Source of the DNA: Erodium maritimum
Lineage: Eukaryota > Streptophyta > Magnoliopsida > Geraniales > Geraniaceae
NCBI GenBank assembly: GCA_963921825.1
Contig: OY997592.1
Span: 59,726,336 to 59,790,335 of the forward strand
Length of the DNA: 64,000 bases
Direction: 5' to 3'
Shown here in pieces: positions 1 through 64,000 of this stretch (position 1 is its first letter; the number at the start of each line of letters is the position of its first letter). The position numbers and the translations under genes are program-made. The notes beneath the pieces are model-generated. The model had not been told where the DNA came from. It made no database searches and was given only the letters and a program-made list of their open reading frames with translations.

Positions 1-39
1 TATCATCAACCTAATCTCTAGTAATAACTGAAAACTTAC

Positions 40-3000
40 CTTAGCATGTTCTAAATGTCTGATAGCTTCTTCTTGCGAAGAAGAATTCATAAATAGCTGA
101 ATGCAGCAAAGCCCGGCAGCAAAATGATCCTTCTTGATAACCTGAGCCATCAAGTATTTAAGTAAACCCGATCAAACAAAATCTCAAGGTCAAGGTATAA
201 CACCCCATTATGTTGAGATTCAATCACTAAAGGACAGAAAATGCTGGTTCCTCAGACTTGGTTTCCAAAAGCAGTGCAGAATCCTACCTATAGTAGATAG
301 ATACTATCACATACATTGATAAGTAGAATGCTATGTAGGACAGAAAACACAAGAACAAATAAGTTCAAAACCATGATTCTCACCTATAAGAAAAACTGCT
401 CCAGGCAGCCAGTTAAAATACATTATTTATATTCGAATATTAATTACGAACTAATATTTATGAACAGGTGAAAAGAGAATATAATATACCTGAAATTTGT
501 ACAAATAATTGAAATGTTTATGTGTTTCACAGTAGATGCATATACGGCTGAGGGCTGTGGCCATGTACTGATTTACTGCTACCTCTTGTGGTGTTGTGGA
601 TGCCATTTTTGTTGAAACTACTTCCTCCAAAGTTGGCATTGCACTATGGTCAACGCACAGGTCACATAAATCATCAATGCTCCCATAGTCAGTTGATAAA
701 GGATCTGATCTCTGAGGGGATGAAGATGAAGTTACTGCTCCCGGTGATGATGGTGATTGAGAAGGTGCAGGAGCCATATCAAGAGGAAAGAACAAGCAGC
801 AAGCATCATTGAAGTGACCATGCTTGAACATAAAATCCAGCAAATGCTGACGTGCATACTGCAAAACAAGATGTAAAACTATTTCTTAGATCAAAATTCC
901 ATATTGAACATGAAAAAACAAAAATTGTAAGGTCACTTCCTGTAAGTTTTAACAATAAAGCTTATAAAAGTCAATAGGTTAAAACAAATATATTACACAG
1001 CGTATTGTGCCCTTTAGAGTTTCAATTTTATGAGAACTTAGATAGTGTTTCGAGTTTGTGTCCTTTGCAAAATAAAAATGAATGGAAATTTGCACAACTA
1101 AACAAGGTTTTTACTTCGGCGTTGACTTACTTCCTGTAAATAATGAACACATTCAAGGTATCGAATGTTATCCAAGTTGCTGCGCGGTCCATCTTCAAAG
1201 TGTGGAGTATATGAAGAATTATTGTTAGAAGACTCTTGAGAGCCCCTTGATTTCTCTGAACGTGGAAAGGTAGATGGCATGTACAGAATATTCAGATATG
1301 AATCAGCAGACAGGGAATCATCTAAGATAGTTGGAGCACGTGTAGACAAATGTTCGTACCTGGAATGATGTTGCATCAGCTAGAACGTATTCAACTGTAT
1401 AAAATGAATTTTTGTTTTAAATCATTTCTTCTTGTAACTATCTATGAGAGGGAAAAGGTAATAGTGATCCACCAAAAGAATTTAATTACGACAAAATCCT
1501 ATACGATTCAGTAATCCAGTCCTCGTCAAATGCATCCACTATAAGTAGTAGCATAAGATTACTAATTGTGAAATCGAAGGATCACACCTTCACAACACTA
1601 TGCAGTACTAACATGTTAATGATAAGACATCAACAAAGCACCAAAAAATCATGGCATTTTACTACAGGAATTTATATTTTAAGAGTTTTGAGGCATCTTA
1701 CATGGACCGAACAACTGAAACATCAGCTGCTGGACCTCCTTCTATTGTATTGATAATCTCGAGAACAAGAGGTACATGATCACCTTTGTGCAATTGAAGA
1801 GCTTGCCTGGAGACCACCAGAAAAGCAGTAAAGAACTAGATCACTCTGAATCCACCATTTTTTTTAAGAAACATCAATTTTTTTTTAAGAAACATCAAAT
1901 TTACGTACTTAAACTTCACACGAGCCTGCGCGTAGTGCTCAGTTCGAATCAAAGCATGCCCCCATGCAATCCATACCGGAAGCACATCAATCTGAAAGAA
2001 GTCAATTATTTAAAGAAGATGATAAAAGGCGTTATACACCATTATATACCATTTTAGGAGTGATTTTACTTTACACTTCTTGCATGTGTAGACAGCCATG
2101 CTGTATTTCTCATCTACTATCAACCTGTGACAGAGATGCACAGAGGAATCTTTATCAGCAATATCATCAAGAGAAGCAGCAACTCCCGAACCAAGAAGGC
2201 TCTGAAGCAGTTTAGCTCGCCCAAGCCAAGCATCTGTCTGTGACAGAGCTTCAGAAATTTGATCTGTAGACTGAGCACCCACACTAGAGCCACCCACATC
2301 AGAGAATGCATCATCAGCATCCCCACTTCCAAAAATGCTAGACAAATCAACGCCACCACTAAGCTTTCTTAGCAGGGATTTAGCATAAAGTAGTCCCTGC
2401 ATAAACGATGAAGGAACTATCACCCTATATATATTATAAACTACAATGCAAGTAAAGCTGCCTTAACATTGATGCTATATCCCTATACATGCCAGTACAG
2501 TAGAATAAGGTCCATGCTATCACCTCTATTGACAAGTTGAGTTTACTAGCAGTTCAGCGCTGTAAACCATGAACATGAAATGATTGGTTCCAACTGGCCA
2601 AGGCAATTACCTGTAGAAATGTCTCTGTAGCGAGATATGCCTGACCAATTTTCTCGACAGATGCATTCTCAGGCAACTGTTGGGAGCTCAGCACATTCTT
2701 CATCTGATCAATACACAAGCCCAGGGCAGTTTTGGCAGATACAAACTCATCAGAGCACAAAGAGAGCAGCTCCTGTCCGCAGAATAATTAAACACTCAGC
2801 AAGTGCTCAAAAACAAATACAATATCAATAGGTTCATGCCTTTATGTAGGCCCTCAAAAAACACTTTAAAATGCCTAACATCAAAACTTGCAGAGGAAAC
2901 ATGGTATGAACCACACTTCAAACCATGTCAACATCTGTTTGAAAGTACATAATTGAAAATATCCACACATGCAAACACACTCATGGTAGAGTTTTATATG

Positions 3001-6000
3001 CTCCCCATGCCTTCAGTTACTCCATTTGTTGAAGAAGTTTATACATGACTTCATCGGCAACTTGGAGGATTATTGGTCACGCGATTTAAAAGTTTTCGGC
3101 ATATTTTTATGAGTACGGAAAAGATATATAAGGTAAAGGAGAACTAGTTTAACTTTCCTATTTACTTGCACAATTTTTTTTAATTTACCAATAATATAAG
3201 GTAAAGGAGAACTGCATAGCAATACATAATACAGACACATATTTTTTCCTGATTTTTTATATACTCTATGGAACCTCGCATACTTATGCAGCACGCAATC
3301 AATCACGAGTCCTCGATACATTTCTAGTCAACTACAAAAAATAAAAAAGGTTTAATGGCAGAAATATCCCGTGTCCTTTAAACTATTTGCATGTTTATCT
3401 TTATTTTGTAGCACGTTGTTACCCTGTATGTCTTTAGTTGCACCATTAGTTAAAATTTGTTCAAAGTGTGGGAAAAAATAAAGAAAGTACGGGTAACAAC
3501 CTGCTACCCTTCTTCCTCAAGACCATTATTCTTTGTTTTTTTTTTTACTTTAAAAATGACGAAATTTACCTTCTTCCTCAAGACCCCCAAGATTTTTGTG
3601 GGGGTAGTATAGTCTTTTCCATTCGACTTTAACTCCGCCATAGACGATACAAATAAAATGAAGTACACAAAAAAAAAATAACAATAACAGCATGCAAACA
3701 ATTTAAAGTACACAGTACATTTATGCCATTTTCCCAATAAAAAAAAAGGTATAGAGATAGATCAGGCTACTATTCCTATATCTCTGTGATCATGACTTTT
3801 GAGTCATAACAAGAGTTTTCCTAGATTGGTTACAAATTAGTATTCCTCGGGATCGGCAACAACCTTTCTCCTTCAGGATAAAAGACATATGCTACCAAAA
3901 TCGCTAGACTTATTTAACTAATATGTACCTGAACCAACATGCTTTACTGGCAGTTCATACAATAAAATAAAATAGCATTCAGCAACTTATTTTAAAATAC
4001 TTTTCATAGGCTTTGACAGATTATCCCAACATATTAAGCATATATAGGCATAATACCTTGAATAGAATAATGTCAGGAGCACTGGCATACCGGTGAGATG
4101 AACGCACAGCTTCATTCTTAACTGGATCTCGTGTTAGCATCCATTCATCTGCAACTGAAACAGAAGGAAGTTGTTCCGGTCCATCTGCAGATGATGATAA
4201 AGCACATTCATCTTGATTTCCAGTGATTGCCTCCCAATCAACTTTTTCAGATGCTGCTAATCCAGAACTCTTTCTTTTTCGGTAAGCATCTTTAGGAGCT
4301 GCCTTCTCACTAGCATTTCGTGGAGCCCAAGAAAATGCTTTACGTGCCTCCTTGTGCAAGTTACTTAAACTGCTAGAGAAATAAGACTTTGTAGGAGCCT
4401 CTGTTCTTGTTTTCTGCTTTGTTCTTGTCCCAGATATAAATTTTCGAGGTTCTTTGGAAGGAGAGCTAATATTGACAAAGATAGCTTTGCGGGCATATGC
4501 AATAATAACATTGTTGTCTCGCAATGAAGGAAATTCTTTAAGAATCTGTCAATCCAAATATTTGACCAAGATGTTTACCGTGATACAACAAATAAATATA
4601 GATAAGGAATAGTCCAACATAAGAAACTATGACCTCGACATTTAGCTTCTATGACAGAGAAAATCATAGATAGCATTAAGTTGAATGAATACATAATCAC
4701 AGCACAGAATCTAATGAGTCTGGAACAAAGGATGTAATACCAGAGAAGCAGATTGCAGTTGTTTCCTCATCAGCAAAACCTCCAATATCAAATGAGGATG
4801 CTCATGGAGGATAGAGCACCTTTGCTGCCATGGCAAAGGCAAAGCCGCCAAAACACGAAGACCTAACGACCACGAGTTAAGCCGAGACACCTCAACATCT
4901 GATAAATTTCCATCTCTTCGTTTCAGGAAGAAGTGAACCTTTTCAAAGAATATTCCAGTCATAATGAAAGAAAAGAACTTCAAAGTAGAAGTCAAAATTT
5001 AATTATCCATCACGCAAAGAAAAAAAAAATTTACAAGGAGTTGCTTTGAACGTAGGTCTGGTAGCAGCTGCATTGCACCCATTGCAACTGCTAAAGCATC
5101 ATCAGTATCACATAATGAAGAAAGAAATCGTGAAGCTTCAGCAGGACCTCCCCCACTCAGAGGATCCGCAGTAAGAAGCTTCACAAGTTGCCGGCCCTGC
5201 AGATCTCTCCGTAAATCTATCGATAACCCAGCACTTTCAGCCACTTCTAAAGCAGCAGATACAGCACCTTGTCCTGCTAATCTAAGTGCCAAGCCCTCAG
5301 GGTCTACCTTACACTCCAATTCAACCTGACATACTAGGGAATATGTGAATCAAGATAAAAGTACAGTAAAGATATCAACAAGTCAAATACCAAAGAAAGA
5401 ATTTATGCTGAGATTTGTTTTCCATTTCTGTTCCTGTTTTCAACTGAAAAAGGAGAGAATATTGACCTCTTGCCAGCTGCGATAATAATCATCTGCACTT
5501 AAAATATGATTGTACTGCTGCAAAGCTTGTTTCATTTGCAAGACCTATTACATTCCAAAGAAATGCATCATAAAGGAAAAGTACAAATTACCATACGTAT
5601 TTATATACCTAAACAAATTAAGTCCTGCCTCCGCGCAAAAGAAGGCAGAAGGCAAATTTGAAACTGAAGGAAACGACTATAAAGATCAGGTAGAATTAAA
5701 CAGTACCTCATTCCTAATAGAATCGCTTTTAGACAGGTGACAGCTACACATAGTAAGAACATCTAGAGCAGCATCAAGCTCCCATCGATGCATATACCTG
5801 GAAGAAAATATAATTGACGACTAGTTAAGTGTTGTGAAGCCAACTTAACTAACTAAAACCTTAAGCAGATAAGTAATGACTAGGTCAGCAAGGTTCTGAT
5901 TGTCAAATCTACTTAACTTTAAGCTAATTGTTGAAGGCCCGCTTATTATTTTATAGCTATCCATTAAAGTTCAACTCAAAAGGTTAAGCACTTAGGCAGA

Positions 6001-9000
6001 GTGCCCAACTAGTAAGTGATCACTAACTAAATCCACATTCTTTCTAGGGTTAATTGTCAAAAAGTGCAATAAAGTTTTGTCCACAAACGGAAGCAAGCAT
6101 AAACTTTTGCCCACACTTTGTGGGTGCACTGAAGTTTTGTCCACCGTTTGTTTAGACAAACGTAACAAGGATGTTTAGAATGAATGGTCTGGGCAGTTCT
6201 TCGCGGATTCGATAGATTTGTGGGCAATACATAATGCATTCTAAAGTTGTGTGGGAAATTCATAATGCATTCTATAGTTGTGTGGGAAATTCATAATGCA
6301 TTCTATAGTTGTGTGGGCAATACGTTTTTCTAAAATGTCGGTGGACAAAACTTCAGTGCACCCACAAAGTGTGGACATAAGTTTATGCATGCTTTCGTTT
6401 GTGGACAAAACTTCAATACACTTTTTTGACAATTAACCCTTCTTTCTATGTAGGACACTTAAACACTACAAGAAGAAGAAAAGGTATATCTGCCTTTCAA
6501 AGGGGGAATGAAAGAGGCTATTTTTCCAACTCAATCAACTAAGATAACACAAGGGGTTCTCTAACAACAATAAAGAAGTTTCAACCGTAGAGACATATGA
6601 GACACTTACTTGAGAGCAAGTCCAGCCGCCAGTTGTTTATCCTTCAACCTCAAGCAATACTGCCAACTAGTGCTCCAGATGCTGTGGCTTCCAAACCCTT
6701 GCAGCTGTCTAGTTAGAGAACTGCTTTCTTCCTCACATTCAATAAGTAACCGAAGCAAACTATCTGATGCTCCATCACGCAAAAAGTGATCCGAAAGAGC
6801 AAGAGCATCCATCAGTTTCCTTTCATCAATCAATCTGTTAGAAAGTGATAACAGCAAGTCAATATTTTGCAGTTCCGGTTACCATGAATTGATGACTGCT
6901 ACTATAGGAGCTCTTCAGCACAAATGTAATCATGGAAAAACCACCTGAACCTCGTACCAACACCCAATGAACACAACATAAAAACAGAAGTTTGTGAGTA
7001 TTTGTGGGTGCAAGTCTGCTGATGTTCTCATGTAAAGAAGAAGGTGCAAATTCAGAATCTAACCGATATAAGTTTTAGAAATTCCGAAGGGCACGTGAGT
7101 TTTAAAATTTTCTTGTCAGTTTTGCATGATCTTGTCGCGTTCGTGACATCGTCATTCTATATTATTTCTCTACAGCTGAGTAATACTAAGCAATATAGGA
7201 AACCAAACTAGACTAGGAATAGGAAATATTTGTAATAAACTAAACTCTAACAAATACAAAGAAGCAACCAATGTCCCGAGAACAAGCTCCGAATATTATA
7301 GCAACCTTGCATTGTGCTACATAGCTAATACTGTAAAACTTCTAAGATATTATTATTGACTCTTGTTTTTTATAATACAATGAGAGCATCCCTTTATATA
7401 GGGATTAACTCTATACTATATAGGAAGTAATAATACTAAGCAATATAGGAAATACTTGTTATAAACTAAACTCTAACAAATACAAACAAAGCAACAAATG
7501 TCCCGAGAACAAGCTCCGAATATTATAGCAAAGTGTCTTATGGTCACAGACGAAAAACAGCCTTTTGGAAAAGAAAAAAAGCGTGCAGAAAAGTTCCCTC
7601 AAGGCCTTTGTGGGAAATGTGGACAATTCATAATAGGGATAATTGTCAAAACATGCACTTATGTTTCGTCCACAAACGAAATAGTGCACAATGTTTTGTC
7701 CACGTTGTCTGGCTACCCTTATGAATCGTCCACGCACTTCTGTTAGAAAAGTGTAACAGCAGAACCTGAATTGACAATTTTGCCCTTTTGGTTTGAAATT
7801 CAAAAATAAGAATTTCGTCCAAAAAAATGAGTGGCTGAGGATTGTTAGGGCAATTTCGTCCAAAAAAAATTTCAGACACAAGCACATGATAGCACGTGAG
7901 GCTACAGATTCAAATATTCTGTTAATTTTACTGACAGAAGTGCGTGGACGATTCATAAGGGTAGCCAGACGACGTGGACGAAACATTGTGCACTATTTCG
8001 TTTGTGGACGAAACATAAGTGCATGTTTTGACAATTATCCCTTCATAATACGTTTATGGAAATGTGGCTGACAGAAATTGAATTTCCGTCAGTTTTAGTA
8101 ACAGTGTCCAATTCATGAGGACAATTTTCCACTTTTTAAAAATTCCCCCAAAAAAGATGCCCATTTATAGAAACTATAAAACTAGACAAGATAACCAACT
8201 ATACTGAGTAAAAGTAAGAAATACTGAAAGCATGAATGGTATATCATACCGCTCCACAGCTTTTTCATATGGTTCTTCATTCTCCCAATTGAATGAAAGA
8301 AAAAGTGTAGAATCAACATCAGAACCTTCAGATTTTGAAGAATTATGGCTACGTTCAGGAGCATGACTAACTGGATGGTCAGAAAAACCTGTTAGAATGT
8401 CATTGCTACCAGCCATACCATCAGCATCAGACTCGGCATCACTTTCATGTTCACAAAGTCGCTTGTTAGCAGCTTTAGCTTCAGGTCTAACCTTGCCATC
8501 ATCACCAGTTTTCTTAGGTGTTACAGAGAACTCAGAAACTCGATGAAGATTGGTTTGCATCTGTATCCATCGGTTCAAAGTTGGAAATCTGGACATCAAA
8601 GGAAAAAGTGAAACTACAGAGGCAATGTGAATCAGTTTATTTACTATTCACTTCCTGGATCACAAATAGTACCTCTCAGATTGATCAAGAGCAAAGTCAT
8701 AGAACAATCGGTCAGCATCAGGAGGTTGCAGTAGTCCATTGTTCAAGGAGTTAGATATAGAAGAGTCACTGCAAATGTATACCATACTACTCCCGAATAC
8801 ACATGCTAAGATAGCCCTCACTGGAGATATCCTGATCAAATGTCTAACTATGTCCAACTGGAGAGCGTGTAGAGGAACTCCATAAATGGAAGAAGTATGG
8901 CAATAACAATTAGACTTGGCTCCTTCAGAAGAGGGGGAGAACTCTTTATTTTTAAAACCACTACTTTGACAAGTAGGAATGACTGGAATGCATGCCCACC

Positions 9001-12000
9001 CATTACCAGATCGTGGAGGATAAACTGGAGGAACACAAGCTGAAATCATTTCATGGACAAAATCCGCACACATGATTTCAGCCACCTTCTCGGCAGCATT
9101 AGTGCTGCCTCTTTTAAAAACTAGTTGACTTAAAAGCTGCACATACAAAAATTAGGCATTAGCATGAAGTGGTTAACTGATACCGAACATAATTGTACTT
9201 GTTAAACCATTAACTATTTCTTAGAAGCAAAAATCCATCAAATTCTTATGAAGGTTAGTTCATATTTCTATCCTAAAATAGACTTTCAACTATAAGAGAT
9301 ACAGATTGCACTACAAAACAGAGGCAGACTGCATTTTTCCCCGGAATTTATACATAAAAGGAAAATCCATATATATAAAACAGAAAGCAAGTACATGAAA
9401 AAGGAAAACATGAACCAAACAAATATAAGCATAAAGCTACAAAACAATCATAAAATGACTTTGATATCTAGTAAAGATATACTTCTAAATAGACAGATTA
9501 GTTGTTCAAGCCCGATCCAACCCAAAACCTAAAGCTGATGGGTGGAGGCCTCAATATGCTCATCAATGGTCACTTGAACAAGAGTCTTCGGATCCTAAAC
9601 AACTTTAACACCCCACACCCCACACCCCACACCCCACACCCCACACCCCACACCCCCCCCCCCCCCCCCTCGCATGCCGGCCTTGCACGGTTGCACCATA
9701 CTGGGGCATTGGTGCACACTTGGACTCCTAAGGGAATGAGAAGATGTCATGTACCCAATGGCAGAATCACAGACCCAAACCGGCTCTTATACCACTTTAA
9801 AGCCCAACACCCAACCCAAAAGCTCAAGCTGATGGGTGGACACATCAACATGCTTATCAAGTGGTCTCTTAATCCACATTCTTTCGTTGTGGGTCAACTT
9901 CAGCATTAGTCAATGAAAGAGCTAGAGTAACTTACATCTTTAGGCCATTCATAGATGAGTGAGAAGAAGTTGAAATCATGAGTAGTATCAGTCCCGTCAA
10001 CTATGTCACCAATTGCAGCAATGTGGAGGATGAAGCGTGAAAGATATGTTGCGGCTTTAGTACTCAACGAACCAAACAATCTCTTGCCAGTATCTTTTAT
10101 ATCATAACCAGAAGACTCTAAACTAGTGTCTATAGTTGTTGAATTGGAGGCCATCTGTATGTTTGCACCCAGACCAAGCCCAAGAACCCCATCTTTGTCA
10201 AAATGCAAAAGAACTTGACTATCAATAGGCGGGTCTTCTCCTCGGCTAAAGTTAAGATCTGTTTCTTCACCAGCAATAGCTCTTGCAAGATTATGTAGCT
10301 TACCTAAGATTTCACAAGATAGATGCATAAAGCCAACTTTTATGCCTATAACAGTTACATGGCCCCATTCCCACCCTTATCGAGGAGAAAAGGGATTAAG
10401 AGAAAGGTACCACTGAGAAACTGTCTCTTGCCCATGTGAGCATCTTCAATCATCTGCTGCAACATTGCAAGAGCGCGTACTCTTAGACCCTGTTGATGAG
10501 ACTCTTTTGATGATGAAATGATAAACTCCCCTGCCAAATTTGACTGAAGAGATGGGGAGTTATCCTGTAGAAACATTTCAGACAGTCTGATCAACAAATT
10601 GGGTTTTCTAGACACAATTGAAAAAACAAAAAATATGAAGAGTAAAATGCTGTGTATCATAAAAATCAAATGGTAGAACCTTGGAGTTTATTCCCTATCT
10701 AATAATTGTTTATAGTTCACCAAAATTCTACCTCATGACACCAAATGGTTTCTATCGATACAAATGAACTTATTAAAGATAACGGATAATATCACATATG
10801 ATATTGAAGAAAGCTGAGAAAAAAAAACATTGGGTAGTGAAGTTCTTCTCAAGCATATAAGGAGAACAATCTACTCAGAAAACTTGGCAATGAACTTCTA
10901 TCCTGCAGCTGCTTGTTAGGTATTAATCAAATGTACTGTTTTAGACAAATACCAAACAAAGTCATAATATTCAAAGTAGGCAAACATTTTAAGGTTAATA
11001 GCATTCACTTCTACTTGTTACCTGTTCCAGGAATTCAATTAGATGCTTGATGACACGCAGTGACACAGAAATGACTCCCAGTTCAAGGATTTGATCCCAG
11101 TATGTAGACCCTAGGGTTGGAGAGCCTCCTGAGTTTATCTCAGACAACATAATTTGTGCCTGCACTGGAGTTAAGTCAGCACTTAATGCACAACACCACA
11201 GTGCATGCCATTAGAAGGTAAGAAAAAAGAAAGGGCTTGATGCCAATTAAGGAAATAAAATAAAACCGCAAAAATGCATAGGTACACCGCAAAACCACAA
11301 CAAGCAAGACCATTACCAACCCAATGCCAAAATCAAAATTCAAAACCTAGTTAATTTTATCAAAAAATAGCTTCCTGCACATCCACAATATAATGTGGGT
11401 CTACTATGAGAACTATGTATAGACGTAACAAAAGAATACTGAATTTCGCACATGTTTGGCTGTATTACAGATGACCCCAAGTAACCGTCCTATTTCCCTT
11501 TTTCTAGCGAGAAGGTAAGTAAAAGTTAGCTCGCAAAATTGAGAAAAATACATAAACTATGATTAAAACTTTTGAGGGAAAAGCCAAAGATATATACTTA
11601 TTCTTTAAAGCACTAAACATTGAGGTGATTAGGGAGAGGGGAATTGCCTGGCTAAGAAGCTTTTGGGCCATCTCTGAAGTCCTTGCTGAAGTCGCAGCAA
11701 CATCAACGCAAAGAAGAACCTAGCAGGCAATATACACAAGCAACACATAACTATATGGAAGTTAATTCGCTCAATTTCTGTAAACAGTAAATGGAATTGA
11801 GCAGAGAGGTAAAGGGTAGCATCGAAGCACTTACTGTAGACAAAGGACCCAACTGAGATTGTAAAGAATGAAAATCTAAGTCTTTTAGGGAAGTACCGTC
11901 AGCAGCACGAGATACTGCATCCTCCACCTGGAAAGATAATTAAACCTGTTACAATAAGTAAGAAAATACTGACACCGAACAAGTAAACACCCTTTTTTCT

Positions 12001-15000
12001 GTTCACACATTTCATTGACTACCAATTTTACCTCCCTGCACCCAACCACAAGGCCCAAAGACAATAAATACAGAAGGATCAAATGAAAGAAGAAAGTGAT
12101 AGGTGGCAAGCCTCAGCCCTTGCTTCTCCTTAGGTCTATTTGTCCTTAGTCTGCTCTTTTATACTCTCTCTTTGTTGTTCCTTTTTCGGTTTTTCTCCTT
12201 CCTTCTCTCTTTTTCATCCTATATCTTGTATTTCCATTTTTGGCCGGGTGTTTGTTGATCCCATTTCAGGATCTCTCACTTTTTTTAATATCTCGTTTAA
12301 TCGCCGATCAAAAAAATCAATATGAGAAGTAGTGAATTAGTATACATCCAGTATTCATAACTAAATGACTAATCACATTGCATATACTAAATGAAACAAC
12401 TCAATGGCCTTGAGTAACTATGGCTGTAAATGGAAACAAAATCGTTCAAGTAATAGTTAGAAATGTGTTTTTGGCCTAAATTAGAAATAAATTAGTTGAG
12501 AGGATGATGAATCATACTGATTGTCTCATGAATGCGCTATCTACCCATTCTGCTAATTCAAGAGTTGCTTTATCTTCTGCCGATAAAGAAAATCGTTGAA
12601 CTGCCTCTCCACCAATGTCGTACTTCGCTCTTTGCAGGCAACTAGACAATCAAAAAGTAGAAAAGGGAAAACCATTTCATTCACATTGCAGAGCACTAAA
12701 AATAAGAAACTATTTATAAGACAATTATTCAACTTAGCTATATTTATTGCCCATGATACATCTTCATCATACTTCTAATTTAACCAGCAAGTTTGTATCC
12801 GTAGAAATTGGCTGAGTAGGTGATGAAGCCTTTACCATCATTGTGTCAAAATCAAGTTTTACTAAATGATTGTTGTCAAGGAAAAATGATAGGCTTCCAA
12901 CTATCAGATTAAGCTTAAGTAAGCCTTCAACATGGGATCAAAGCATGGTTGAATTAGTAATCATAGGTTTGAATCCTGCTGTCACAGCTAGTGTTTGGGC
13001 CCATGCAAGCTGCCAGAGCTTGTGTGGCCCATGCGAGCCGCCAAAGCTTGTGTGGCCCATGTGCATATGAGGGTGTGGGTTAGATACCAAACAATAAAGT
13101 TACTCTTAAACCATCACCCTAAGCTTTTATACTGGGTTAATTACCTTTTGTATCCCTTTTGAATTGGTAACATAGCTTTAGTACCCCAAAGTTTTATAAC
13201 GTTCAATAACAGTCCTTACGTTTTGGTAACACACATTTAGTACCCTTTATGAATTGGTCACATGTCATTTAATACCCTTTATGTATTGATAACGGAACAT
13301 TTAATTCCCTTATGAATTGGTCACAGATCTTCAAAATGGCGTAAACTTGACAAAAAATTTGTCCAGAGCGTTACCAATACATCAGGGTACTGAATGAGTG
13401 TTACCAATACATAAGAGGTGCTAAAGATAATTAACCCTTTTATATAAGAAGTGATCATCTTCGAGAATAACTCCTTCAGCTATGCAAGTAAATTTGAAGT
13501 TATTTTTTGTACAATTTGATTAACGTCATCCTCCAAAAAAGAATTAATTTCTCCTTCCCTCCCTCATCTTTTGATTAACGCTTATCTTTTGCACGTGTGT
13601 GTTACCAGTCAAGAGAGTGACGTGCTGGACAAGTTGAAATCAAGTAAGGAGGCTGCCCAAGAAAGCACGTTCTGGAAGAAGTACACAAGGAATCGGGCCG
13701 GAAATGTTACCAACCTGGTGAACAGTAACTCGGTGAACGTACCCGAAAGCGGAAGAGTGATGAATAGTAATAGAAGGCCGGAAAGTCTCAAGGGGTAAAC
13801 AGTAACGAGCAGGAATTCCTCGGTTGAGTTATTTTTTTAGTTACCTCCTAATTTAAGTTCTAGTTAGAATGGAATCGCCTTTGGGTTAGTAGGGATAGGA
13901 TATTGGTTTACTATAAGTATGGATTCAAGGCAATAGAATTATTCAAGTTTTGAATCAATTATTGTGGTGTCTTGTGAGATCGGTGTTCTCCCTAACGAAT
14001 CCAAAATCAATCATAGGTTGTTACACGAAGGTCAACTCACCTTCTCGCAACCCTAACTCAAGCTCTTCAAGCTATTATACTGGTGTCCAAACCCGTTCTC
14101 GATTCCGGGCAGGTAACAGTGTATCAAGAATCAGTAGAGGAAACACACACAAGCCACGTATGGCTCAAGACCAAATCAGTTCTGATACCACATTAGACTT
14201 CAGTCCAACCAAAAGCCTAAGTGGAGTCCCAACTAGTATATTAAATTATCATCAACTTCATATTCTTTCAATACTATCTAATAGACCTTTCTCATGAAAT
14301 TTGAGGAAAGAGTAACAAACTCACAGGTTTAGTAGCTTGGATGGGGCTGCACGAAGAACTGTTAATGCCTCCTTCCATCTCCATTGGTGTTCAGATAAGG
14401 GTAGAAGACGCTGCAAGACTGACAACCGCCATTGCCAATCTTCCATAAATTGCTTAGCTATTATAATTCTCCATTCTAGAGCTTGCTTTCCACCCATATT
14501 TGGAATACTAATTGCTGCATGTTCCTGTTCAGCTACAGTTGTGGGCAGATTATGTCTTAATACATCAAACAACAATGTTGTGAAAGAAATAACCATCTTG
14601 TTTCCTCCTTTAGTAGCATGATCAGTACGATCCCAGAGGCATGTATGGGATGATTCAGAACAACTTCCTGCTGAGCGATTTGTCATACTGAGAAAGGCAT
14701 CATCCACATCCATATGTAAAAGGGAAATTATAACATTCACCATCAATATCTGCATGGGTAAAATAAAATCAAAGATATTGAAATAATGACCAGAAATTAG
14801 AAGAGTTAGAGGAGTCCAAGCAAACTTTGGAATTTCTTTTGTTTCTTATTCCTACTTCGATTCCTAATCTTCTTTTCCTATCATTGCCTTATATAAAGGG
14901 GTCTTTCATTATCCTTAAGCATTAAACAATCATTGAATTGAATCAATTCTCGTCTACTTCAACATGGTATTGAGTATGTGACCCATTGTGCGACCTCTCT

Positions 15001-18000
15001 ATTATTTATTCTTGGTAAACGTGTGAGACCCTTTGTGCTAACTAGTTTGCACGTAAGGGGAGTGTTGAAGTGTCTCATATTAAAAGAAGGGATAATTGTC
15101 CAAAACTACCCTAAAGTTTCGTCCACAAATGAGTTGATGCACAAATTTTTGTCCACACTGTGTGGCTACCCTGAAGTTTTGTCCACGCTTTTGTGGGTGC
15201 ATTGAAGTTTTGTCCACACTTCTATTCAATCCGGGAAGCACTGCCCAGAGGCCCCAGACCATCATTCTGAACATCCCTATTACGTCAAAACTAAAAAAGT
15301 TGTGGACAAAACTTCAGGGTAGCCGCACAGCGTGGACGAAACTTTGTGCATCAACTCGTTTGTGGATGAAACTTTAGGGTAGTTTTGGACAATTATCCCT
15401 TAAAGAATGTGGATTTAGTGACCACTTGATATACCAGCTGTCATCCAAGTAATAGCTTAAGCTTTTGGGTTAAAGCTTTAATTGATTTAATATTGCCTAG
15501 CTTACAAAGCAAGATAGGCAAATAATCATCACAGATAAACCTCAACATATTAAGCCTCCACACCTAATACCATTGTTTGATCTTATCTTGTCCTACAATA
15601 GCACGTAAGAAGAACCTCGTGCATCAATGGGTAATAAAAAGGTGAGAGAAAGAAATACTTTAGATAAACTTCTACAAAAAATTAAACCAAACAAAGATGA
15701 CCTTGCGTGGAATATTGTTAACTGCCTTCAAATGGTTCCCGAGGTCTTTCAAGTGGCAGAATGCCACTTGGTGAAGACTTTCTGTTCCATCGGTTATACT
15801 TCTTTCAATAGACCCTAGTGCAAGAATAGTTGACTCCAAAGCATAATGCATGTGCATAAGCTCAATATCTTGCATTCTATAAAAAAAAGGGAAGAGTAAT
15901 GTGGAAAAGGTCAGCATAATGCAAACCTACTTGAAACAAACAATCATGCATCTAGGTGAAATATAGAAACAGAATGACACAGCTAGATAATTATAAGGTT
16001 GATTATACTAGTTTTTGAAGTACATGTTTTACTGTATTGCGTATGGCCAAATGAATAATTTGAATCTGACCTGTTCAGAACTTCATTTAGAATTCAAAAT
16101 ACAACCAATTGTCAAGATATATAGTTCCTGGTCTAATGTTGGCATTTTTTTGTAGTTTTTAGCAATTAACTATTTTTCTAATGTGTCGTTTATTTTCAAA
16201 AAGATGAAAAGCTATCCATAATCAATATCTAAAATGTTCTTAAGTATAAATAAGTCAGGGTTAGATTAAAAAACTACAAAATAATTGTAATGTTGTAATT
16301 AAATTAAGGGTTAAGTGTCAAAACCTACCCAAAAGTATTGTCCACAATTTTAAGGTGCACAAAGTATTGTCCAACGTCGTTTTGTGGGAAACAACGGATT
16401 ACAGCTTTGGCTTATCATTTCTGATAACACTCGTCATTTTACAGTAGATTTGTGGGCAATTCAGAATGCATTACATCAGAGTTTTACAAACAATTACCCC
16501 TTAAATTAATTAAGAGGCAGTGCCAAACTATAAAAATGTAGGGATAATTGTCCAAAACTACCCTAAAGTTTCGTCCACATACGAGTTGATGCACAAAGAT
16601 TTGTCCACACTGTGTGGCTACCCTGAAGTTTTGTCCACGCTTTTGTGGGTGCATTGAAGTTTTGCTCACGCTTTTGTGGGTGCATTGAAGTTTTGCCCAC
16701 GCTTTTGTGGGTGCATTTAAGTTTTGTCCACGCTTTGTGGGTGCATTGAAGTTTTGTCCACGCTACTATTCAATTCGGGAAGCACTGCCCAAACCATCAT
16801 TCTGAACATCCCTATTATGTCAAAACTAAAAAAGTCGTGGACAAAACTTCAGAGTAGCCACACAGCGTGGACGAAACTTTGTGCATCAACTCGTTTGTGG
16901 ACGAAACTTTAGGGTAATTTTGGACAATTATCCCTAAAATGTAATGACAGTCTATAAAACCAGCATTCCTAACCACAATGTTTTTGCAGTATGTTCAATC
17001 AGTTATCTAGGTATATGAAAATTTATGGGAGACGAATCACATTAAGAGTGACCTACAAAACATGTCGAGTTAAAATAGAACAGTAAAAAAGCTCTCGATA
17101 AAGCTAGACCTCCTGAAACCCTACAGCCCTTACACCTACCTCTTCCCTCACCGGTGACGGCGCGGCTCCGGCCAAACCGTTGCCGGTGAGGCTTGGCTGC
17201 CCTCCCCCCCCCCCCCTCTTCTTCTCCTTCCTTTGCTCCCCCTTCATCTTCTCCTCCACTCGACTCCGGCTCCGGCCTTCTTCGCCGCCCCCTTCTCCGC
17301 TCCGCTCGACTCCGGCCGCCGCTCCTCGCTCAGATCCGCCCTTCCCAGGCCCTCGACAACGCCTCTCCGGCTCTGGCTTTCCTCGTCGTCCCTTACTCCG
17401 CTCCGCCCGACTCCGGCCGCCGCTCCTCGCCCAGATCTGCCCTTCACATGCCCTCGTCAACGGCCTCTCCGGCTCTGTCTTCGCCGCCCCTTTATATGCT
17501 CAGCCCGACTCTGGCCGCCTCTCCTTGCCCACCTCCGCCCGTTTCCAACTCTGGCGCCGCTCACCGCCCTCGGCCCTTCACTCCGGCCAGCCAAGCTTTG
17601 ATCACCGTCCCTAGATCTGGCCTACCTTGCCCAGATCTACGAGTTGCTCGTGTGGTGTTGAACATTTGACTTCACTACTGACTCCGGATGCAATGAAGAA
17701 GCACATATCATGGCAGTGCAAGTGACTGTCCACAACTTTTTTGTAGTGATGGTGAACGGGATAGTGGAAGTGACTATTAAAGCCAAGTGGGTTTGTAGCT
17801 GCAATTAAATATAATGGCATCGACAATTTACTCGAACTCAGCATGGACGAAGACAGATGAGGTGGATAGGAGGTCCGATTAAGGGTTAATGTTGGGCTCG
17901 ATTGGGGTCAGTATTCTGTCTCCCCCCTTCTCTGTTTGTTTCTCCTGCTCTTTCCCTTGCATGCAATTCCTAAAGGAGTGGTCTTCTTTCTCTCGACCAC

Positions 18001-21000
18001 AACTGTGGCTCGAACTCGTCGGTTCAAGGCTAGGGCCGCCGGCGAGAGCTTAGGGCTTTTTCAGCCTACCTCTGAAGCCATTCTTTTTGGGTTTGCTTGT
18101 ATTGAAAGGGGTTCTGGTGGTCTCCACCGGAATTTTCTCTGCCGATTGCGGTGTAGGCCGCCGGCGTAATAATCCTTCCCTTTGCTCTTTTGAGTCGAGG
18201 TGGTTTATTGAGAAGAGAGTTTGGTAGATACAACATGGTCGGGGTGATGATGGTTTTGGGGTGGTCACTCTACTAAACTCATGACTGCTTATTCTCATGG
18301 TTGCACAAGACTTGTGTTCCTCAGGGTTGGATACTTTTGTTCGTCTTAGACTTCTACTGCGGGGTGGATACACTTGCTCGTACTGGTTCTCATTTACTTT
18401 TGTTGGGGTGGGGTTCTTCTTTTCTGTTGTTTGTTGACTGTTGTTTGATTGGACAATCTGTAGTGAGATTGTTTTTTTTTTGTAATCTTTTCTTCCTTAG
18501 AAGAGATGAATCTAAATTTGCTTTCGCCGATCAAAAAAAAAGAGTGACCTACCCAATTCTATAGAAATACAATGTAAAAGGATATTTAATGCACACCTCT
18601 TCCAGTCTGGCACGGCAGAAGTAATTGGCTGCATGCTAATCAATTCAATAGCATTCTGGAAATTTATGCCTGGAACGACATCAAACAGTACCTATGGAAA
18701 AAAAGTGTCATATTAAAACTCAAGTCCAGGGGGAAAAGTTGTTTATTCCAGAAGCATACCTTCCATAGAATTACTTTGGCTGTCCCAATAGTGACTCAAA
18801 TATGAAAAGAAAATCAAAATGATGTCTAAAACAGGGAGAATGTGTCCAGTAAAAGCATCTGGAGTAGGGATTAGCTATGTATCACCCATACATAATTTTT
18901 CAGAATCATGAGGAACTACTTGTTTGTAGTTAGTAATGAAATTAAATTGCCAAACTTTTAAACATACTGGTAGGAAGCAACTTACACCCAAAACATAAAG
19001 CTTAAGCCTTGACAAAGGTAAGAGCTGGATAGCATAATACCAAAACGAGCAAAAATGAAGATAATTTAATGGCTAGTAGGAACAGTAAGGAAGTTTTATA
19101 ACTAGATACTACAATGATACAGAAAGTACACTGCAGAAGTGATTTGGGTAGGTATATTATGCATGTGAACCTCTGGAAATGTCAGATACACTTACCCGGA
19201 GAGGACTTTGAGTAGAAAGTCTCTCCAACACGAAGTTTTCAACAAAAGGATCTGAGTGAGCTTCGATGTCAGCAATTTGTTCTCTCGACAACACCAGTGA
19301 GGATTTGGAATTCCACAGTTGGCCAGAGTTGATACAGGAAACAAAAGAGGCTATGTCAAGTTCATAGCACAAGGAATCACAAAGATGTTCCACGCAAGAT
19401 TTCTGTCAAAATTCAAGTTGACAGTCATATATTTTTGGTGATTTAATCACGCATCCATATATTATCATGAAACATTAAATTATGACAATTTGGTGGGGTG
19501 TTAAGGAGAGAGCGGTTATGAATTACCTCATCTGATTGATTACCATAAATAGAAGGTTCTTCGAGCCTCAATACTTGTGACTTACTTATCCATAACAGTT
19601 GCATTAATTTCTTCCGTGTTGCTGCTTTACCGGACAATAGATCCCAACCCATGGAAGCTACCAAGGGCTGAAGTTGAGGAAACATCGCAAGAATCTGCCA
19701 CATAAAAAGTAGAACAAGGTGTTTAAAACTAGTAGCACTAACAATTACATAATGGAGAAAGAAATAAGCTGTACATAGAGATGGTAACTATTTATTTCTT
19801 ACTCACATATCTAAATATAAACTAATACTGGACACATACATTGCTAGCTTCTTGAAGTTGCTCCCTCTTCACAGCAGATAAGGCGGTGTCCATTACACAT
19901 TGAAGTAAATGTGACTCAGAAACACGAGCTTGATGGTACAAATTTCTCATGCAAGAGGAGGTATTTGTCTTCTTAAATATATTTTTTGTATTTTCATCTG
20001 TACAAAGTTCCGCTTCTGCCATGTATTTCTGAAAACACTCTACAGGTAATGGAATTTGGTTGTCATCAATAACCCTGCACATTTCAATTGCTTCAGAGAG
20101 CAGCTTATCTTGAATAACCTGAGGAGAAAAGCATTATGCAGTGATAAACCCCTTCCGGATTATACATGTACAAATTCACAAATTCATTTTCCCTTTATGG
20201 AATTTTGTTTCTGATCCAAAGCTAAAATAAGAACTTTTATATAAAAAAAAAACTGATTGAAAAAATTGTGTTGGAAATAAATTCTAAAACAAAATCCCTG
20301 TGTAAAGAATTTGCACCTCAATCATTTGAGTTAGATGTATGGAATTTGATGAAAGAGCTTCTCTATAAATCCACAGAAGTTGCTCTCGCATGGCATGCCA
20401 ATCATCTCCAAAACCCTCCCTACTTGACAAAACATTCTTGAGGAGATCTTGCATAACCGAGCTATAAGAGATATCAATAGGCACTCTAGTAAATAATCAG
20501 AAGAGATTACTAGCTTCAAACTGCATAATTAATTGATCAAAAGAACGATAACAAGAATTAGAAGCAAACAAATCAATGGTTGATTGTTAGAACCCTACGA
20601 ACGAACTTGGGTTTGACTCAAGTCCAAATCCGAATTCTTTGAGTTATCCAAGCACTTGATTCATATTTGACCCAGAATTTCATATCAAATCACGGCATCC
20701 AGACACACGATGAGGTAATTTCACAAGATTAGTTTGGAGCATAAACCTAAGGCTTGGCCCAGTCTTGGCTCAAATATTATCATTGGCACCATGACATTAC
20801 CATGGAACGGCAATATTATACAACGATTACTTGGGAACTCGTCTTCTCTTTGGAGTTAAGGCATTTACCTGGAGTTTGGTTCTAAACGTAACTAGTGCAG
20901 AACTAACATAATTTAATTGCTTAAACTAACAAAATTAATCTCCAAACATGTCAGTAGGACCAAATTTTAAACTCCACACACATACTATCGAAGCCACGAC

Positions 21001-21938
21001 CACAGATTAAAATTCCTAGTACATCATAAATAAACACATGGGTATGTATATATTGAGGAAACAAAATACACAGACCTATACTCATCCTCCAGTCCAGAAT
21101 CCACATGAAGAAAATTGATACGAGAAATTGCCCCTTCCACATTACCATCCTTTACACACTCTTTAATGGCATCCAAATGAGCTATTTGAATACTCCTCTG
21201 TATCTGACCAAGAACCTTCAAATCCTCCTCAGTTGAATCTGCCACAGCCTCCCCTTCCTCCCTCACTGTTACTGACATACCCATGTCATTGCCTTCCCAA
21301 TCCTGAATTTGTCTATGAGCATTCCAACACAATGCATCATAAACATCAGCACTTGCCAAAATTACCCATTTCAGACACTTGAGCTCAGCTTCCTCAATTG
21401 ACACAGACCCAGAAGAAGCCTTGCTCCTACTCCCATCATCATCACCACCACTACAACCTTCAGCATTCACGAATCTATCCGCCTTCAACCTCTTCACACC
21501 CAACTCCAAAACTCTGTCCAAAACCCTAACACAATCCCCAAATTCACCATTTCCACACTCCAACCCCTCGATTCCATCAAAATCCAGTTTCTTCCGCTGC
21601 GTCTCCGAGGCCTGGTCCCGCAATATCTGGACCAACAACAAGAACTCGACGCGCAGGCGCAGCGTTTCGGGACCGAAGCTCCATGCTGATGTGGAGTTGT
21701 TGAATTGCAGTAGCTCAATCGTCGACAAGTAGGTGAGGAGGGAAGATGAAGGACAAGAGGCGGAGCAGAGAGCATTTTCGAACCGGCCCGATTGAGCAAC
21801 AATGGTCTGTAGAAGAGCGAGAGCGAGGTCAGGGTCTCTGATCCGGAGAGAGACCAGAACTGCCCGTAGAGGCTCGAATTGGGAAAGGTACAGGTGGTTC
21901 GCTGCAAGGCGAGAGAGAAGATGGGTTTCGTCGTCCAT
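40..21938 (-). CDS. ZFYVE26-like: Plant spastizin/ZFYVE26-like protein, 29 exons, 3' end outside window
   Basis: The start is the ATG at 21938-21936, and the N-terminus resembles the family of Arabidopsis At2g25730. Exons (high to low): 21938-21076, 20485-20317, 20118-19840, 19694-19527, 19402-19196, 18691-18597, 15876-15702, 14749-14325, 12641-12518, 11927-11835, 11719-11648, 11159-11022, 10564-10411, 10345-9936, 9136-8673, 8588-8250, 6834-6610, 5797-5707, 5544-5467, 5325-5035, 4938-4741, 4545-4057, 2772-2611, 2396-2070, 1991-1909, 1806-1702, 1359-1131, 858-490, 141-40. They sum to 6924 nt (2308 codons) with every phase matching and no internal stop. All introns are GT-AG except the one after exon 11, which reads CAG|gc. 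The best family marker is the block LPLPWQQRCSILHEHPHLIL in exon 21 (about residues 1650-1670), conserved with animal ZFYVE26. The rest looks like an alpha-solenoid with leucine-rich helices. No FYVE zinc finger is visible in this window. Known for the family: animal spastizin works with spatacsin and AP-5 in lysosome/autophagosome trafficking. The plant role is inferred. The gene appears functional but its introns are heavily loaded with transposons. Confidence 0.9.
6047..6439. mobile_element. Foldback MULE-type MITE, family A copy 1 (393 bp)
   Basis: The ends are inverted copies starting GGGTTAATTGTC and ending GACAATTAACCC. The arms carry alternating blocks reading 'ttttgtccac' and its complement, so most of the element can fold on itself. 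It is flanked by a perfect 9-bp duplication TTCTTTCTA (6038-6046 and 6440-6448), the size expected for Mutator-like elements. It lies in the intron between exons 17 and 18 of the spastizin-like gene and codes for nothing. Confidence 0.88.
7180..7530. repeat. Direct repeat of ~110 bp, possible remnant of a small LTR element
   Basis: The segment beginning 'taatactaagcaatatagga' occurs near 7181 and again near 7430. Both copies run through 'tgtcccgagaacaagc' to 'gaatattatagcaa' (7306 and 7530). Between them is a TATA-like 'ctttatataggga' stretch. This resembles LTR-derived sequence, but I see no TG/CA ends or primer site. Confidence 0.5.
7636..8041. mobile_element. Foldback MULE-type MITE, family A copy 2 (406 bp)
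   Basis: The ends are GGGATAATTGTC and GACAATTATCCC, with long inverted arms carrying 'cgtccacaaacg' and 'cgtttgtggacg' blocks and 'gtgcac' spacers. It is flanked by a perfect 9-bp duplication TTCATAATA (7627-7635 and 8042-8050). It sits in the intron between exons 16 and 17. The open frames across it are mirror images created by the inverted repeat and are not genes. Confidence 0.9.
9500..9890. repeat. Dispersed repeat with internal direct repeat and (ACACCCC)n/C-run
   Basis: The phrase 'gctgatgggtgga' followed by 'catc/gctcatcaa' occurs at about 9533 and again at about 9828. Between them lie about six ACACCCC units and a run of C (9608-9670). The right end reads 'aatccacattctttc', also seen at about 6031-6042 and, inverted, at about 15402-15427. 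This marks a moderately repeated element in the introns. Confidence 0.5.
11160..11647 (-). other. Non-canonical GC-AG introns region: GC donor of exon 11 and its intron lie between exons 11 and 12
   Basis: The exon ending at 11648 finishes in CAG and the intron begins gcaatt. No GT donor lies nearby that keeps the frame. The next exon (11159-11022) follows a normal CAG acceptor, and the conserved protein runs straight across the junction (MAQKLLSQ to AQIMLSE). It is therefore a single GC-AG intron (11160-11647); the 'region' contains only this one. Confidence 0.75.
12120..12316 (+). mobile_element. 3' end of a related retroposon (truncated)
   Basis: A pyrimidine-rich stretch ends with TCGCCGATC plus an A-run (12301-12316), the same terminal sequence as the 1.48-kb retroposon at 18539. 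I could not find a clear flanking duplication, so the 5' boundary is approximate. It lies in the intron between exons 9 and 10. Confidence 0.55.
12870..13130. repeat. Dispersed repeat with 28-bp tandem units
   Basis: Units starting 'gcccatgc' begin at 12999, 13027 and 13055, a period of exactly 28 bp, the last one incomplete. Upstream is a B-box-like 'ggtttgaatcc' (about 12966-12976). A SINE is possible, but no A box or tail is clear. Confidence 0.4.
13134..13437. mobile_element. MITE, second family (GGGTTAATTACC ends, 304 bp)
   Basis: The left end GGGTTAATTACC and right end GATAATTAACCC are inverted. The body holds repeated 'gaattggt(c/a)aca' and 'ttaatac(c/t)ctt' phrases and mirrored 'ttaccaatacat' phrases. 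The flanks TTTTATACT and TTTTATATA agree at 7 of 9 positions, so the duplication is only suggestive. It lies in the intron between exons 8 and 9. Confidence 0.6.
13560..14290. repeat. Possible LTR-retrotransposon fragment in intron 8
   Basis: The stretch has a TATA-like 'ctataagtatgg' (about 13910) followed by 'caatagaattattcaag' and then a run resembling LTR/leader sequence. A short open frame (13571-13798, 75 codons) is unlike any family I recognise. No paired LTR, primer site or flanking duplication was found, so this is a guess from texture. Confidence 0.3.
14820..15080 (+). repeat. Possible LTR end with primer-site-like sequence
   Basis: After 'cttatataaaggg' (14890-14902) the sequence runs to 'caacatggtattgagtatg' (about 14960). 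The latter resembles an LTR terminus followed by a tRNA-Met primer site (tggtatcagag). There is no second LTR in the window. The MITE at 15089 lies just beyond it. Confidence 0.35.
15089..15399. mobile_element. Foldback MULE-type MITE, family A copy 3 (311 bp)
   Basis: Same terminal GGGATAATTGTCC and inverted arms as the other family A copies. The flanks TTAAAAGAA and TTAAAGAAT look like a 9-bp duplication with one slipped A, so the duplication is imperfect. It lies in the intron between exons 7 and 8 of the spastizin-like gene. Confidence 0.82.
16308..16500. mobile_element. Short MULE-type MITE related to family A, copy 4 (193 bp)
   Basis: The left end is GGGTTAAGTGTC and the right end CAATTACCCC. 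It contains two 'attgtcca' blocks but lacks most of the long arms, so it looks like an internally shortened relative. The 9-bp flanking duplication TTAAATTAA is perfect (16299-16307 and 16501-16509). It lies only 40 bp from copy 5, in the same intron. Confidence 0.75.
16541..16934. mobile_element. Foldback MULE-type MITE, family A copy 5 (394 bp)
   Basis: The ends are GGGATAATTGTCC and GGACAATTATCCC. Inside the left arm a unit of about 32-34 bp ('gtgggtgcattgaagttttg' plus a 'ccacgctttt' part) is repeated in tandem about four times (16640-16762), an internal expansion not seen in copy 3. The flanks AAAAATGTA and TAAAATGTA match at 8 of 9 positions. Confidence 0.85.
17057..18539 (+). mobile_element. 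Poly(A)-tailed retroposon (1.48 kb) in intron 6 of the spastizin-like gene
   Basis: A perfect 13-bp direct repeat AAGAGTGACCTAC flanks the segment (17044-17056 and 18540-18552). The right copy is preceded by the tail CGCCGATC plus an A-run, a typical plant LINE or LINE-dependent end. The 5' half is strikingly GC- and pyrimidine-rich, unlike everything around it, and contains three tandem units of about 100 bp starting at 17307, 17408 and 17506. I find no convincing protein. The long overlapping frames at 17180-17669 are products of the CT/CG bias. The insert is antisense to the host gene. Confidence 0.8.
17307..17610 (+). repeat. Three tandem ~100-bp GC-rich units inside the retroposon
   Basis: Each unit opens with 'cgactc(c/t)ggccgcc' at 17307, 17408 and 17506 (periods 101 and 98 bp). 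A 'cagatc(c/t)gccctt'-like block and a 'ctccggctctg' block follow. The third unit is more diverged. Confidence 0.7.
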
Positions 21939-22249
21939 TGATCGAAACGTTCTCGACTATGGATTCTGATTCAGTTACGCTCTGATGCATGAACAGATAC
22001 ACAGCTAGAGGGATCGATGAATTTTCGGAGTTCTGGATCCACGAGATAACTGAGACTGATTCGGGTTCATGAGATTCGATTTTCGCAGTGAAGACGAGGA
22101 AATAGGGGTGTTTGGTTGGCGAGAAAGTAGCATAGAAAATTTCTGTTGTACCCGTTTGGCTGGACTTGCAAAAATTGACCGTTGAAGCGAGAAGTTTCGT
22201 CACTTGTATTGTATTAATATAGTCCGTTTAATTTGTAATGGAATAAAAA

Positions 22250-22709
22250 GGAATAATTATCATTCTCAACCCAAATTCATATTTTAGTCCCCCTCACATT
22301 TCGTTTCAAATCATAGCTTCAACTTTCGTTTTTTTTTCAAAACCTATCATTTACTGTTCGAATTAACGGAACAGTTAATTTGTTGGTCACGTGTACACTT
22401 AAATGACCCCATATTTCGAATTTATTCCTATTTTTACCCTTTACCCTTTCTCATTGATACCCTCCTAAATCCATTCACATTCACAATCTTACACTTGAGT
22501 AGTAGTTTTAAGAAAACAAAATGGGAATAAATTCGAAATATGGGGTCACTTAAGTGTGCACGTGACTAGCAAATTAAATGCTCCGTTAATTCGAACATTA
22601 AATGATAGGTTTTGAAAAAAAAATGAGGTTAAGATTTGAAACGAAAGGTGAGAAGGGGTTAGGATATGAATTTGACGTAAAGTTTGGGGTTGGGAATGAT
22701 AATTATCCC
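22250..22709. mobile_element. MITE with long inverted ends, third family (460 bp)
   Basis: The left end GGAATAATTATCATTC and right end GAATGATAATTATCCC are inverted, and the arms mirror each other through about 22330-22600 ('aaatgacccc', 'aattcgaa' and their complements). The flanks GAATAAAAA (22241-22249) and AAATAAAAA (22710-22718) match at 8 of 9 positions, again a MULE-sized duplication. It fills the space just upstream of the spastizin-like gene. Confidence 0.75.
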
Positions 22710-22950
22710 AAATAAAAACAAAACCACGATATAAAGTACAAGTAAATATAGAAGTTGGAGCAATACATGAACCTCTATTCATCGATTTCCTCTAATTCCC
22801 CATCTCTTTCTCCAATCATTCTAGTATTAGCAACTTTACTTGAAACCCAAGTTTCTGAGGTAATAGTTTTGATTGATTCAAAAACTTGAAGTATAGTTGG
22901 CTTTTGATCGACACAAAGGCATGCAATTCCAAAAAGTTGGTAGATTTCTC

Positions 22951-23074
22951 TAATGGTTTTGGTATGAATCGTGTCTTCTGTATTCCATTAATTGTGAATA
23001 TATACACTCTACATGATAAGGATAACTCATATTCAAATATATTACATTTGATATTTGAATTAGATATGCTAACA
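22951..23074 (-). repeat. 3' LTR of the copia element (124 bp)
   Basis: Same ends as the 5' LTR, with differences clustered at the two ends of the unit. It abuts the TTCTC duplication at 22946-22950. Confidence 0.9.
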
Positions 23075-23079
23075 CACCC

Positions 23080-25134
23080 CGTAGTCAAAGCGGGAGGATC
23101 ACGAACGTTCAGACTAGCTCGAAAATCAACGAACAGAACCTGAGGTAGTCCTTTGGTGAAGATGTCAGCAATCTGAGAGCGAGTAGGAACATGAAAAACA
23201 TGAATGTGACCACGAGCAACCTTCTCCCGAACAAAGTGTATGTCAAGCTCAATGTGCTTAGTCCGTTGGTGTTGAACTGGATTCCCAGCCAAGTATATGG
23301 AGCTGATATTATCACAATAGACCAGGGTAGCACGAGATAATGGGCAGTGGAGTTCCATGAGGTGATTACGAACCCAACAAGACTCAGATACAACCTGAGC
23401 AACTCCACGATATTCAGCCTCAGTGCTCAAGCGAGAAATGGTGGGTTGTCGTCTAGACGACCAAGAGATCAGATTATCACCGAGGAAAACGCAGTAGCTA
23501 GAGGTAGATCGTCGTGTATCTGGACATCCTGCCTAGTCCGCGTCTGTGTAGGCAACTAGATCCTTCGTTGCAGAAGCATAGAGATGTAGACCAAGGTGTA
23601 GTGACCCTTGAATGTAGCGAATGATGCGCTTGAGAGCTCCCATATGTCCAACACGAGGATTATGCATATGAAGACAGACCTGCTGAACAGCATAGGCAAT
23701 GTCAGGGCGAGTAAAGGTGAGGTACTGCAGGGCCCCGACGAGACTTCGATACAACGACTGATCAGAGAACGGTTCACCAGCAGAAGCTCCGAGCTTGCCC
23801 TTAGAATCTACTGCAGTGGCTGATGGGGAGCAAGAGTCCATGCCAGCTCGATGAATGATATCCTCAGCATACTTTCGTTGGGACAAGAATAGACCACCAG
23901 TGTGTCGAGTGACTGCTATGCCCAAGAAGTATGATGGAGGACCAAGATCCGTCATGGCAAACTTAGAGGCCAATAGCTCCATGATAGACAAGCGAAGTGT
24001 GTCACTAGATGTGGTGAGGATAATGTCGTCAACGTAGAGGATGAGGAATGTTGTGTCAGACCCACGTCGATAGATAAACAGGGAGTGATCGGTCTTGCTG
24101 TGGGAGAATCCTATAGTGGCGACATAATCGGTGAACCGTTGATACCATGCACGGGGAGCATGCTTGAGACCATAGAGGGACCTTCGGAGAAGGTAGACAT
24201 AGTCTGGATGTGTCTTACTGCGAAATCCTTGTGGCTGATGCATATAGACAGTCTCTGACAGATCACCATGAAGAAAAGCATTCTTGACGTCTAGCTGGTG
24301 AATAGGCCATGAACGAGAAAGGGCAATACTCAACACCGTTCGGATTGTAGCTGGTTTAACCACGGGGCTAAATGTCTCTGTGCAGTCCACGCCAACCTGT
24401 TGAGAGCTTCCATCACCTACAAGACGAGTTTTATAGCGCTCAAACGAACCGTCAGAACGAACTTTATGACGAAAAAGCCACATAGACCGGACAATATTAG
24501 CAGTACGAGGACGGGGTACGAGTTCCCACATTTTATTCGTAATCGATGCCTCATATTCATCATGCATGACAAGACGCCAATGTGGGTCAAAGAGAACTTC
24601 CTTGGTGGATTTTGGTATTGGAGAGGAAGGGGTGGAAACTGAGAGGTTAAATAATGTGCGAGGTTTGATAATTCCCGACCTCGATCTAGTTTGCATAGGA
24701 TGAGCTGGTGGTGGAGGAGTAGTAGGTACAGTAGTCGATAGTTGAGTGGACGCAGGAGTAACAGCAGTAGGAGGGGACGGTGTCGGTTCCATCGAGACGG
24801 GTGGCAAAGGAGAGGTAGGTGAGACCGAGGACGAGCTAGGGACTGGCATCTGGTTCGTAATGTCGGGTACAAAAAATAGTGGAGTGGTAAGATCTAAAAA
24901 ATCATAATCATTAGGGGAAGGAAGATTAGTAGCAAAAGGGAATATCGTTTCGTCAAAGATAACATGTCTCGCCACAATGATTCGATTGACCTTCGGGTCA
25001 AAGCACAGAAAACATCGATGCTGAGATAGAAAACCCAAGAACACACAGGGAACAGAACGAGATTGTAACTTGTGAATAGAAACAGCATGAGAAAGAGGAT
25101 AGCATGCACAACCAAATATACGAAGATGATCATA
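23080..25134 (-). pseudogene. Copia reverse transcriptase/RNase H part of pol
   Basis: It resumes with 'SYDHLRIFGC' right after the nested insert. A Pro/Ser/Thr-rich linker follows, then the RT with 'FSPVVKPATIRTVL', 'QLDVKNAFLHGDL' and the catalytic 'ILYVDDIILTT', then RNase H with 'TEAEYRGVAQ', 'YCDNISSIYLAGNP' and 'KHIELDIHFVREKV'. An amber codon at 23535-23533 replaces the conserved Trp of the 'DADWAG' motif, one of the marks of inactivation. Confidence 0.9.
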
Positions 25135-25920
25135 GGATGTGTTGTGACGTTGTGTCAACATTGTAATCTATGTGTTTTGATGATGACAAGTATGCATATA
25201 TTTATTCAAGATCAAATAACTCTTTCATATGTTTATTTTTTTCAAACCAAACTCATTTTGCAAAAGTTCTTATATTTTTGATACATGTGATTTTCGGATT
25301 TTTCAAGACAGCAACTTTGGTTGCATTTGAGGTAACTTTGAAAAATCATATCAAATTCATTTCTTTATCAAATTACGATTTCCTTGATGTTTTAGAAATC
25401 TCTATGAGTCTACTTTTTAATTCACAAACTAGTTCTCCATTTTCATACTCCATCAGAGAGTAATGGACAGAAAAGTGAGTAGACATCAAATCTGCCAGAA
25501 CAGGTAAAACAGATTTTCTTGGCTATCTTTCTTGATTAAACTGGGATTATATACCAGGTAATAATAGGCATATGTTATACCATTGGAAATATATATGAGT
25601 CTATTTTCTAAACCAACTGACCTTACTTGATTTGGATTCTTGTGGAAAAAGTTATGCTCATTTGAACAAGCAAATGTCAAAGCTGAAATTTCTGGCAGCA
25701 AGCATGCTCATCATCAACTTGTGTCCAATAAAGTTGTGCACGAAATTTAAATCTCCAAGGACATTTTCAGACCTTCAATTATAATCAAGGAAGGCTATGG
25801 AAGATTCAAAATGTCTACTTTGAAAGGGTTCAAGTCCTACCAATAGGATATTTGTAAGTATGATCATTAAGATATGGTTTGGCTAGCTCATCACTCAATC
25901 TCTCTTTCCTTATTCAAAAA

Positions 25921-25956
25921 GACCTTATTACCCAAATGGCCTTTTAGAAGGAAAGT
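25921..25956 (+). repeat. Left terminal inverted repeat of the MULE
   Basis: It pairs with the complement of 37329-37364, about 28 of 36 positions by eye. Confidence 0.7.
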
Positions 25957-26045
25957 ATAATTAAAATAGCCTCCACATTCAATGCTCTCACCTACCTAGC
26001 CTCCTCATTAATGGCTCTTTCCAACTACCAACATTACCCTCATGG

Positions 26046-26160
26046 ATGATCCATGTCAGCACCCAACTCTATTCTCATTCTTGTTCCACGTCAGCTTTCG
26101 TTTGCCCTGTTGGCGCCAAATCCACGTCAGCAGTCGTTAGTCAATTCGCGCCAAATCCAG
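26046..26160 (+). promoter_or_regulatory. Cluster of bZIP-like and E2F-like boxes upstream of the MULE transposase
   Basis: Three boxes CCATGTCAGC, CCACGTCAGC and CCACGTCAGC lie at 26051, 26086 and 26122 (spacing 35 and 36 bp). TTGGCGCCAAA (26110-26120) and TTCGCGCCAAA (26145-26155) fit the E2F consensus. CCACGTCA is the complement of the TGACGTGG bZIP box. Promoter activity is inferred. A 5'-UTR intron (about 26354-26828, gtaagt...ttgtag) lies between this block and the ATG. Confidence 0.5.
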
Positions 26161-26830
26161 CTGAATTGGGGAAATCGAGTTTTGCCCCATTCTCGTTCGC
26201 TTCTCCTTCATCCTCGTTTTTCTTCTTCAATTGTTGTTGTCCCGTGCATTGTTTGTCCTCCTACCCATTGTTTCTTCTACAATTTGTCGTGAGAGCTGCT
26301 CAATTGATTGTTCCACTGTCATTGAAGGCTGCCCAGAAAAACCCTAGCTCGAGGTAAGTAATTGGAAAGACCTAATTTGTAGATTTTGAGCAATATGTAT
26401 GTTTAAACGCACTTAATGTTATCATGGAATGGTTTTGAAACATATTTCGAGCTAGTATTGCTTCATTCGGACCTCCAATTCGTGATGATGTGGTTCGAGT
26501 TAGTACCATGCCGATGATAATAGTTGAGATCGACACGTTCTGGTATGAGCTGTTACCAGGTCGGTTTGGCGTTCTGGTTTCATGTAAACTAGAACGGGTG
26601 TCCATTTGGTCTTTTACGTATCAGAATGTAGTATCAATCTGTTATTAACTCATGTATATTTAAGGCTTTACTCCTTTTGGGTTTTGTTTGAAAATAGTTT
26701 TACAAGTCCTTTATGTACAAACAAAGGCCTTTTTGTTTGAAATTGTTTTAAAATCGATTTGTAAATATTTATAGATGTTTGTTATGGTAAATTGTAGCTT
26801 TATATTGATATGTTCCTAATTGTTGTAGGA

Positions 26831-28978
26831 ATGGTTCGAGTGCTAGTACATGCTTCTTATGGTGGGCAATATTTGAACGAGAACGGGAAATATAGTTGGA
26901 TACCATGCAATTCAAAGTGTATGAATATCCTTCTTGATGATGAAGATACATCATTGAAGAAGAGGTTATGGGATAAATTGTATGAGAAGACCGGAGTGGA
27001 CAAAAATGAAAATGAATTGAAAGTGAGCTACTTAGTACCGGACTTCCCTGACGATGTTGGAGGAATGGATCCAGTTATTTTAAAAGACGATGAAACTGTT
27101 CTTGGTTTTGTTGTGGAATATGGACTTGGGACCCGAAACAACATACTGCGTGTGGAGGTCATTAACAAACATACCGGTAGTAGGGAAATGGAAATGAATC
27201 CTCCTGCTGCCCCCGTTGTACGTGATGAGTACTTTGGCCGGGACATGTGTAGTCCAATAAATACGGGGGATTCCATTGATTTTATGAGTGTTAACAACGG
27301 TGGGCAACACGTGCATCTCCCACGTCGAGCTGGTAGTAGGGGTAGAACTAATGTAGAAGCAGTAGCGACTCCAGCGGGGTCAAATCCTACTCCAGCACAG
27401 TTTAATGTTGAAGATGATTATGTTGATGATGATTATATTTATGATACGCAAGGCGGCGTAGAAGAGATTCTAGAACAGTTTAGTTCAGATGATGATGATG
27501 ATGATGATGATGATGATATGGAAGAGGTGGAAGCGGGTGTGGAAGTTGATGAGGAAGAAGTGGCAGTGGATGAGGATGTGGGATTGGAAGATATGGAAAA
27601 CGAACAAGAGTATCCAGAACAAGAACAATCCAGATCAAGTTTTGATCTTGTAGACCACTTTTATCCGACGGAAGTGCTTGATGCCGAAGCAAACTCGATC
27701 GGTTTCCAAGATGGGTCAGGTTTAGCAGTTGGTGATACATTTGAGACGAAATAAGAGTTTCAGACATTTTTGTCACATATTGCTGTGAAGGACGGGTTCG
27801 ATTATCGTGCTGAAAAATCTAACAAGACGGTGTTTGTGGCAAAATGTGCTAACCAACCTTGTGGATGGAGAGTGCGGACAGCCAAAATTGGAACTACAAG
27901 GCAGTTCTCCATCAGAACATATTACAATACTCACCATTGCTCTGCCAATGCGACGAAGCTCCATCGCCGGCAAGCAACTACTAAATATGTTGCTGAATAC
28001 GTGAGGCAAAAATGTGCGGGTTAAAAGACGACACCGTGTCCAAGACTAATTCAAATATTTCTGAAAAATGACACTGAGTCAAGCACCGAGATATCATACT
28101 GGCAAGCTTGGAAGGCCAGACGACTTGCCAACTTTTATCGTAGAGTGGATCCCGAGAAAAGTTATGCACTCCTTCCGGCTTATTTGGAGATGGTTGTACA
28201 GAAGAATCCAGGAACAATCACTCATCTAAAGGTGGATGAAAAAAGCAAGTTCAAATATGTATTTATAGCACATGCTACATGTATTCGAGGATGGAAGACA
28301 ATGAGAAAAGTCATTACGGTTGATGGAACCTTCTTGAAGACACGGTTCAAAGGAGTAATGATTATTGCAACCGCACAAGATGGTCATCATCAGCAATATC
28401 CTATTGCTATGCAGGAGAAAGTTTCAGAGTGGTTCAATAGACGTCGCCATCACATTGCATGTATACCTCCAGGTACACAGATGACTCAATATGCAGAGAA
28501 AGTCCTTCGGGTAAGGACACGAGTTGCTGCCACCTTGAAAGTGAAACAGCTCAACGCGTCAGAGTTTCAGGTTGTTGGTAACAAACATGTGACCATAGTT
28601 AATTTACTTGAGAAACGGTGTGAATGTCGTGTGTTCGACTTGGATAAATTGCCTTGTGTACATGCAATAGCAGCTGCCAAGTTGAAGAACCTTGATTGTT
28701 ATCAGTATTGCTCCGACTATTACTCACTGAATTTATGGAGAATGGCTTATTTTGAAACCCTTTATCCCGTACCAGCGGAACGAGATTGGGTTTCTCTTAG
28801 CTCCGAACCCGTCATAAAGGTTATCCCTCCAAAATTACCGCTAAAGCACGGTAGACCACAAGTCAAGAGACTCTCATCCGCCGGTGAGCCACGTCGGCCA
28901 CCAAGAATAAGAAAATGTGGATTATGTGGTGAAATTGGTCATACAAGGACAACATGTGAAATGACAATTATTATGTAA
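26831..28978 (+). pseudogene. MuDR-type transposase pseudogene with the DDE core deleted
   Basis: All parts are in one frame. An N-terminal PB1-like MuDR domain comes first (about codons 1-110), followed by an acidic linker with a run of Asp. Next is the DNA-binding DBD_Tnp_Mut domain ('DGFDYRAEKSNKTVF', Cys/His residues in 'CANQPCGW' and 'YYNTHHC'). The first part of the MULE catalytic domain follows ('KVITVDGTFLK', holding the first Asp). After 'QQYPIA' the sequence jumps to 'MQEKVSEWFNRRRH', so the second Asp and the Glu of the DDE triad are missing. A SWIM finger (CxC...CxH, 'CECRVFDLDKLPCVH') and a terminal CCHC knuckle ('CGLCGEIGHTRTTC') remain. Two in-frame TAA stops lie at 27752-27754 and 28022-28024. 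The product cannot catalyse transposition. Confidence 0.9.
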
Positions 28979-29139
28979 TAAGGCCAGTTTTTATGTAATT
29001 GGATTGGGATGGTAACCAGTTTATGAACAATTTGTGCTTGTTGAGGAACTTGGAATTGGGATGTATTCTGTATTTTATGAACAATTTGTGCTTGTTATAT
29101 GAACAATTGCTTGTTATTGTATTTTTTTGTATTCTATTC

Positions 29140-30330
29140 AATTTGTTGCTTATATGTCTTTTGAATAGTTAATTTTCGGGGAAATGTTGAATTTGATGTC
29201 TGGTGTTCCAGATACTCAAGACAGTAACAAGACTAGCAGTCCAAATCGGAATAATGTGTCTAGACTGGCAGTCCAAATTGGAATACTGTTTCTAGAATGG
29301 AGTCTAGAACGCTAATAACAATTTCAGACTTTCATGAGAACCTGGACAGTAACTACTAGAACAGACATACAAACTGCAAAATTTAGTGAAAATCTATAAA
29401 AGTTCTTCTAGATCTAGAAAATATTTTCTAGAGCAGCAGATTGTAGACAAAATGAGAACAAAATTGTTGCTTCCCAGAAACACGAGTACAAGGTACAGAA
29501 CACTAGAAATTGTGTTCATTCAATTGTTGCATACAATATTTGTTTTTTACCAATTCTATTAAAGTTTGGATATCCTTCCAAAATATTTAAAAGACCAAAA
29601 CAAACACATTAAAATGGTTTCTAAAAAAAATTAAAATATAAAATACGACTTCCATCCTCCAAAAAAATAATATACAAAAGCACTTCAAGAAAAATTATCG
29701 GACTGTGGAAGTTCAGGACCACGTTGTCATTGTTAAGTTTGCATGCTCTAGATTCTCTTATATTCTATTTCATTTGCTGCTTATATTTCTTTAGAATAGT
29801 TAATTTCCGGGGAAATGCTGAATTTGCTGTCTGGTGTTCCAGATACTCAAGACAATAACCAGACCGGCAGTCCAAATTGGAATACTGTTTCTAGAATGGA
29901 GTCTAGAACGCTAATAACAATTTCAGACTTTCATGAGAACCTGGACAGTAACTACTAGAACAGACATACAAACTGCAAAATTTAGTGAAAATCTATAAAA
30001 GTTCTTCTAGATCTAGAAAATATTTTCTAGAGCAGCAGATTGTAGACAAAATGAGAACAGAACTGTTGCTTCCCAGAAACACGAGTACAAGGTACAGAAC
30101 ACTAGAAATTGTGTTCATTCAATTGTTGCATACAATATTTGTTTTTTTACCAATTCTATTAAAGTTTGGATATTCTTCCAAAATATTTAAAATACCAAAA
30201 CAAACACATTAAAATGGTTTCTAAAAAAATTAAAATAAAAAATACGACTTCCATCCTCCAAAAAATAATATAAAAAAACAGTTCAAGAAAAATTATTGGA
30301 CTGTGGAAGTTCAGGAACACTTCCAAAATA
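29140..30330 (+). repeat. Two direct ~600-bp repeats inside the MULE
   Basis: About 29148-29725 is repeated at about 29774-30325. Long stretches are almost identical (for example from 'cagactttcatgagaacctgg' onward). The offset falls from 631 to about 598 bp, so copy 2 lost about 30 bp around one of the 38-bp motifs. No gene lies here. Confidence 0.8.
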
Positions 30331-30618
30331 TATAAAAAGCAACAAAACAAATGAATTAAAATGGTTTGTTAAAAAAACTATTAAAATAAGAAAATGGGTG
30401 ACTATTAAAATGGTTTATTAAACTTAACACATTAAAATGGTTTTTAAACTGAATAGTAAAGCAAACAGACGTTAGTTTTAGTTTTACATCCAGCCGTTAG
30501 TTAGTTTTTTGACAGAATCCGTTACTTTGTTAACGATAATATATTTCAACCCAATCCACACGTTTCCAAACAGATTTTATTTGAACATTAAGGCGCGAAC
30601 GCGAAAATTGTTTTCTTC

Positions 30619-31371
30619 ATGAAGAAGTCGAACGCGAACGCAAAGAAGAAGGGACTTTGCCACTATGGAGTTGAAACTCCTGTACGAACCTCAACCACGA
30701 AGATGAATCCAGGAAGAAGGTTCGTTGGGTGTGGTAATTTCATGGTAAGTCAAAAGCTTTGGGTTTTTCTTTGCTGATTTGGAAATTCCAGCTGAACTGA
30801 AATTAGGGTGATTTGATTTGGGAAATCCTGCTGAAATTATAGTTTGTTGTTGATTTGGTAAGTCCTGCTGAGATTAGGTATTCCTAATTTAGGAATTGCT
30901 GCTGTAATTAAGGTTTCCTTTTTTATTGATGTGGGAATTGAAATTTATGCTGAAATTAGGGTTTGTTTTGTTTTTTGTTAGAATGAAGGAACCAAAGGGA
31001 AATGCGATTTTTTTCGCTGGATTGATGGACCCAAATTCGAATGTGGGACAAAGTCAGCTGGGAAGTCAGAGCAATTCAACAAAATATTAGACGATAGAGG
31101 GCCAATTTACCCAATTGGCGTTTTAGAAGATAGAGTTGCAAGGATGGAAGATGGGGAATTGCAATTGCTTGAGAAAATGAAAGTTTGTGAACATACAATT
31201 GCAAGGATGGAAGCTGAGCTTTCTATTGTGTTTGAACAACAAAAACAAGATGAGGAAAGGATTCTGAAGCTACAATTGGATTTGGATGCTCAAAGAGACA
31301 AAGCCAAAAAAGTGATTATGTTAGTTGTTGTAGGATTTGTTATCAGTTTTTGGATAAGTAGGTTAGTATGA
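30619..31371 (+). CDS. GRF zinc-finger, coiled-coil, tail-anchored protein carried in the MULE (171 aa)
   Basis: Two exons, 30619-30744 and 30982-31371 (gtaagt donor, ttgttag acceptor), give an uninterrupted 171-aa frame. Exon 1 and the start of exon 2 form a GRF zinc finger: 'CHYG', 'TSTTKMNPGRRFVGCGNF', then 'CDFFRWID'. The first Cys-x-Cys pair reads C-H-Y-G, so one ligand may be changed. A coiled coil rich in Glu, Lys, Leu and Gln follows (about residues 90-150). The C-terminus is a hydrophobic segment 'VIMLVVVGFVISFWISRLV' with almost nothing after it, as in a tail-anchored protein. Plants have families with exactly this layout (At4g04775-like), of unknown role. It is the only open gene in the MULE and may be captured cargo. 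Expression is unknown. Confidence 0.7.
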
Positions 31372-31884
31372 ATGTATGAATGAATGTACTTGGATAAGTA
31401 GCTACAATTGTATGTTGTTGGTTGTGGGTTGCTTGTAACCAGACTGGCAGTTCAGATTGGAAAATGTTTTCCGGACTGGATTATAATTCTGATACTAAAA
31501 ACAACCAGATTGGCAGGTCAGGTTGGAAAATGTTTTCCAGATAATTACATGTACTAAAACTAAATTGTAAATCATACATAAGGCATAAACTAGAATTCAT
31601 ATATATATATATATATATATATGGACAAATGCCATTTGGGTCATAAGGCCTACAAAATAGTTCACCAAATCATAGATAACAAAAAAAAACATTAATTAAA
31701 AGTCAAACTTCCACACTGAAAAAAAAACATTCCAAAAGCAACAAACATGGAACATCTGTTGCTTCCCAAAAGGAGGAGGCCCTGGCCCTGCAAACCCTGA
31801 ACTGAACTGGCATATATATATATATATATAAAACTAACTAACTAACTAACTTCTTATACAACAAGTTAGTTAGTCCCAGGAAGC
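31372..31884. other. MULE spacer between GRF gene and acidic frame
   Basis: It carries two of the six 38-bp motifs and the microsatellites. Nothing coding is seen. Confidence 0.6.
31598..31850. repeat. Microsatellites (AT)n and (TA)n/(CTAA)n flanking a spacer
   Basis: An AT run at about 31599-31621 and a second run at about 31811-31830 followed by four or five CTAA units (to about 31850). They bracket the gap between the GRF gene and the acidic frame. Confidence 0.85.
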
Positions 31885-32442
31885 CTAGTTCGAGCCAACA
31901 CTTTCAGAAGGGTCGGCGGCCGGGTTTGCAGGAACAAACAGGGCGTCATAAGGGTCATCTTCTTCATCTTCCGGCGGGGCTAGGGCTGGGGCTGGGGCTG
32001 GGTCCTTCGCCTCCTTCTCCTTCTTGTTCTCCTCCTTGTCCTTGTCCTTGTCCTTGTCCTTGTCCTCCTCCTCTTCGTCCTCCTCCTCTTCGTCCTCCTC
32101 GTCATCCTCCTCCACAACCGCCCACGGGTCGTCGTCCGACTCGGACGACTCCTTCTCTCGTACCTGTGGGTCGTCGTCAGGGTCCCCCTCCTCCTCCGCC
32201 CCGGAGAAGGGCTCGTCATCGGGGGCGTCCGAGTCAGACTCCTCCCGCTTCCGTTTACGATTGTCGTCGTCGTCGGAGTCACTACTGCTGATGTTGGTGT
32301 CAGCAGACGGGGGAGAGAGAGCGGGGTACAAGCTTGGTTTTGATTCGTCAAACAACCAAGCCTCTAACGAGTTGGGTGGTGGGGATGGTGGTGGTGGTGA
32401 GTCCATGGATGGAACTTGGAAGATGGGGGGAGTTGGTTGCAA
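31885..32442 (-). CDS. Acidic low-complexity protein in the MULE (up to 185 aa), unknown function
   Basis: A single open frame, with possible starts at 32442 or the in-frame ATG at 32406. It begins with Pro/Ser-rich sequence, then has dense Asp/Glu runs interrupted by a KRKREE stretch and a perfect run of Lys-Asp repeats (encoded by ccttgt repeats at about 32037-32066). The last third is Pro/Ala/Glu-rich. Codon repeats rather than conserved structure dominate, so it could be spurious. The intact length and its place between GRF and ULP genes favour a real MULE frame. I do not recognise a family. Confidence 0.45.
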   Translation of the reverse strand: MQPTPPIFQVPSMDSPPPPSPPPNSLEAWLFDESKPSLYPALSPPSADTNISSSDSDDDDNRKRKREESDSDAPDDEPFSGAEEEGDPDDDPQVREKESSESDDDPWAVVEEDDEEDEEEEDEEEEDKDKDKDKDKEENKKEKEAKDPAPAPALAPPEDEEDDPYDALFVPANPAADPSESVGSN

Positions 32443-33178
32443 ACGAAAACGAAGAGGAAGAAGAAGAAGAGGCCTTTTAGCAAGCAGAATGGATTTTCAG
32501 TGTGGGTTGCATGGGTTCTAGATTGGTTTCTTATATAGGCTTGGAAAAGCAGTTACATGATTACAAAAATTTATTTTGACATGACAAGTTGGGTTAAAGA
32601 ATTTATTACAAGTGATAATTACACCCATCCTCCAAAAGACTCTTTAGTTCATGTATAGGCATGACCCTATAACTGTAATTAATTTGACAAGACACAACTG
32701 TTCCAATCCAATTACAACCGATTGCCACATAGATTCATTAATTTGAAATGATTATTCTAGAATTGAAAATCATTCTATAAATACATTTTCTAGAATTCAC
32801 ATACATACTTGTCATATATTTTCTATACTTCAAAACCATTCTAGAAACATATGTTCTAGACTGGCAGGTCAGATTGGAAATATGTTCCCAGAATGGAACA
32901 GAATTAGACTTCGATCGTGAATCTGTCCTCTTATGTTCATTTTCCAAATAAACCTAACGTACAAAATAGCATAAAACCAATTAGCAGTACAATCCATTGA
33001 ACATAAGGCTAACATTATACTAATACGTGAAAGCAGTTTAGATTTAAAACCAATCTTGGTCACCAAAATAATAAAATTCACATCAAAGTGTGCCATTCAA
33101 ATTAAAATCCACCTCAAATATTCAAATTAGCAGTCATTGAAACCAGTAAACTGTTATCCTAAATGATCATATCAAAAC

Positions 33179-36100
33179 TCAATCATGTTTGTAATCCAAC
33201 AACTTCTCGAATTGTGTTGCTATATCCACACACATCTTCAAGCGGTAAACAGAGACATGCTTTGGATGCATATAAATAGGGATCGGAAATGATTGGAGCT
33301 CCAGCTCGCAATACTTCAGCGCATAAACACCTGAGTCTCCTCTGCACAATAAATGCAAGTTAGTGACTACTAAGTAAGGGTAAGAGTTATAGAACAAAAA
33401 AATGTTATAAGATGCAAAGTTGTAGAAGATTCCATACCTAAGCTCCGCTTGAGGCAAATCACACCGCCTTTCACACGTCCATTTGGTGCCCGAATGGAGT
33501 AATTCCGCGTGAAAATTCTTGGCAGCAATGAGAATTTGTGGGAACATCACCACAAAAAGTTCCATCACTCCAGAAATGGAATTATCCGGGACAACTGTTC
33601 TATAGCAGTCATACATTATGAGCTTTCAGAGAGTTACGTCCGCCTCCACCATAACCCAATGCTGTGATACTTCGTCCACCAGCAAAGGAAAAAATATTTT
33701 GTCACAACCTGCCCATTCCTTACCACCAAAGATCGGAAGATCGCCCCTAACGTATTCCATTGAGCGATCTGCTACTTGGGGGTTCTCACTTTGACTCCAT
33801 GCCATGTGCCCTTCCTTGACGGCATCTGCAAATTCTGCGTCCAACACCACAATATTCTGTGAATAGTGCTTATTGCAACGCCCCTGCCGCTTTCTAATTC
33901 CAAACAGGCAATCATTCATGTGATGCATACATGAAAGTAATTATATTAAATTTAAATTAAATTGAAAACAATGCAGATAATTAAGGTTTCACCTTACCCT
34001 TGCATTCAACTTTTCGTTTGACCCGCTGAGAGTTGTGTAGTAAGACAAGCTGACCTCTCCGTAAGGTGTTTTTGGGATTTCCTCTAAGGGTATCTTCTTC
34101 CTCTTCAGTTTTGCGATCACATCCTTATACATCTGGGTTGTGGATTGATCAGGCATAAGAAGAGGGTTCAACTTCTCTAAGTTCCCTTTAAATCTCTTCT
34201 TCTTCTCCTTCGTTGCTTCGCTGTCCCGCTCGTGTATAACAGGAGCCGAGACTTTCGTCGATCTTGATTCTTCTCTCTTCCGCTTGCTTTTGGCAGGATT
34301 CTTTGTGGCAGCCCCCTCTTTGTGGCCCTTGTGGCAGGCTTCTTTGTGTTAGACTTCACCTTTTTTGCAAGACGCTTACTTCTAGTAACTCTAGCTGGAA
34401 TTTCCTTGGCATTTTCAACAGCAGCCGGCTCATGGACCTCTTGGTTCACCTCAACTACTTCCTTCTGCACAGACTGTTCCTTTTCATTCACATCTTCCCC
34501 TTCATTTCCTTCCTCACCAACACTTACTTGTTTGTTCACTTATTCATTAACTTCTTCAGTCACATTTCCTTGTTTGTTCACTTCAACTACAGCGGACACA
34601 CCTTCTTGTCCAGCTGCCACTCTTTCTTCTTCTTGTTTTTTGTTCACTTCCTCTTCAACGGCTACTCCAATTTGTACAACATCAACTTCCTCTCCATCCT
34701 CTCCACCAGTGGGAACTCCCACTTCTTGTTGGTTCACATGCATTTCCTCCTCGGGCACTTCTTCTTCTTGGTTCACTTCAACTCCAGTGTCCACACCTTC
34801 TTGGTTCAACTCCTTCTCACCAACATCCGTCACATTATCGAACATGTCCATGTCATCTTCTTGGTTCTTCTGTTTGTCATGCCCAGGAAATGATGCTTCA
34901 GAACATGCTCGGAAGTGGTTTGATGGACTGTCTTCATTTTGCCGGGCTGACAGAGCTCCCATGATCGCCTCAAATTGTGTCTTCTGCACTTCCAACACAC
35001 TTTTCACATCAGCCTGCACTAACATGACCTGGTTCTTTAGCAGCTCAATTTGCTCCATGACAGCCTTGTAAAGTCCATCATCGGACTGTGGGTCTGACGT
35101 AGGAACCTGAACCTCCTCTGGTGCTGCTGGTGGAGTTGGCGGTGCCACATGGACGGTCTGATCTTCTGGAAATGAAACAACATAGCCTTGCTCCATCTTT
35201 TCCACCATGTTGTCCAACAACGGATTCGAATGTTTTTCTTCTTGATTCACGAATTCTTCCATCCAAGTCTGCTTCTTTTCTTCCTCAGTGGGGACTAACA
35301 GACTTACTATTTCCTGAGCACAAAGACGAATAAAATTTAATACGTGCAAAATTTATATGAAAACGCATATATTATATGAAAATTAAATTCCTAACCTCCG
35401 GTGAGCTTTGTAAGAGTGCTTCCCTAACAGCACTGTAAGACGGATTTCTACTCCACGTTGTCTTCCATTTTAAAATTATAGGCAAGTCTACGCCAAAGTC
35501 TTCACGAATTGTTGCGAACTTCGTTGCTAATGATGGTATGCATTCAAATGCAAGTACCTACGACAAAAGATACAAATCATAAGAGACATCATGTACACTA
35601 CGATATTAAAAAAATATTTGTGTGAAGGATTAGTTACTTACTGTGAGAGGAAGAAAGAAGCCGGCATATGTCATACTACTCTCATTTCTTGGGTTCTTCT
35701 GAGCCACCAACATTTTATTTCTCAACTTCTTTGCTTTTATCTATTTTAGTAGATAACTGAAGGACAGATTACCACAAGGGTATGCGTAGAACATCTTCAA
35801 GTTATCCACTAAAGCCAAATACTTTCGATCCAGCTTATGGAAGCGTCTGTCCAATGGCATCAATACTCCCCCAATGAATAACAGCAAGCAAACCCTAATA
35901 ATATCCCAATTAGGCTTCGTAGAAGGCCTAACCTCCATTTGTTCGCCAACCAACTGGGTCAATTTCTTCTCTAAGGTCAACATACTAGCATCTAGTGTCG
36001 GGAAGTGTTTCGAGGACAAAACTTTGGACTTCATTTGTTTTTAAAAAGTTTATCATCGGGGAAATCTCCACACTTCAGCTCCGATATTAAACAGAATTCC

Positions 36101-36570
36101 TTTAAAGAAAATCTGACCGGTCTTCCTTGGACCAAGAACCATATTTCGGACGACTGGTCCAAGTCAATTTTTCGAACTAACAGAGACCAAGAAATTTGAC
36201 AAGAATTGTCACCACTCGGTTGGATGTCGATCAAATGACCAAATGGAGCTTTTTTAAGGGTACGAAGGTGGATTTCATCATCACTTAACCTTTCAAGTTC
36301 TCCTTTGATGAACTTAAAAGTTCGCCCTAGATGACTCTTCACTGATATCTTGCAATCGAAATGTTCATTCTCGACCAAAATAGGTTTAAACTCTGGCAGC
36401 TCAATTTGGACTAATCGTGCATTATCTAGGCTTGCACTTGAACTTTCACCCTCATCATAACTTAGAATTTCTCCGTCGAAGGAAGTTGACCTAGAACTTT
36501 CATTTTCTTCAGCATTTGAGTTTTGCCTACTCTCTAGGGATGATAAACTTGCCTGGTAGGGTGCAAACAA
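33179..36570 (-). pseudogene. ULP1-like cysteine-protease pseudogene with DUF1985-type N-terminus (MULE cargo)
   Basis: Minus order: DUF1985-like part (36570-36031: 'LGRTFKFI', 'WFLVQGRPVRFSLKEFCLISELKCG'; then 36034-35744: 'RVCLLLFIGGVLMPLDRRFHKLD'), a long hydrophilic linker full of 'VNQEE/VNKQ' repeats (35349-34177), a conserved pre-protease part (34171-33989), and the C48 protease domain (33928-33179) with the catalytic His in 'SQHWVMVEADV'. The nucleophile motif reads GDSGVYALKYCE, i.e. Ser where ULP proteases have Cys. The frame is broken by in-frame stops at 34542-34540 and 33628-33626 and a shift near 34175. An intron of about 93 bp (about 33344-33436) precedes the GDSG exon. Known family role: SUMO deconjugation, with ULP genes recurrently carried by MULEs. 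This copy should be inactive. Confidence 0.78.
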
Positions 36571-37328
36571 GTAATTACAGTAACAGAAAACAATTCATTT
36601 CAAATTGAACTACAAAACTATAAACACACTTCATTTCAAATTGAACTTTAATTCCCAGATTTCCAACCATAACCGCCATAAATTTACTGACCTAACAATC
36701 CATTCTAGAACATCAACTCCCAGATTGCGAGCCAGAACAACCCCTGATTTTACGACCTAGAAATCCCCTAAACCGTATCTAAGCATAACGAATAAACCCC
36801 CCTAAATTTCTACATTCAAACAGGAATACAACGTAGCTACACGACAACTAAACACAATTTCACCCAAATTTCAGCCTATCTAAGCACAAGCAGAGAATGG
36901 AAACCGAGAACAGTTAGGGCTTACTTACCATCTCAGCTCCGACAATACTTGTAGCTCGTGGAGAATGGCCGGAAACTGGAACTCGATCCTTCGAGCTTGC
37001 TGGAGAAGAATGGAGACGATTCCTTGCTGGAGATCAGTTGGGTCGAAGGTTTCTGGGTTGTGGGGGGGTTTTGGTTTGAGTCGAAGAAGAAGAAGAAAAT
37101 AGAATTGAAGGAGGGAAAACGACACAGCTTAACGTAAGTTGTTTCAATTTGAAGTTGAAGCTGACTAGGATAATTTGAAGAGCTGACAATGATAGTTTGA
37201 AGATGACAAGACAATTTTGTTGAAGTGCATAAAGGGCACAAATGTAATCTCATGCATTTTACTGATAAAAAGAAAATAAAAAATAAAAGAAATAAGTTCA
37301 GCTAAATTACGGGGTCTGCCACCCTAAG
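36571..37328. other. Right subterminal region of the MULE
   Basis: It probably holds the 5' leader of the ULP-like gene. A donor-like 'tacttacc' at about 36922-36929 would put an upstream exon at about 36930-37130 on minus. No inverted counterpart to the left subterminal region is evident beyond the ~36-bp end. Confidence 0.4.
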
Positions 37329-37364
37329 ACTTTGCTAGAAAAAGGCCATTTTGGTAAATTGGCC
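37329..37364 (-). repeat. Right terminal inverted repeat of the MULE
   Basis: Mirror of 25921-25956. It is followed directly by the 10-bp duplication. Confidence 0.7.
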
Positions 37365-38346
37365 TATTCAAAAATCTGATTTCTCTTAATTATTTAATCT
37401 TTTTTTATTCATTCAAATTGATTTTGAAAAGAGAGAAGTCATCATTTCAATCTTGAAATGTGTTGAGGACATTTCTTGTCAAAATATGTCACTTGACTTT
37501 GCACTTAAGTATTTCTTCCAACAACTCTTTTTTTTAATTATCAAGTGCCAAGTTTTTGTCTATAAAAGCCCTCATTTGTTTCTTCATTTCAAGACACAAC
37601 ACTTCTACTATTTCTCTACAAAAATTCTGCACAAAGTTCTTCTTCATCTTTGAGAGAAAAGTCATCTTGAGAGCTCTATTCTTTCTTGTTCTAGAATTTG
37701 TTTTCAAAATCATGAACTAAAGTTTCATATCATTGAAAAACATATATTCTTATTGTTATATCTCTTCTTGAACATGTTATGTTCTCTTTGTAAACTATTT
37801 TGAAATCCTCTTCTCTCAAAATCATCTTGAGCTAAGCCTTACATATCTTGAAATCATATATAGCTTGCTTGTATTTCATCTTTATATCTTGATTGTAATT
37901 GAAGCATTGTGTTTATTCTATATAAGATTAAACACATTGTATTGTTGACTTTTGGTGAGTTGACCTCAATATCTTCTATTGTAATTGGCCTTGTAGGCTA
38001 GAAAAAGGGTGTTGTAGTTGGTTGCAAGTTTTGTTCTTGCAAAGTGTTGTAGTGGTTGCAAGATTTGTTCTTGCTTCCCATTTGGTGTTGTAACTTTCAA
38101 GATTAGTTCTTGTGAGACTTGTAACATTTACTATAAGTTAGTAAAAGGCCGAACTCTAAGTGAGTTCTTTAGTGTGGACGTAGCAACTCTAAGGAGAGTT
38201 GTGAACCACGTATATCTTGTGTTGGCTTTCTCTATCTTGCTATCTTTGCTTATTGTTTAAATTTTCGAGTTTGTTTTTAAGTTGCTATATTTTGTAATCA
38301 ATCTATTCACACACCCCCCTCTAGATTGATTCCTTGGGACCTAACA

Positions 38347-39411
38347 AGATGGAACACGAGAAAATAAATAGTGAGTAGGAGTGACAAAATTAATATTGTG
38401 CAGATATGTAGACATAGACAAAGCGAAATGCCAGAAGTTAGGGGGGGCAGATGAATGTACCAGTAAGGTACGAATAATATTATTGATCGTACGAAATTTA
38501 CGCTCTGCACGTCCATTTTGGGGAGATGTATACGGGCACGAGAGTTGAAACAGCATGCCAAAGTCCGAGCATATTTTACGAAGTGGTCCATTATCAAACT
38601 CCTTGCCGTTGTCGCATTGGAACGCCTTGATGGATGTGCCAAACTGAGTACGGACATATGAGCGAAATGATACAAATATAGAATATGCTTGAGATTTAGT
38701 TTTTAACGGAAAAGTCCGTACAAAGTTAGTAAAATCACCAATCAATAGTAAATAGTAATGGTGCCCTGCAAAACTCAAAACAGGCGATGTCCATAAGTCC
38801 CCATGAATAATGTCAAAGTGTGCAAAAGTACAAGTACAAGAAATATGAAATGGCAATTTAATGTTTTTCGCAAGGGCACAAGACTGACAGAAACAACTAG
38901 AATGAGATCCGCAGCGGACCAGATTATTACGCCGAAGAGCATTAAAGACCAGAGCACCAGGGTGACCCAACCGAGAATGCCAAACAGATGAAGAGGAAAC
39001 CAAAAATGACGACTCTGCACCACGAGAAGAGGTAGATAATGAAGACACGAGATAAAGATCTCCCGAGCTATCACATCTCAGCATAACTTTGCCCGTCTGA
39101 TAGTCCTTCACAGAAAAACCAAATCGATCAAAATCAACAGAAACATTATTATCTGTGACGAAATGGCGTACATATACCATGTTTTTAATAATGTGAGGGG
39201 CATGAATAATATTAGACAAGGTTAAAGATGGATGGTCATGGGTTAAGAATGCATCACTGTAACCCACTATTGGAATATGATTGTCATTTCCTACCACAAC
39301 ATGACGATTAGAATTGCAATTGACATAAGAATAGAGACTACCTGATTGGGAAGTCATATGGGAAGTCGCACCTGAGTCCATGTACCATTGGTCGGGTGGA
39401 GTCAACGTCAT
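38347..39411 (-). pseudogene. Copia protease/integrase part of pol
   Basis: In order: protease-like 'YMDSGATSHMT' (active-site D-S-G), GAG-pre-integrase zinc-binding segment 'HSRLGHPG', and integrase core with 'HGDLWTSPV', 'FQCDNGKEFDN' and 'PYTSPQNGRAERKFRTI', so the D, D and E positions are present. The frame is cut just after 'YLFSRVPS' by the solo-LTR insertion and resumes at 25134 on the same strand. Confidence 0.88.
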
Positions 39412-40500
39412 AGAGTTGAAGGCGACATCAATATTTGTAGGAACGTTGTGCTCTGTCCCAGGGGTGGAGGAGGATGTTCGGGGTGCATGGCTGAAATAGG
39501 AGTGGGCAGCTCCATTCTGATGCTCGGTTGGGCCACGTGAGGTAGGATTGGGCCCAAGTAAGCCTGTAGAATTCTGATTTCCAACGCTGCCAGGACCAGG
39601 AGTGTGTGTCTGCTACAGATGTGAGTTTGGGCCGCCCATCAAGCCAGCCCACTGAGCCCGCTGCTGTTGTCCATACCACTCGGCCTGGGTTGGATAAGGG
39701 CACGAGCCATGGTGAAATTGAGGCCCACGATTCTGGAAACGAGAATCAGATCTCACGTCAGAATCAAATAAATGATCGGAATTGCGATGCTGCGATCGAC
39801 CGCCGCCATTCCTGTTCCGTCCCCGACCTCCCCTGTCAGGACGCTGCCCACGATGCTGCCGGCCGGAAGGTGCTCCACCAGTCGAGTTCGAGTTGCCAGA
39901 CATCTGGGACAATAGTGCTGAAGGATTTCCCAAAAGCATGGCCTGTTTCTATTTTCGAACCTCCTCTAGTATGAGCTGCGATCTGGCCTCGTGGAACATG
40001 GGCAATAGATCCCTCTGTTGTATAAGAGCAGCGACATGGTCATAGGTATTAGATAAGCCCGTGACCATCTGCACAACCAATCTGTTATTGGACACCGGTG
40101 CTCCGACATTAGCGAGCTGGTCAGCGAGAGATTTGAGCTCCTGATAGTAAGCTGACACACTTGTGAATGACTCCAGCCGAGTGTTTGAGAATTGATTCTC
40201 AAGATGAACTATCTGGTATGTCGATTATCTTGAAAAATACTACGTAAAGCATACCAAGCCCGAGCAGGGAGGATATGGTGAGTTACTTGAAATGTCTGAC
40301 AATGAATTTTGAAGAGCTCCGCCCACGATGAATAGTGTTGCTTCTCCATGTCCAGCACAATAGGAATAGCAAGACGTATATTTGTGACGGTGAGAGCAGG
40401 GTGACTCGCCATGTGCAGCCGGTTGTTGAGTAGCTGGAGCTTGCAGGAACCGATCCTGATTTTTGCTGCAATATGCGATTCTGATATTGCTGCAAATGGA
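39412..40500 (-). pseudogene. Copia gag region, degenerate
   Basis: The fragments resemble the UBN2/Retrotran_gag family: a helical part around 40158-39949 ('[12 protein letters not shown]', '[14 protein letters not shown]') followed by a Gly/Arg/Asn/Gln-rich tail around 39939-39613. In-frame stops and shifts separate the pieces (for example the fragments at 40412-40209, 40158-39949 and 39939-39613). No CCHC zinc knuckle is visible. Confidence 0.75.
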
Positions 40501-40603
40501 ACTTGCGTGAATAGTAAACAGAATAGAAGTGATAGGGTGGAGAAATTGAAATTAGCGGAAGAGATAGATTTAGAAAAGAGGTAGAGTTGGATTAAAACTC
40601 AAG

Positions 40604-40615
40604 GCTATGATACCA
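40604..40615 (-). other. Primer binding site (initiator tRNA-Met type)
   Basis: On minus it reads TGGTATCATAGC directly after the LTR, 11 of 12 matches to the common plant TGGTATCAGAGC site. Confidence 0.85.
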
Positions 40616-40739
40616 TAATGGTTTTGTTGTGAATCGTGTCTTCTGTATTCCATTAATTGTGAATATATACACTCTACATGATAAGGATAACTCCTATCCA
40701 AATGTATTGCATTTGATATTTGAATTAGATATGCTAACA
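40616..40739 (-). repeat. 5' LTR of the copia element (124 bp)
   Basis: It begins TGTTAGC and ends CCATTA on the minus strand. It nearly matches 22951-23074 and is followed at once by the primer site. It is short for a copia LTR. Confidence 0.9.
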
Positions 40740-42289
40740 TTCTCCATCAAAGCCTCTCCAAACAAGAAACTTATCAATGTCATCATAAAAAAGTTGAACC
40801 GGTATGTGTGCATTTACCAATACTACTCGCCTCCTTTCCCGTGATCATCTCGAGAATAACCATCCCAAGATCGTACACATCCTTGCGAGCAAAGCTCGAA
40901 CGAGCACTTTGTGTGCTCGTGAAGCAGACATTTCCTAAGTTTGATATCCTCGGGTTGAAATTGTGATCCAGAAGTATGCATTTGGAGGATATGTTGAGAT
41001 GGAAGACTTGGGCGGAGGGATTATTGTGGAGCCAAGTCAACCCTCTTGCAACCCTCATGGCGATTTTGAGCCTCAAAGGCCAATCCAAGAGCATGAACTT
41101 GGAGGGATGTTTTTGTTAAGGAAGATGAAGCCAATGGTGAAGGTTTTTGTTGGACATGTATGTGTAGACAAGAAGGCTTTCATGGGTTTCTACGAAGAAC
41201 CTTAAGAGCGGAACCAAGTTTGTATGTCTCAAGTTGTTAAGAATCATGGCCTCACTCACATAATGTTCCTGAAGATGTTGATTGTGGTATAACTTCTTTA
41301 CTGCTAGGAAGGAACCATTTGGTAGTGTTGCTTTGTGCATCGTCCCTCTCTTCCCCACCCCAATCACACTGTTTTGGTTAAAATCGTTGGTTGCGCTTTT
41401 AATCGCTGCAAGATTTAGTCTTTGAACAAAATTCTCGGGCTCTAAGACCTGGACATGAGAGAGAGTCAAAATCGTAAAGAAAATAAGAGTTCATTATATA
41501 TGGTTGTTTACGGGTTTGAAGGTAGATTATTTAAAAGAGGAGATGAGCCCATTATAACGGTTTATTTTACAAAATTTAAAAGAAATTAATATTTATTTTG
41601 CTTGAACATGCATATGTAACCATATAAGAGGATTAACTCAACTGATAAATGAAAGTCTAATTAGAATTTTATTTTAGCATGTATCCATGACCAAGCTAGT
41701 AGGGGGAAGTTCATGTCACCTTCGAATTGTTTCTTCTAGAGCTCATATTGATCCGCACTACTACTCTTGTCATCCTCGAGCTCATATTGATCCGCACTAT
41801 TTCTCTTGTCTTCCTCGTCGTTGTAACCATTGCCATCGAAAATAACATAAAAGTAAAAACAGAAAGAAGAAAGCAAGCTACATAGCTAACCAGGAACCCG
41901 ACTACAAAAGAAATAGGAGAACTATCGTCTTTTTCCTCCTTCACGCAAGGATCCAAAGAAAGGCCGCACAGTCTCAGATTACATGTTGATATAAGAATAA
42001 GGATCTACCTATAAAGGTTGGGGTCACACCCAAAACTAACAAGATTATCTTTTCAGCGATGAAAGACCGACACGATATAAATGATCTGTTTTAAACAAAA
42101 TTTACATTACCCTCGTAACTCGATGCATCAAAAGAAGCTGTCGAGGGTACCTCCCCAAACAAATGGTTGTTGGCAACACTAAAAGTTATCAATAGGAGCA
42201 TTGCGCCAATTTGTGGAGGGATAGGACTCTTTAGCCTAACGTAAGGATGGACAAAGAAGGTTGGGAACAACAAAACAGTAGCCATGTTG

Positions 42290-43231
42290 TTCTTGCAAAT
42301 TATAAGATGGCAACAAAATAGAATATTGTCTAGCTATATGTCGTAGGACGTCCGACGCTCATAAACCCGTAACAATAGTCTAGTTGTCATCTTAGACAAA
42401 AAAAATATATATATCCCTATGTCCGACTACCCTGTGCTGAAAAATTAAATAGTTAAAAACAAAACAGTAAAACCATAACCAAACAAAGTACTGTAGACCA
42501 GAAAATAAACAAAAATAACTGGAACTCTTTGGTGTGTACTCGCCCCGCAAGCCAATATCATCGGACTGAGTCATGAGTCGTGAGGAGTAGGCCATCATCC
42601 AATCCATCTACCCAAGCCCTAACCAGGCTCATGGGGCCTGACGGGGCTGTTTACTAATATGAACATGATTCATGAATAGTTGAGGACGAATGAGGAGACA
42701 CCATGTGGCCTTTAAAAAAATATATTTTTGCATTTTATTTTCTTTCTTTTAATATTAATTCTATTTTCTTTACTATGTTATCTTAATTTTCTTTTCTTTT
42801 CTTTAAATTCTATTTTCTTTCAATATTTATTTTTCTAATCTTTTCCTAATTCTTAAAAAAAATCTTCCAATTCTAGTTACTTTTTTTTTACTATTTTATA
42901 AATTTCTACTCTTTGTTTTTATATTTTATTTATTCCTTTTTTAATATATATTTTTTATTACTTGTTTATTCATTATTTTATTAAAAAAATCGATCATTTT
43001 TATTTTTTTATTAATTTTTTTATTATATAATAATAAATATTATTTATTAGTTTTATTTGTTATATTTTTATTTTTATTGAGTATTTGATAAATTCAACGA
43101 AATAATATTACTTATTTAATCAACATAAAAAAATCCTTAAAAATTCTGTATTTGAAATCCACCATTACCATATGTGGATCAATAATTTTTAATTTAAACT
43201 AATGAATCAATTCATCAATAAATATTTCTAA
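42290..43231. other. AT-rich intergenic stretch without a gene
   Basis: From about 42710 to 43130 the sequence is nearly all A and T, with 'tttctttt' and 'attttatt' phrases. I see no gene, RNA or element end. It could act as a scaffold-attachment-like region, but nothing here proves that. Confidence 0.6.
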
Positions 43232-43948
43232 GAGCATAATACAATGGATGAAATCGGATGATCAAACTGTATGTTGACTGTGCAAAATTATGGTTTGCAT
43301 GTCCTGAAATAAACTGTGATCTATAGTGGTACAAACCAGATAGGGGTCCGGATTGTGAGTGAATGTTGAATTGATATTTTGCTGATTTAGTTAAATGCTT
43401 TATTAAATAGTAAACGTTTTATAAAATTGAAATAAATTTTGGTAAAAATAACTAATAATAAAATAAATAAATTATAAATAATCTTAACACAAGAAAATAA
43501 TTAATAATTGCATTGCATGTTTAATTGCATTGCTCGGGAGCCCGATTAGACCCGAAAAATACTAAGATTTCGTCGAAAACGGACACTGACGAGTTTTATA
43601 TTATAGAAAAAAAATATTTGGTCAATTTTAAATGTTGTCTAATATTAGTTATAGCGTAAAGTTATCTATTTATATTTTAATTTTTGACTAATCCTATATA
43701 GATAAATCTGATTTTATGTATTTTTTTAAAAAAACAATTTGGGATGGTCACGTGTTGCAAAATGGATGGCTAACGCACACTCGGGCTAAACGACCTGTAC
43801 GGCGTGCGGGTGGCACGTCGCCCCGCGAACCATATTTTTTCGGTTCACGGATCGTAAAATAGACTTCCCACAATACACCGACCCGCAAACCGTAAAAAAA
43901 GATTCGGTGCACGGGGCGCAACACGGTTTGGGTCCGCTGTAGATGCTC
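43232..43948. mobile_element. Probable PIF/Harbinger-type MITE (717 bp)
   Basis: The left end GAGCATAATACAATGG and the complement of the right end, GAGCATCTACAGCGG, are similar. The GAGCATC start is shared with the Harbinger element at 63256. The 3-bp flanks are TAA (43229-43231) and TGA (43949-43951), so the duplication is imperfect. The interior is non-coding. Confidence 0.5.
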
Positions 43949-44340
43949 TGATTCAATATTTAGAAATATGATCTTCTAATTAAATATCCTACAATATACA
44001 TGTTATTGTACATCTTTGATAGCCCTGAAACTATCCTCATTCATTGAAACTATCCTCATTCATTGTGCATGCTTTCAGGGACCTTTTAAAAGTTCAAAAA
44101 AAAGAAGCTCTCTTCGAGTTCTGGGAGCGGATTCGAGGGCGGCGCGTGATCCCCAAACCAAGAGGTTTCTGGAAAAACTAACCTAACCAGGTGAATATTT
44201 TGGCGGGAAAAAAACCCTCGATAATTTACCATTGCCTTTTCGAATTCCTCACACTACACACAATCTCCCCCAAATTCCTCTCTCGCTCTCTCCGGAGAAA
44301 CTTCTACCGAATCCCTCTCCGGCCAACGCCCAGATCCACC

Positions 44341-47300
44341 ATGGCCGGACATCGCCGCCGAACGGCCGTCGCGGCGGATGGTGCCACCGGAGAAGAAAAT
44401 GGGTCGATTGAGGAAGAACCCGTTATCTTCCCGGACGACCAGTCATTCCAATCAGAGGTTGCGGTGCTGCGTCGGCGCTGGGAGCTAGCGTCTGTTCTCA
44501 ACTTCTTGAGTGTAAGACTGTTTACGAGTCTGGGTTTGTTTGAATGTGCGTTGCCTTTTTTCTGTTTGGTTGAAGAAAAATCGATGATTTGCAGGTTTTC
44601 AAGCCTGTTATTGGGAAGGATTTGAAGGCGGTACCTTCTGAGCAGATTGAGATGGGTCTGATTCAGCCTAACAGTTTACTTGCTCAGCTTCACATAATCC
44701 TCTTAAAGGTCTCTTTTCGTTCTTCCTTGATTAATGCGTATATGGTCGGTGATGATTTCTATTAAGCTTTTTAGGGGTCTTGCTGTCCAGTTGTTTAATT
44801 GGTTGGTGGGTTACGTGAACGAATAGATATGGGTGAAAAACATTTATTTAAGATAATTACTTACGCAGCTGAATGTTTAAGTCCCATCATTGTTTACATG
44901 AAGATTGCATGTTATGTCAAAAGTTTCAGTTGGACTTTGGCTGTATACAATTTTGTTAAATATTGATCATAATTAGACTTGCTTGAAGGGGAAAACTTTC
45001 CTGGCTGTTTATTCTGAATCTAACCTTAGAGTTGTAGTAGTGTGTAGCTCTGTATCTGTTTGTATCTTTGCAAGTATGCTAGATGTTGAATCTGTATTTG
45101 TTGAATCTGTGCAATGATGTTTTCTTATCAAACCTCAAACATTTTACCAATGAAAATGGTAGGATTCACCATTTCTGTAAACATGGGATTTTGATGCTCT
45201 AGCATATTTGTACCTGAGGTAGCTTATGGTGGCACAAGAAAGATATTATTCAGAATAAGAGTTGGGGAGTATATTGATTAATCAGGAAGAAAACTGGTAT
45301 ATTTGTTGAAAATCTCATGAAACCAGAAAAGGGTTTTTGAGTATGCTATTCCCAAATGTTTCTTCCGAATATAAAAAAACCTTCACCCCTTTTGTTTCCT
45401 TTAGTTTTGTGACAATGCCTCTTTCCATCATACTTATATACCTGATTTTTTCAGGGAATACCACCTGCGAGCAAAATTTTGAATAGTCCGGGGTCTACAG
45501 ATGCATGGGTAACTGTACTTTGTAAGAAACTGAAACCCTGGTGGCAATGGGTAAGTCAAGTCTGGTTGCAACTGGCTATACTGTATTCTTATAAAAAAAA
45601 AGGATAATTTTACAATATAAAGCTCAATTACCGTTCATGTGCAGGTTGCTGAAGGAGAGTTTCCTTTAAATGCTGCTGATGGGTATTACTCATGACCTTT
45701 GGCTTTCACACCTTGCCCCTTGTTTATTATGTAGTATTCTTCTTCTTAACTTTAATCAAAACTGTTGGTTCCAATGACTGTCCAGAGAGGAGATGTCCAG
45801 ATACAAGGAACTCAGTCCAACAAATCGACTTCTAATTATGAAAGCACTGTGTGAACTTCGAGTTGAGGTAATATGTGCTGCCTAATTGGTAAATGAAACT
45901 ATCCATAATATAACACATGCATTTACACATTTATTTATTTATTTTGTTCTACATTTTGAGTCTTTCTGTTTTCACTTGCATTTACACATTTTTATTTTAT
46001 TTTGTTCTACATTTTGAGTCTTTCTGTTTTCTTGATGCTTAAGTATATTGCAGAGAAATTATAAATGAAAGTATGCCGTGTTTCTGATACAAGTCAGTTC
46101 TTCTGTTTGCAGCAATATGACGCAGTGGACTATATCAACGATTCTTTAAAGGATGGGACTGAAGTGTCTTCTTTCTGCAAAGATGATATTGGATTTGATG
46201 GAAAACACACTTCATATTGGTAAAGTTTTGAGTGTAGTCTGCATACTGCATTAGATGTTTCTTTGCAATGAATACTGATCATTCACTTTGTTCGTGTCAG
46301 GTTCGATGGAAATGCAGTTACCGGGTATAGATTGTACAAGGAAGTTAAAACTGGATTGAAAAAATTGAAGGGCAAAACGTTAACTGTTCCAAGTATTAGC
46401 TTTCAGTGGGAAACACTAGCAACTAATCTTGAAGAATTTCGTAAAGTTGCAGTAAGAATGCAAATTCTCTTCTGTATTAGGATCGAGGCAAATATAATTT
46501 ATTTCAATTTGCTTATGTCCTTAAATCACAGGAAGAACTTGTGATGAGCAAGGTTCCAGCCATAGTTGCTGTTGGTAAGACTATTGAGGCTGATGCTGTT
46601 TCAGTTCTTGAAAGAAGTATAAAGGTGAATCTTTTGGGGAAAATTCATGATTTTATATCTGTACTTTCTTGGGGTGTCAGCTGAATGGCTATGGGTATTG
46701 CTTGTGTTGTAATGCTAATGGATTGTAGTTGATTTAACAGAATAAAGAAAATGCACTCAAAAGGAAACAAAGGCTAGAGATGTTTCTCAATAGTTCCAAA
46801 AATTGCCCTAGGATTGCTCGATCATGCCGTAGTCGCAGGCCTGTCAGTTACACATACGGTATGTTATGAATTATTATTTTGCCAAGTTTGTAAACTAATT
46901 TATGTTCCTTGACATTGCTTATGATAAATAGCTTTGATCATAATCAACTAATAAGATGTGTGGTTTTGAAGCCGTTCGACATCTTTCTTAACATACAATC
47001 TAAGATGTACTATGCACATCAACGCTACCAGACCCTTTTACAGTACTACGTTTTTTATATAATATTGTGTGTCTGTATTTGTGAAAGCTAGATATTAAAA
47101 CCAGCACTGACAAATGTGCCTTCAAAAACATTTCTATAAATTTCCTAAAAAGATTTATACTTTTAACCATATTTGTAAGTCCATTTATTTCTTGTTATAA
47201 GCTGTTGTTTTATTTTCACTTTCAAGTTGCTTATCACAACTATGTACAGTATGTTCCTAGTTTAATTATCTATGTTTTTGTGCCTTGTGTTTTTTGTGCT

Positions 47301-48974
47301 CAAAAGTCATACCCCTTTATCCAATTGTTTGAGAGCTAGGCACTAGGGAGTAGGGCTCTTTACGATTATTTTTTAAACCTGCAAGTGGTTGCGGAATGAA
47401 GTTATCTGAGTGTTGGACGCGTCTGTTGTAAGCATAAGTACTTGATAAGATGGTTCTCTGGAATTACATTAGATGGATATTCAATGTGGTCATGTATTAT
47501 CATATGGTGCCTTTAAGACATGGCTGACCCTTTCCATAATAGTACTAATGTATGTCTTTTGATTTGATGGTCTTGTACATTGATGTTTTGAAACATTTAT
47601 CTTAGTTGAACGGGCATTATTTAAACCCCAGAGCCAGTAATGTGGATATATTTCTATTTTGTTTGCAGATTTTGATAATCATTGAGCTTAGTTTTGCTAA
47701 CTGCAAGAAATACTCTTCTAACATAAGAAATAATGTGCAGATGACTATGACCGAGTCATTGAAGAGGCTATACAGCAAACAAAGTAAGATAAACTACCCC
47801 AGCCACATTTATGTTCACTTATTTCATTTTGTCTGCTTTAGGGTGACTTTTACACAATATCTTTTACTCTTGAAATCCGTCACTTGGCTTGTTATGAACA
47901 TTTAGTTACTAAGTGAATGATTGGTAGCAGGTGTTCATTTTAGATTTCAATAAGGTTGTTGCTGGTGCAAAAAAATGCTAGGTAAATTAGAGATTCTCAA
48001 AATAATAGATAGATTATACACACCAAATTCTCATAAAAGGGTTTACATTCACTGGCTGGTCAAGACAAGCACTTCCCCTTATGAGGTTTGGTGATCGAAC
48101 TCTAGTGGGTCATCTGCTTGAGAGCAGATGGGGGAAGGGGTTAGGAATTAGATTAGAAATCACCTATTAAAATAACGGTTTACATGTAACTGTGATATCA
48201 TGGCTATCAATCCACCATTGGCTGGGGTTGGTCAAGGCCAATAGTTCGGTAGTCAATTACCACTCCGGCGTGAAAATAGTACCTAAAACATTTTTTGTCA
48301 TATTTAGTCCCTAAAGTTGCAAAGTTGATCACTACGCCATTGTGGTGATATTGACATTTCACCACCATATGTGACTAAATGGATCAAAACTGAACAAATC
48401 ATACTCTACTGTTTTTAAACATTGTGCCTCCTCTTACATGTATCTATTGGAAGAGCCTTAATATCCAGATAGTATGAGAGAGATCTTTTCTTTGTTGACT
48501 TCACTCTTTTCATGGTTCAGGTATGGAACAACTTCTGTAAAGAGGAGGCGGGAACCAAAGCACAAGGAGTGTGGGAGCTCAGACATGGATATGGATCTGA
48601 AAGACGATTCTGGTTCAGAGGGTGACTCCATTGATAGTGGCTCTGATAACAACCACAACAATGACTCCAAATCTGATGAAGAAAATGACCACATTGGCGA
48701 TAAGAACCACAGCAATGACTCCATGCATAGTGACTCTGATAATAACCACAGCAATGACTCCAAATCTGATGAAGACAATGACCACATTGGCGATAAGAAC
48801 CAAGCAGCGCCAAGATCCAACGAAGACATCAAGGGATTTCTGCAGAAACTGGATTCCAACCATCACACTGTTCCAACCAGAAGCCCTGCTGCAAAGCACA
48901 GGTTGAGGCAAAGACTTACTCGTAACTCTGCTCTTGACTCTACTGTTATTCCTGATTCAGATGATGAGAACTAG
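44341..48974 (+). CDS. DDR4: DDT-domain chromatin protein (DDR4-like), 11 exons, 488 aa
   Basis: Exons: 44341-44511, 44595-44708, 45455-45550, 45645-45682, 45786-45867, 46113-46219, 46301-46451, 46532-46624, 46741-46858, 47741-47783, 48521-48974 (stop TAG at 48972). All are GT-AG and in phase. An in-frame ATG at 44191 exists, but the intervening codons look like pyrimidine-rich leader, so 44341 is chosen. Residues about 38-125 form a DDT fold ('LASVLNFLSVFKPVIGKDL', 'LLAQLHIILLKG', 'WVTVLCKKLKPWW'). Residues about 195-240 hold a WHIM-like 'YWFDGNAVTGYRLYKEVK'. The C-terminus is acidic and Ser/Asp/Asn-rich with a duplicated 'DSKSDE(E/D)NDHIGDKN' unit, and a basic RSCRSRRP patch precedes it. 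Known: Arabidopsis DDR4 (At1g18950) is a nuclear DDT-domain protein that may associate with ISWI remodellers. The role here is inferred from that. Confidence 0.88.
48650..48800 (+). repeat. Internal duplication in the last exon of DDR4
   Basis: The stretch encoding DNNHNNDSKSDEENDHIGDKN recurs about 105 bp later as DNNHSNDSKSDEDNDHIGDKN with near-identical DNA (from about 48646 and about 48739). This is a recent in-frame duplication in a disordered acidic tail. Confidence 0.75.
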
Positions 48975-50564
48975 GGGCGCAGGACCTTGTGGCTTGCCAT
49001 ATTTGGAAGAGCCACTTGTGATTTGTTGAGAGATAGTGACATGGGAATGTAAGTAAAATGTTGTCCCTTCGGTTTCTTATTACAACTAGGCAGTGTAAAA
49101 AGCATCATTTTGTATGACAATATGTGATGCTAAGTTTTGTTCTGTCAATGTTCTCTTGAACCCCGCAGAGGCAAATGCTTGTTTTGTACGGAACAAAACT
49201 TGTAGGGAACATTGTTCAAGTCACTGTAGCAGTACAAATGTGTCAGTGTTCGTTATTACCCTATTATGAGAGTTCCAAACATGTATGAATCCTTTATTTT
49301 GTTTGAGTTCATTTATGAAAGTACACAAATGATCTATTTTGTTTTAATTTGATTATATCATTCGAAGACCAAATTAAAAAGGAAATAAAATCAAAGTAAA
49401 ATAAAATAAATATTTAGAACTAAATAGTAATAAGGAGATTTAATATTATATGTTTATTTTCAACGAAATGTGCAATGTTTTAACAATAGAAAAAAACAAG
49501 TCGTTACAAAAAACAAGGCCCCAAAAGGTCTTTGTTCATCAAACTCTAAGAGAAACTAACCGTAATTATACATGATTTTCAAAAAACATGGAACTCTAAA
49601 ATAACTGACAAACTGAAAAGAACTACTCAAGATGGTACATAAATGCTACTTGATCCCATAAGGAGAAATCTTTTCGTCGTGAGGAACGCGATAGAACCTG
49701 AACTCAACAATAGTAAATTATAAACTAAAATCAAATTGAGGAAAACCGTTCAAGATGATACCTAAATGCTGCTTGATCCCATGGGGAGGGTTCTTTTCGC
49801 CGTGAGGAGTATAATCGAACTTGCACTCGACAGTAACTAAGGGACGATTTTCGCCGTGAGAAGTGCTATCGAACTTGAGGTCGCGAATTTCCGTGTCATT
49901 GAACCTTGTAAACAAAGAAAAAATAGAGAAAAGAATCAAACGATCATGCCGACTCGGAATCGGGAGACAGACCAAAGAAGAGGCATCGGTGGAGGCTAAG
50001 GAGATGAATACGTTAATGAAAACTTCAGATATGGCGAGAGTTGAACATGGGGGATGATCCGTGACGGAGAGCTCCGAAGCAGGGAGGTCGACTGATGTCG
50101 AAGTGAACTAGGCGGTAACCATCAGAGTTGCAGGAGGGGACCCTAATAAACATGGGGGGCATGTTGTTGGTGATGAGAGAGAACCAACGACACGATGGCT
50201 AACAGCAATGTGTAAGAAGTCCCGACAGAATCACACGAGAATACTCATTTCATATATACAAAGTATTTTTATCAAAAATATATTTGAAATTTACTTATTA
50301 AATCTTAAATCACACTAACATATAAAATACTTTCAAATTTATTGGATATATAAGTTTCACCACCTTGACAGGTCTAATATTTAATTATATTTTTCTTAAC
50401 AGACATTAGCATATCTAGAAATTTATTTTTTATGAATTATATTAAATAAAAATAAAATCCCGACCCAAAATTGGATAAATATAGAGTAATAAAGCAGATA
50501 ATTGAACTGAACAGTCTGAAGATCGTGAGACTAAAAATAATAATAGAAGAAGAAAATTTATCAT
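48975..50564. other. Intergenic region with weak minus-strand ORF built on a repeated ~60-bp unit
   Basis: About 300 bp of DDR4 3' UTR is followed by AT-rich spacer. Around 49640-49900 a unit reading on minus 'F(y/d)xxPHGE/DEK...GIK' appears about three times (about 49652-49700, 49773-49820, 49838-49880). The longest minus frame is 85 codons (49975-49718). I do not recognise the protein. It may be a gene fragment. No RNA gene is seen. Confidence 0.35.
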
Positions 50565-50659
50565 ATATCAAAATGCTATGATTTGATGGCGGGAGAGGGA
50601 TACTACGATAGTGTCCAAAGGCACCGATACAGCTACTCCCAACGGTGAGCTAAGACAGA

Positions 50660-52700
50660 GAGGGTCTATTTCCGAAAAAGTTGGCTTCGAGATGGACTAA
50701 GTACTCCTTCGAGGATCCAGCGTGCGTCGTTCTCCATTGATTGATAGTGTAGGGCTCCAAGAACACGAAAGTGCTGGCTCCCAAGATAGTATAAGAGTAT
50801 TGTATATGTACTTGGGGAAACCACTACCACCATACATCTAGTGGAAGGGTAATTCCTCCAGACCCCCACTAGACCACGACTCCTCATTAGGTAAAGGTGA
50901 GGGTGCTAGCTGCCCCCCCCCCCCCTCGTTGCTCGGTGCACTCCATCAGAACGTGTAGAACCCTCAGATTTTAAGTCTTGAATATCTACAACTAGGTACT
51001 TCCTACCCGCCGGGAGGGAGTCGTAATTAGTCTCTGAGCACCCTCGATCTTTCCTCTGTATGACTCCTCAAATAGTAGTGGGACTAATCTCTGACCGATA
51101 TCAAAAGCGGCGGAGGGCCTCTTCCTCACAATGAGGTATCACAGGGAAAGTCCTGGCGAGGACCGATGATAGGAAAAGACCAGACTCGTTGTTGGGGGAC
51201 CCGGTCGGACGGTCACTTATAACGGGAAAAGATCTGATACGGTAGGACGATTCTGCTACATCATCCACCATCTTCCCCTTCCTGTCGCCTGGTCTTGAGG
51301 TCACTGGTGTGAAGTTCGAGGCCCACTGTACAGAGGCCCCCCTCATATGGGAGTAGGTGACCGAGCAGTTTGTGGGTCAACAAAAGATCATAGGAAGGTC
51401 CCCTATCTCCTTTTCCTACAAGACATACCGAGGCTATATGACCGACACAACTACAACCAAAGCAATGGTCTGACATATGTTCATAAGTGAGGTGAAGGAG
51501 AATTTGTGCCTCCGATTCCAAGATACGGAACCACAATTGACTCTATAAGGGCAGTTGTACGTCCCACCACACCAGAAATCGCATAAATCCCCCTAACTCA
51601 TCTCGTCCGCATCGTCGTCTACAACTAGTTGCCCAGAGTGCCCCCAGCCGAAAGCCGACACCCCGGTTCCAAGCTCCCACCGAAAGTTTGATATGCGAAC
51701 CTAGATTGAGAAATGGGTGAAGAGCGTGTCATGAGGTCGCATCTGGGATGGAGGCCCGTGAATAGGACCAGGGAGTGCTTAAAGGGCTACAACTTACCAG
51801 CCAACACCTGAGCTCTCTCCTTCAATGTTCGAAAGAAGAAATCGACCTTTCCGCCTTTCAAGGGTCGTGCCACCACATCCGAAAAACATTAAATCTCCTC
51901 TAGTCAATCGATAAAAGATCTCCATATAAAGTAGTTGTTGTTAGTACCCGAGACGCAACCGGGTACATAAAATTGTGGCCCCTACCGAATAGATCCGTTG
52001 GGGAATGACCACCTCCCGAATGGCTAGGCCTCCCATGCGGATGTCGAGCTCGTCCATTCTAGCCTACATAGGAGGCCATGAGGAATGCGAGCCTTGTTTG
52101 TACCCAAAACGCCTTGTCGGGTCACCATCACACTTTTCCCTAATCGGTTTACTAGGATCCACCCTAGTCTCCCTACCAGCCTCTATAGACGACCTTCGCC
52201 GCCACGTCCCCGTCCCGGTCGGAGGAGAAACCGACCCCCTCTCCATAGGAGCAATCCTTGTTAGAGAGAAGGAATCCGATTAGAGACCTTCATTAACCCC
52301 GACCTACGAATCCCCGTCCTCCTCAACCGAATCTCAATGCCTGTTGATCGCCCCAACCCCAGCAATCCCGTCGTCGTATATGGCCAGGTTTAGTGGAGAA
52401 CGACCAGTACGCTTGTGAGATATGTAAGGTCGACGGAGATGACATCCTCTCCACTGCCATTGTATATCGTGTTCATAATCCCCTAACCGAAGTCCGTCGT
52501 ACCAGACTCCAAGGACCACCCACTAAGCCCCCTTATCAGAGGATCCTGCCACCAGTCGCTAAAGGAGAGTCTTCCTCCCTCGCTTGAGCCGTAAAGATCA
52601 TCTTTGCTATCGTTTCCAGTGCTGAGCCCATCGGTAGCACACAGAGAAGAGAGAGAATCACTGAAACCGCCGAAAAAGAGAGCCCTGAAATTTTTTGGAG
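50660..52700 (-). pseudogene. LINE ORF1 remains (gag-like, zinc knuckle)
   Basis: The clearest part is 51536-51261: 'LTYEHMSDHCFGCSCVGHIASVC', which contains a CX2CX4HX4C knuckle, preceded by sequence in the style of plant LINE DUF4283 proteins. The frame is broken by several stops above and below. It reads on the strand opposite to the ORF2 half. Confidence 0.65.
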
Positions 52701-52887
52701 TCGTCGTTACCTAAGAGGAAGTCAAAACCATTTTTTACGAATCCTACTTTTCAGAGAGAGATGAGAGCGAACGAACACTGTGGTTTAAATTTGTTAACCT
52801 TAATATTTTTATAATTGTTAAGATTGGTTCACATTTATAAGTTCTAAAAATTAAAAATAAGTTTACCAAATAGCGTCCCTTCGGAGT

Positions 52888-55800
52888 TTGGGATATTCTA
52901 CTTCTGACCATATGCCCATACTACTACAGTTCCAGGCAGAGCAACTTGCACCGACCCCGAGACAATTTAGGTTTGAAAACAACTGGACGGAGCACCTAGA
53001 GTGTGGACAATTAGTCCAAACGGAATGGGGTCACCCGCGAGATAGACACATCAAACACCATATTGATGATATTGGTTCGTCCCTGGATAAGTGGGGACAA
53101 ACAGTATACCGGAAAAATATTAACTGGATCCGGAGCTTCCAGAAGCAACTGCGGGAACTCAATGGGTGTAAAGACCAACAAAGTATTCGGAAGAGGTTGG
53201 CGATCCAAACACAGTATAATCGGGCCCTGGCAACGCAGGAAGCCTTTTGACGTCAACGGGCTAAGCAACACTGGTTAGCAGGTTCGGAACGGAATACCAA
53301 GTTCTTTCAAAGGGTGATTATCAGGATCTTGGAAACAGATGATGGGGAGGAAGTCATGTGGGATACAGGGATGCAAGAACTGCTCTTGAATTATTTTAAG
53401 CAGATCTTCATGGCAGGTTCAGGGTCACCAGACTCGTTACCTTTCAGGATCCCGGAACTGATAACTGAGGTACATAATGAACAGTTGACGAAAGCGGTTA
53501 CTGACGAGGAAGTTAGACATGCAATCTTCCAAATGGGTCCATCCAAATCCACGGGGCCCGATGGTCTTAACCCAAAATTTTATCAGCACTTCTGGGAGAC
53601 AGTGAAGGAAGAGGTTGTGGATTTTGTCCGGAATGTGATAGCAACCGGTCAGGTGGATAGTGATATCAATAAAACTACCCTCGTGTTGATCCCGAAACTG
53701 CAAGGAAAATAAAGGACATGCGCCCCATTGCCTTATGCAACGTCATCTTCCGTACCCTATCCAAGGTCTTTGCGAACAAATTGAAGCCTCTACTGGAACC
53801 ACTCATATCGGAGAATCAGGGGGCTTTTGTCCCGGGGAGATCCATCCAGGATGATATTTTCATCTCATATGAGGTGATCCATACATTACGCAGGAAAACC
53901 CAGGGGGTGAACGGTTTCATGTCTCTCAAGCTCGATATGAGCAAGACATATGACAGAGTGAAGTGGTCTTTCATCCTAGCCATGCTGAGATCATTCGGGT
54001 GTGGTTCTCACTGGAGGAAATTGGCCTTGACATGCATGCAATCAATCCAATACACTGTGAGCTCAGGAGGGAAGAACACTGAGGCATTCACTGTTGGACG
54101 GGGAATCAGGCAGGGAGACCCTCTATCTCCCTACCGTTTCCTATTTTGCATGGAGGGTCTTTCTCGTATGTTACGCCAAGCAGAAGCAGCGGGTAAGATA
54201 CACGGGGTCTCTCTAGCCAGGGGTGCCCCGGTCATTTCCCATGTATTTTTCGCAGATGATTGCTATATATTTTGCAAAGCTAATCAACAGGAAGCTGAAT
54301 ACATGCATGGGATTCTGAATACCCCGACCGCGGATAGGACTACCTGTACAGGGATTCTGGGCATTTATGAAATATCTCAGGTAACCTATCTGGGTGTACC
54401 CAATATGCTAGGTCGAAGGAAGGGCCAGAGTCTTCAATTTATCTATGACAAACTAGCTTCAAAGATTAGTACATTGGATGGGCAAATGATATCTGCAGGA
54501 GGCAAAAAGCTTATGGTCAGGTCGGTTCTCTAGGCATTGACGATATACGCTATGAGCGTTTTTCTACTCCCCCTGACTTTAGTGAGCCAGATTCATGTGG
54601 CTCTATCTCGATATTGGTGGTCAGGGACATCGAGGGCCAAGAAGCCGATCATTTGGCAGGATTGGGCGAAGCTCTGTAGGGCGAAGGAGGTATGAGGTAT
54701 GGGGTTCCGGGACATGCGAGATATGAATGTGGCGTTATTGGAAAAGATGGGTTGGAAATTCCTCTCGGATCCAGGTTGTCTGGTATCGAGAATTTTCAAG
54801 GCGCGCTACTTCCCGAAGGGAGACTTTCTGTCGGCAGGAGAGGGGCAAAACCCGAGTCAGATTTGGACGGGATTGAGGGCTACCTAGAGCTTATTATGCC
54901 AGGGAATCCGTCGGACGATAGGGGACAAAATACATACTATGGTGGAGGGTACCCCTTGGTTGATGGGCGACGTACCATTTATTCCCCTACACGCTTCCTC
55001 GATACCTGATATGAAGGTGGCTGATTTGGCATTATGGACATGAGGCTGGGATATACCGAAGTTGAACTCAGTTTTCCAACCAGATGTTGTGGCCGAGATC
55101 CCGCAGGTACCTCCACCAAAGCCGGAAACCAGTGATACGTGGTATTGGGTCCATAATGTGCAAGGTATATATTCGGTCAAAGAGGGATATCGGTTTCTCT
55201 CGCGACTCCATAACAGATGGCACATTTCGGCTGAAGCAACGGTATGGACAGGCATCTGGGACCTCGACATCCAACCAAGGATCAAGGTCTTTTTGTGGAG
55301 GGCCCTTTCAGGTAATCTACAGGTGTTCCAATTCCATATACTTTCCCTTTGTGTTTGACGGAACGGAAAACCACATCCCATCTGCTTTTACACTGTGATT
55401 TTACGGCGGGGGTGTGGGCTCTTGTTGATATGCAGGTACTCATACAACCACAATATACTATGGAGACCTGGTCGACGCTTGTTATGGCCTTACCAGATAT
55501 GGAGACCAAAAGCAGGATTGCGATGATAGTATGGGAAATATGGAAGGCGAGGAACGATATGGTATGGGACCAGGTCCAGTAGAACCCCCCGCTAATCCGA
55601 GCCACGGTCCTGAGAAACCAGCACAGCTGGGTGGAAGCAAACCGAGACCCCACAAGGGTAGTAGGAGGTTGAGCTCCGCCACTTCCTAATTGGTTTACCA
55701 TTAATGTCGATGGAGCAGTTTTTCCATAATCACACCAGGTTGGTTGGGGATGGATATGCAGATCATATCAGGGGTTAGTGATTGAGGCCCGAAATGGTCA

Positions 55801-56149
55801 CATGACAACTACAACGGGAGCTGAAGGGGCAGAAGTGGAAGCGGTTCTCCAGGCACTCCGTTGGGCAAAGGAACAATGCCGGCAACAGATCATAATCCGA
55901 TGCGATGCTCAGTATATTGTGCACCTGATTCGGGAGTCTAGTCCTTTATATTCTCCCATAGGTCGGGCCATTATGGAATGTCGGTCTATTTTATGTGCTC
56001 TCGAGAATGCTAAACTCGAGTATATTCCTAGGACAGCGAACGGGACGGTCCATTGGCTAACCAGAACAGCCCGTTCCATGCCTGTTCTTTCGTGGTCTGG
56101 TTTCACTGTACCAGATGCACTGGTTTGTATCTTGACTCAGTTTAAATAA
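52888..56149 (+). pseudogene. LINE ORF2 remains: endonuclease end, reverse transcriptase, RNase H
   Basis: It starts at the C-terminal endonuclease motif 'YSTSDHMPILL' (SDH). It continues through 'GPDGLNPKFYQHFW', then the RT with 'MRPIALCNVIFR', 'QGAFVPGRSIQDD', 'LKLDMSKTYDRVKW', 'RQGDPLSPYRFLF' and the active site 'FFADDCYIF'. Next is a zf-RVT domain (about 55110-55320, 'DTWYWVHNVQGIYSVKEGY'), and last an RVT_3 RNase H (55778-56149, 'EGAEVEAVLQALRWA', 'IRCDAQYIVHLI'). Inactivated by an in-frame TGA at 53248, a shift near 53710, a TAG at 54531 and further shifts. The conserved 'KAYD' of the RT reads KTYD. Confidence 0.85.
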
Positions 56150-56419
56150 GATACAGTACCCTACCGTTTCAAAAAAAATATCAATGAACGAGAGATAAAA
56201 TTAGTAACCTAACGACATTTCTAGCCTTTTATCCTTACAAATTATCACGGTAAGAAAGGGACTAAAAGGTAATTTCGCCCATTATTCATTCATATAAAAA
56301 GAAAAATGATTTTCCAAAAATATAAACGAGCCCGCGAAAGTCATGGAATAGAACAAGAGAGAAGAAGCTTCTCTTCTCTCGGGAAGGATCTGAAAAATCA
56401 GCTTCGCGACGAAGAAGAA

Positions 56420-58054
56420 ATGGCAGCCAACGTCGACCGAGAAGCGAGGAGGAGGAGAATCGTCGACAGGGGAAACGACCGTTTTGCCCTCATCACCGGC
56501 CGCTCTCCGAATCTCTCTACCACCGAATTTCCGTCCCCTCCGTCTCCCCAGGGCCGCCATGAACGCGCAGCTTCGTGCCCTCCCTTGGATGAGGACTCCA
56601 GACCGAAGTTCGGGCGCTCTGTTCTTACCCACAGTGCGCTTCATCTCTCTCTCTCTCCCTCTATGAGCATTTTCCCTTCAAATTAGTTGTTGGGTTTGTT
56701 TATTCAATTGATTCACTTTCGCGCTGCGATTTCTGGGTTCTCATTGAATATTCGATCTGAAATGTGAGATTTTATTTGTGGAAGGAATGTAGAGTCATTG
56801 TCAGTTTGGCATTGTTTAATCTATCAAATTTTGTTAAATTTTGTGTCTTCCGGCATGGGTTTCAACTCCTCTTTTTTAATCTTATCCTAATGGTGATTGT
56901 AGAAGAAATTTAGATTTGTTATTTGGTGGGTTTATTTCAAAATTTCATTTTTGGCCAATTCTACCTTTTGTGCTGATGCTTTATTTTAATGGATGAATGC
57001 AAATTGGGTTTTATTAGTTCATATAGTTTGGACAAAAAAAATGTTGTGGCGTTGGTAATGAGTGTTATGTTTAGCTTTTTCTTTGATTTAGTTCAATGAG
57101 ATTTATTTTTTGGTGGGGGTATTTTGAATTTTCAAATTAGACCAAAATGTTTATTGATGTATTATTGCTCCTCGAATTTGGATACTTTGAAATGGAAAAT
57201 TCAATTTAAAGGGCATGTTGGTTTACTATTTGGTGTCTGCAATTTAATTTTTCAAGCTTGACCTATATGTTGATGTATTGTTCATGCAATTTGGATATTT
57301 GAAATGATTTTTTAAAAATGTAATTTGCATATTGGTTCTTGCAGTTAATCGCTATGATGATAACGGGCTCCCTGGACTCACTAACTGGAATGAAGCTAAC
57401 AAGATAGATAACGATAATGGCCATGTAGGGTCTGGTGCTGGGCAAAACAAAACACGACCTCCTCTGGCTAAGTCTGAGATCAGCTCTGAAGCCTCAAGTG
57501 GCCCTCCTGCTTCAGAATCTAGTGCCAGATCTCGATCTCAAGCCTCATCTACAAATCCAAATTCATCTGTTACCACAAGTTCAGAGCATGGCATGGCTAG
57601 AAGCAATGAAGTTAACAGACCAGCTGCTCATCCTCGAAACACAATACTTGCTGCTATTAGTCCGAATCTAATAATTCATTCTATTGAAGTTACAGAACCA
57701 AGCCGCCTGCAGTTCTCTATAAATGTAGCTGTTCTAGTGGTTCTAGCAAACATTGGGTTACCTATAATAGGGTGGCGGTATATAAAGGGTCTCATATCAC
57801 TTATGCCGCTTCATATAGTTTTCTTGACCAATACAAGTTTTGTGATTCTGCAATATCTTGATTTTGAAGAAAGACATCAAGTAAGGCCTCACAAAGAGCC
57901 GGTGGCTATGGCTGCTGGCGATGGAGCTAACTGGGCTGAGCAAGTAGGTGATGCTGTGCAAGCAGGTATACTTCTCCTGAGGGTAGGTCGTGCTGTGCTC
58001 ACAGATTTTGCTGTCTACTCAGCCATTGTCACGTGCTTCCTCTGCTTCAAATAG
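56420..58054 (+). CDS. GET2: GET2/CAML-type tail-anchored-protein receptor subunit, 2 exons, 307 aa
   Basis: Exons 56420-56633 and 57345-58054. The donor gtgcgc and acceptor ttgcag give a matching phase (Ile at residue 72). An in-frame ATG at 56306 is not used here because the 56420 ATG places the conserved motif directly at the N-terminus, as in relatives. Residues 7-27 carry the basic motif EARRRRIVDRGNDR followed by FALITG, like the GET3-binding arm of yeast Get2 and animal CAML. A Ser/Asn-rich disordered linker follows (about 30-170). Three hydrophobic segments come last, about 194-214, 222-243 and 280-305, ending CFLCFK. Known: plant GET2 (At4g32680, G1IP) pairs with GET1 in the ER membrane to receive tail-anchored proteins from GET3. 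The gene is convergent with the NRG2-like gene. Confidence 0.8.
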
Positions 58055-58880
58055 CGATTCAACTAGTACATTTTTGGTCTATGCCTTTTAACAGCTTGAG
58101 TTCTATCTATTCTTTAACGTAGGATGATGTGGCTTTGTATTGTAATTGACTTTGCAATTTAATTGTTTTTGTATTAAGTCCATTCTTATGGAATAAAGAT
58201 ATCATTTTGCATTGCATTTGGCACACTGCCGTTTAGTTGAGCTAGAGGCTTTAATTACAGGGATCCATCTTATAGACTATAGCCCTTTGTCTGTCTATCT
58301 GTCGTGTTGTTGATATTTGAATGTTTCATGAAGATGTTCTTTTGCATTCCATTGCTTTCAAGTTTAGTTCAACTTGAGGCTTTTATTACATAATTGTTTA
58401 GCCTTCTGTGGAAGAAACTATTCGATTTGCATTCAACTTTAGTTCAATTTGAGGCTTTGATTACATAAATGTTTAGCATTCCGTGGAAGAAACTATTCCA
58501 CTTGTGTGTATCTGTTTCTCGGATTGCAACAACTCTGTAGGCTCGTTCTTAAGCTGCTGGTTGATTGTTCTTGTGGCATAATGAGAACTCATAACCTTTG
58601 AAGCATTTTAATTATTCCATTTGTATCAAAATTCATGCACAATTTACTTGAGACAAAAAATAAATGATCAAAACTTCTGAGAGAACAAATCTTAAACGTT
58701 TTCATAATTTGATAAACTACCAAGCTTCTGAGACAGTTGAAGACAAACTGTCATAATCTACAGGCACAACAAGAAGCAACTACAAGTGGTGCCAATGTTA
58801 CAACATGCATTGAAGTCTAATAACTTAACTAACTACAGAGGACACCATGGTCCAAGTCCGAGGAAATCTCATGCGTGAAG
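58055..58880. other. Convergent intergenic region with a tandem ~75-bp duplication
   Basis: It holds the 3' UTRs of the GET2-like and NRG2-like genes. A unit running from 'tttagttcaa(c/t)ttgaggct' to 'gtggaagaaactattc' occurs at about 58362-58436 and again at about 58437-58503. No other gene is seen. Confidence 0.65.
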
Positions 58881-61800
58881 TTAAGAGGAAACCACGTTTC
58901 GGTTCTTTGACTGAGTTATAGATCTCAGCTCCTCATAAGCATCAGAACAGGTATGAGCATAATCAGACATGGCACGAAAAAGCTCAGGCAAGCGAGTCTT
59001 GAGACTTCCCAAAGACTTCTCTCTGACCTGAACGCAATGTCTCTGATGAGCTTCCATTTCATCTTCCAACCTCTTCTTCAGACTCTCCACAGCAAATTGC
59101 TTCTCAGACATCGGATCCTTCGGGTTCACATCTTCACCTCTTTCAGTATCAATCTCATCGGGGCCCCTACGCTGCATGTACTTATGATACCACTCCTCAA
59201 ACGCTTGGTTTTTTCGTAAATACTCCTTCCTAGTCTCTTCAAATTTCTCTTTAAGCTTCATCTCCTCCTCCTGGTGGAGGATTATGGTTTTTATTACAGC
59301 AGCAAATGAAGCAATTGCTGACTTGGCAAGCTCGTCCGGCATCTTGTCGAGGTAATCGTTCCAAGAATGGAGGAGCGCTTGGATTGGGGGGGTCTGGGCT
59401 CTTGGTGGTGACGAGATCTTCTCTTTTAAAGAACTTTCTATGGGGATGAGGTTTAGTTTCAGCCAGCTGTTAAGAGCTTGGATGTATTGCTTTTGATGTG
59501 CCACGAGCTTCTCGAACTGCGAGTTCCATTCTTGGACCACTTTGGCGAGTTGGAGGGTGCGCTCGTGGTGGTGCTTCGTTGTTTCCTTGGGCGCTTGGGA
59601 GATGTCGAGGGCTTTGAGTTCTGTTACAATCTTCAGTTGGCTATCGTGATGGATGCTCATACTCTCCCACATATTGGCCATCCTGTGGAACAAATTATTC
59701 TTATTATACAGCAAAAATTGCTCGTAATGTTTTCAGGCTAAGTTCTCCAAGTAGCAAACACTACCCAGATGCAAAATCCGGCAAAGAGGATAAAAATATA
59801 CACGTGGCACCATAGAGAAACAAAGATGTTCTTAAGCTTCCTTATTTATTTATTTTTTCAAAATGAGAATAGCTATTGTTATATTTCATAGGCAAAGGAG
59901 CCTAAGACCCAATATAAAAAGCCTAATTTTACCTTCTTCACAAATATAGAACAAGCGCATTAGTTTAAGGGATAATCTCACTCAACTATCCCCAAGTATG
60001 CACCTTTTTCAACTAACTACCCCATTTTTTAGTCAAAATAACATTTTTCACGAGGGTAATTTCATCATTTCATACCCAAAAGTTGATGGAATTGGGGTGA
60101 AACGAGACTACAATAACTGAAGGGAATTGTCAGAAGCATTTTAAACTTGGGTAGTTAGTAGACAATGGTGCATACTTAGGAATAACTGACTGAGATTATC
60201 CCTTAATTTAAATACTGAACAGAAAAACAATTACTCAAACACGATTTAAATCAAAGAATAAGCTGAATCATCTTGAATCAGACTGAAGGCCTCGAAAAGT
60301 GCTAAAGATATGGTTCTTTTGATCCTATAATTTTATGAAATAATTGTTGAAGAGAAAAAGGAGTAATGAAAATAAATAAACTATCATTCACCCGTTGTAT
60401 GCAGCATTACAAGATTCATAAAATCTAAAAAAATCTTACCCATCAACAAGAGAGACAAGTTTTGGGTACAACTGCTCATCACGCAGCCGGTTTACTTCTG
60501 AAACCGTAGAATCCATAGATTGCATGTCAACTATGTATCTTGTATGCAAGTGACTTACTGCAGCTTTTGTTTTCTCCAAAGATTCAGCACTTGCACCGCG
60601 CTTCTTCTGCCTGTTGAGCAGGCCAACTTTCCTTTGATACTCAAGCTTCATAAGCTCACCTTGCTATTCACAGCAGTTCAAATTTAATACAATCCGGTGT
60701 ACAAGTTTTGAAATTTATGAACAGAAAAAATGTACACCAAGCAAAGATTTTTTTGTAAAGTACCTTCACTTCCTCATACAGCTTCTTTTCCCAAGCTAAC
60801 AACTTATCCAAAACAGTGGCGTGCGATTCATACTCTTCAGAATCAACGTCATCCTTCCCATCACCATTGGGAATGCCTTTAAATGATTTATTCCATGTGA
60901 TAACACGCATGACCCTTGCAGAATGGTCAATGTGTCCTGCAATTGTTAAGTAAATCAGCTTAAACAGTAAGATAATGAAGAGTGCTTTCAACAACTTAAA
61001 GAACCTTAACTGCTTAGTATAATGACAAACCATGAATTAAACACATAGAATGAGAAAGATGCATTCTTTCCATAACAGACAAATTTTTGCACATTACGGG
61101 TCAAAGGGCTTGAATTCTGATGATCTGTAAGGTTGGTGCAACGCAAAATAGTTGCATTGTGAGTATGAGGTCAAAAGTCGAAGGTAAGACAAACCCTTTT
61201 GGTGATAAGAGAAAAAAAAGAGGGTAAAAGTATTGGTAACTAAGACATTTTAGCTTTTTGGTCAGCTGAGGAACAGAATTACACTTGATATTTTTCTTCT
61301 CACTTTTAGAAAGTTAAAGTGATGAATAGATCAACCAAAAAGTAGCAAGAAAGAACTTGATACAGATCCCAAATCATGCTTGCTAAAGTAGCCAAAGCCA
61401 TTCCAAATCACATGGTTGAATTTATTCATAACACAACACATGGAAAAACTAATGCTACCACACTTTGAATCTCCAAAAGTCTGTATGTGAAACATAATAC
61501 AAAAAGTTCATCTGTTGGCCTAAAAGCACCAACATTTGTTCCTCTACAAGATTCAAATTCATGATCATAGCATTGTTAGATTGAGTAATACATGATTCAA
61601 ATCTTACCAAGCAGGCAAAACCAATTACCTCGATTATCTGCGAAATTGGAATGATAATGCAGCCTGGTGGCCTCGAGCATCTTTGAAACCTCTTGAGCAC
61701 TCTCAGAGGCCTTCAAGAAATGATCATCAATCTCATTCAAAACCTGCATCAGATTGACACTAGACACAGCCTTGGCCATCTTCCTGAAATCAGGAGGAGC

Positions 61801-62601
61801 AGTGTGTGAATGCTCGATTGGTGTCGCCTTAATTGGTGTATTCTCCTCCTCAGCTATGTCACTGACTTTCTCAGGGGTCTTTGGCTCAACCCCATCTACG
61901 GCTTGGCCGCCGCCACCAACGTTGTTGAAATTACGAAATGCCATTGCCCCAATTGGCCTGTCCTCCTCATTCTCATCTCTATTCTCATCACCTTCGTCCA
62001 GAGAAGGTCCGGCCATGTTATCGACCATGAAGAAGTAGTCCCAGGCCATTCCTTTCGAATCCGGAGGAGGAGGAGGCATTGGGGTCGTCATGTCCGGTGT
62101 ACGCGGGGACGCCTCTTGCTCCGCCGCCCTGCCACCGTTACGCTGTCCTTGCAAATCCTTTCCATCGCCGATCTCTTCTTCGTCTTCTTCTTCCTCGTCC
62201 TCGTCCTCTTCGGCAATGGCGAACGAATCATTTCCTCTTGGGGCTTTCTGATTCTTCATCCGAATAGCCGGCAGGCTCATGGCGCGCTTAATCGGGCTCG
62301 GCGAGAAATTGGGCAACGGCGGCGGGGGAGGGGGGAGGTTGTCGATCGGCGGCGGAGGAGGCGGCGGTTTCGAGGCCTCGTCCACCGGTTGCTGATGCTG
62401 GAACTGGGTCTCGTCGGCCACAGCCTCGCCGTGGCCGTAGTCGCTCAATGCGGCGCCGGTGTTCTTCAGGGCCACGGCGTAGCCGGAGTGCCCGGAGGCG
62501 AAGGCGTTGCGCGCCGTCACCGCGTCTTTCATCAAGTTCCGGCGGTCCTTGCAGCGAGCCACCGACTCCTCATTGTCAAGCCTCGATTGCGCACAACCCA
62601 T
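58881..62601 (-). CDS. NRG2-like: DUF630/DUF632 (NRG2/ROLLED-leaf type) protein, 4 exons, 723 aa
   Basis: Exons 62601-61629, 60936-60764, 60663-60440, 59682-58881, all GT-AG and in phase; stop TAA at 58883. An in-frame ATG lies upstream, but MGCAQSRLD at 62601 is the conserved start and a likely N-myristoylation/palmitoylation site (Gly2, Cys3). DUF630 covers residues 1-60 ('DNEESVARCKDRRNLMKDAV', 'ARNAFASGHSGYA'). Proline runs (about 84-110 and about 190), Glu/Asp runs and a conserved 'MAWDYFFMVDN' follow. DUF632 spans about 284-640 and is mostly helical ('VLNEIDDHFLKASESAQEVS', 'RVITWNKSF', 'TVLDKLLAWEKKLYEEVK', 'MWESMSIHHDSQ'). Known: NRG2 regulates nitrate signalling, and rice REL relatives affect leaf rolling. 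Which paralogue this is cannot be told from here. Confidence 0.88.
59969..60202. mobile_element. MITE, fourth family (GGGATAATCTCA ends, 234 bp)
   Basis: The left end GGGATAATCTCACTCA and right end TGACTGAGATTATCCC are inverted. The flanks TTAGTTTAA (59960-59968) and TTAATTTAA (60203-60211) match at 8 of 9 positions. It lies in the intron between exons 3 and 4 of the NRG2-like gene and has no coding capacity. Confidence 0.75.
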
Positions 62602-63255
62602 CTCCACTCCAACCCCCCAAAAATCCAAACTTTCTCGAGCAAAACCGATGAAAAACCGAGATTCGGTTACTGGGTTCCTCCGATTCGGAGATTCACGATG
62701 TGGGTTTCAATCTCTCACACTCAAGCCTACAAAGCCACAAAAAACGGAGCTTTTCCGGACTTTCCTTGAAAAGAAGACCCAGTGAGAGCTTCAACGGAGA
62801 AGAGGATCTAGAGGCCACAGGCCATTGGAGAAGTAGACGAAGAAGATGGAAATGGAGATGAGACACTGTTTGAGATAGTGCCAAGGCGCTGTTACAGAGA
62901 ACACAGAGCACTGAGAGGGGTTTTAGAGAGAGGAGAGAGAGTACTCGGTGAGAGTAAGGTGATGATACAGTACTCGCTGGGTTTTGATGGCGACGTGTCC
63001 TTTACGTATTATTTTAAAATAACGGTCACATTTTTTGAGGCAGAGCGTCGTCGTTTGAGGGTTCATGGAAATGGATGTTTGTGCACGACATGGAATCTGA
63101 ATGATGGATGTTTTGTTTCACGGTCAATTTTTTGTGATCTTTTTTGTTAAGAGTTGCTACTTGTGTGTGATAGGGTTTAGGTTTCACTTGCAATGTACTC
63201 CATTTCAGATGTTCTTCTAAAATTGAGAGAGTTTCATATTAAGGGAGACAGATAA
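62602..63255. other. 5' leader and upstream region of the NRG2-like gene
   Basis: It is rich in GA/CT near the gene (for example 'agagagaggagagagag' at about 62924-62941, a GAGA-type leader sequence). No other gene is recognised. The frame at 62878-63150 has no family features. Confidence 0.5.
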
Positions 63256-64000
63256 GAGCATCCATATCAAAGAACGGTTTGAGCAAGGCTCAGGGGCGGG
63301 AGCAGGAGGCAGAAGGGGTACAGGTTCGGGGTTCGACCGGTGTGGGGAGAGGGGCGTGCGGGGCAGGGGAGGAGACGGACGAGGAGGGTTCGGGGGGCAG
63401 AGGCGCGGGGCCAAAATCAGCCCCGCTGCCTCGCGCCTCCTTGCCTCTCTCTCGTCCAGCGGTAGCCGCCACCTGTCCAAGCCAAAAAACAAAATGATCG
63501 TTGCTCTCAGCAACGGTCGGCAACGGCTACCTCTATTTTATATATATATATATATAATAAATACAAAATACATTTAAAAAACACTTTTTTAACCACTATA
63601 AATACCCCTCACCCATTTCATCCAATCCACAACACCATTCCTAAAATTTCTCTCTACATTTCATATCCAATTGTCACCAAAAAAATGTCCGATGACGCAC
63701 GTCAAATAAGGGAGGAGCTGGAAGCCGAACGCCGCAACGACGAAGCCGAACTTTGTACTTGGGAGCGAGGACTCCGGCGTAGAACCGAGCGAATGGTACA
63801 GAGAGAAATGCCACAATTCGAGAGATGAAGGCGACGACTCGAATCATGAGAGGGTTCCCGGACAGAGATCAACAGAAGGCGTGAGCAAGGCCACGACGAC
63901 CTGATGAGGGATTATTTTGTCTAGAATCCGATCTATGGACCTGAATTGTTTAGGCGACGTTTTCGTATGTGCAGACCATTATTTTTACGGGTTATGAAAG
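63256..64000 (+). mobile_element. PIF/Harbinger element, left part (runs off the window)
   Basis: It starts GAGCATCCATATC directly after a TAA (63253-63255), the 3-bp target typical of PIF/Harbinger. A GC-rich leader and then transposase-like sequence follow. The right end is outside the window. Confidence 0.6.
63685..64000 (+). pseudogene. PIF/Harbinger transposase, N-terminal part, three in-frame stops
   Basis: The frame from ATG 63685 gives a charged N-terminus, then 'GHDDLMRDYF', 'NPIYGPELFRRRFRMCRPLF' and 'LRVMK', which is the hallmark opening of plant HARBI1-like nucleases ('DYF.ENP.Y....FRRRFRM...LFLRI'). Stops interrupt it at three places (TGA 63826-63828, TGA 63847-63849, TAG 63922-63924). 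The two TGA codons are one C-to-T change away from CGA, as expected for a methylated, decaying transposon. The catalytic domain lies beyond the window. Confidence 0.75.

Follow-up and report, generated by a model that had tools for sequence, protein, structure and literature searches.

The region from 22946 to 40744 of the window, which is the whole 64,000-nucleotide stretch analysed, holds three mobile elements nested in a degenerate kinase-like exon, with the insertion scars of each still readable. A copia element interrupts the exon, a solo LTR interrupts the copia pol, and a Mutator-like element (MULE) interrupts the solo LTR. The best explanation, which we hold with high confidence, is that a single site in a plant genome took three insertions in succession. 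The order in which copia came first, the LTR element second and the MULE last is forced by the nesting, which is read from the junctions with their target duplications and from the two frames that are open once short flanks are joined. It had been proposed in a sequence-only reading and agrees with our excision check, in which the short flanks joined at the copia site and at the LTR site each gave one open frame.

The series would have begun when a copia element with 124-bp LTRs was put into the kinase-like exon by integrase, with a 5-bp duplication. Next, a second LTR retrotransposon, whose LTRs measure 1.75 kb and which may be of the Sirevirus/SIRE type, would have entered the copia pol between the integrase core and the reverse transcriptase (RT), and we infer that LTR-LTR recombination reduced this second element to a solo LTR. 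As the last insertion, a MULE would have entered the solo LTR (or an LTR of the full element) by means of MULE transposase, giving a 10-bp duplication; reduction to a solo LTR before the MULE arrived is the simpler order. The MULE would have been moved by transposase acting in trans, or before its own transposase gene broke.

The inner MULE and its genes

The innermost element comprises the following features (TSD, target site duplication; positions are those of the window, and the TSD copies carry no strand).

25921..37364, plus strand: MULE, 11,444 bp, inverted ends matching at 28/38, perfect 10-bp TSD
25911..25920: MULE TSD TATTCAAAAA, left copy, from junction reading
37365..37374: MULE TSD TATTCAAAAA, right copy, from junction reading
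26798..28978, plus strand: MULE transposase remnant that retains the SWIM finger but lacks most of the MULE domain and has two in-frame stops
30703..31371, plus strand: GRF zinc-finger-like ORF, presumably with an intron, Zn_ribbon_GRF 0.0053
33179..36594, minus strand: degraded ULP1-type gene with DUF1985, 6.7e-11

MULE target duplications are about 8-11 bp long, and the one found here, on either side of an element with a SWIM-bearing transposase remnant, is a perfect 10 bp. The earlier claim of a MULE in the LTR between perfect copies of TATTCAAAAA stands, except that the right end of the element is 37364, the 37374 first given taking in one copy of the duplication. In the transposase remnant, the Pfam SWIM match (1.9e-8, 34.1 bits) lies above its cut-off, and the matches to the MULE domain (0.0044, 34 of 99 positions, 17.9 bits vs a cut-off of 27.6) and Plant_all_beta (5.4e-4) lie below theirs. 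The GRF-like match is likewise below its cut-off (17.3 vs 25.9 bits); judged by eye, this ORF also has a coiled coil and a C-terminal hydrophobic stretch. In the ULP1-type gene, DUF1985 exceeds its cut-off (42.8 vs 35.1 bits) and Peptidase_C48 falls below (0.0042, 17.4 vs 20.7 bits). The catalytic motif of the ULP1 type is DCG, and the ULP1-like reading shows GDSGVYALKY at its place.

MULEs carrying ULP1 are known, including the KI-MULE of Arabidopsis and elements of melon, rice and grapevine; in grapevine either orientation is found, and terminal inverted repeats (TIRs) may be present or absent (PMC2528002, PMC13317346). As in the KI-MULEs, a MULE transposase is here associated with a reverse-oriented ULP1-type gene, on the opposite strand; unlike KI-MULE, which is called non-TIR, the present element has recognisable inverted ends, so the "no TIR" trait is absent (PMC2528002, PMC13317346). 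Relative to the passages on ULP1-carrying MULEs in these two sources, the duplication measures 10 bp vs 9 nt for the grapevine elements, and a GRF-finger-like third ORF and broken genes are found in addition. This is the more interesting part of the nest, because its internal end copies and motif clusters could tell how ULP1-carrying MULEs are built and stay active.

Internal end copies

Judged by sequence likeness, the pairing of the MULE ends is complicated by two further end-like copies inside the element, at 31100 (plus) and 31650 (minus). Over 30 nt, the copy at 31100 matches both outer ends at 24 positions, vs a maximum of 22 for 300 shuffled ends across the whole window; the copy at 31650 matches the left end at 22/30, which equals the shuffle maximum, and the right end at 21/30. 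Over 25 nt, the latter agrees with the left end at 21 positions; within the MULE, none of 60 shuffled left ends scores above 18. The 25-nt pairings score 21 for 25921/31650, 22 for 31100/37364, 20 for the outer pair and 18 for the inner pair. Such internal ends may mean that the MULE is a composite, that a small relative is nested in it or that it was rearranged long ago.

It is conceivable, albeit doubtful, that the 11.4-kb MULE is made of two units, each bounded by ends and either overlapping or nested, that were mobilized as one piece. The candidate units would be 25921-31650, with the transposase and the GRF ORF, and 31100-37364, with ULP1, or else a 551-bp unit (31100-31650) inside the element. 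The pairings that bound the two long units are slightly better than the outer one (21/25 and 22/25 vs 20/25), and the copy at 31100 exceeds the shuffle maximum. However, the pairings differ by only 1 to 4 bases, the inner ones are without a target duplication (best 6/8 and 6/10), the 31650 copy does no better than shuffled ends over 30 nt, and the 31100 copy lies in frame within the GRF-like ORF.

TCTAGAA clusters in the MULE

The heptamer TCTAGAA was counted 24 times in the MULE, a palindromic site scoring on both strands; 200 dinucleotide shuffles averaged 2.0 copies, the highest count being 7. The rest of the window contains 7, and the MULE count is 18 once one copy of a 600-bp duplication is dropped. 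The occurrences are mostly clustered at 29.3-30.0 kb and 32.5-32.9 kb, in non-coding parts of the MULE, with one of the 19 TCTAGA sites in coding blocks whose limits we set ourselves (6053 of 11444 bp). This motif was chosen after the fact. Of four stretches of the window taken as controls, one contains 7-mers that are almost as enriched (TGGACAA, 18; AGTTTTG, 17), and with the duplication dropped 3 of 100 shuffles contain an AT-rich 7-mer with a larger excess. A reading of TTCTAGAA as heat-shock elements was tried and set aside as weak, the three-unit forms in the window being one GAAnnTTCnnGAA (28326, in the transposase remnant) and zero TTCnnGAAnnTTC.

In VANDAL MULEs, the VANC proteins target short motifs that are tandemly repeated in non-coding parts (PMC5735166). 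By an analogy drawn after seeing the data, the lineage of this MULE might possess a sequence-specific anti-silencing system of its own, in which an element-encoded ULP1/DUF1985 or GRF-finger protein would act, in a VANC-like manner, on the TTCTAGAA/TCTAGAA clusters of non-coding regions; we consider this quite improbable. TCTAGAA differs from the motifs given for the VANDAL/VANC system in the section concerned, namely YAGTATTAY, AGTTGTCC and AGTTGTAC (PMC5735166).

The 1753-bp solo LTR

Around the MULE, the two halves of the middle element and its target duplication are as follows.

25140..25920, plus strand: solo LTR, 5' piece, 781 bp, TG start with GGATG in front
37375..38346, plus strand: solo LTR, 3' piece, 972 bp, TATAAAA at 37561, C run at 38314
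25135..25139: LTR element TSD GGATG, left copy, from junction reading
38347..38351: LTR element TSD AGATG, right copy, from junction reading

GGATG is followed by TGTTGTGACG at 25140, and GGGACCTAACA is followed by AGATG, with CCTAACA at 38346; the pieces add up (781 + 972) to 1753 bp with TG...CA ends. A duplication matching at 4 of 5 positions is weak alone, so the case is carried by these ends and by the open frame across the join. The mismatch falls at the third position of a pol codon and leaves the encoded Ser unchanged (TCC/TCT). When 25140-38351 is removed (13,212 bases, a multiple of 3), the two pol ORFs share one codon phase, and the short flanks joined at this site form one frame open through the junction. 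Upstream of the LTR site, the Pfam rve match ends near 38527; the SH3_retrovirus match starts at 25143, 4 bases within the LTR edge, with position 4 of its profile. Because copia pol lies on both flanks, nothing of the inserted element's internal region is left, and with its TG...CA ends and short target duplication the sequence is a solo LTR located, as had been proposed, between the integrase and the RT of the copia pol.

CTATAAAAG places a TATA box at 968 of 1753 and is the only TATAAAW in both LTR pieces; CCCCCC begins 32 nt before the LTR end. The mid-length position of the TATA box is correct only if both pieces are one LTR, and together with the C-rich run near the 3' end it softly supports their union. 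A different kind of insertion is highly improbable for the 1753-bp sequence. Its target duplication is imperfect, and no second copy was seen in the viral and prokaryote collections scanned; against this, the sequence combines TG...CA ends and a 5-bp near-duplication with the TATA box and C run just described, has no ORF of at least 100 aa wholly within it, and shows no inverted ends of at least 25 nt.

A Sirevirus/SIRE lineage for this solo LTR is possible, not proven. Sirevirus LTRs have a TATA box near their middle and, close to the 3' end, a C-rich signal for integrase (PMC2829016). The TATA box is paralleled here, and the C run, compared with the text description of the signal, may be its counterpart. 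CTATAAAAG agrees with the start of the TATA consensus published there but may differ at the end of it, and taken by itself a TATA box in AT-rich DNA carries little weight. Palindromic CGG-CCG repeats, which are reported for 12 of 13 Sirevirus elements with a repeated motif (PMC2829016), were sought in both LTR pieces and were absent, with one CGG and one CCG in 1753 bases. Unlike the Sirevirus LTRs presented in that part of the source, the solo LTR is thus without the repeated motif and without an internal region (PMC2829016). The weak TATA evidence and the missing palindromes leave the lineage at that strength, and with the internal region gone it depends on the LTR alone.

The copia element and its host exon

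The outer element and the exon that it interrupts are read mostly on the minus strand.

22951-40739, minus strand: copia element, with LTR pair, TSD and pol domains
40616..40739, minus strand: copia 5' LTR, 124 bp, 95% identity to 22951-23074
22951..23074, minus strand: copia 3' LTR, 124 bp, pair of 40616-40739
22946..22950: copia TSD TTCTC, left copy, from junction reading
40740..40744: copia TSD TTCTC, right copy, from junction reading
40603..40615, minus strand: PBS-like TGGTATCATAGCC, directly inside the right LTR
38341..39612, minus strand: copia ORF with Pol_BBD, gag_pre-integrs and rve (Pfam), its last bases extending into the solo LTR
23533..25167, minus strand: copia ORF with SH3_retrovirus and RVT_2 (Pfam), its first 28 bases belonging to the solo LTR
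40745..41490, minus strand: kinase-like coding exon, 5' part, Pkinase matches, in-frame stop and frameshift
22775..22950, minus strand: kinase-like coding exon, 3' end, in-frame continuation across the copia site, short-flank join open

The order of domains on the minus strand, integrase then RVT_2-type RT, is that of Ty1/copia, and the LTR pair, PBS-like site and 5-bp target duplication are further hallmarks of this group. SH3_retrovirus (6.8e-22) and RVT_2 (1.5e-61) were matched in Pfam, and rve scored 30.9 bits vs a curated cut-off of 32.6, that is, 1.7 bits under. We take TGGTATCATAGCC to be a match to the tRNA-Met primer, as expected for a minus-strand element. The LTRs end in TG...TA instead of TG...CA. 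They are identical at 118 of 124 positions, the six differences being four transitions and two transversions. Substitution rates of 1.3e-8 and 7e-9 convert their K2P divergence of 0.050 into 1.9 to 3.6 million years, a rough date given that the 95% range on six differences is 2.2 to 13.1.

TTCTC stands on both sides of the element, which confirms that copia cut the kinase-like exon with this duplication, and closing the site with a single TTCTC leaves one frame open through the join. Pkinase was matched at 1.7e-10 on 41116-41490 (minus) and, below its cut-off, at 2.8e-4 on 40783-41115 (minus); the exon 3' end (ORF 22816-23532) had no Pfam match of its own. The best PDB match of 41116-41490 was 4l68 (2.7e-16), presumably BIR2. 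This exon is receptor-kinase-like and degenerate: active kinases carry HRD and DFG, and at these places it shows HLN and NLG. It has one in-frame stop and one frameshift of its own, so the copia insertion need not have killed the kinase.

Chance, assembly and other copies

Random pairs of places in the window matched at 5/5 in 0.14% of draws, at 4/5 or better in 2.0% and at 10/10 in 0.003% (200,000 draws each), which, with the open frames, rules out a chance origin of the duplications. Repeats are prone to misassembly, but an artefact joining unrelated repeats is next to inconceivable here, as a misjoin would not be expected to leave perfect 5- and 10-bp duplications right at the element termini, nor two frames that stay open across the joins.

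Patterns of 28 and 21 bases from the LTR 3' end gave no match in the viral contig collection, nor did a 26-base empty-site pattern in the prokaryote and viral contig collections. In viral contigs, protein-based scanning yielded 8 pattern matches for the transposase fragment and 1 for the RT ORF, none of which was confirmed as a relative. The collections being viral and prokaryote, these zeros say little about a plant element. Among the literature retrieved on LTRs and retrotransposons, no paper with CCCCCTCTAG was found.

Comparison with known nested insertions

On wheat chromosome 3B, 30,199 nested insertions were reconstructed, with up to 8 layers (PMC4290129). Set beside the nests in that portion of the source, the present one shows no difference in kind, its outermost target being a kinase-like exon (PMC4290129). 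It is a clear but ordinary example of plant genome growth that leaves knowledge of nested transposons unchanged; three readable scars in a forced order make it a textbook case, which helps to check the automatic annotation of nested elements. The window as a whole also has matches to copia, MULE, plant-type kinase and DUF630/632, and looks like plant nuclear DNA.

Repeats and coding capacity of the Mutator-like element

The interior of the Mutator-like element (MULE), the innermost of the three nested insertions, carries two more copies of the element's terminal sequence, one inverted relative to the other, at 31100-31124 (+) and 31626-31650 (-), which delimit 551 bp and are associated with no target duplications. 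The first copy sits in frame within the GRF-like ORF and has the near-repeat TTAGACGATAGAG / TTAGAAGATAGAG on its flanks.

The palindrome TCTAGA(A) is clustered in two non-coding stretches of the element (29259-30031 and 32516-32860), and TCTAGAA occurs 24 times over the entire MULE, the shuffle maximum being 7. At 29121-30320, 3' of the transposase remnant, a unit of about 600 bp is repeated imperfectly in tandem, the two copies being 90% identical. Downstream of all three MULE genes is a 48-nt dispersed repeat (AGACTGGCAGTYCARATTGGAA...), found at 29230, 29262, 29861, 31441, 31507 and 32858.

A DCG motif is expected in ULP1-type proteases. Because the ULP1-like reading at 33179-33940 (-) has GDSGVYALKY in its place, the MULE-encoded protease may be inactive, even leaving its stops aside.

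Other features of the window

The LTRs of the copia element, the outermost insertion, have TG...TA rather than TG...CA as apparent termini (22951 / 40616). Three further features were observed:

22250-22709, imperfect foldback (self-complementary at ~74%) adjoining the 3' end of the kinase-like exon, perhaps a MITE
53673-54533 (+), part of an RVT_1 reverse transcriptase (3.6e-29), possibly left over from a LINE
58881-62706 (-), ORFs carrying DUF630 and DUF632 domains, which probably belong to a single host gene
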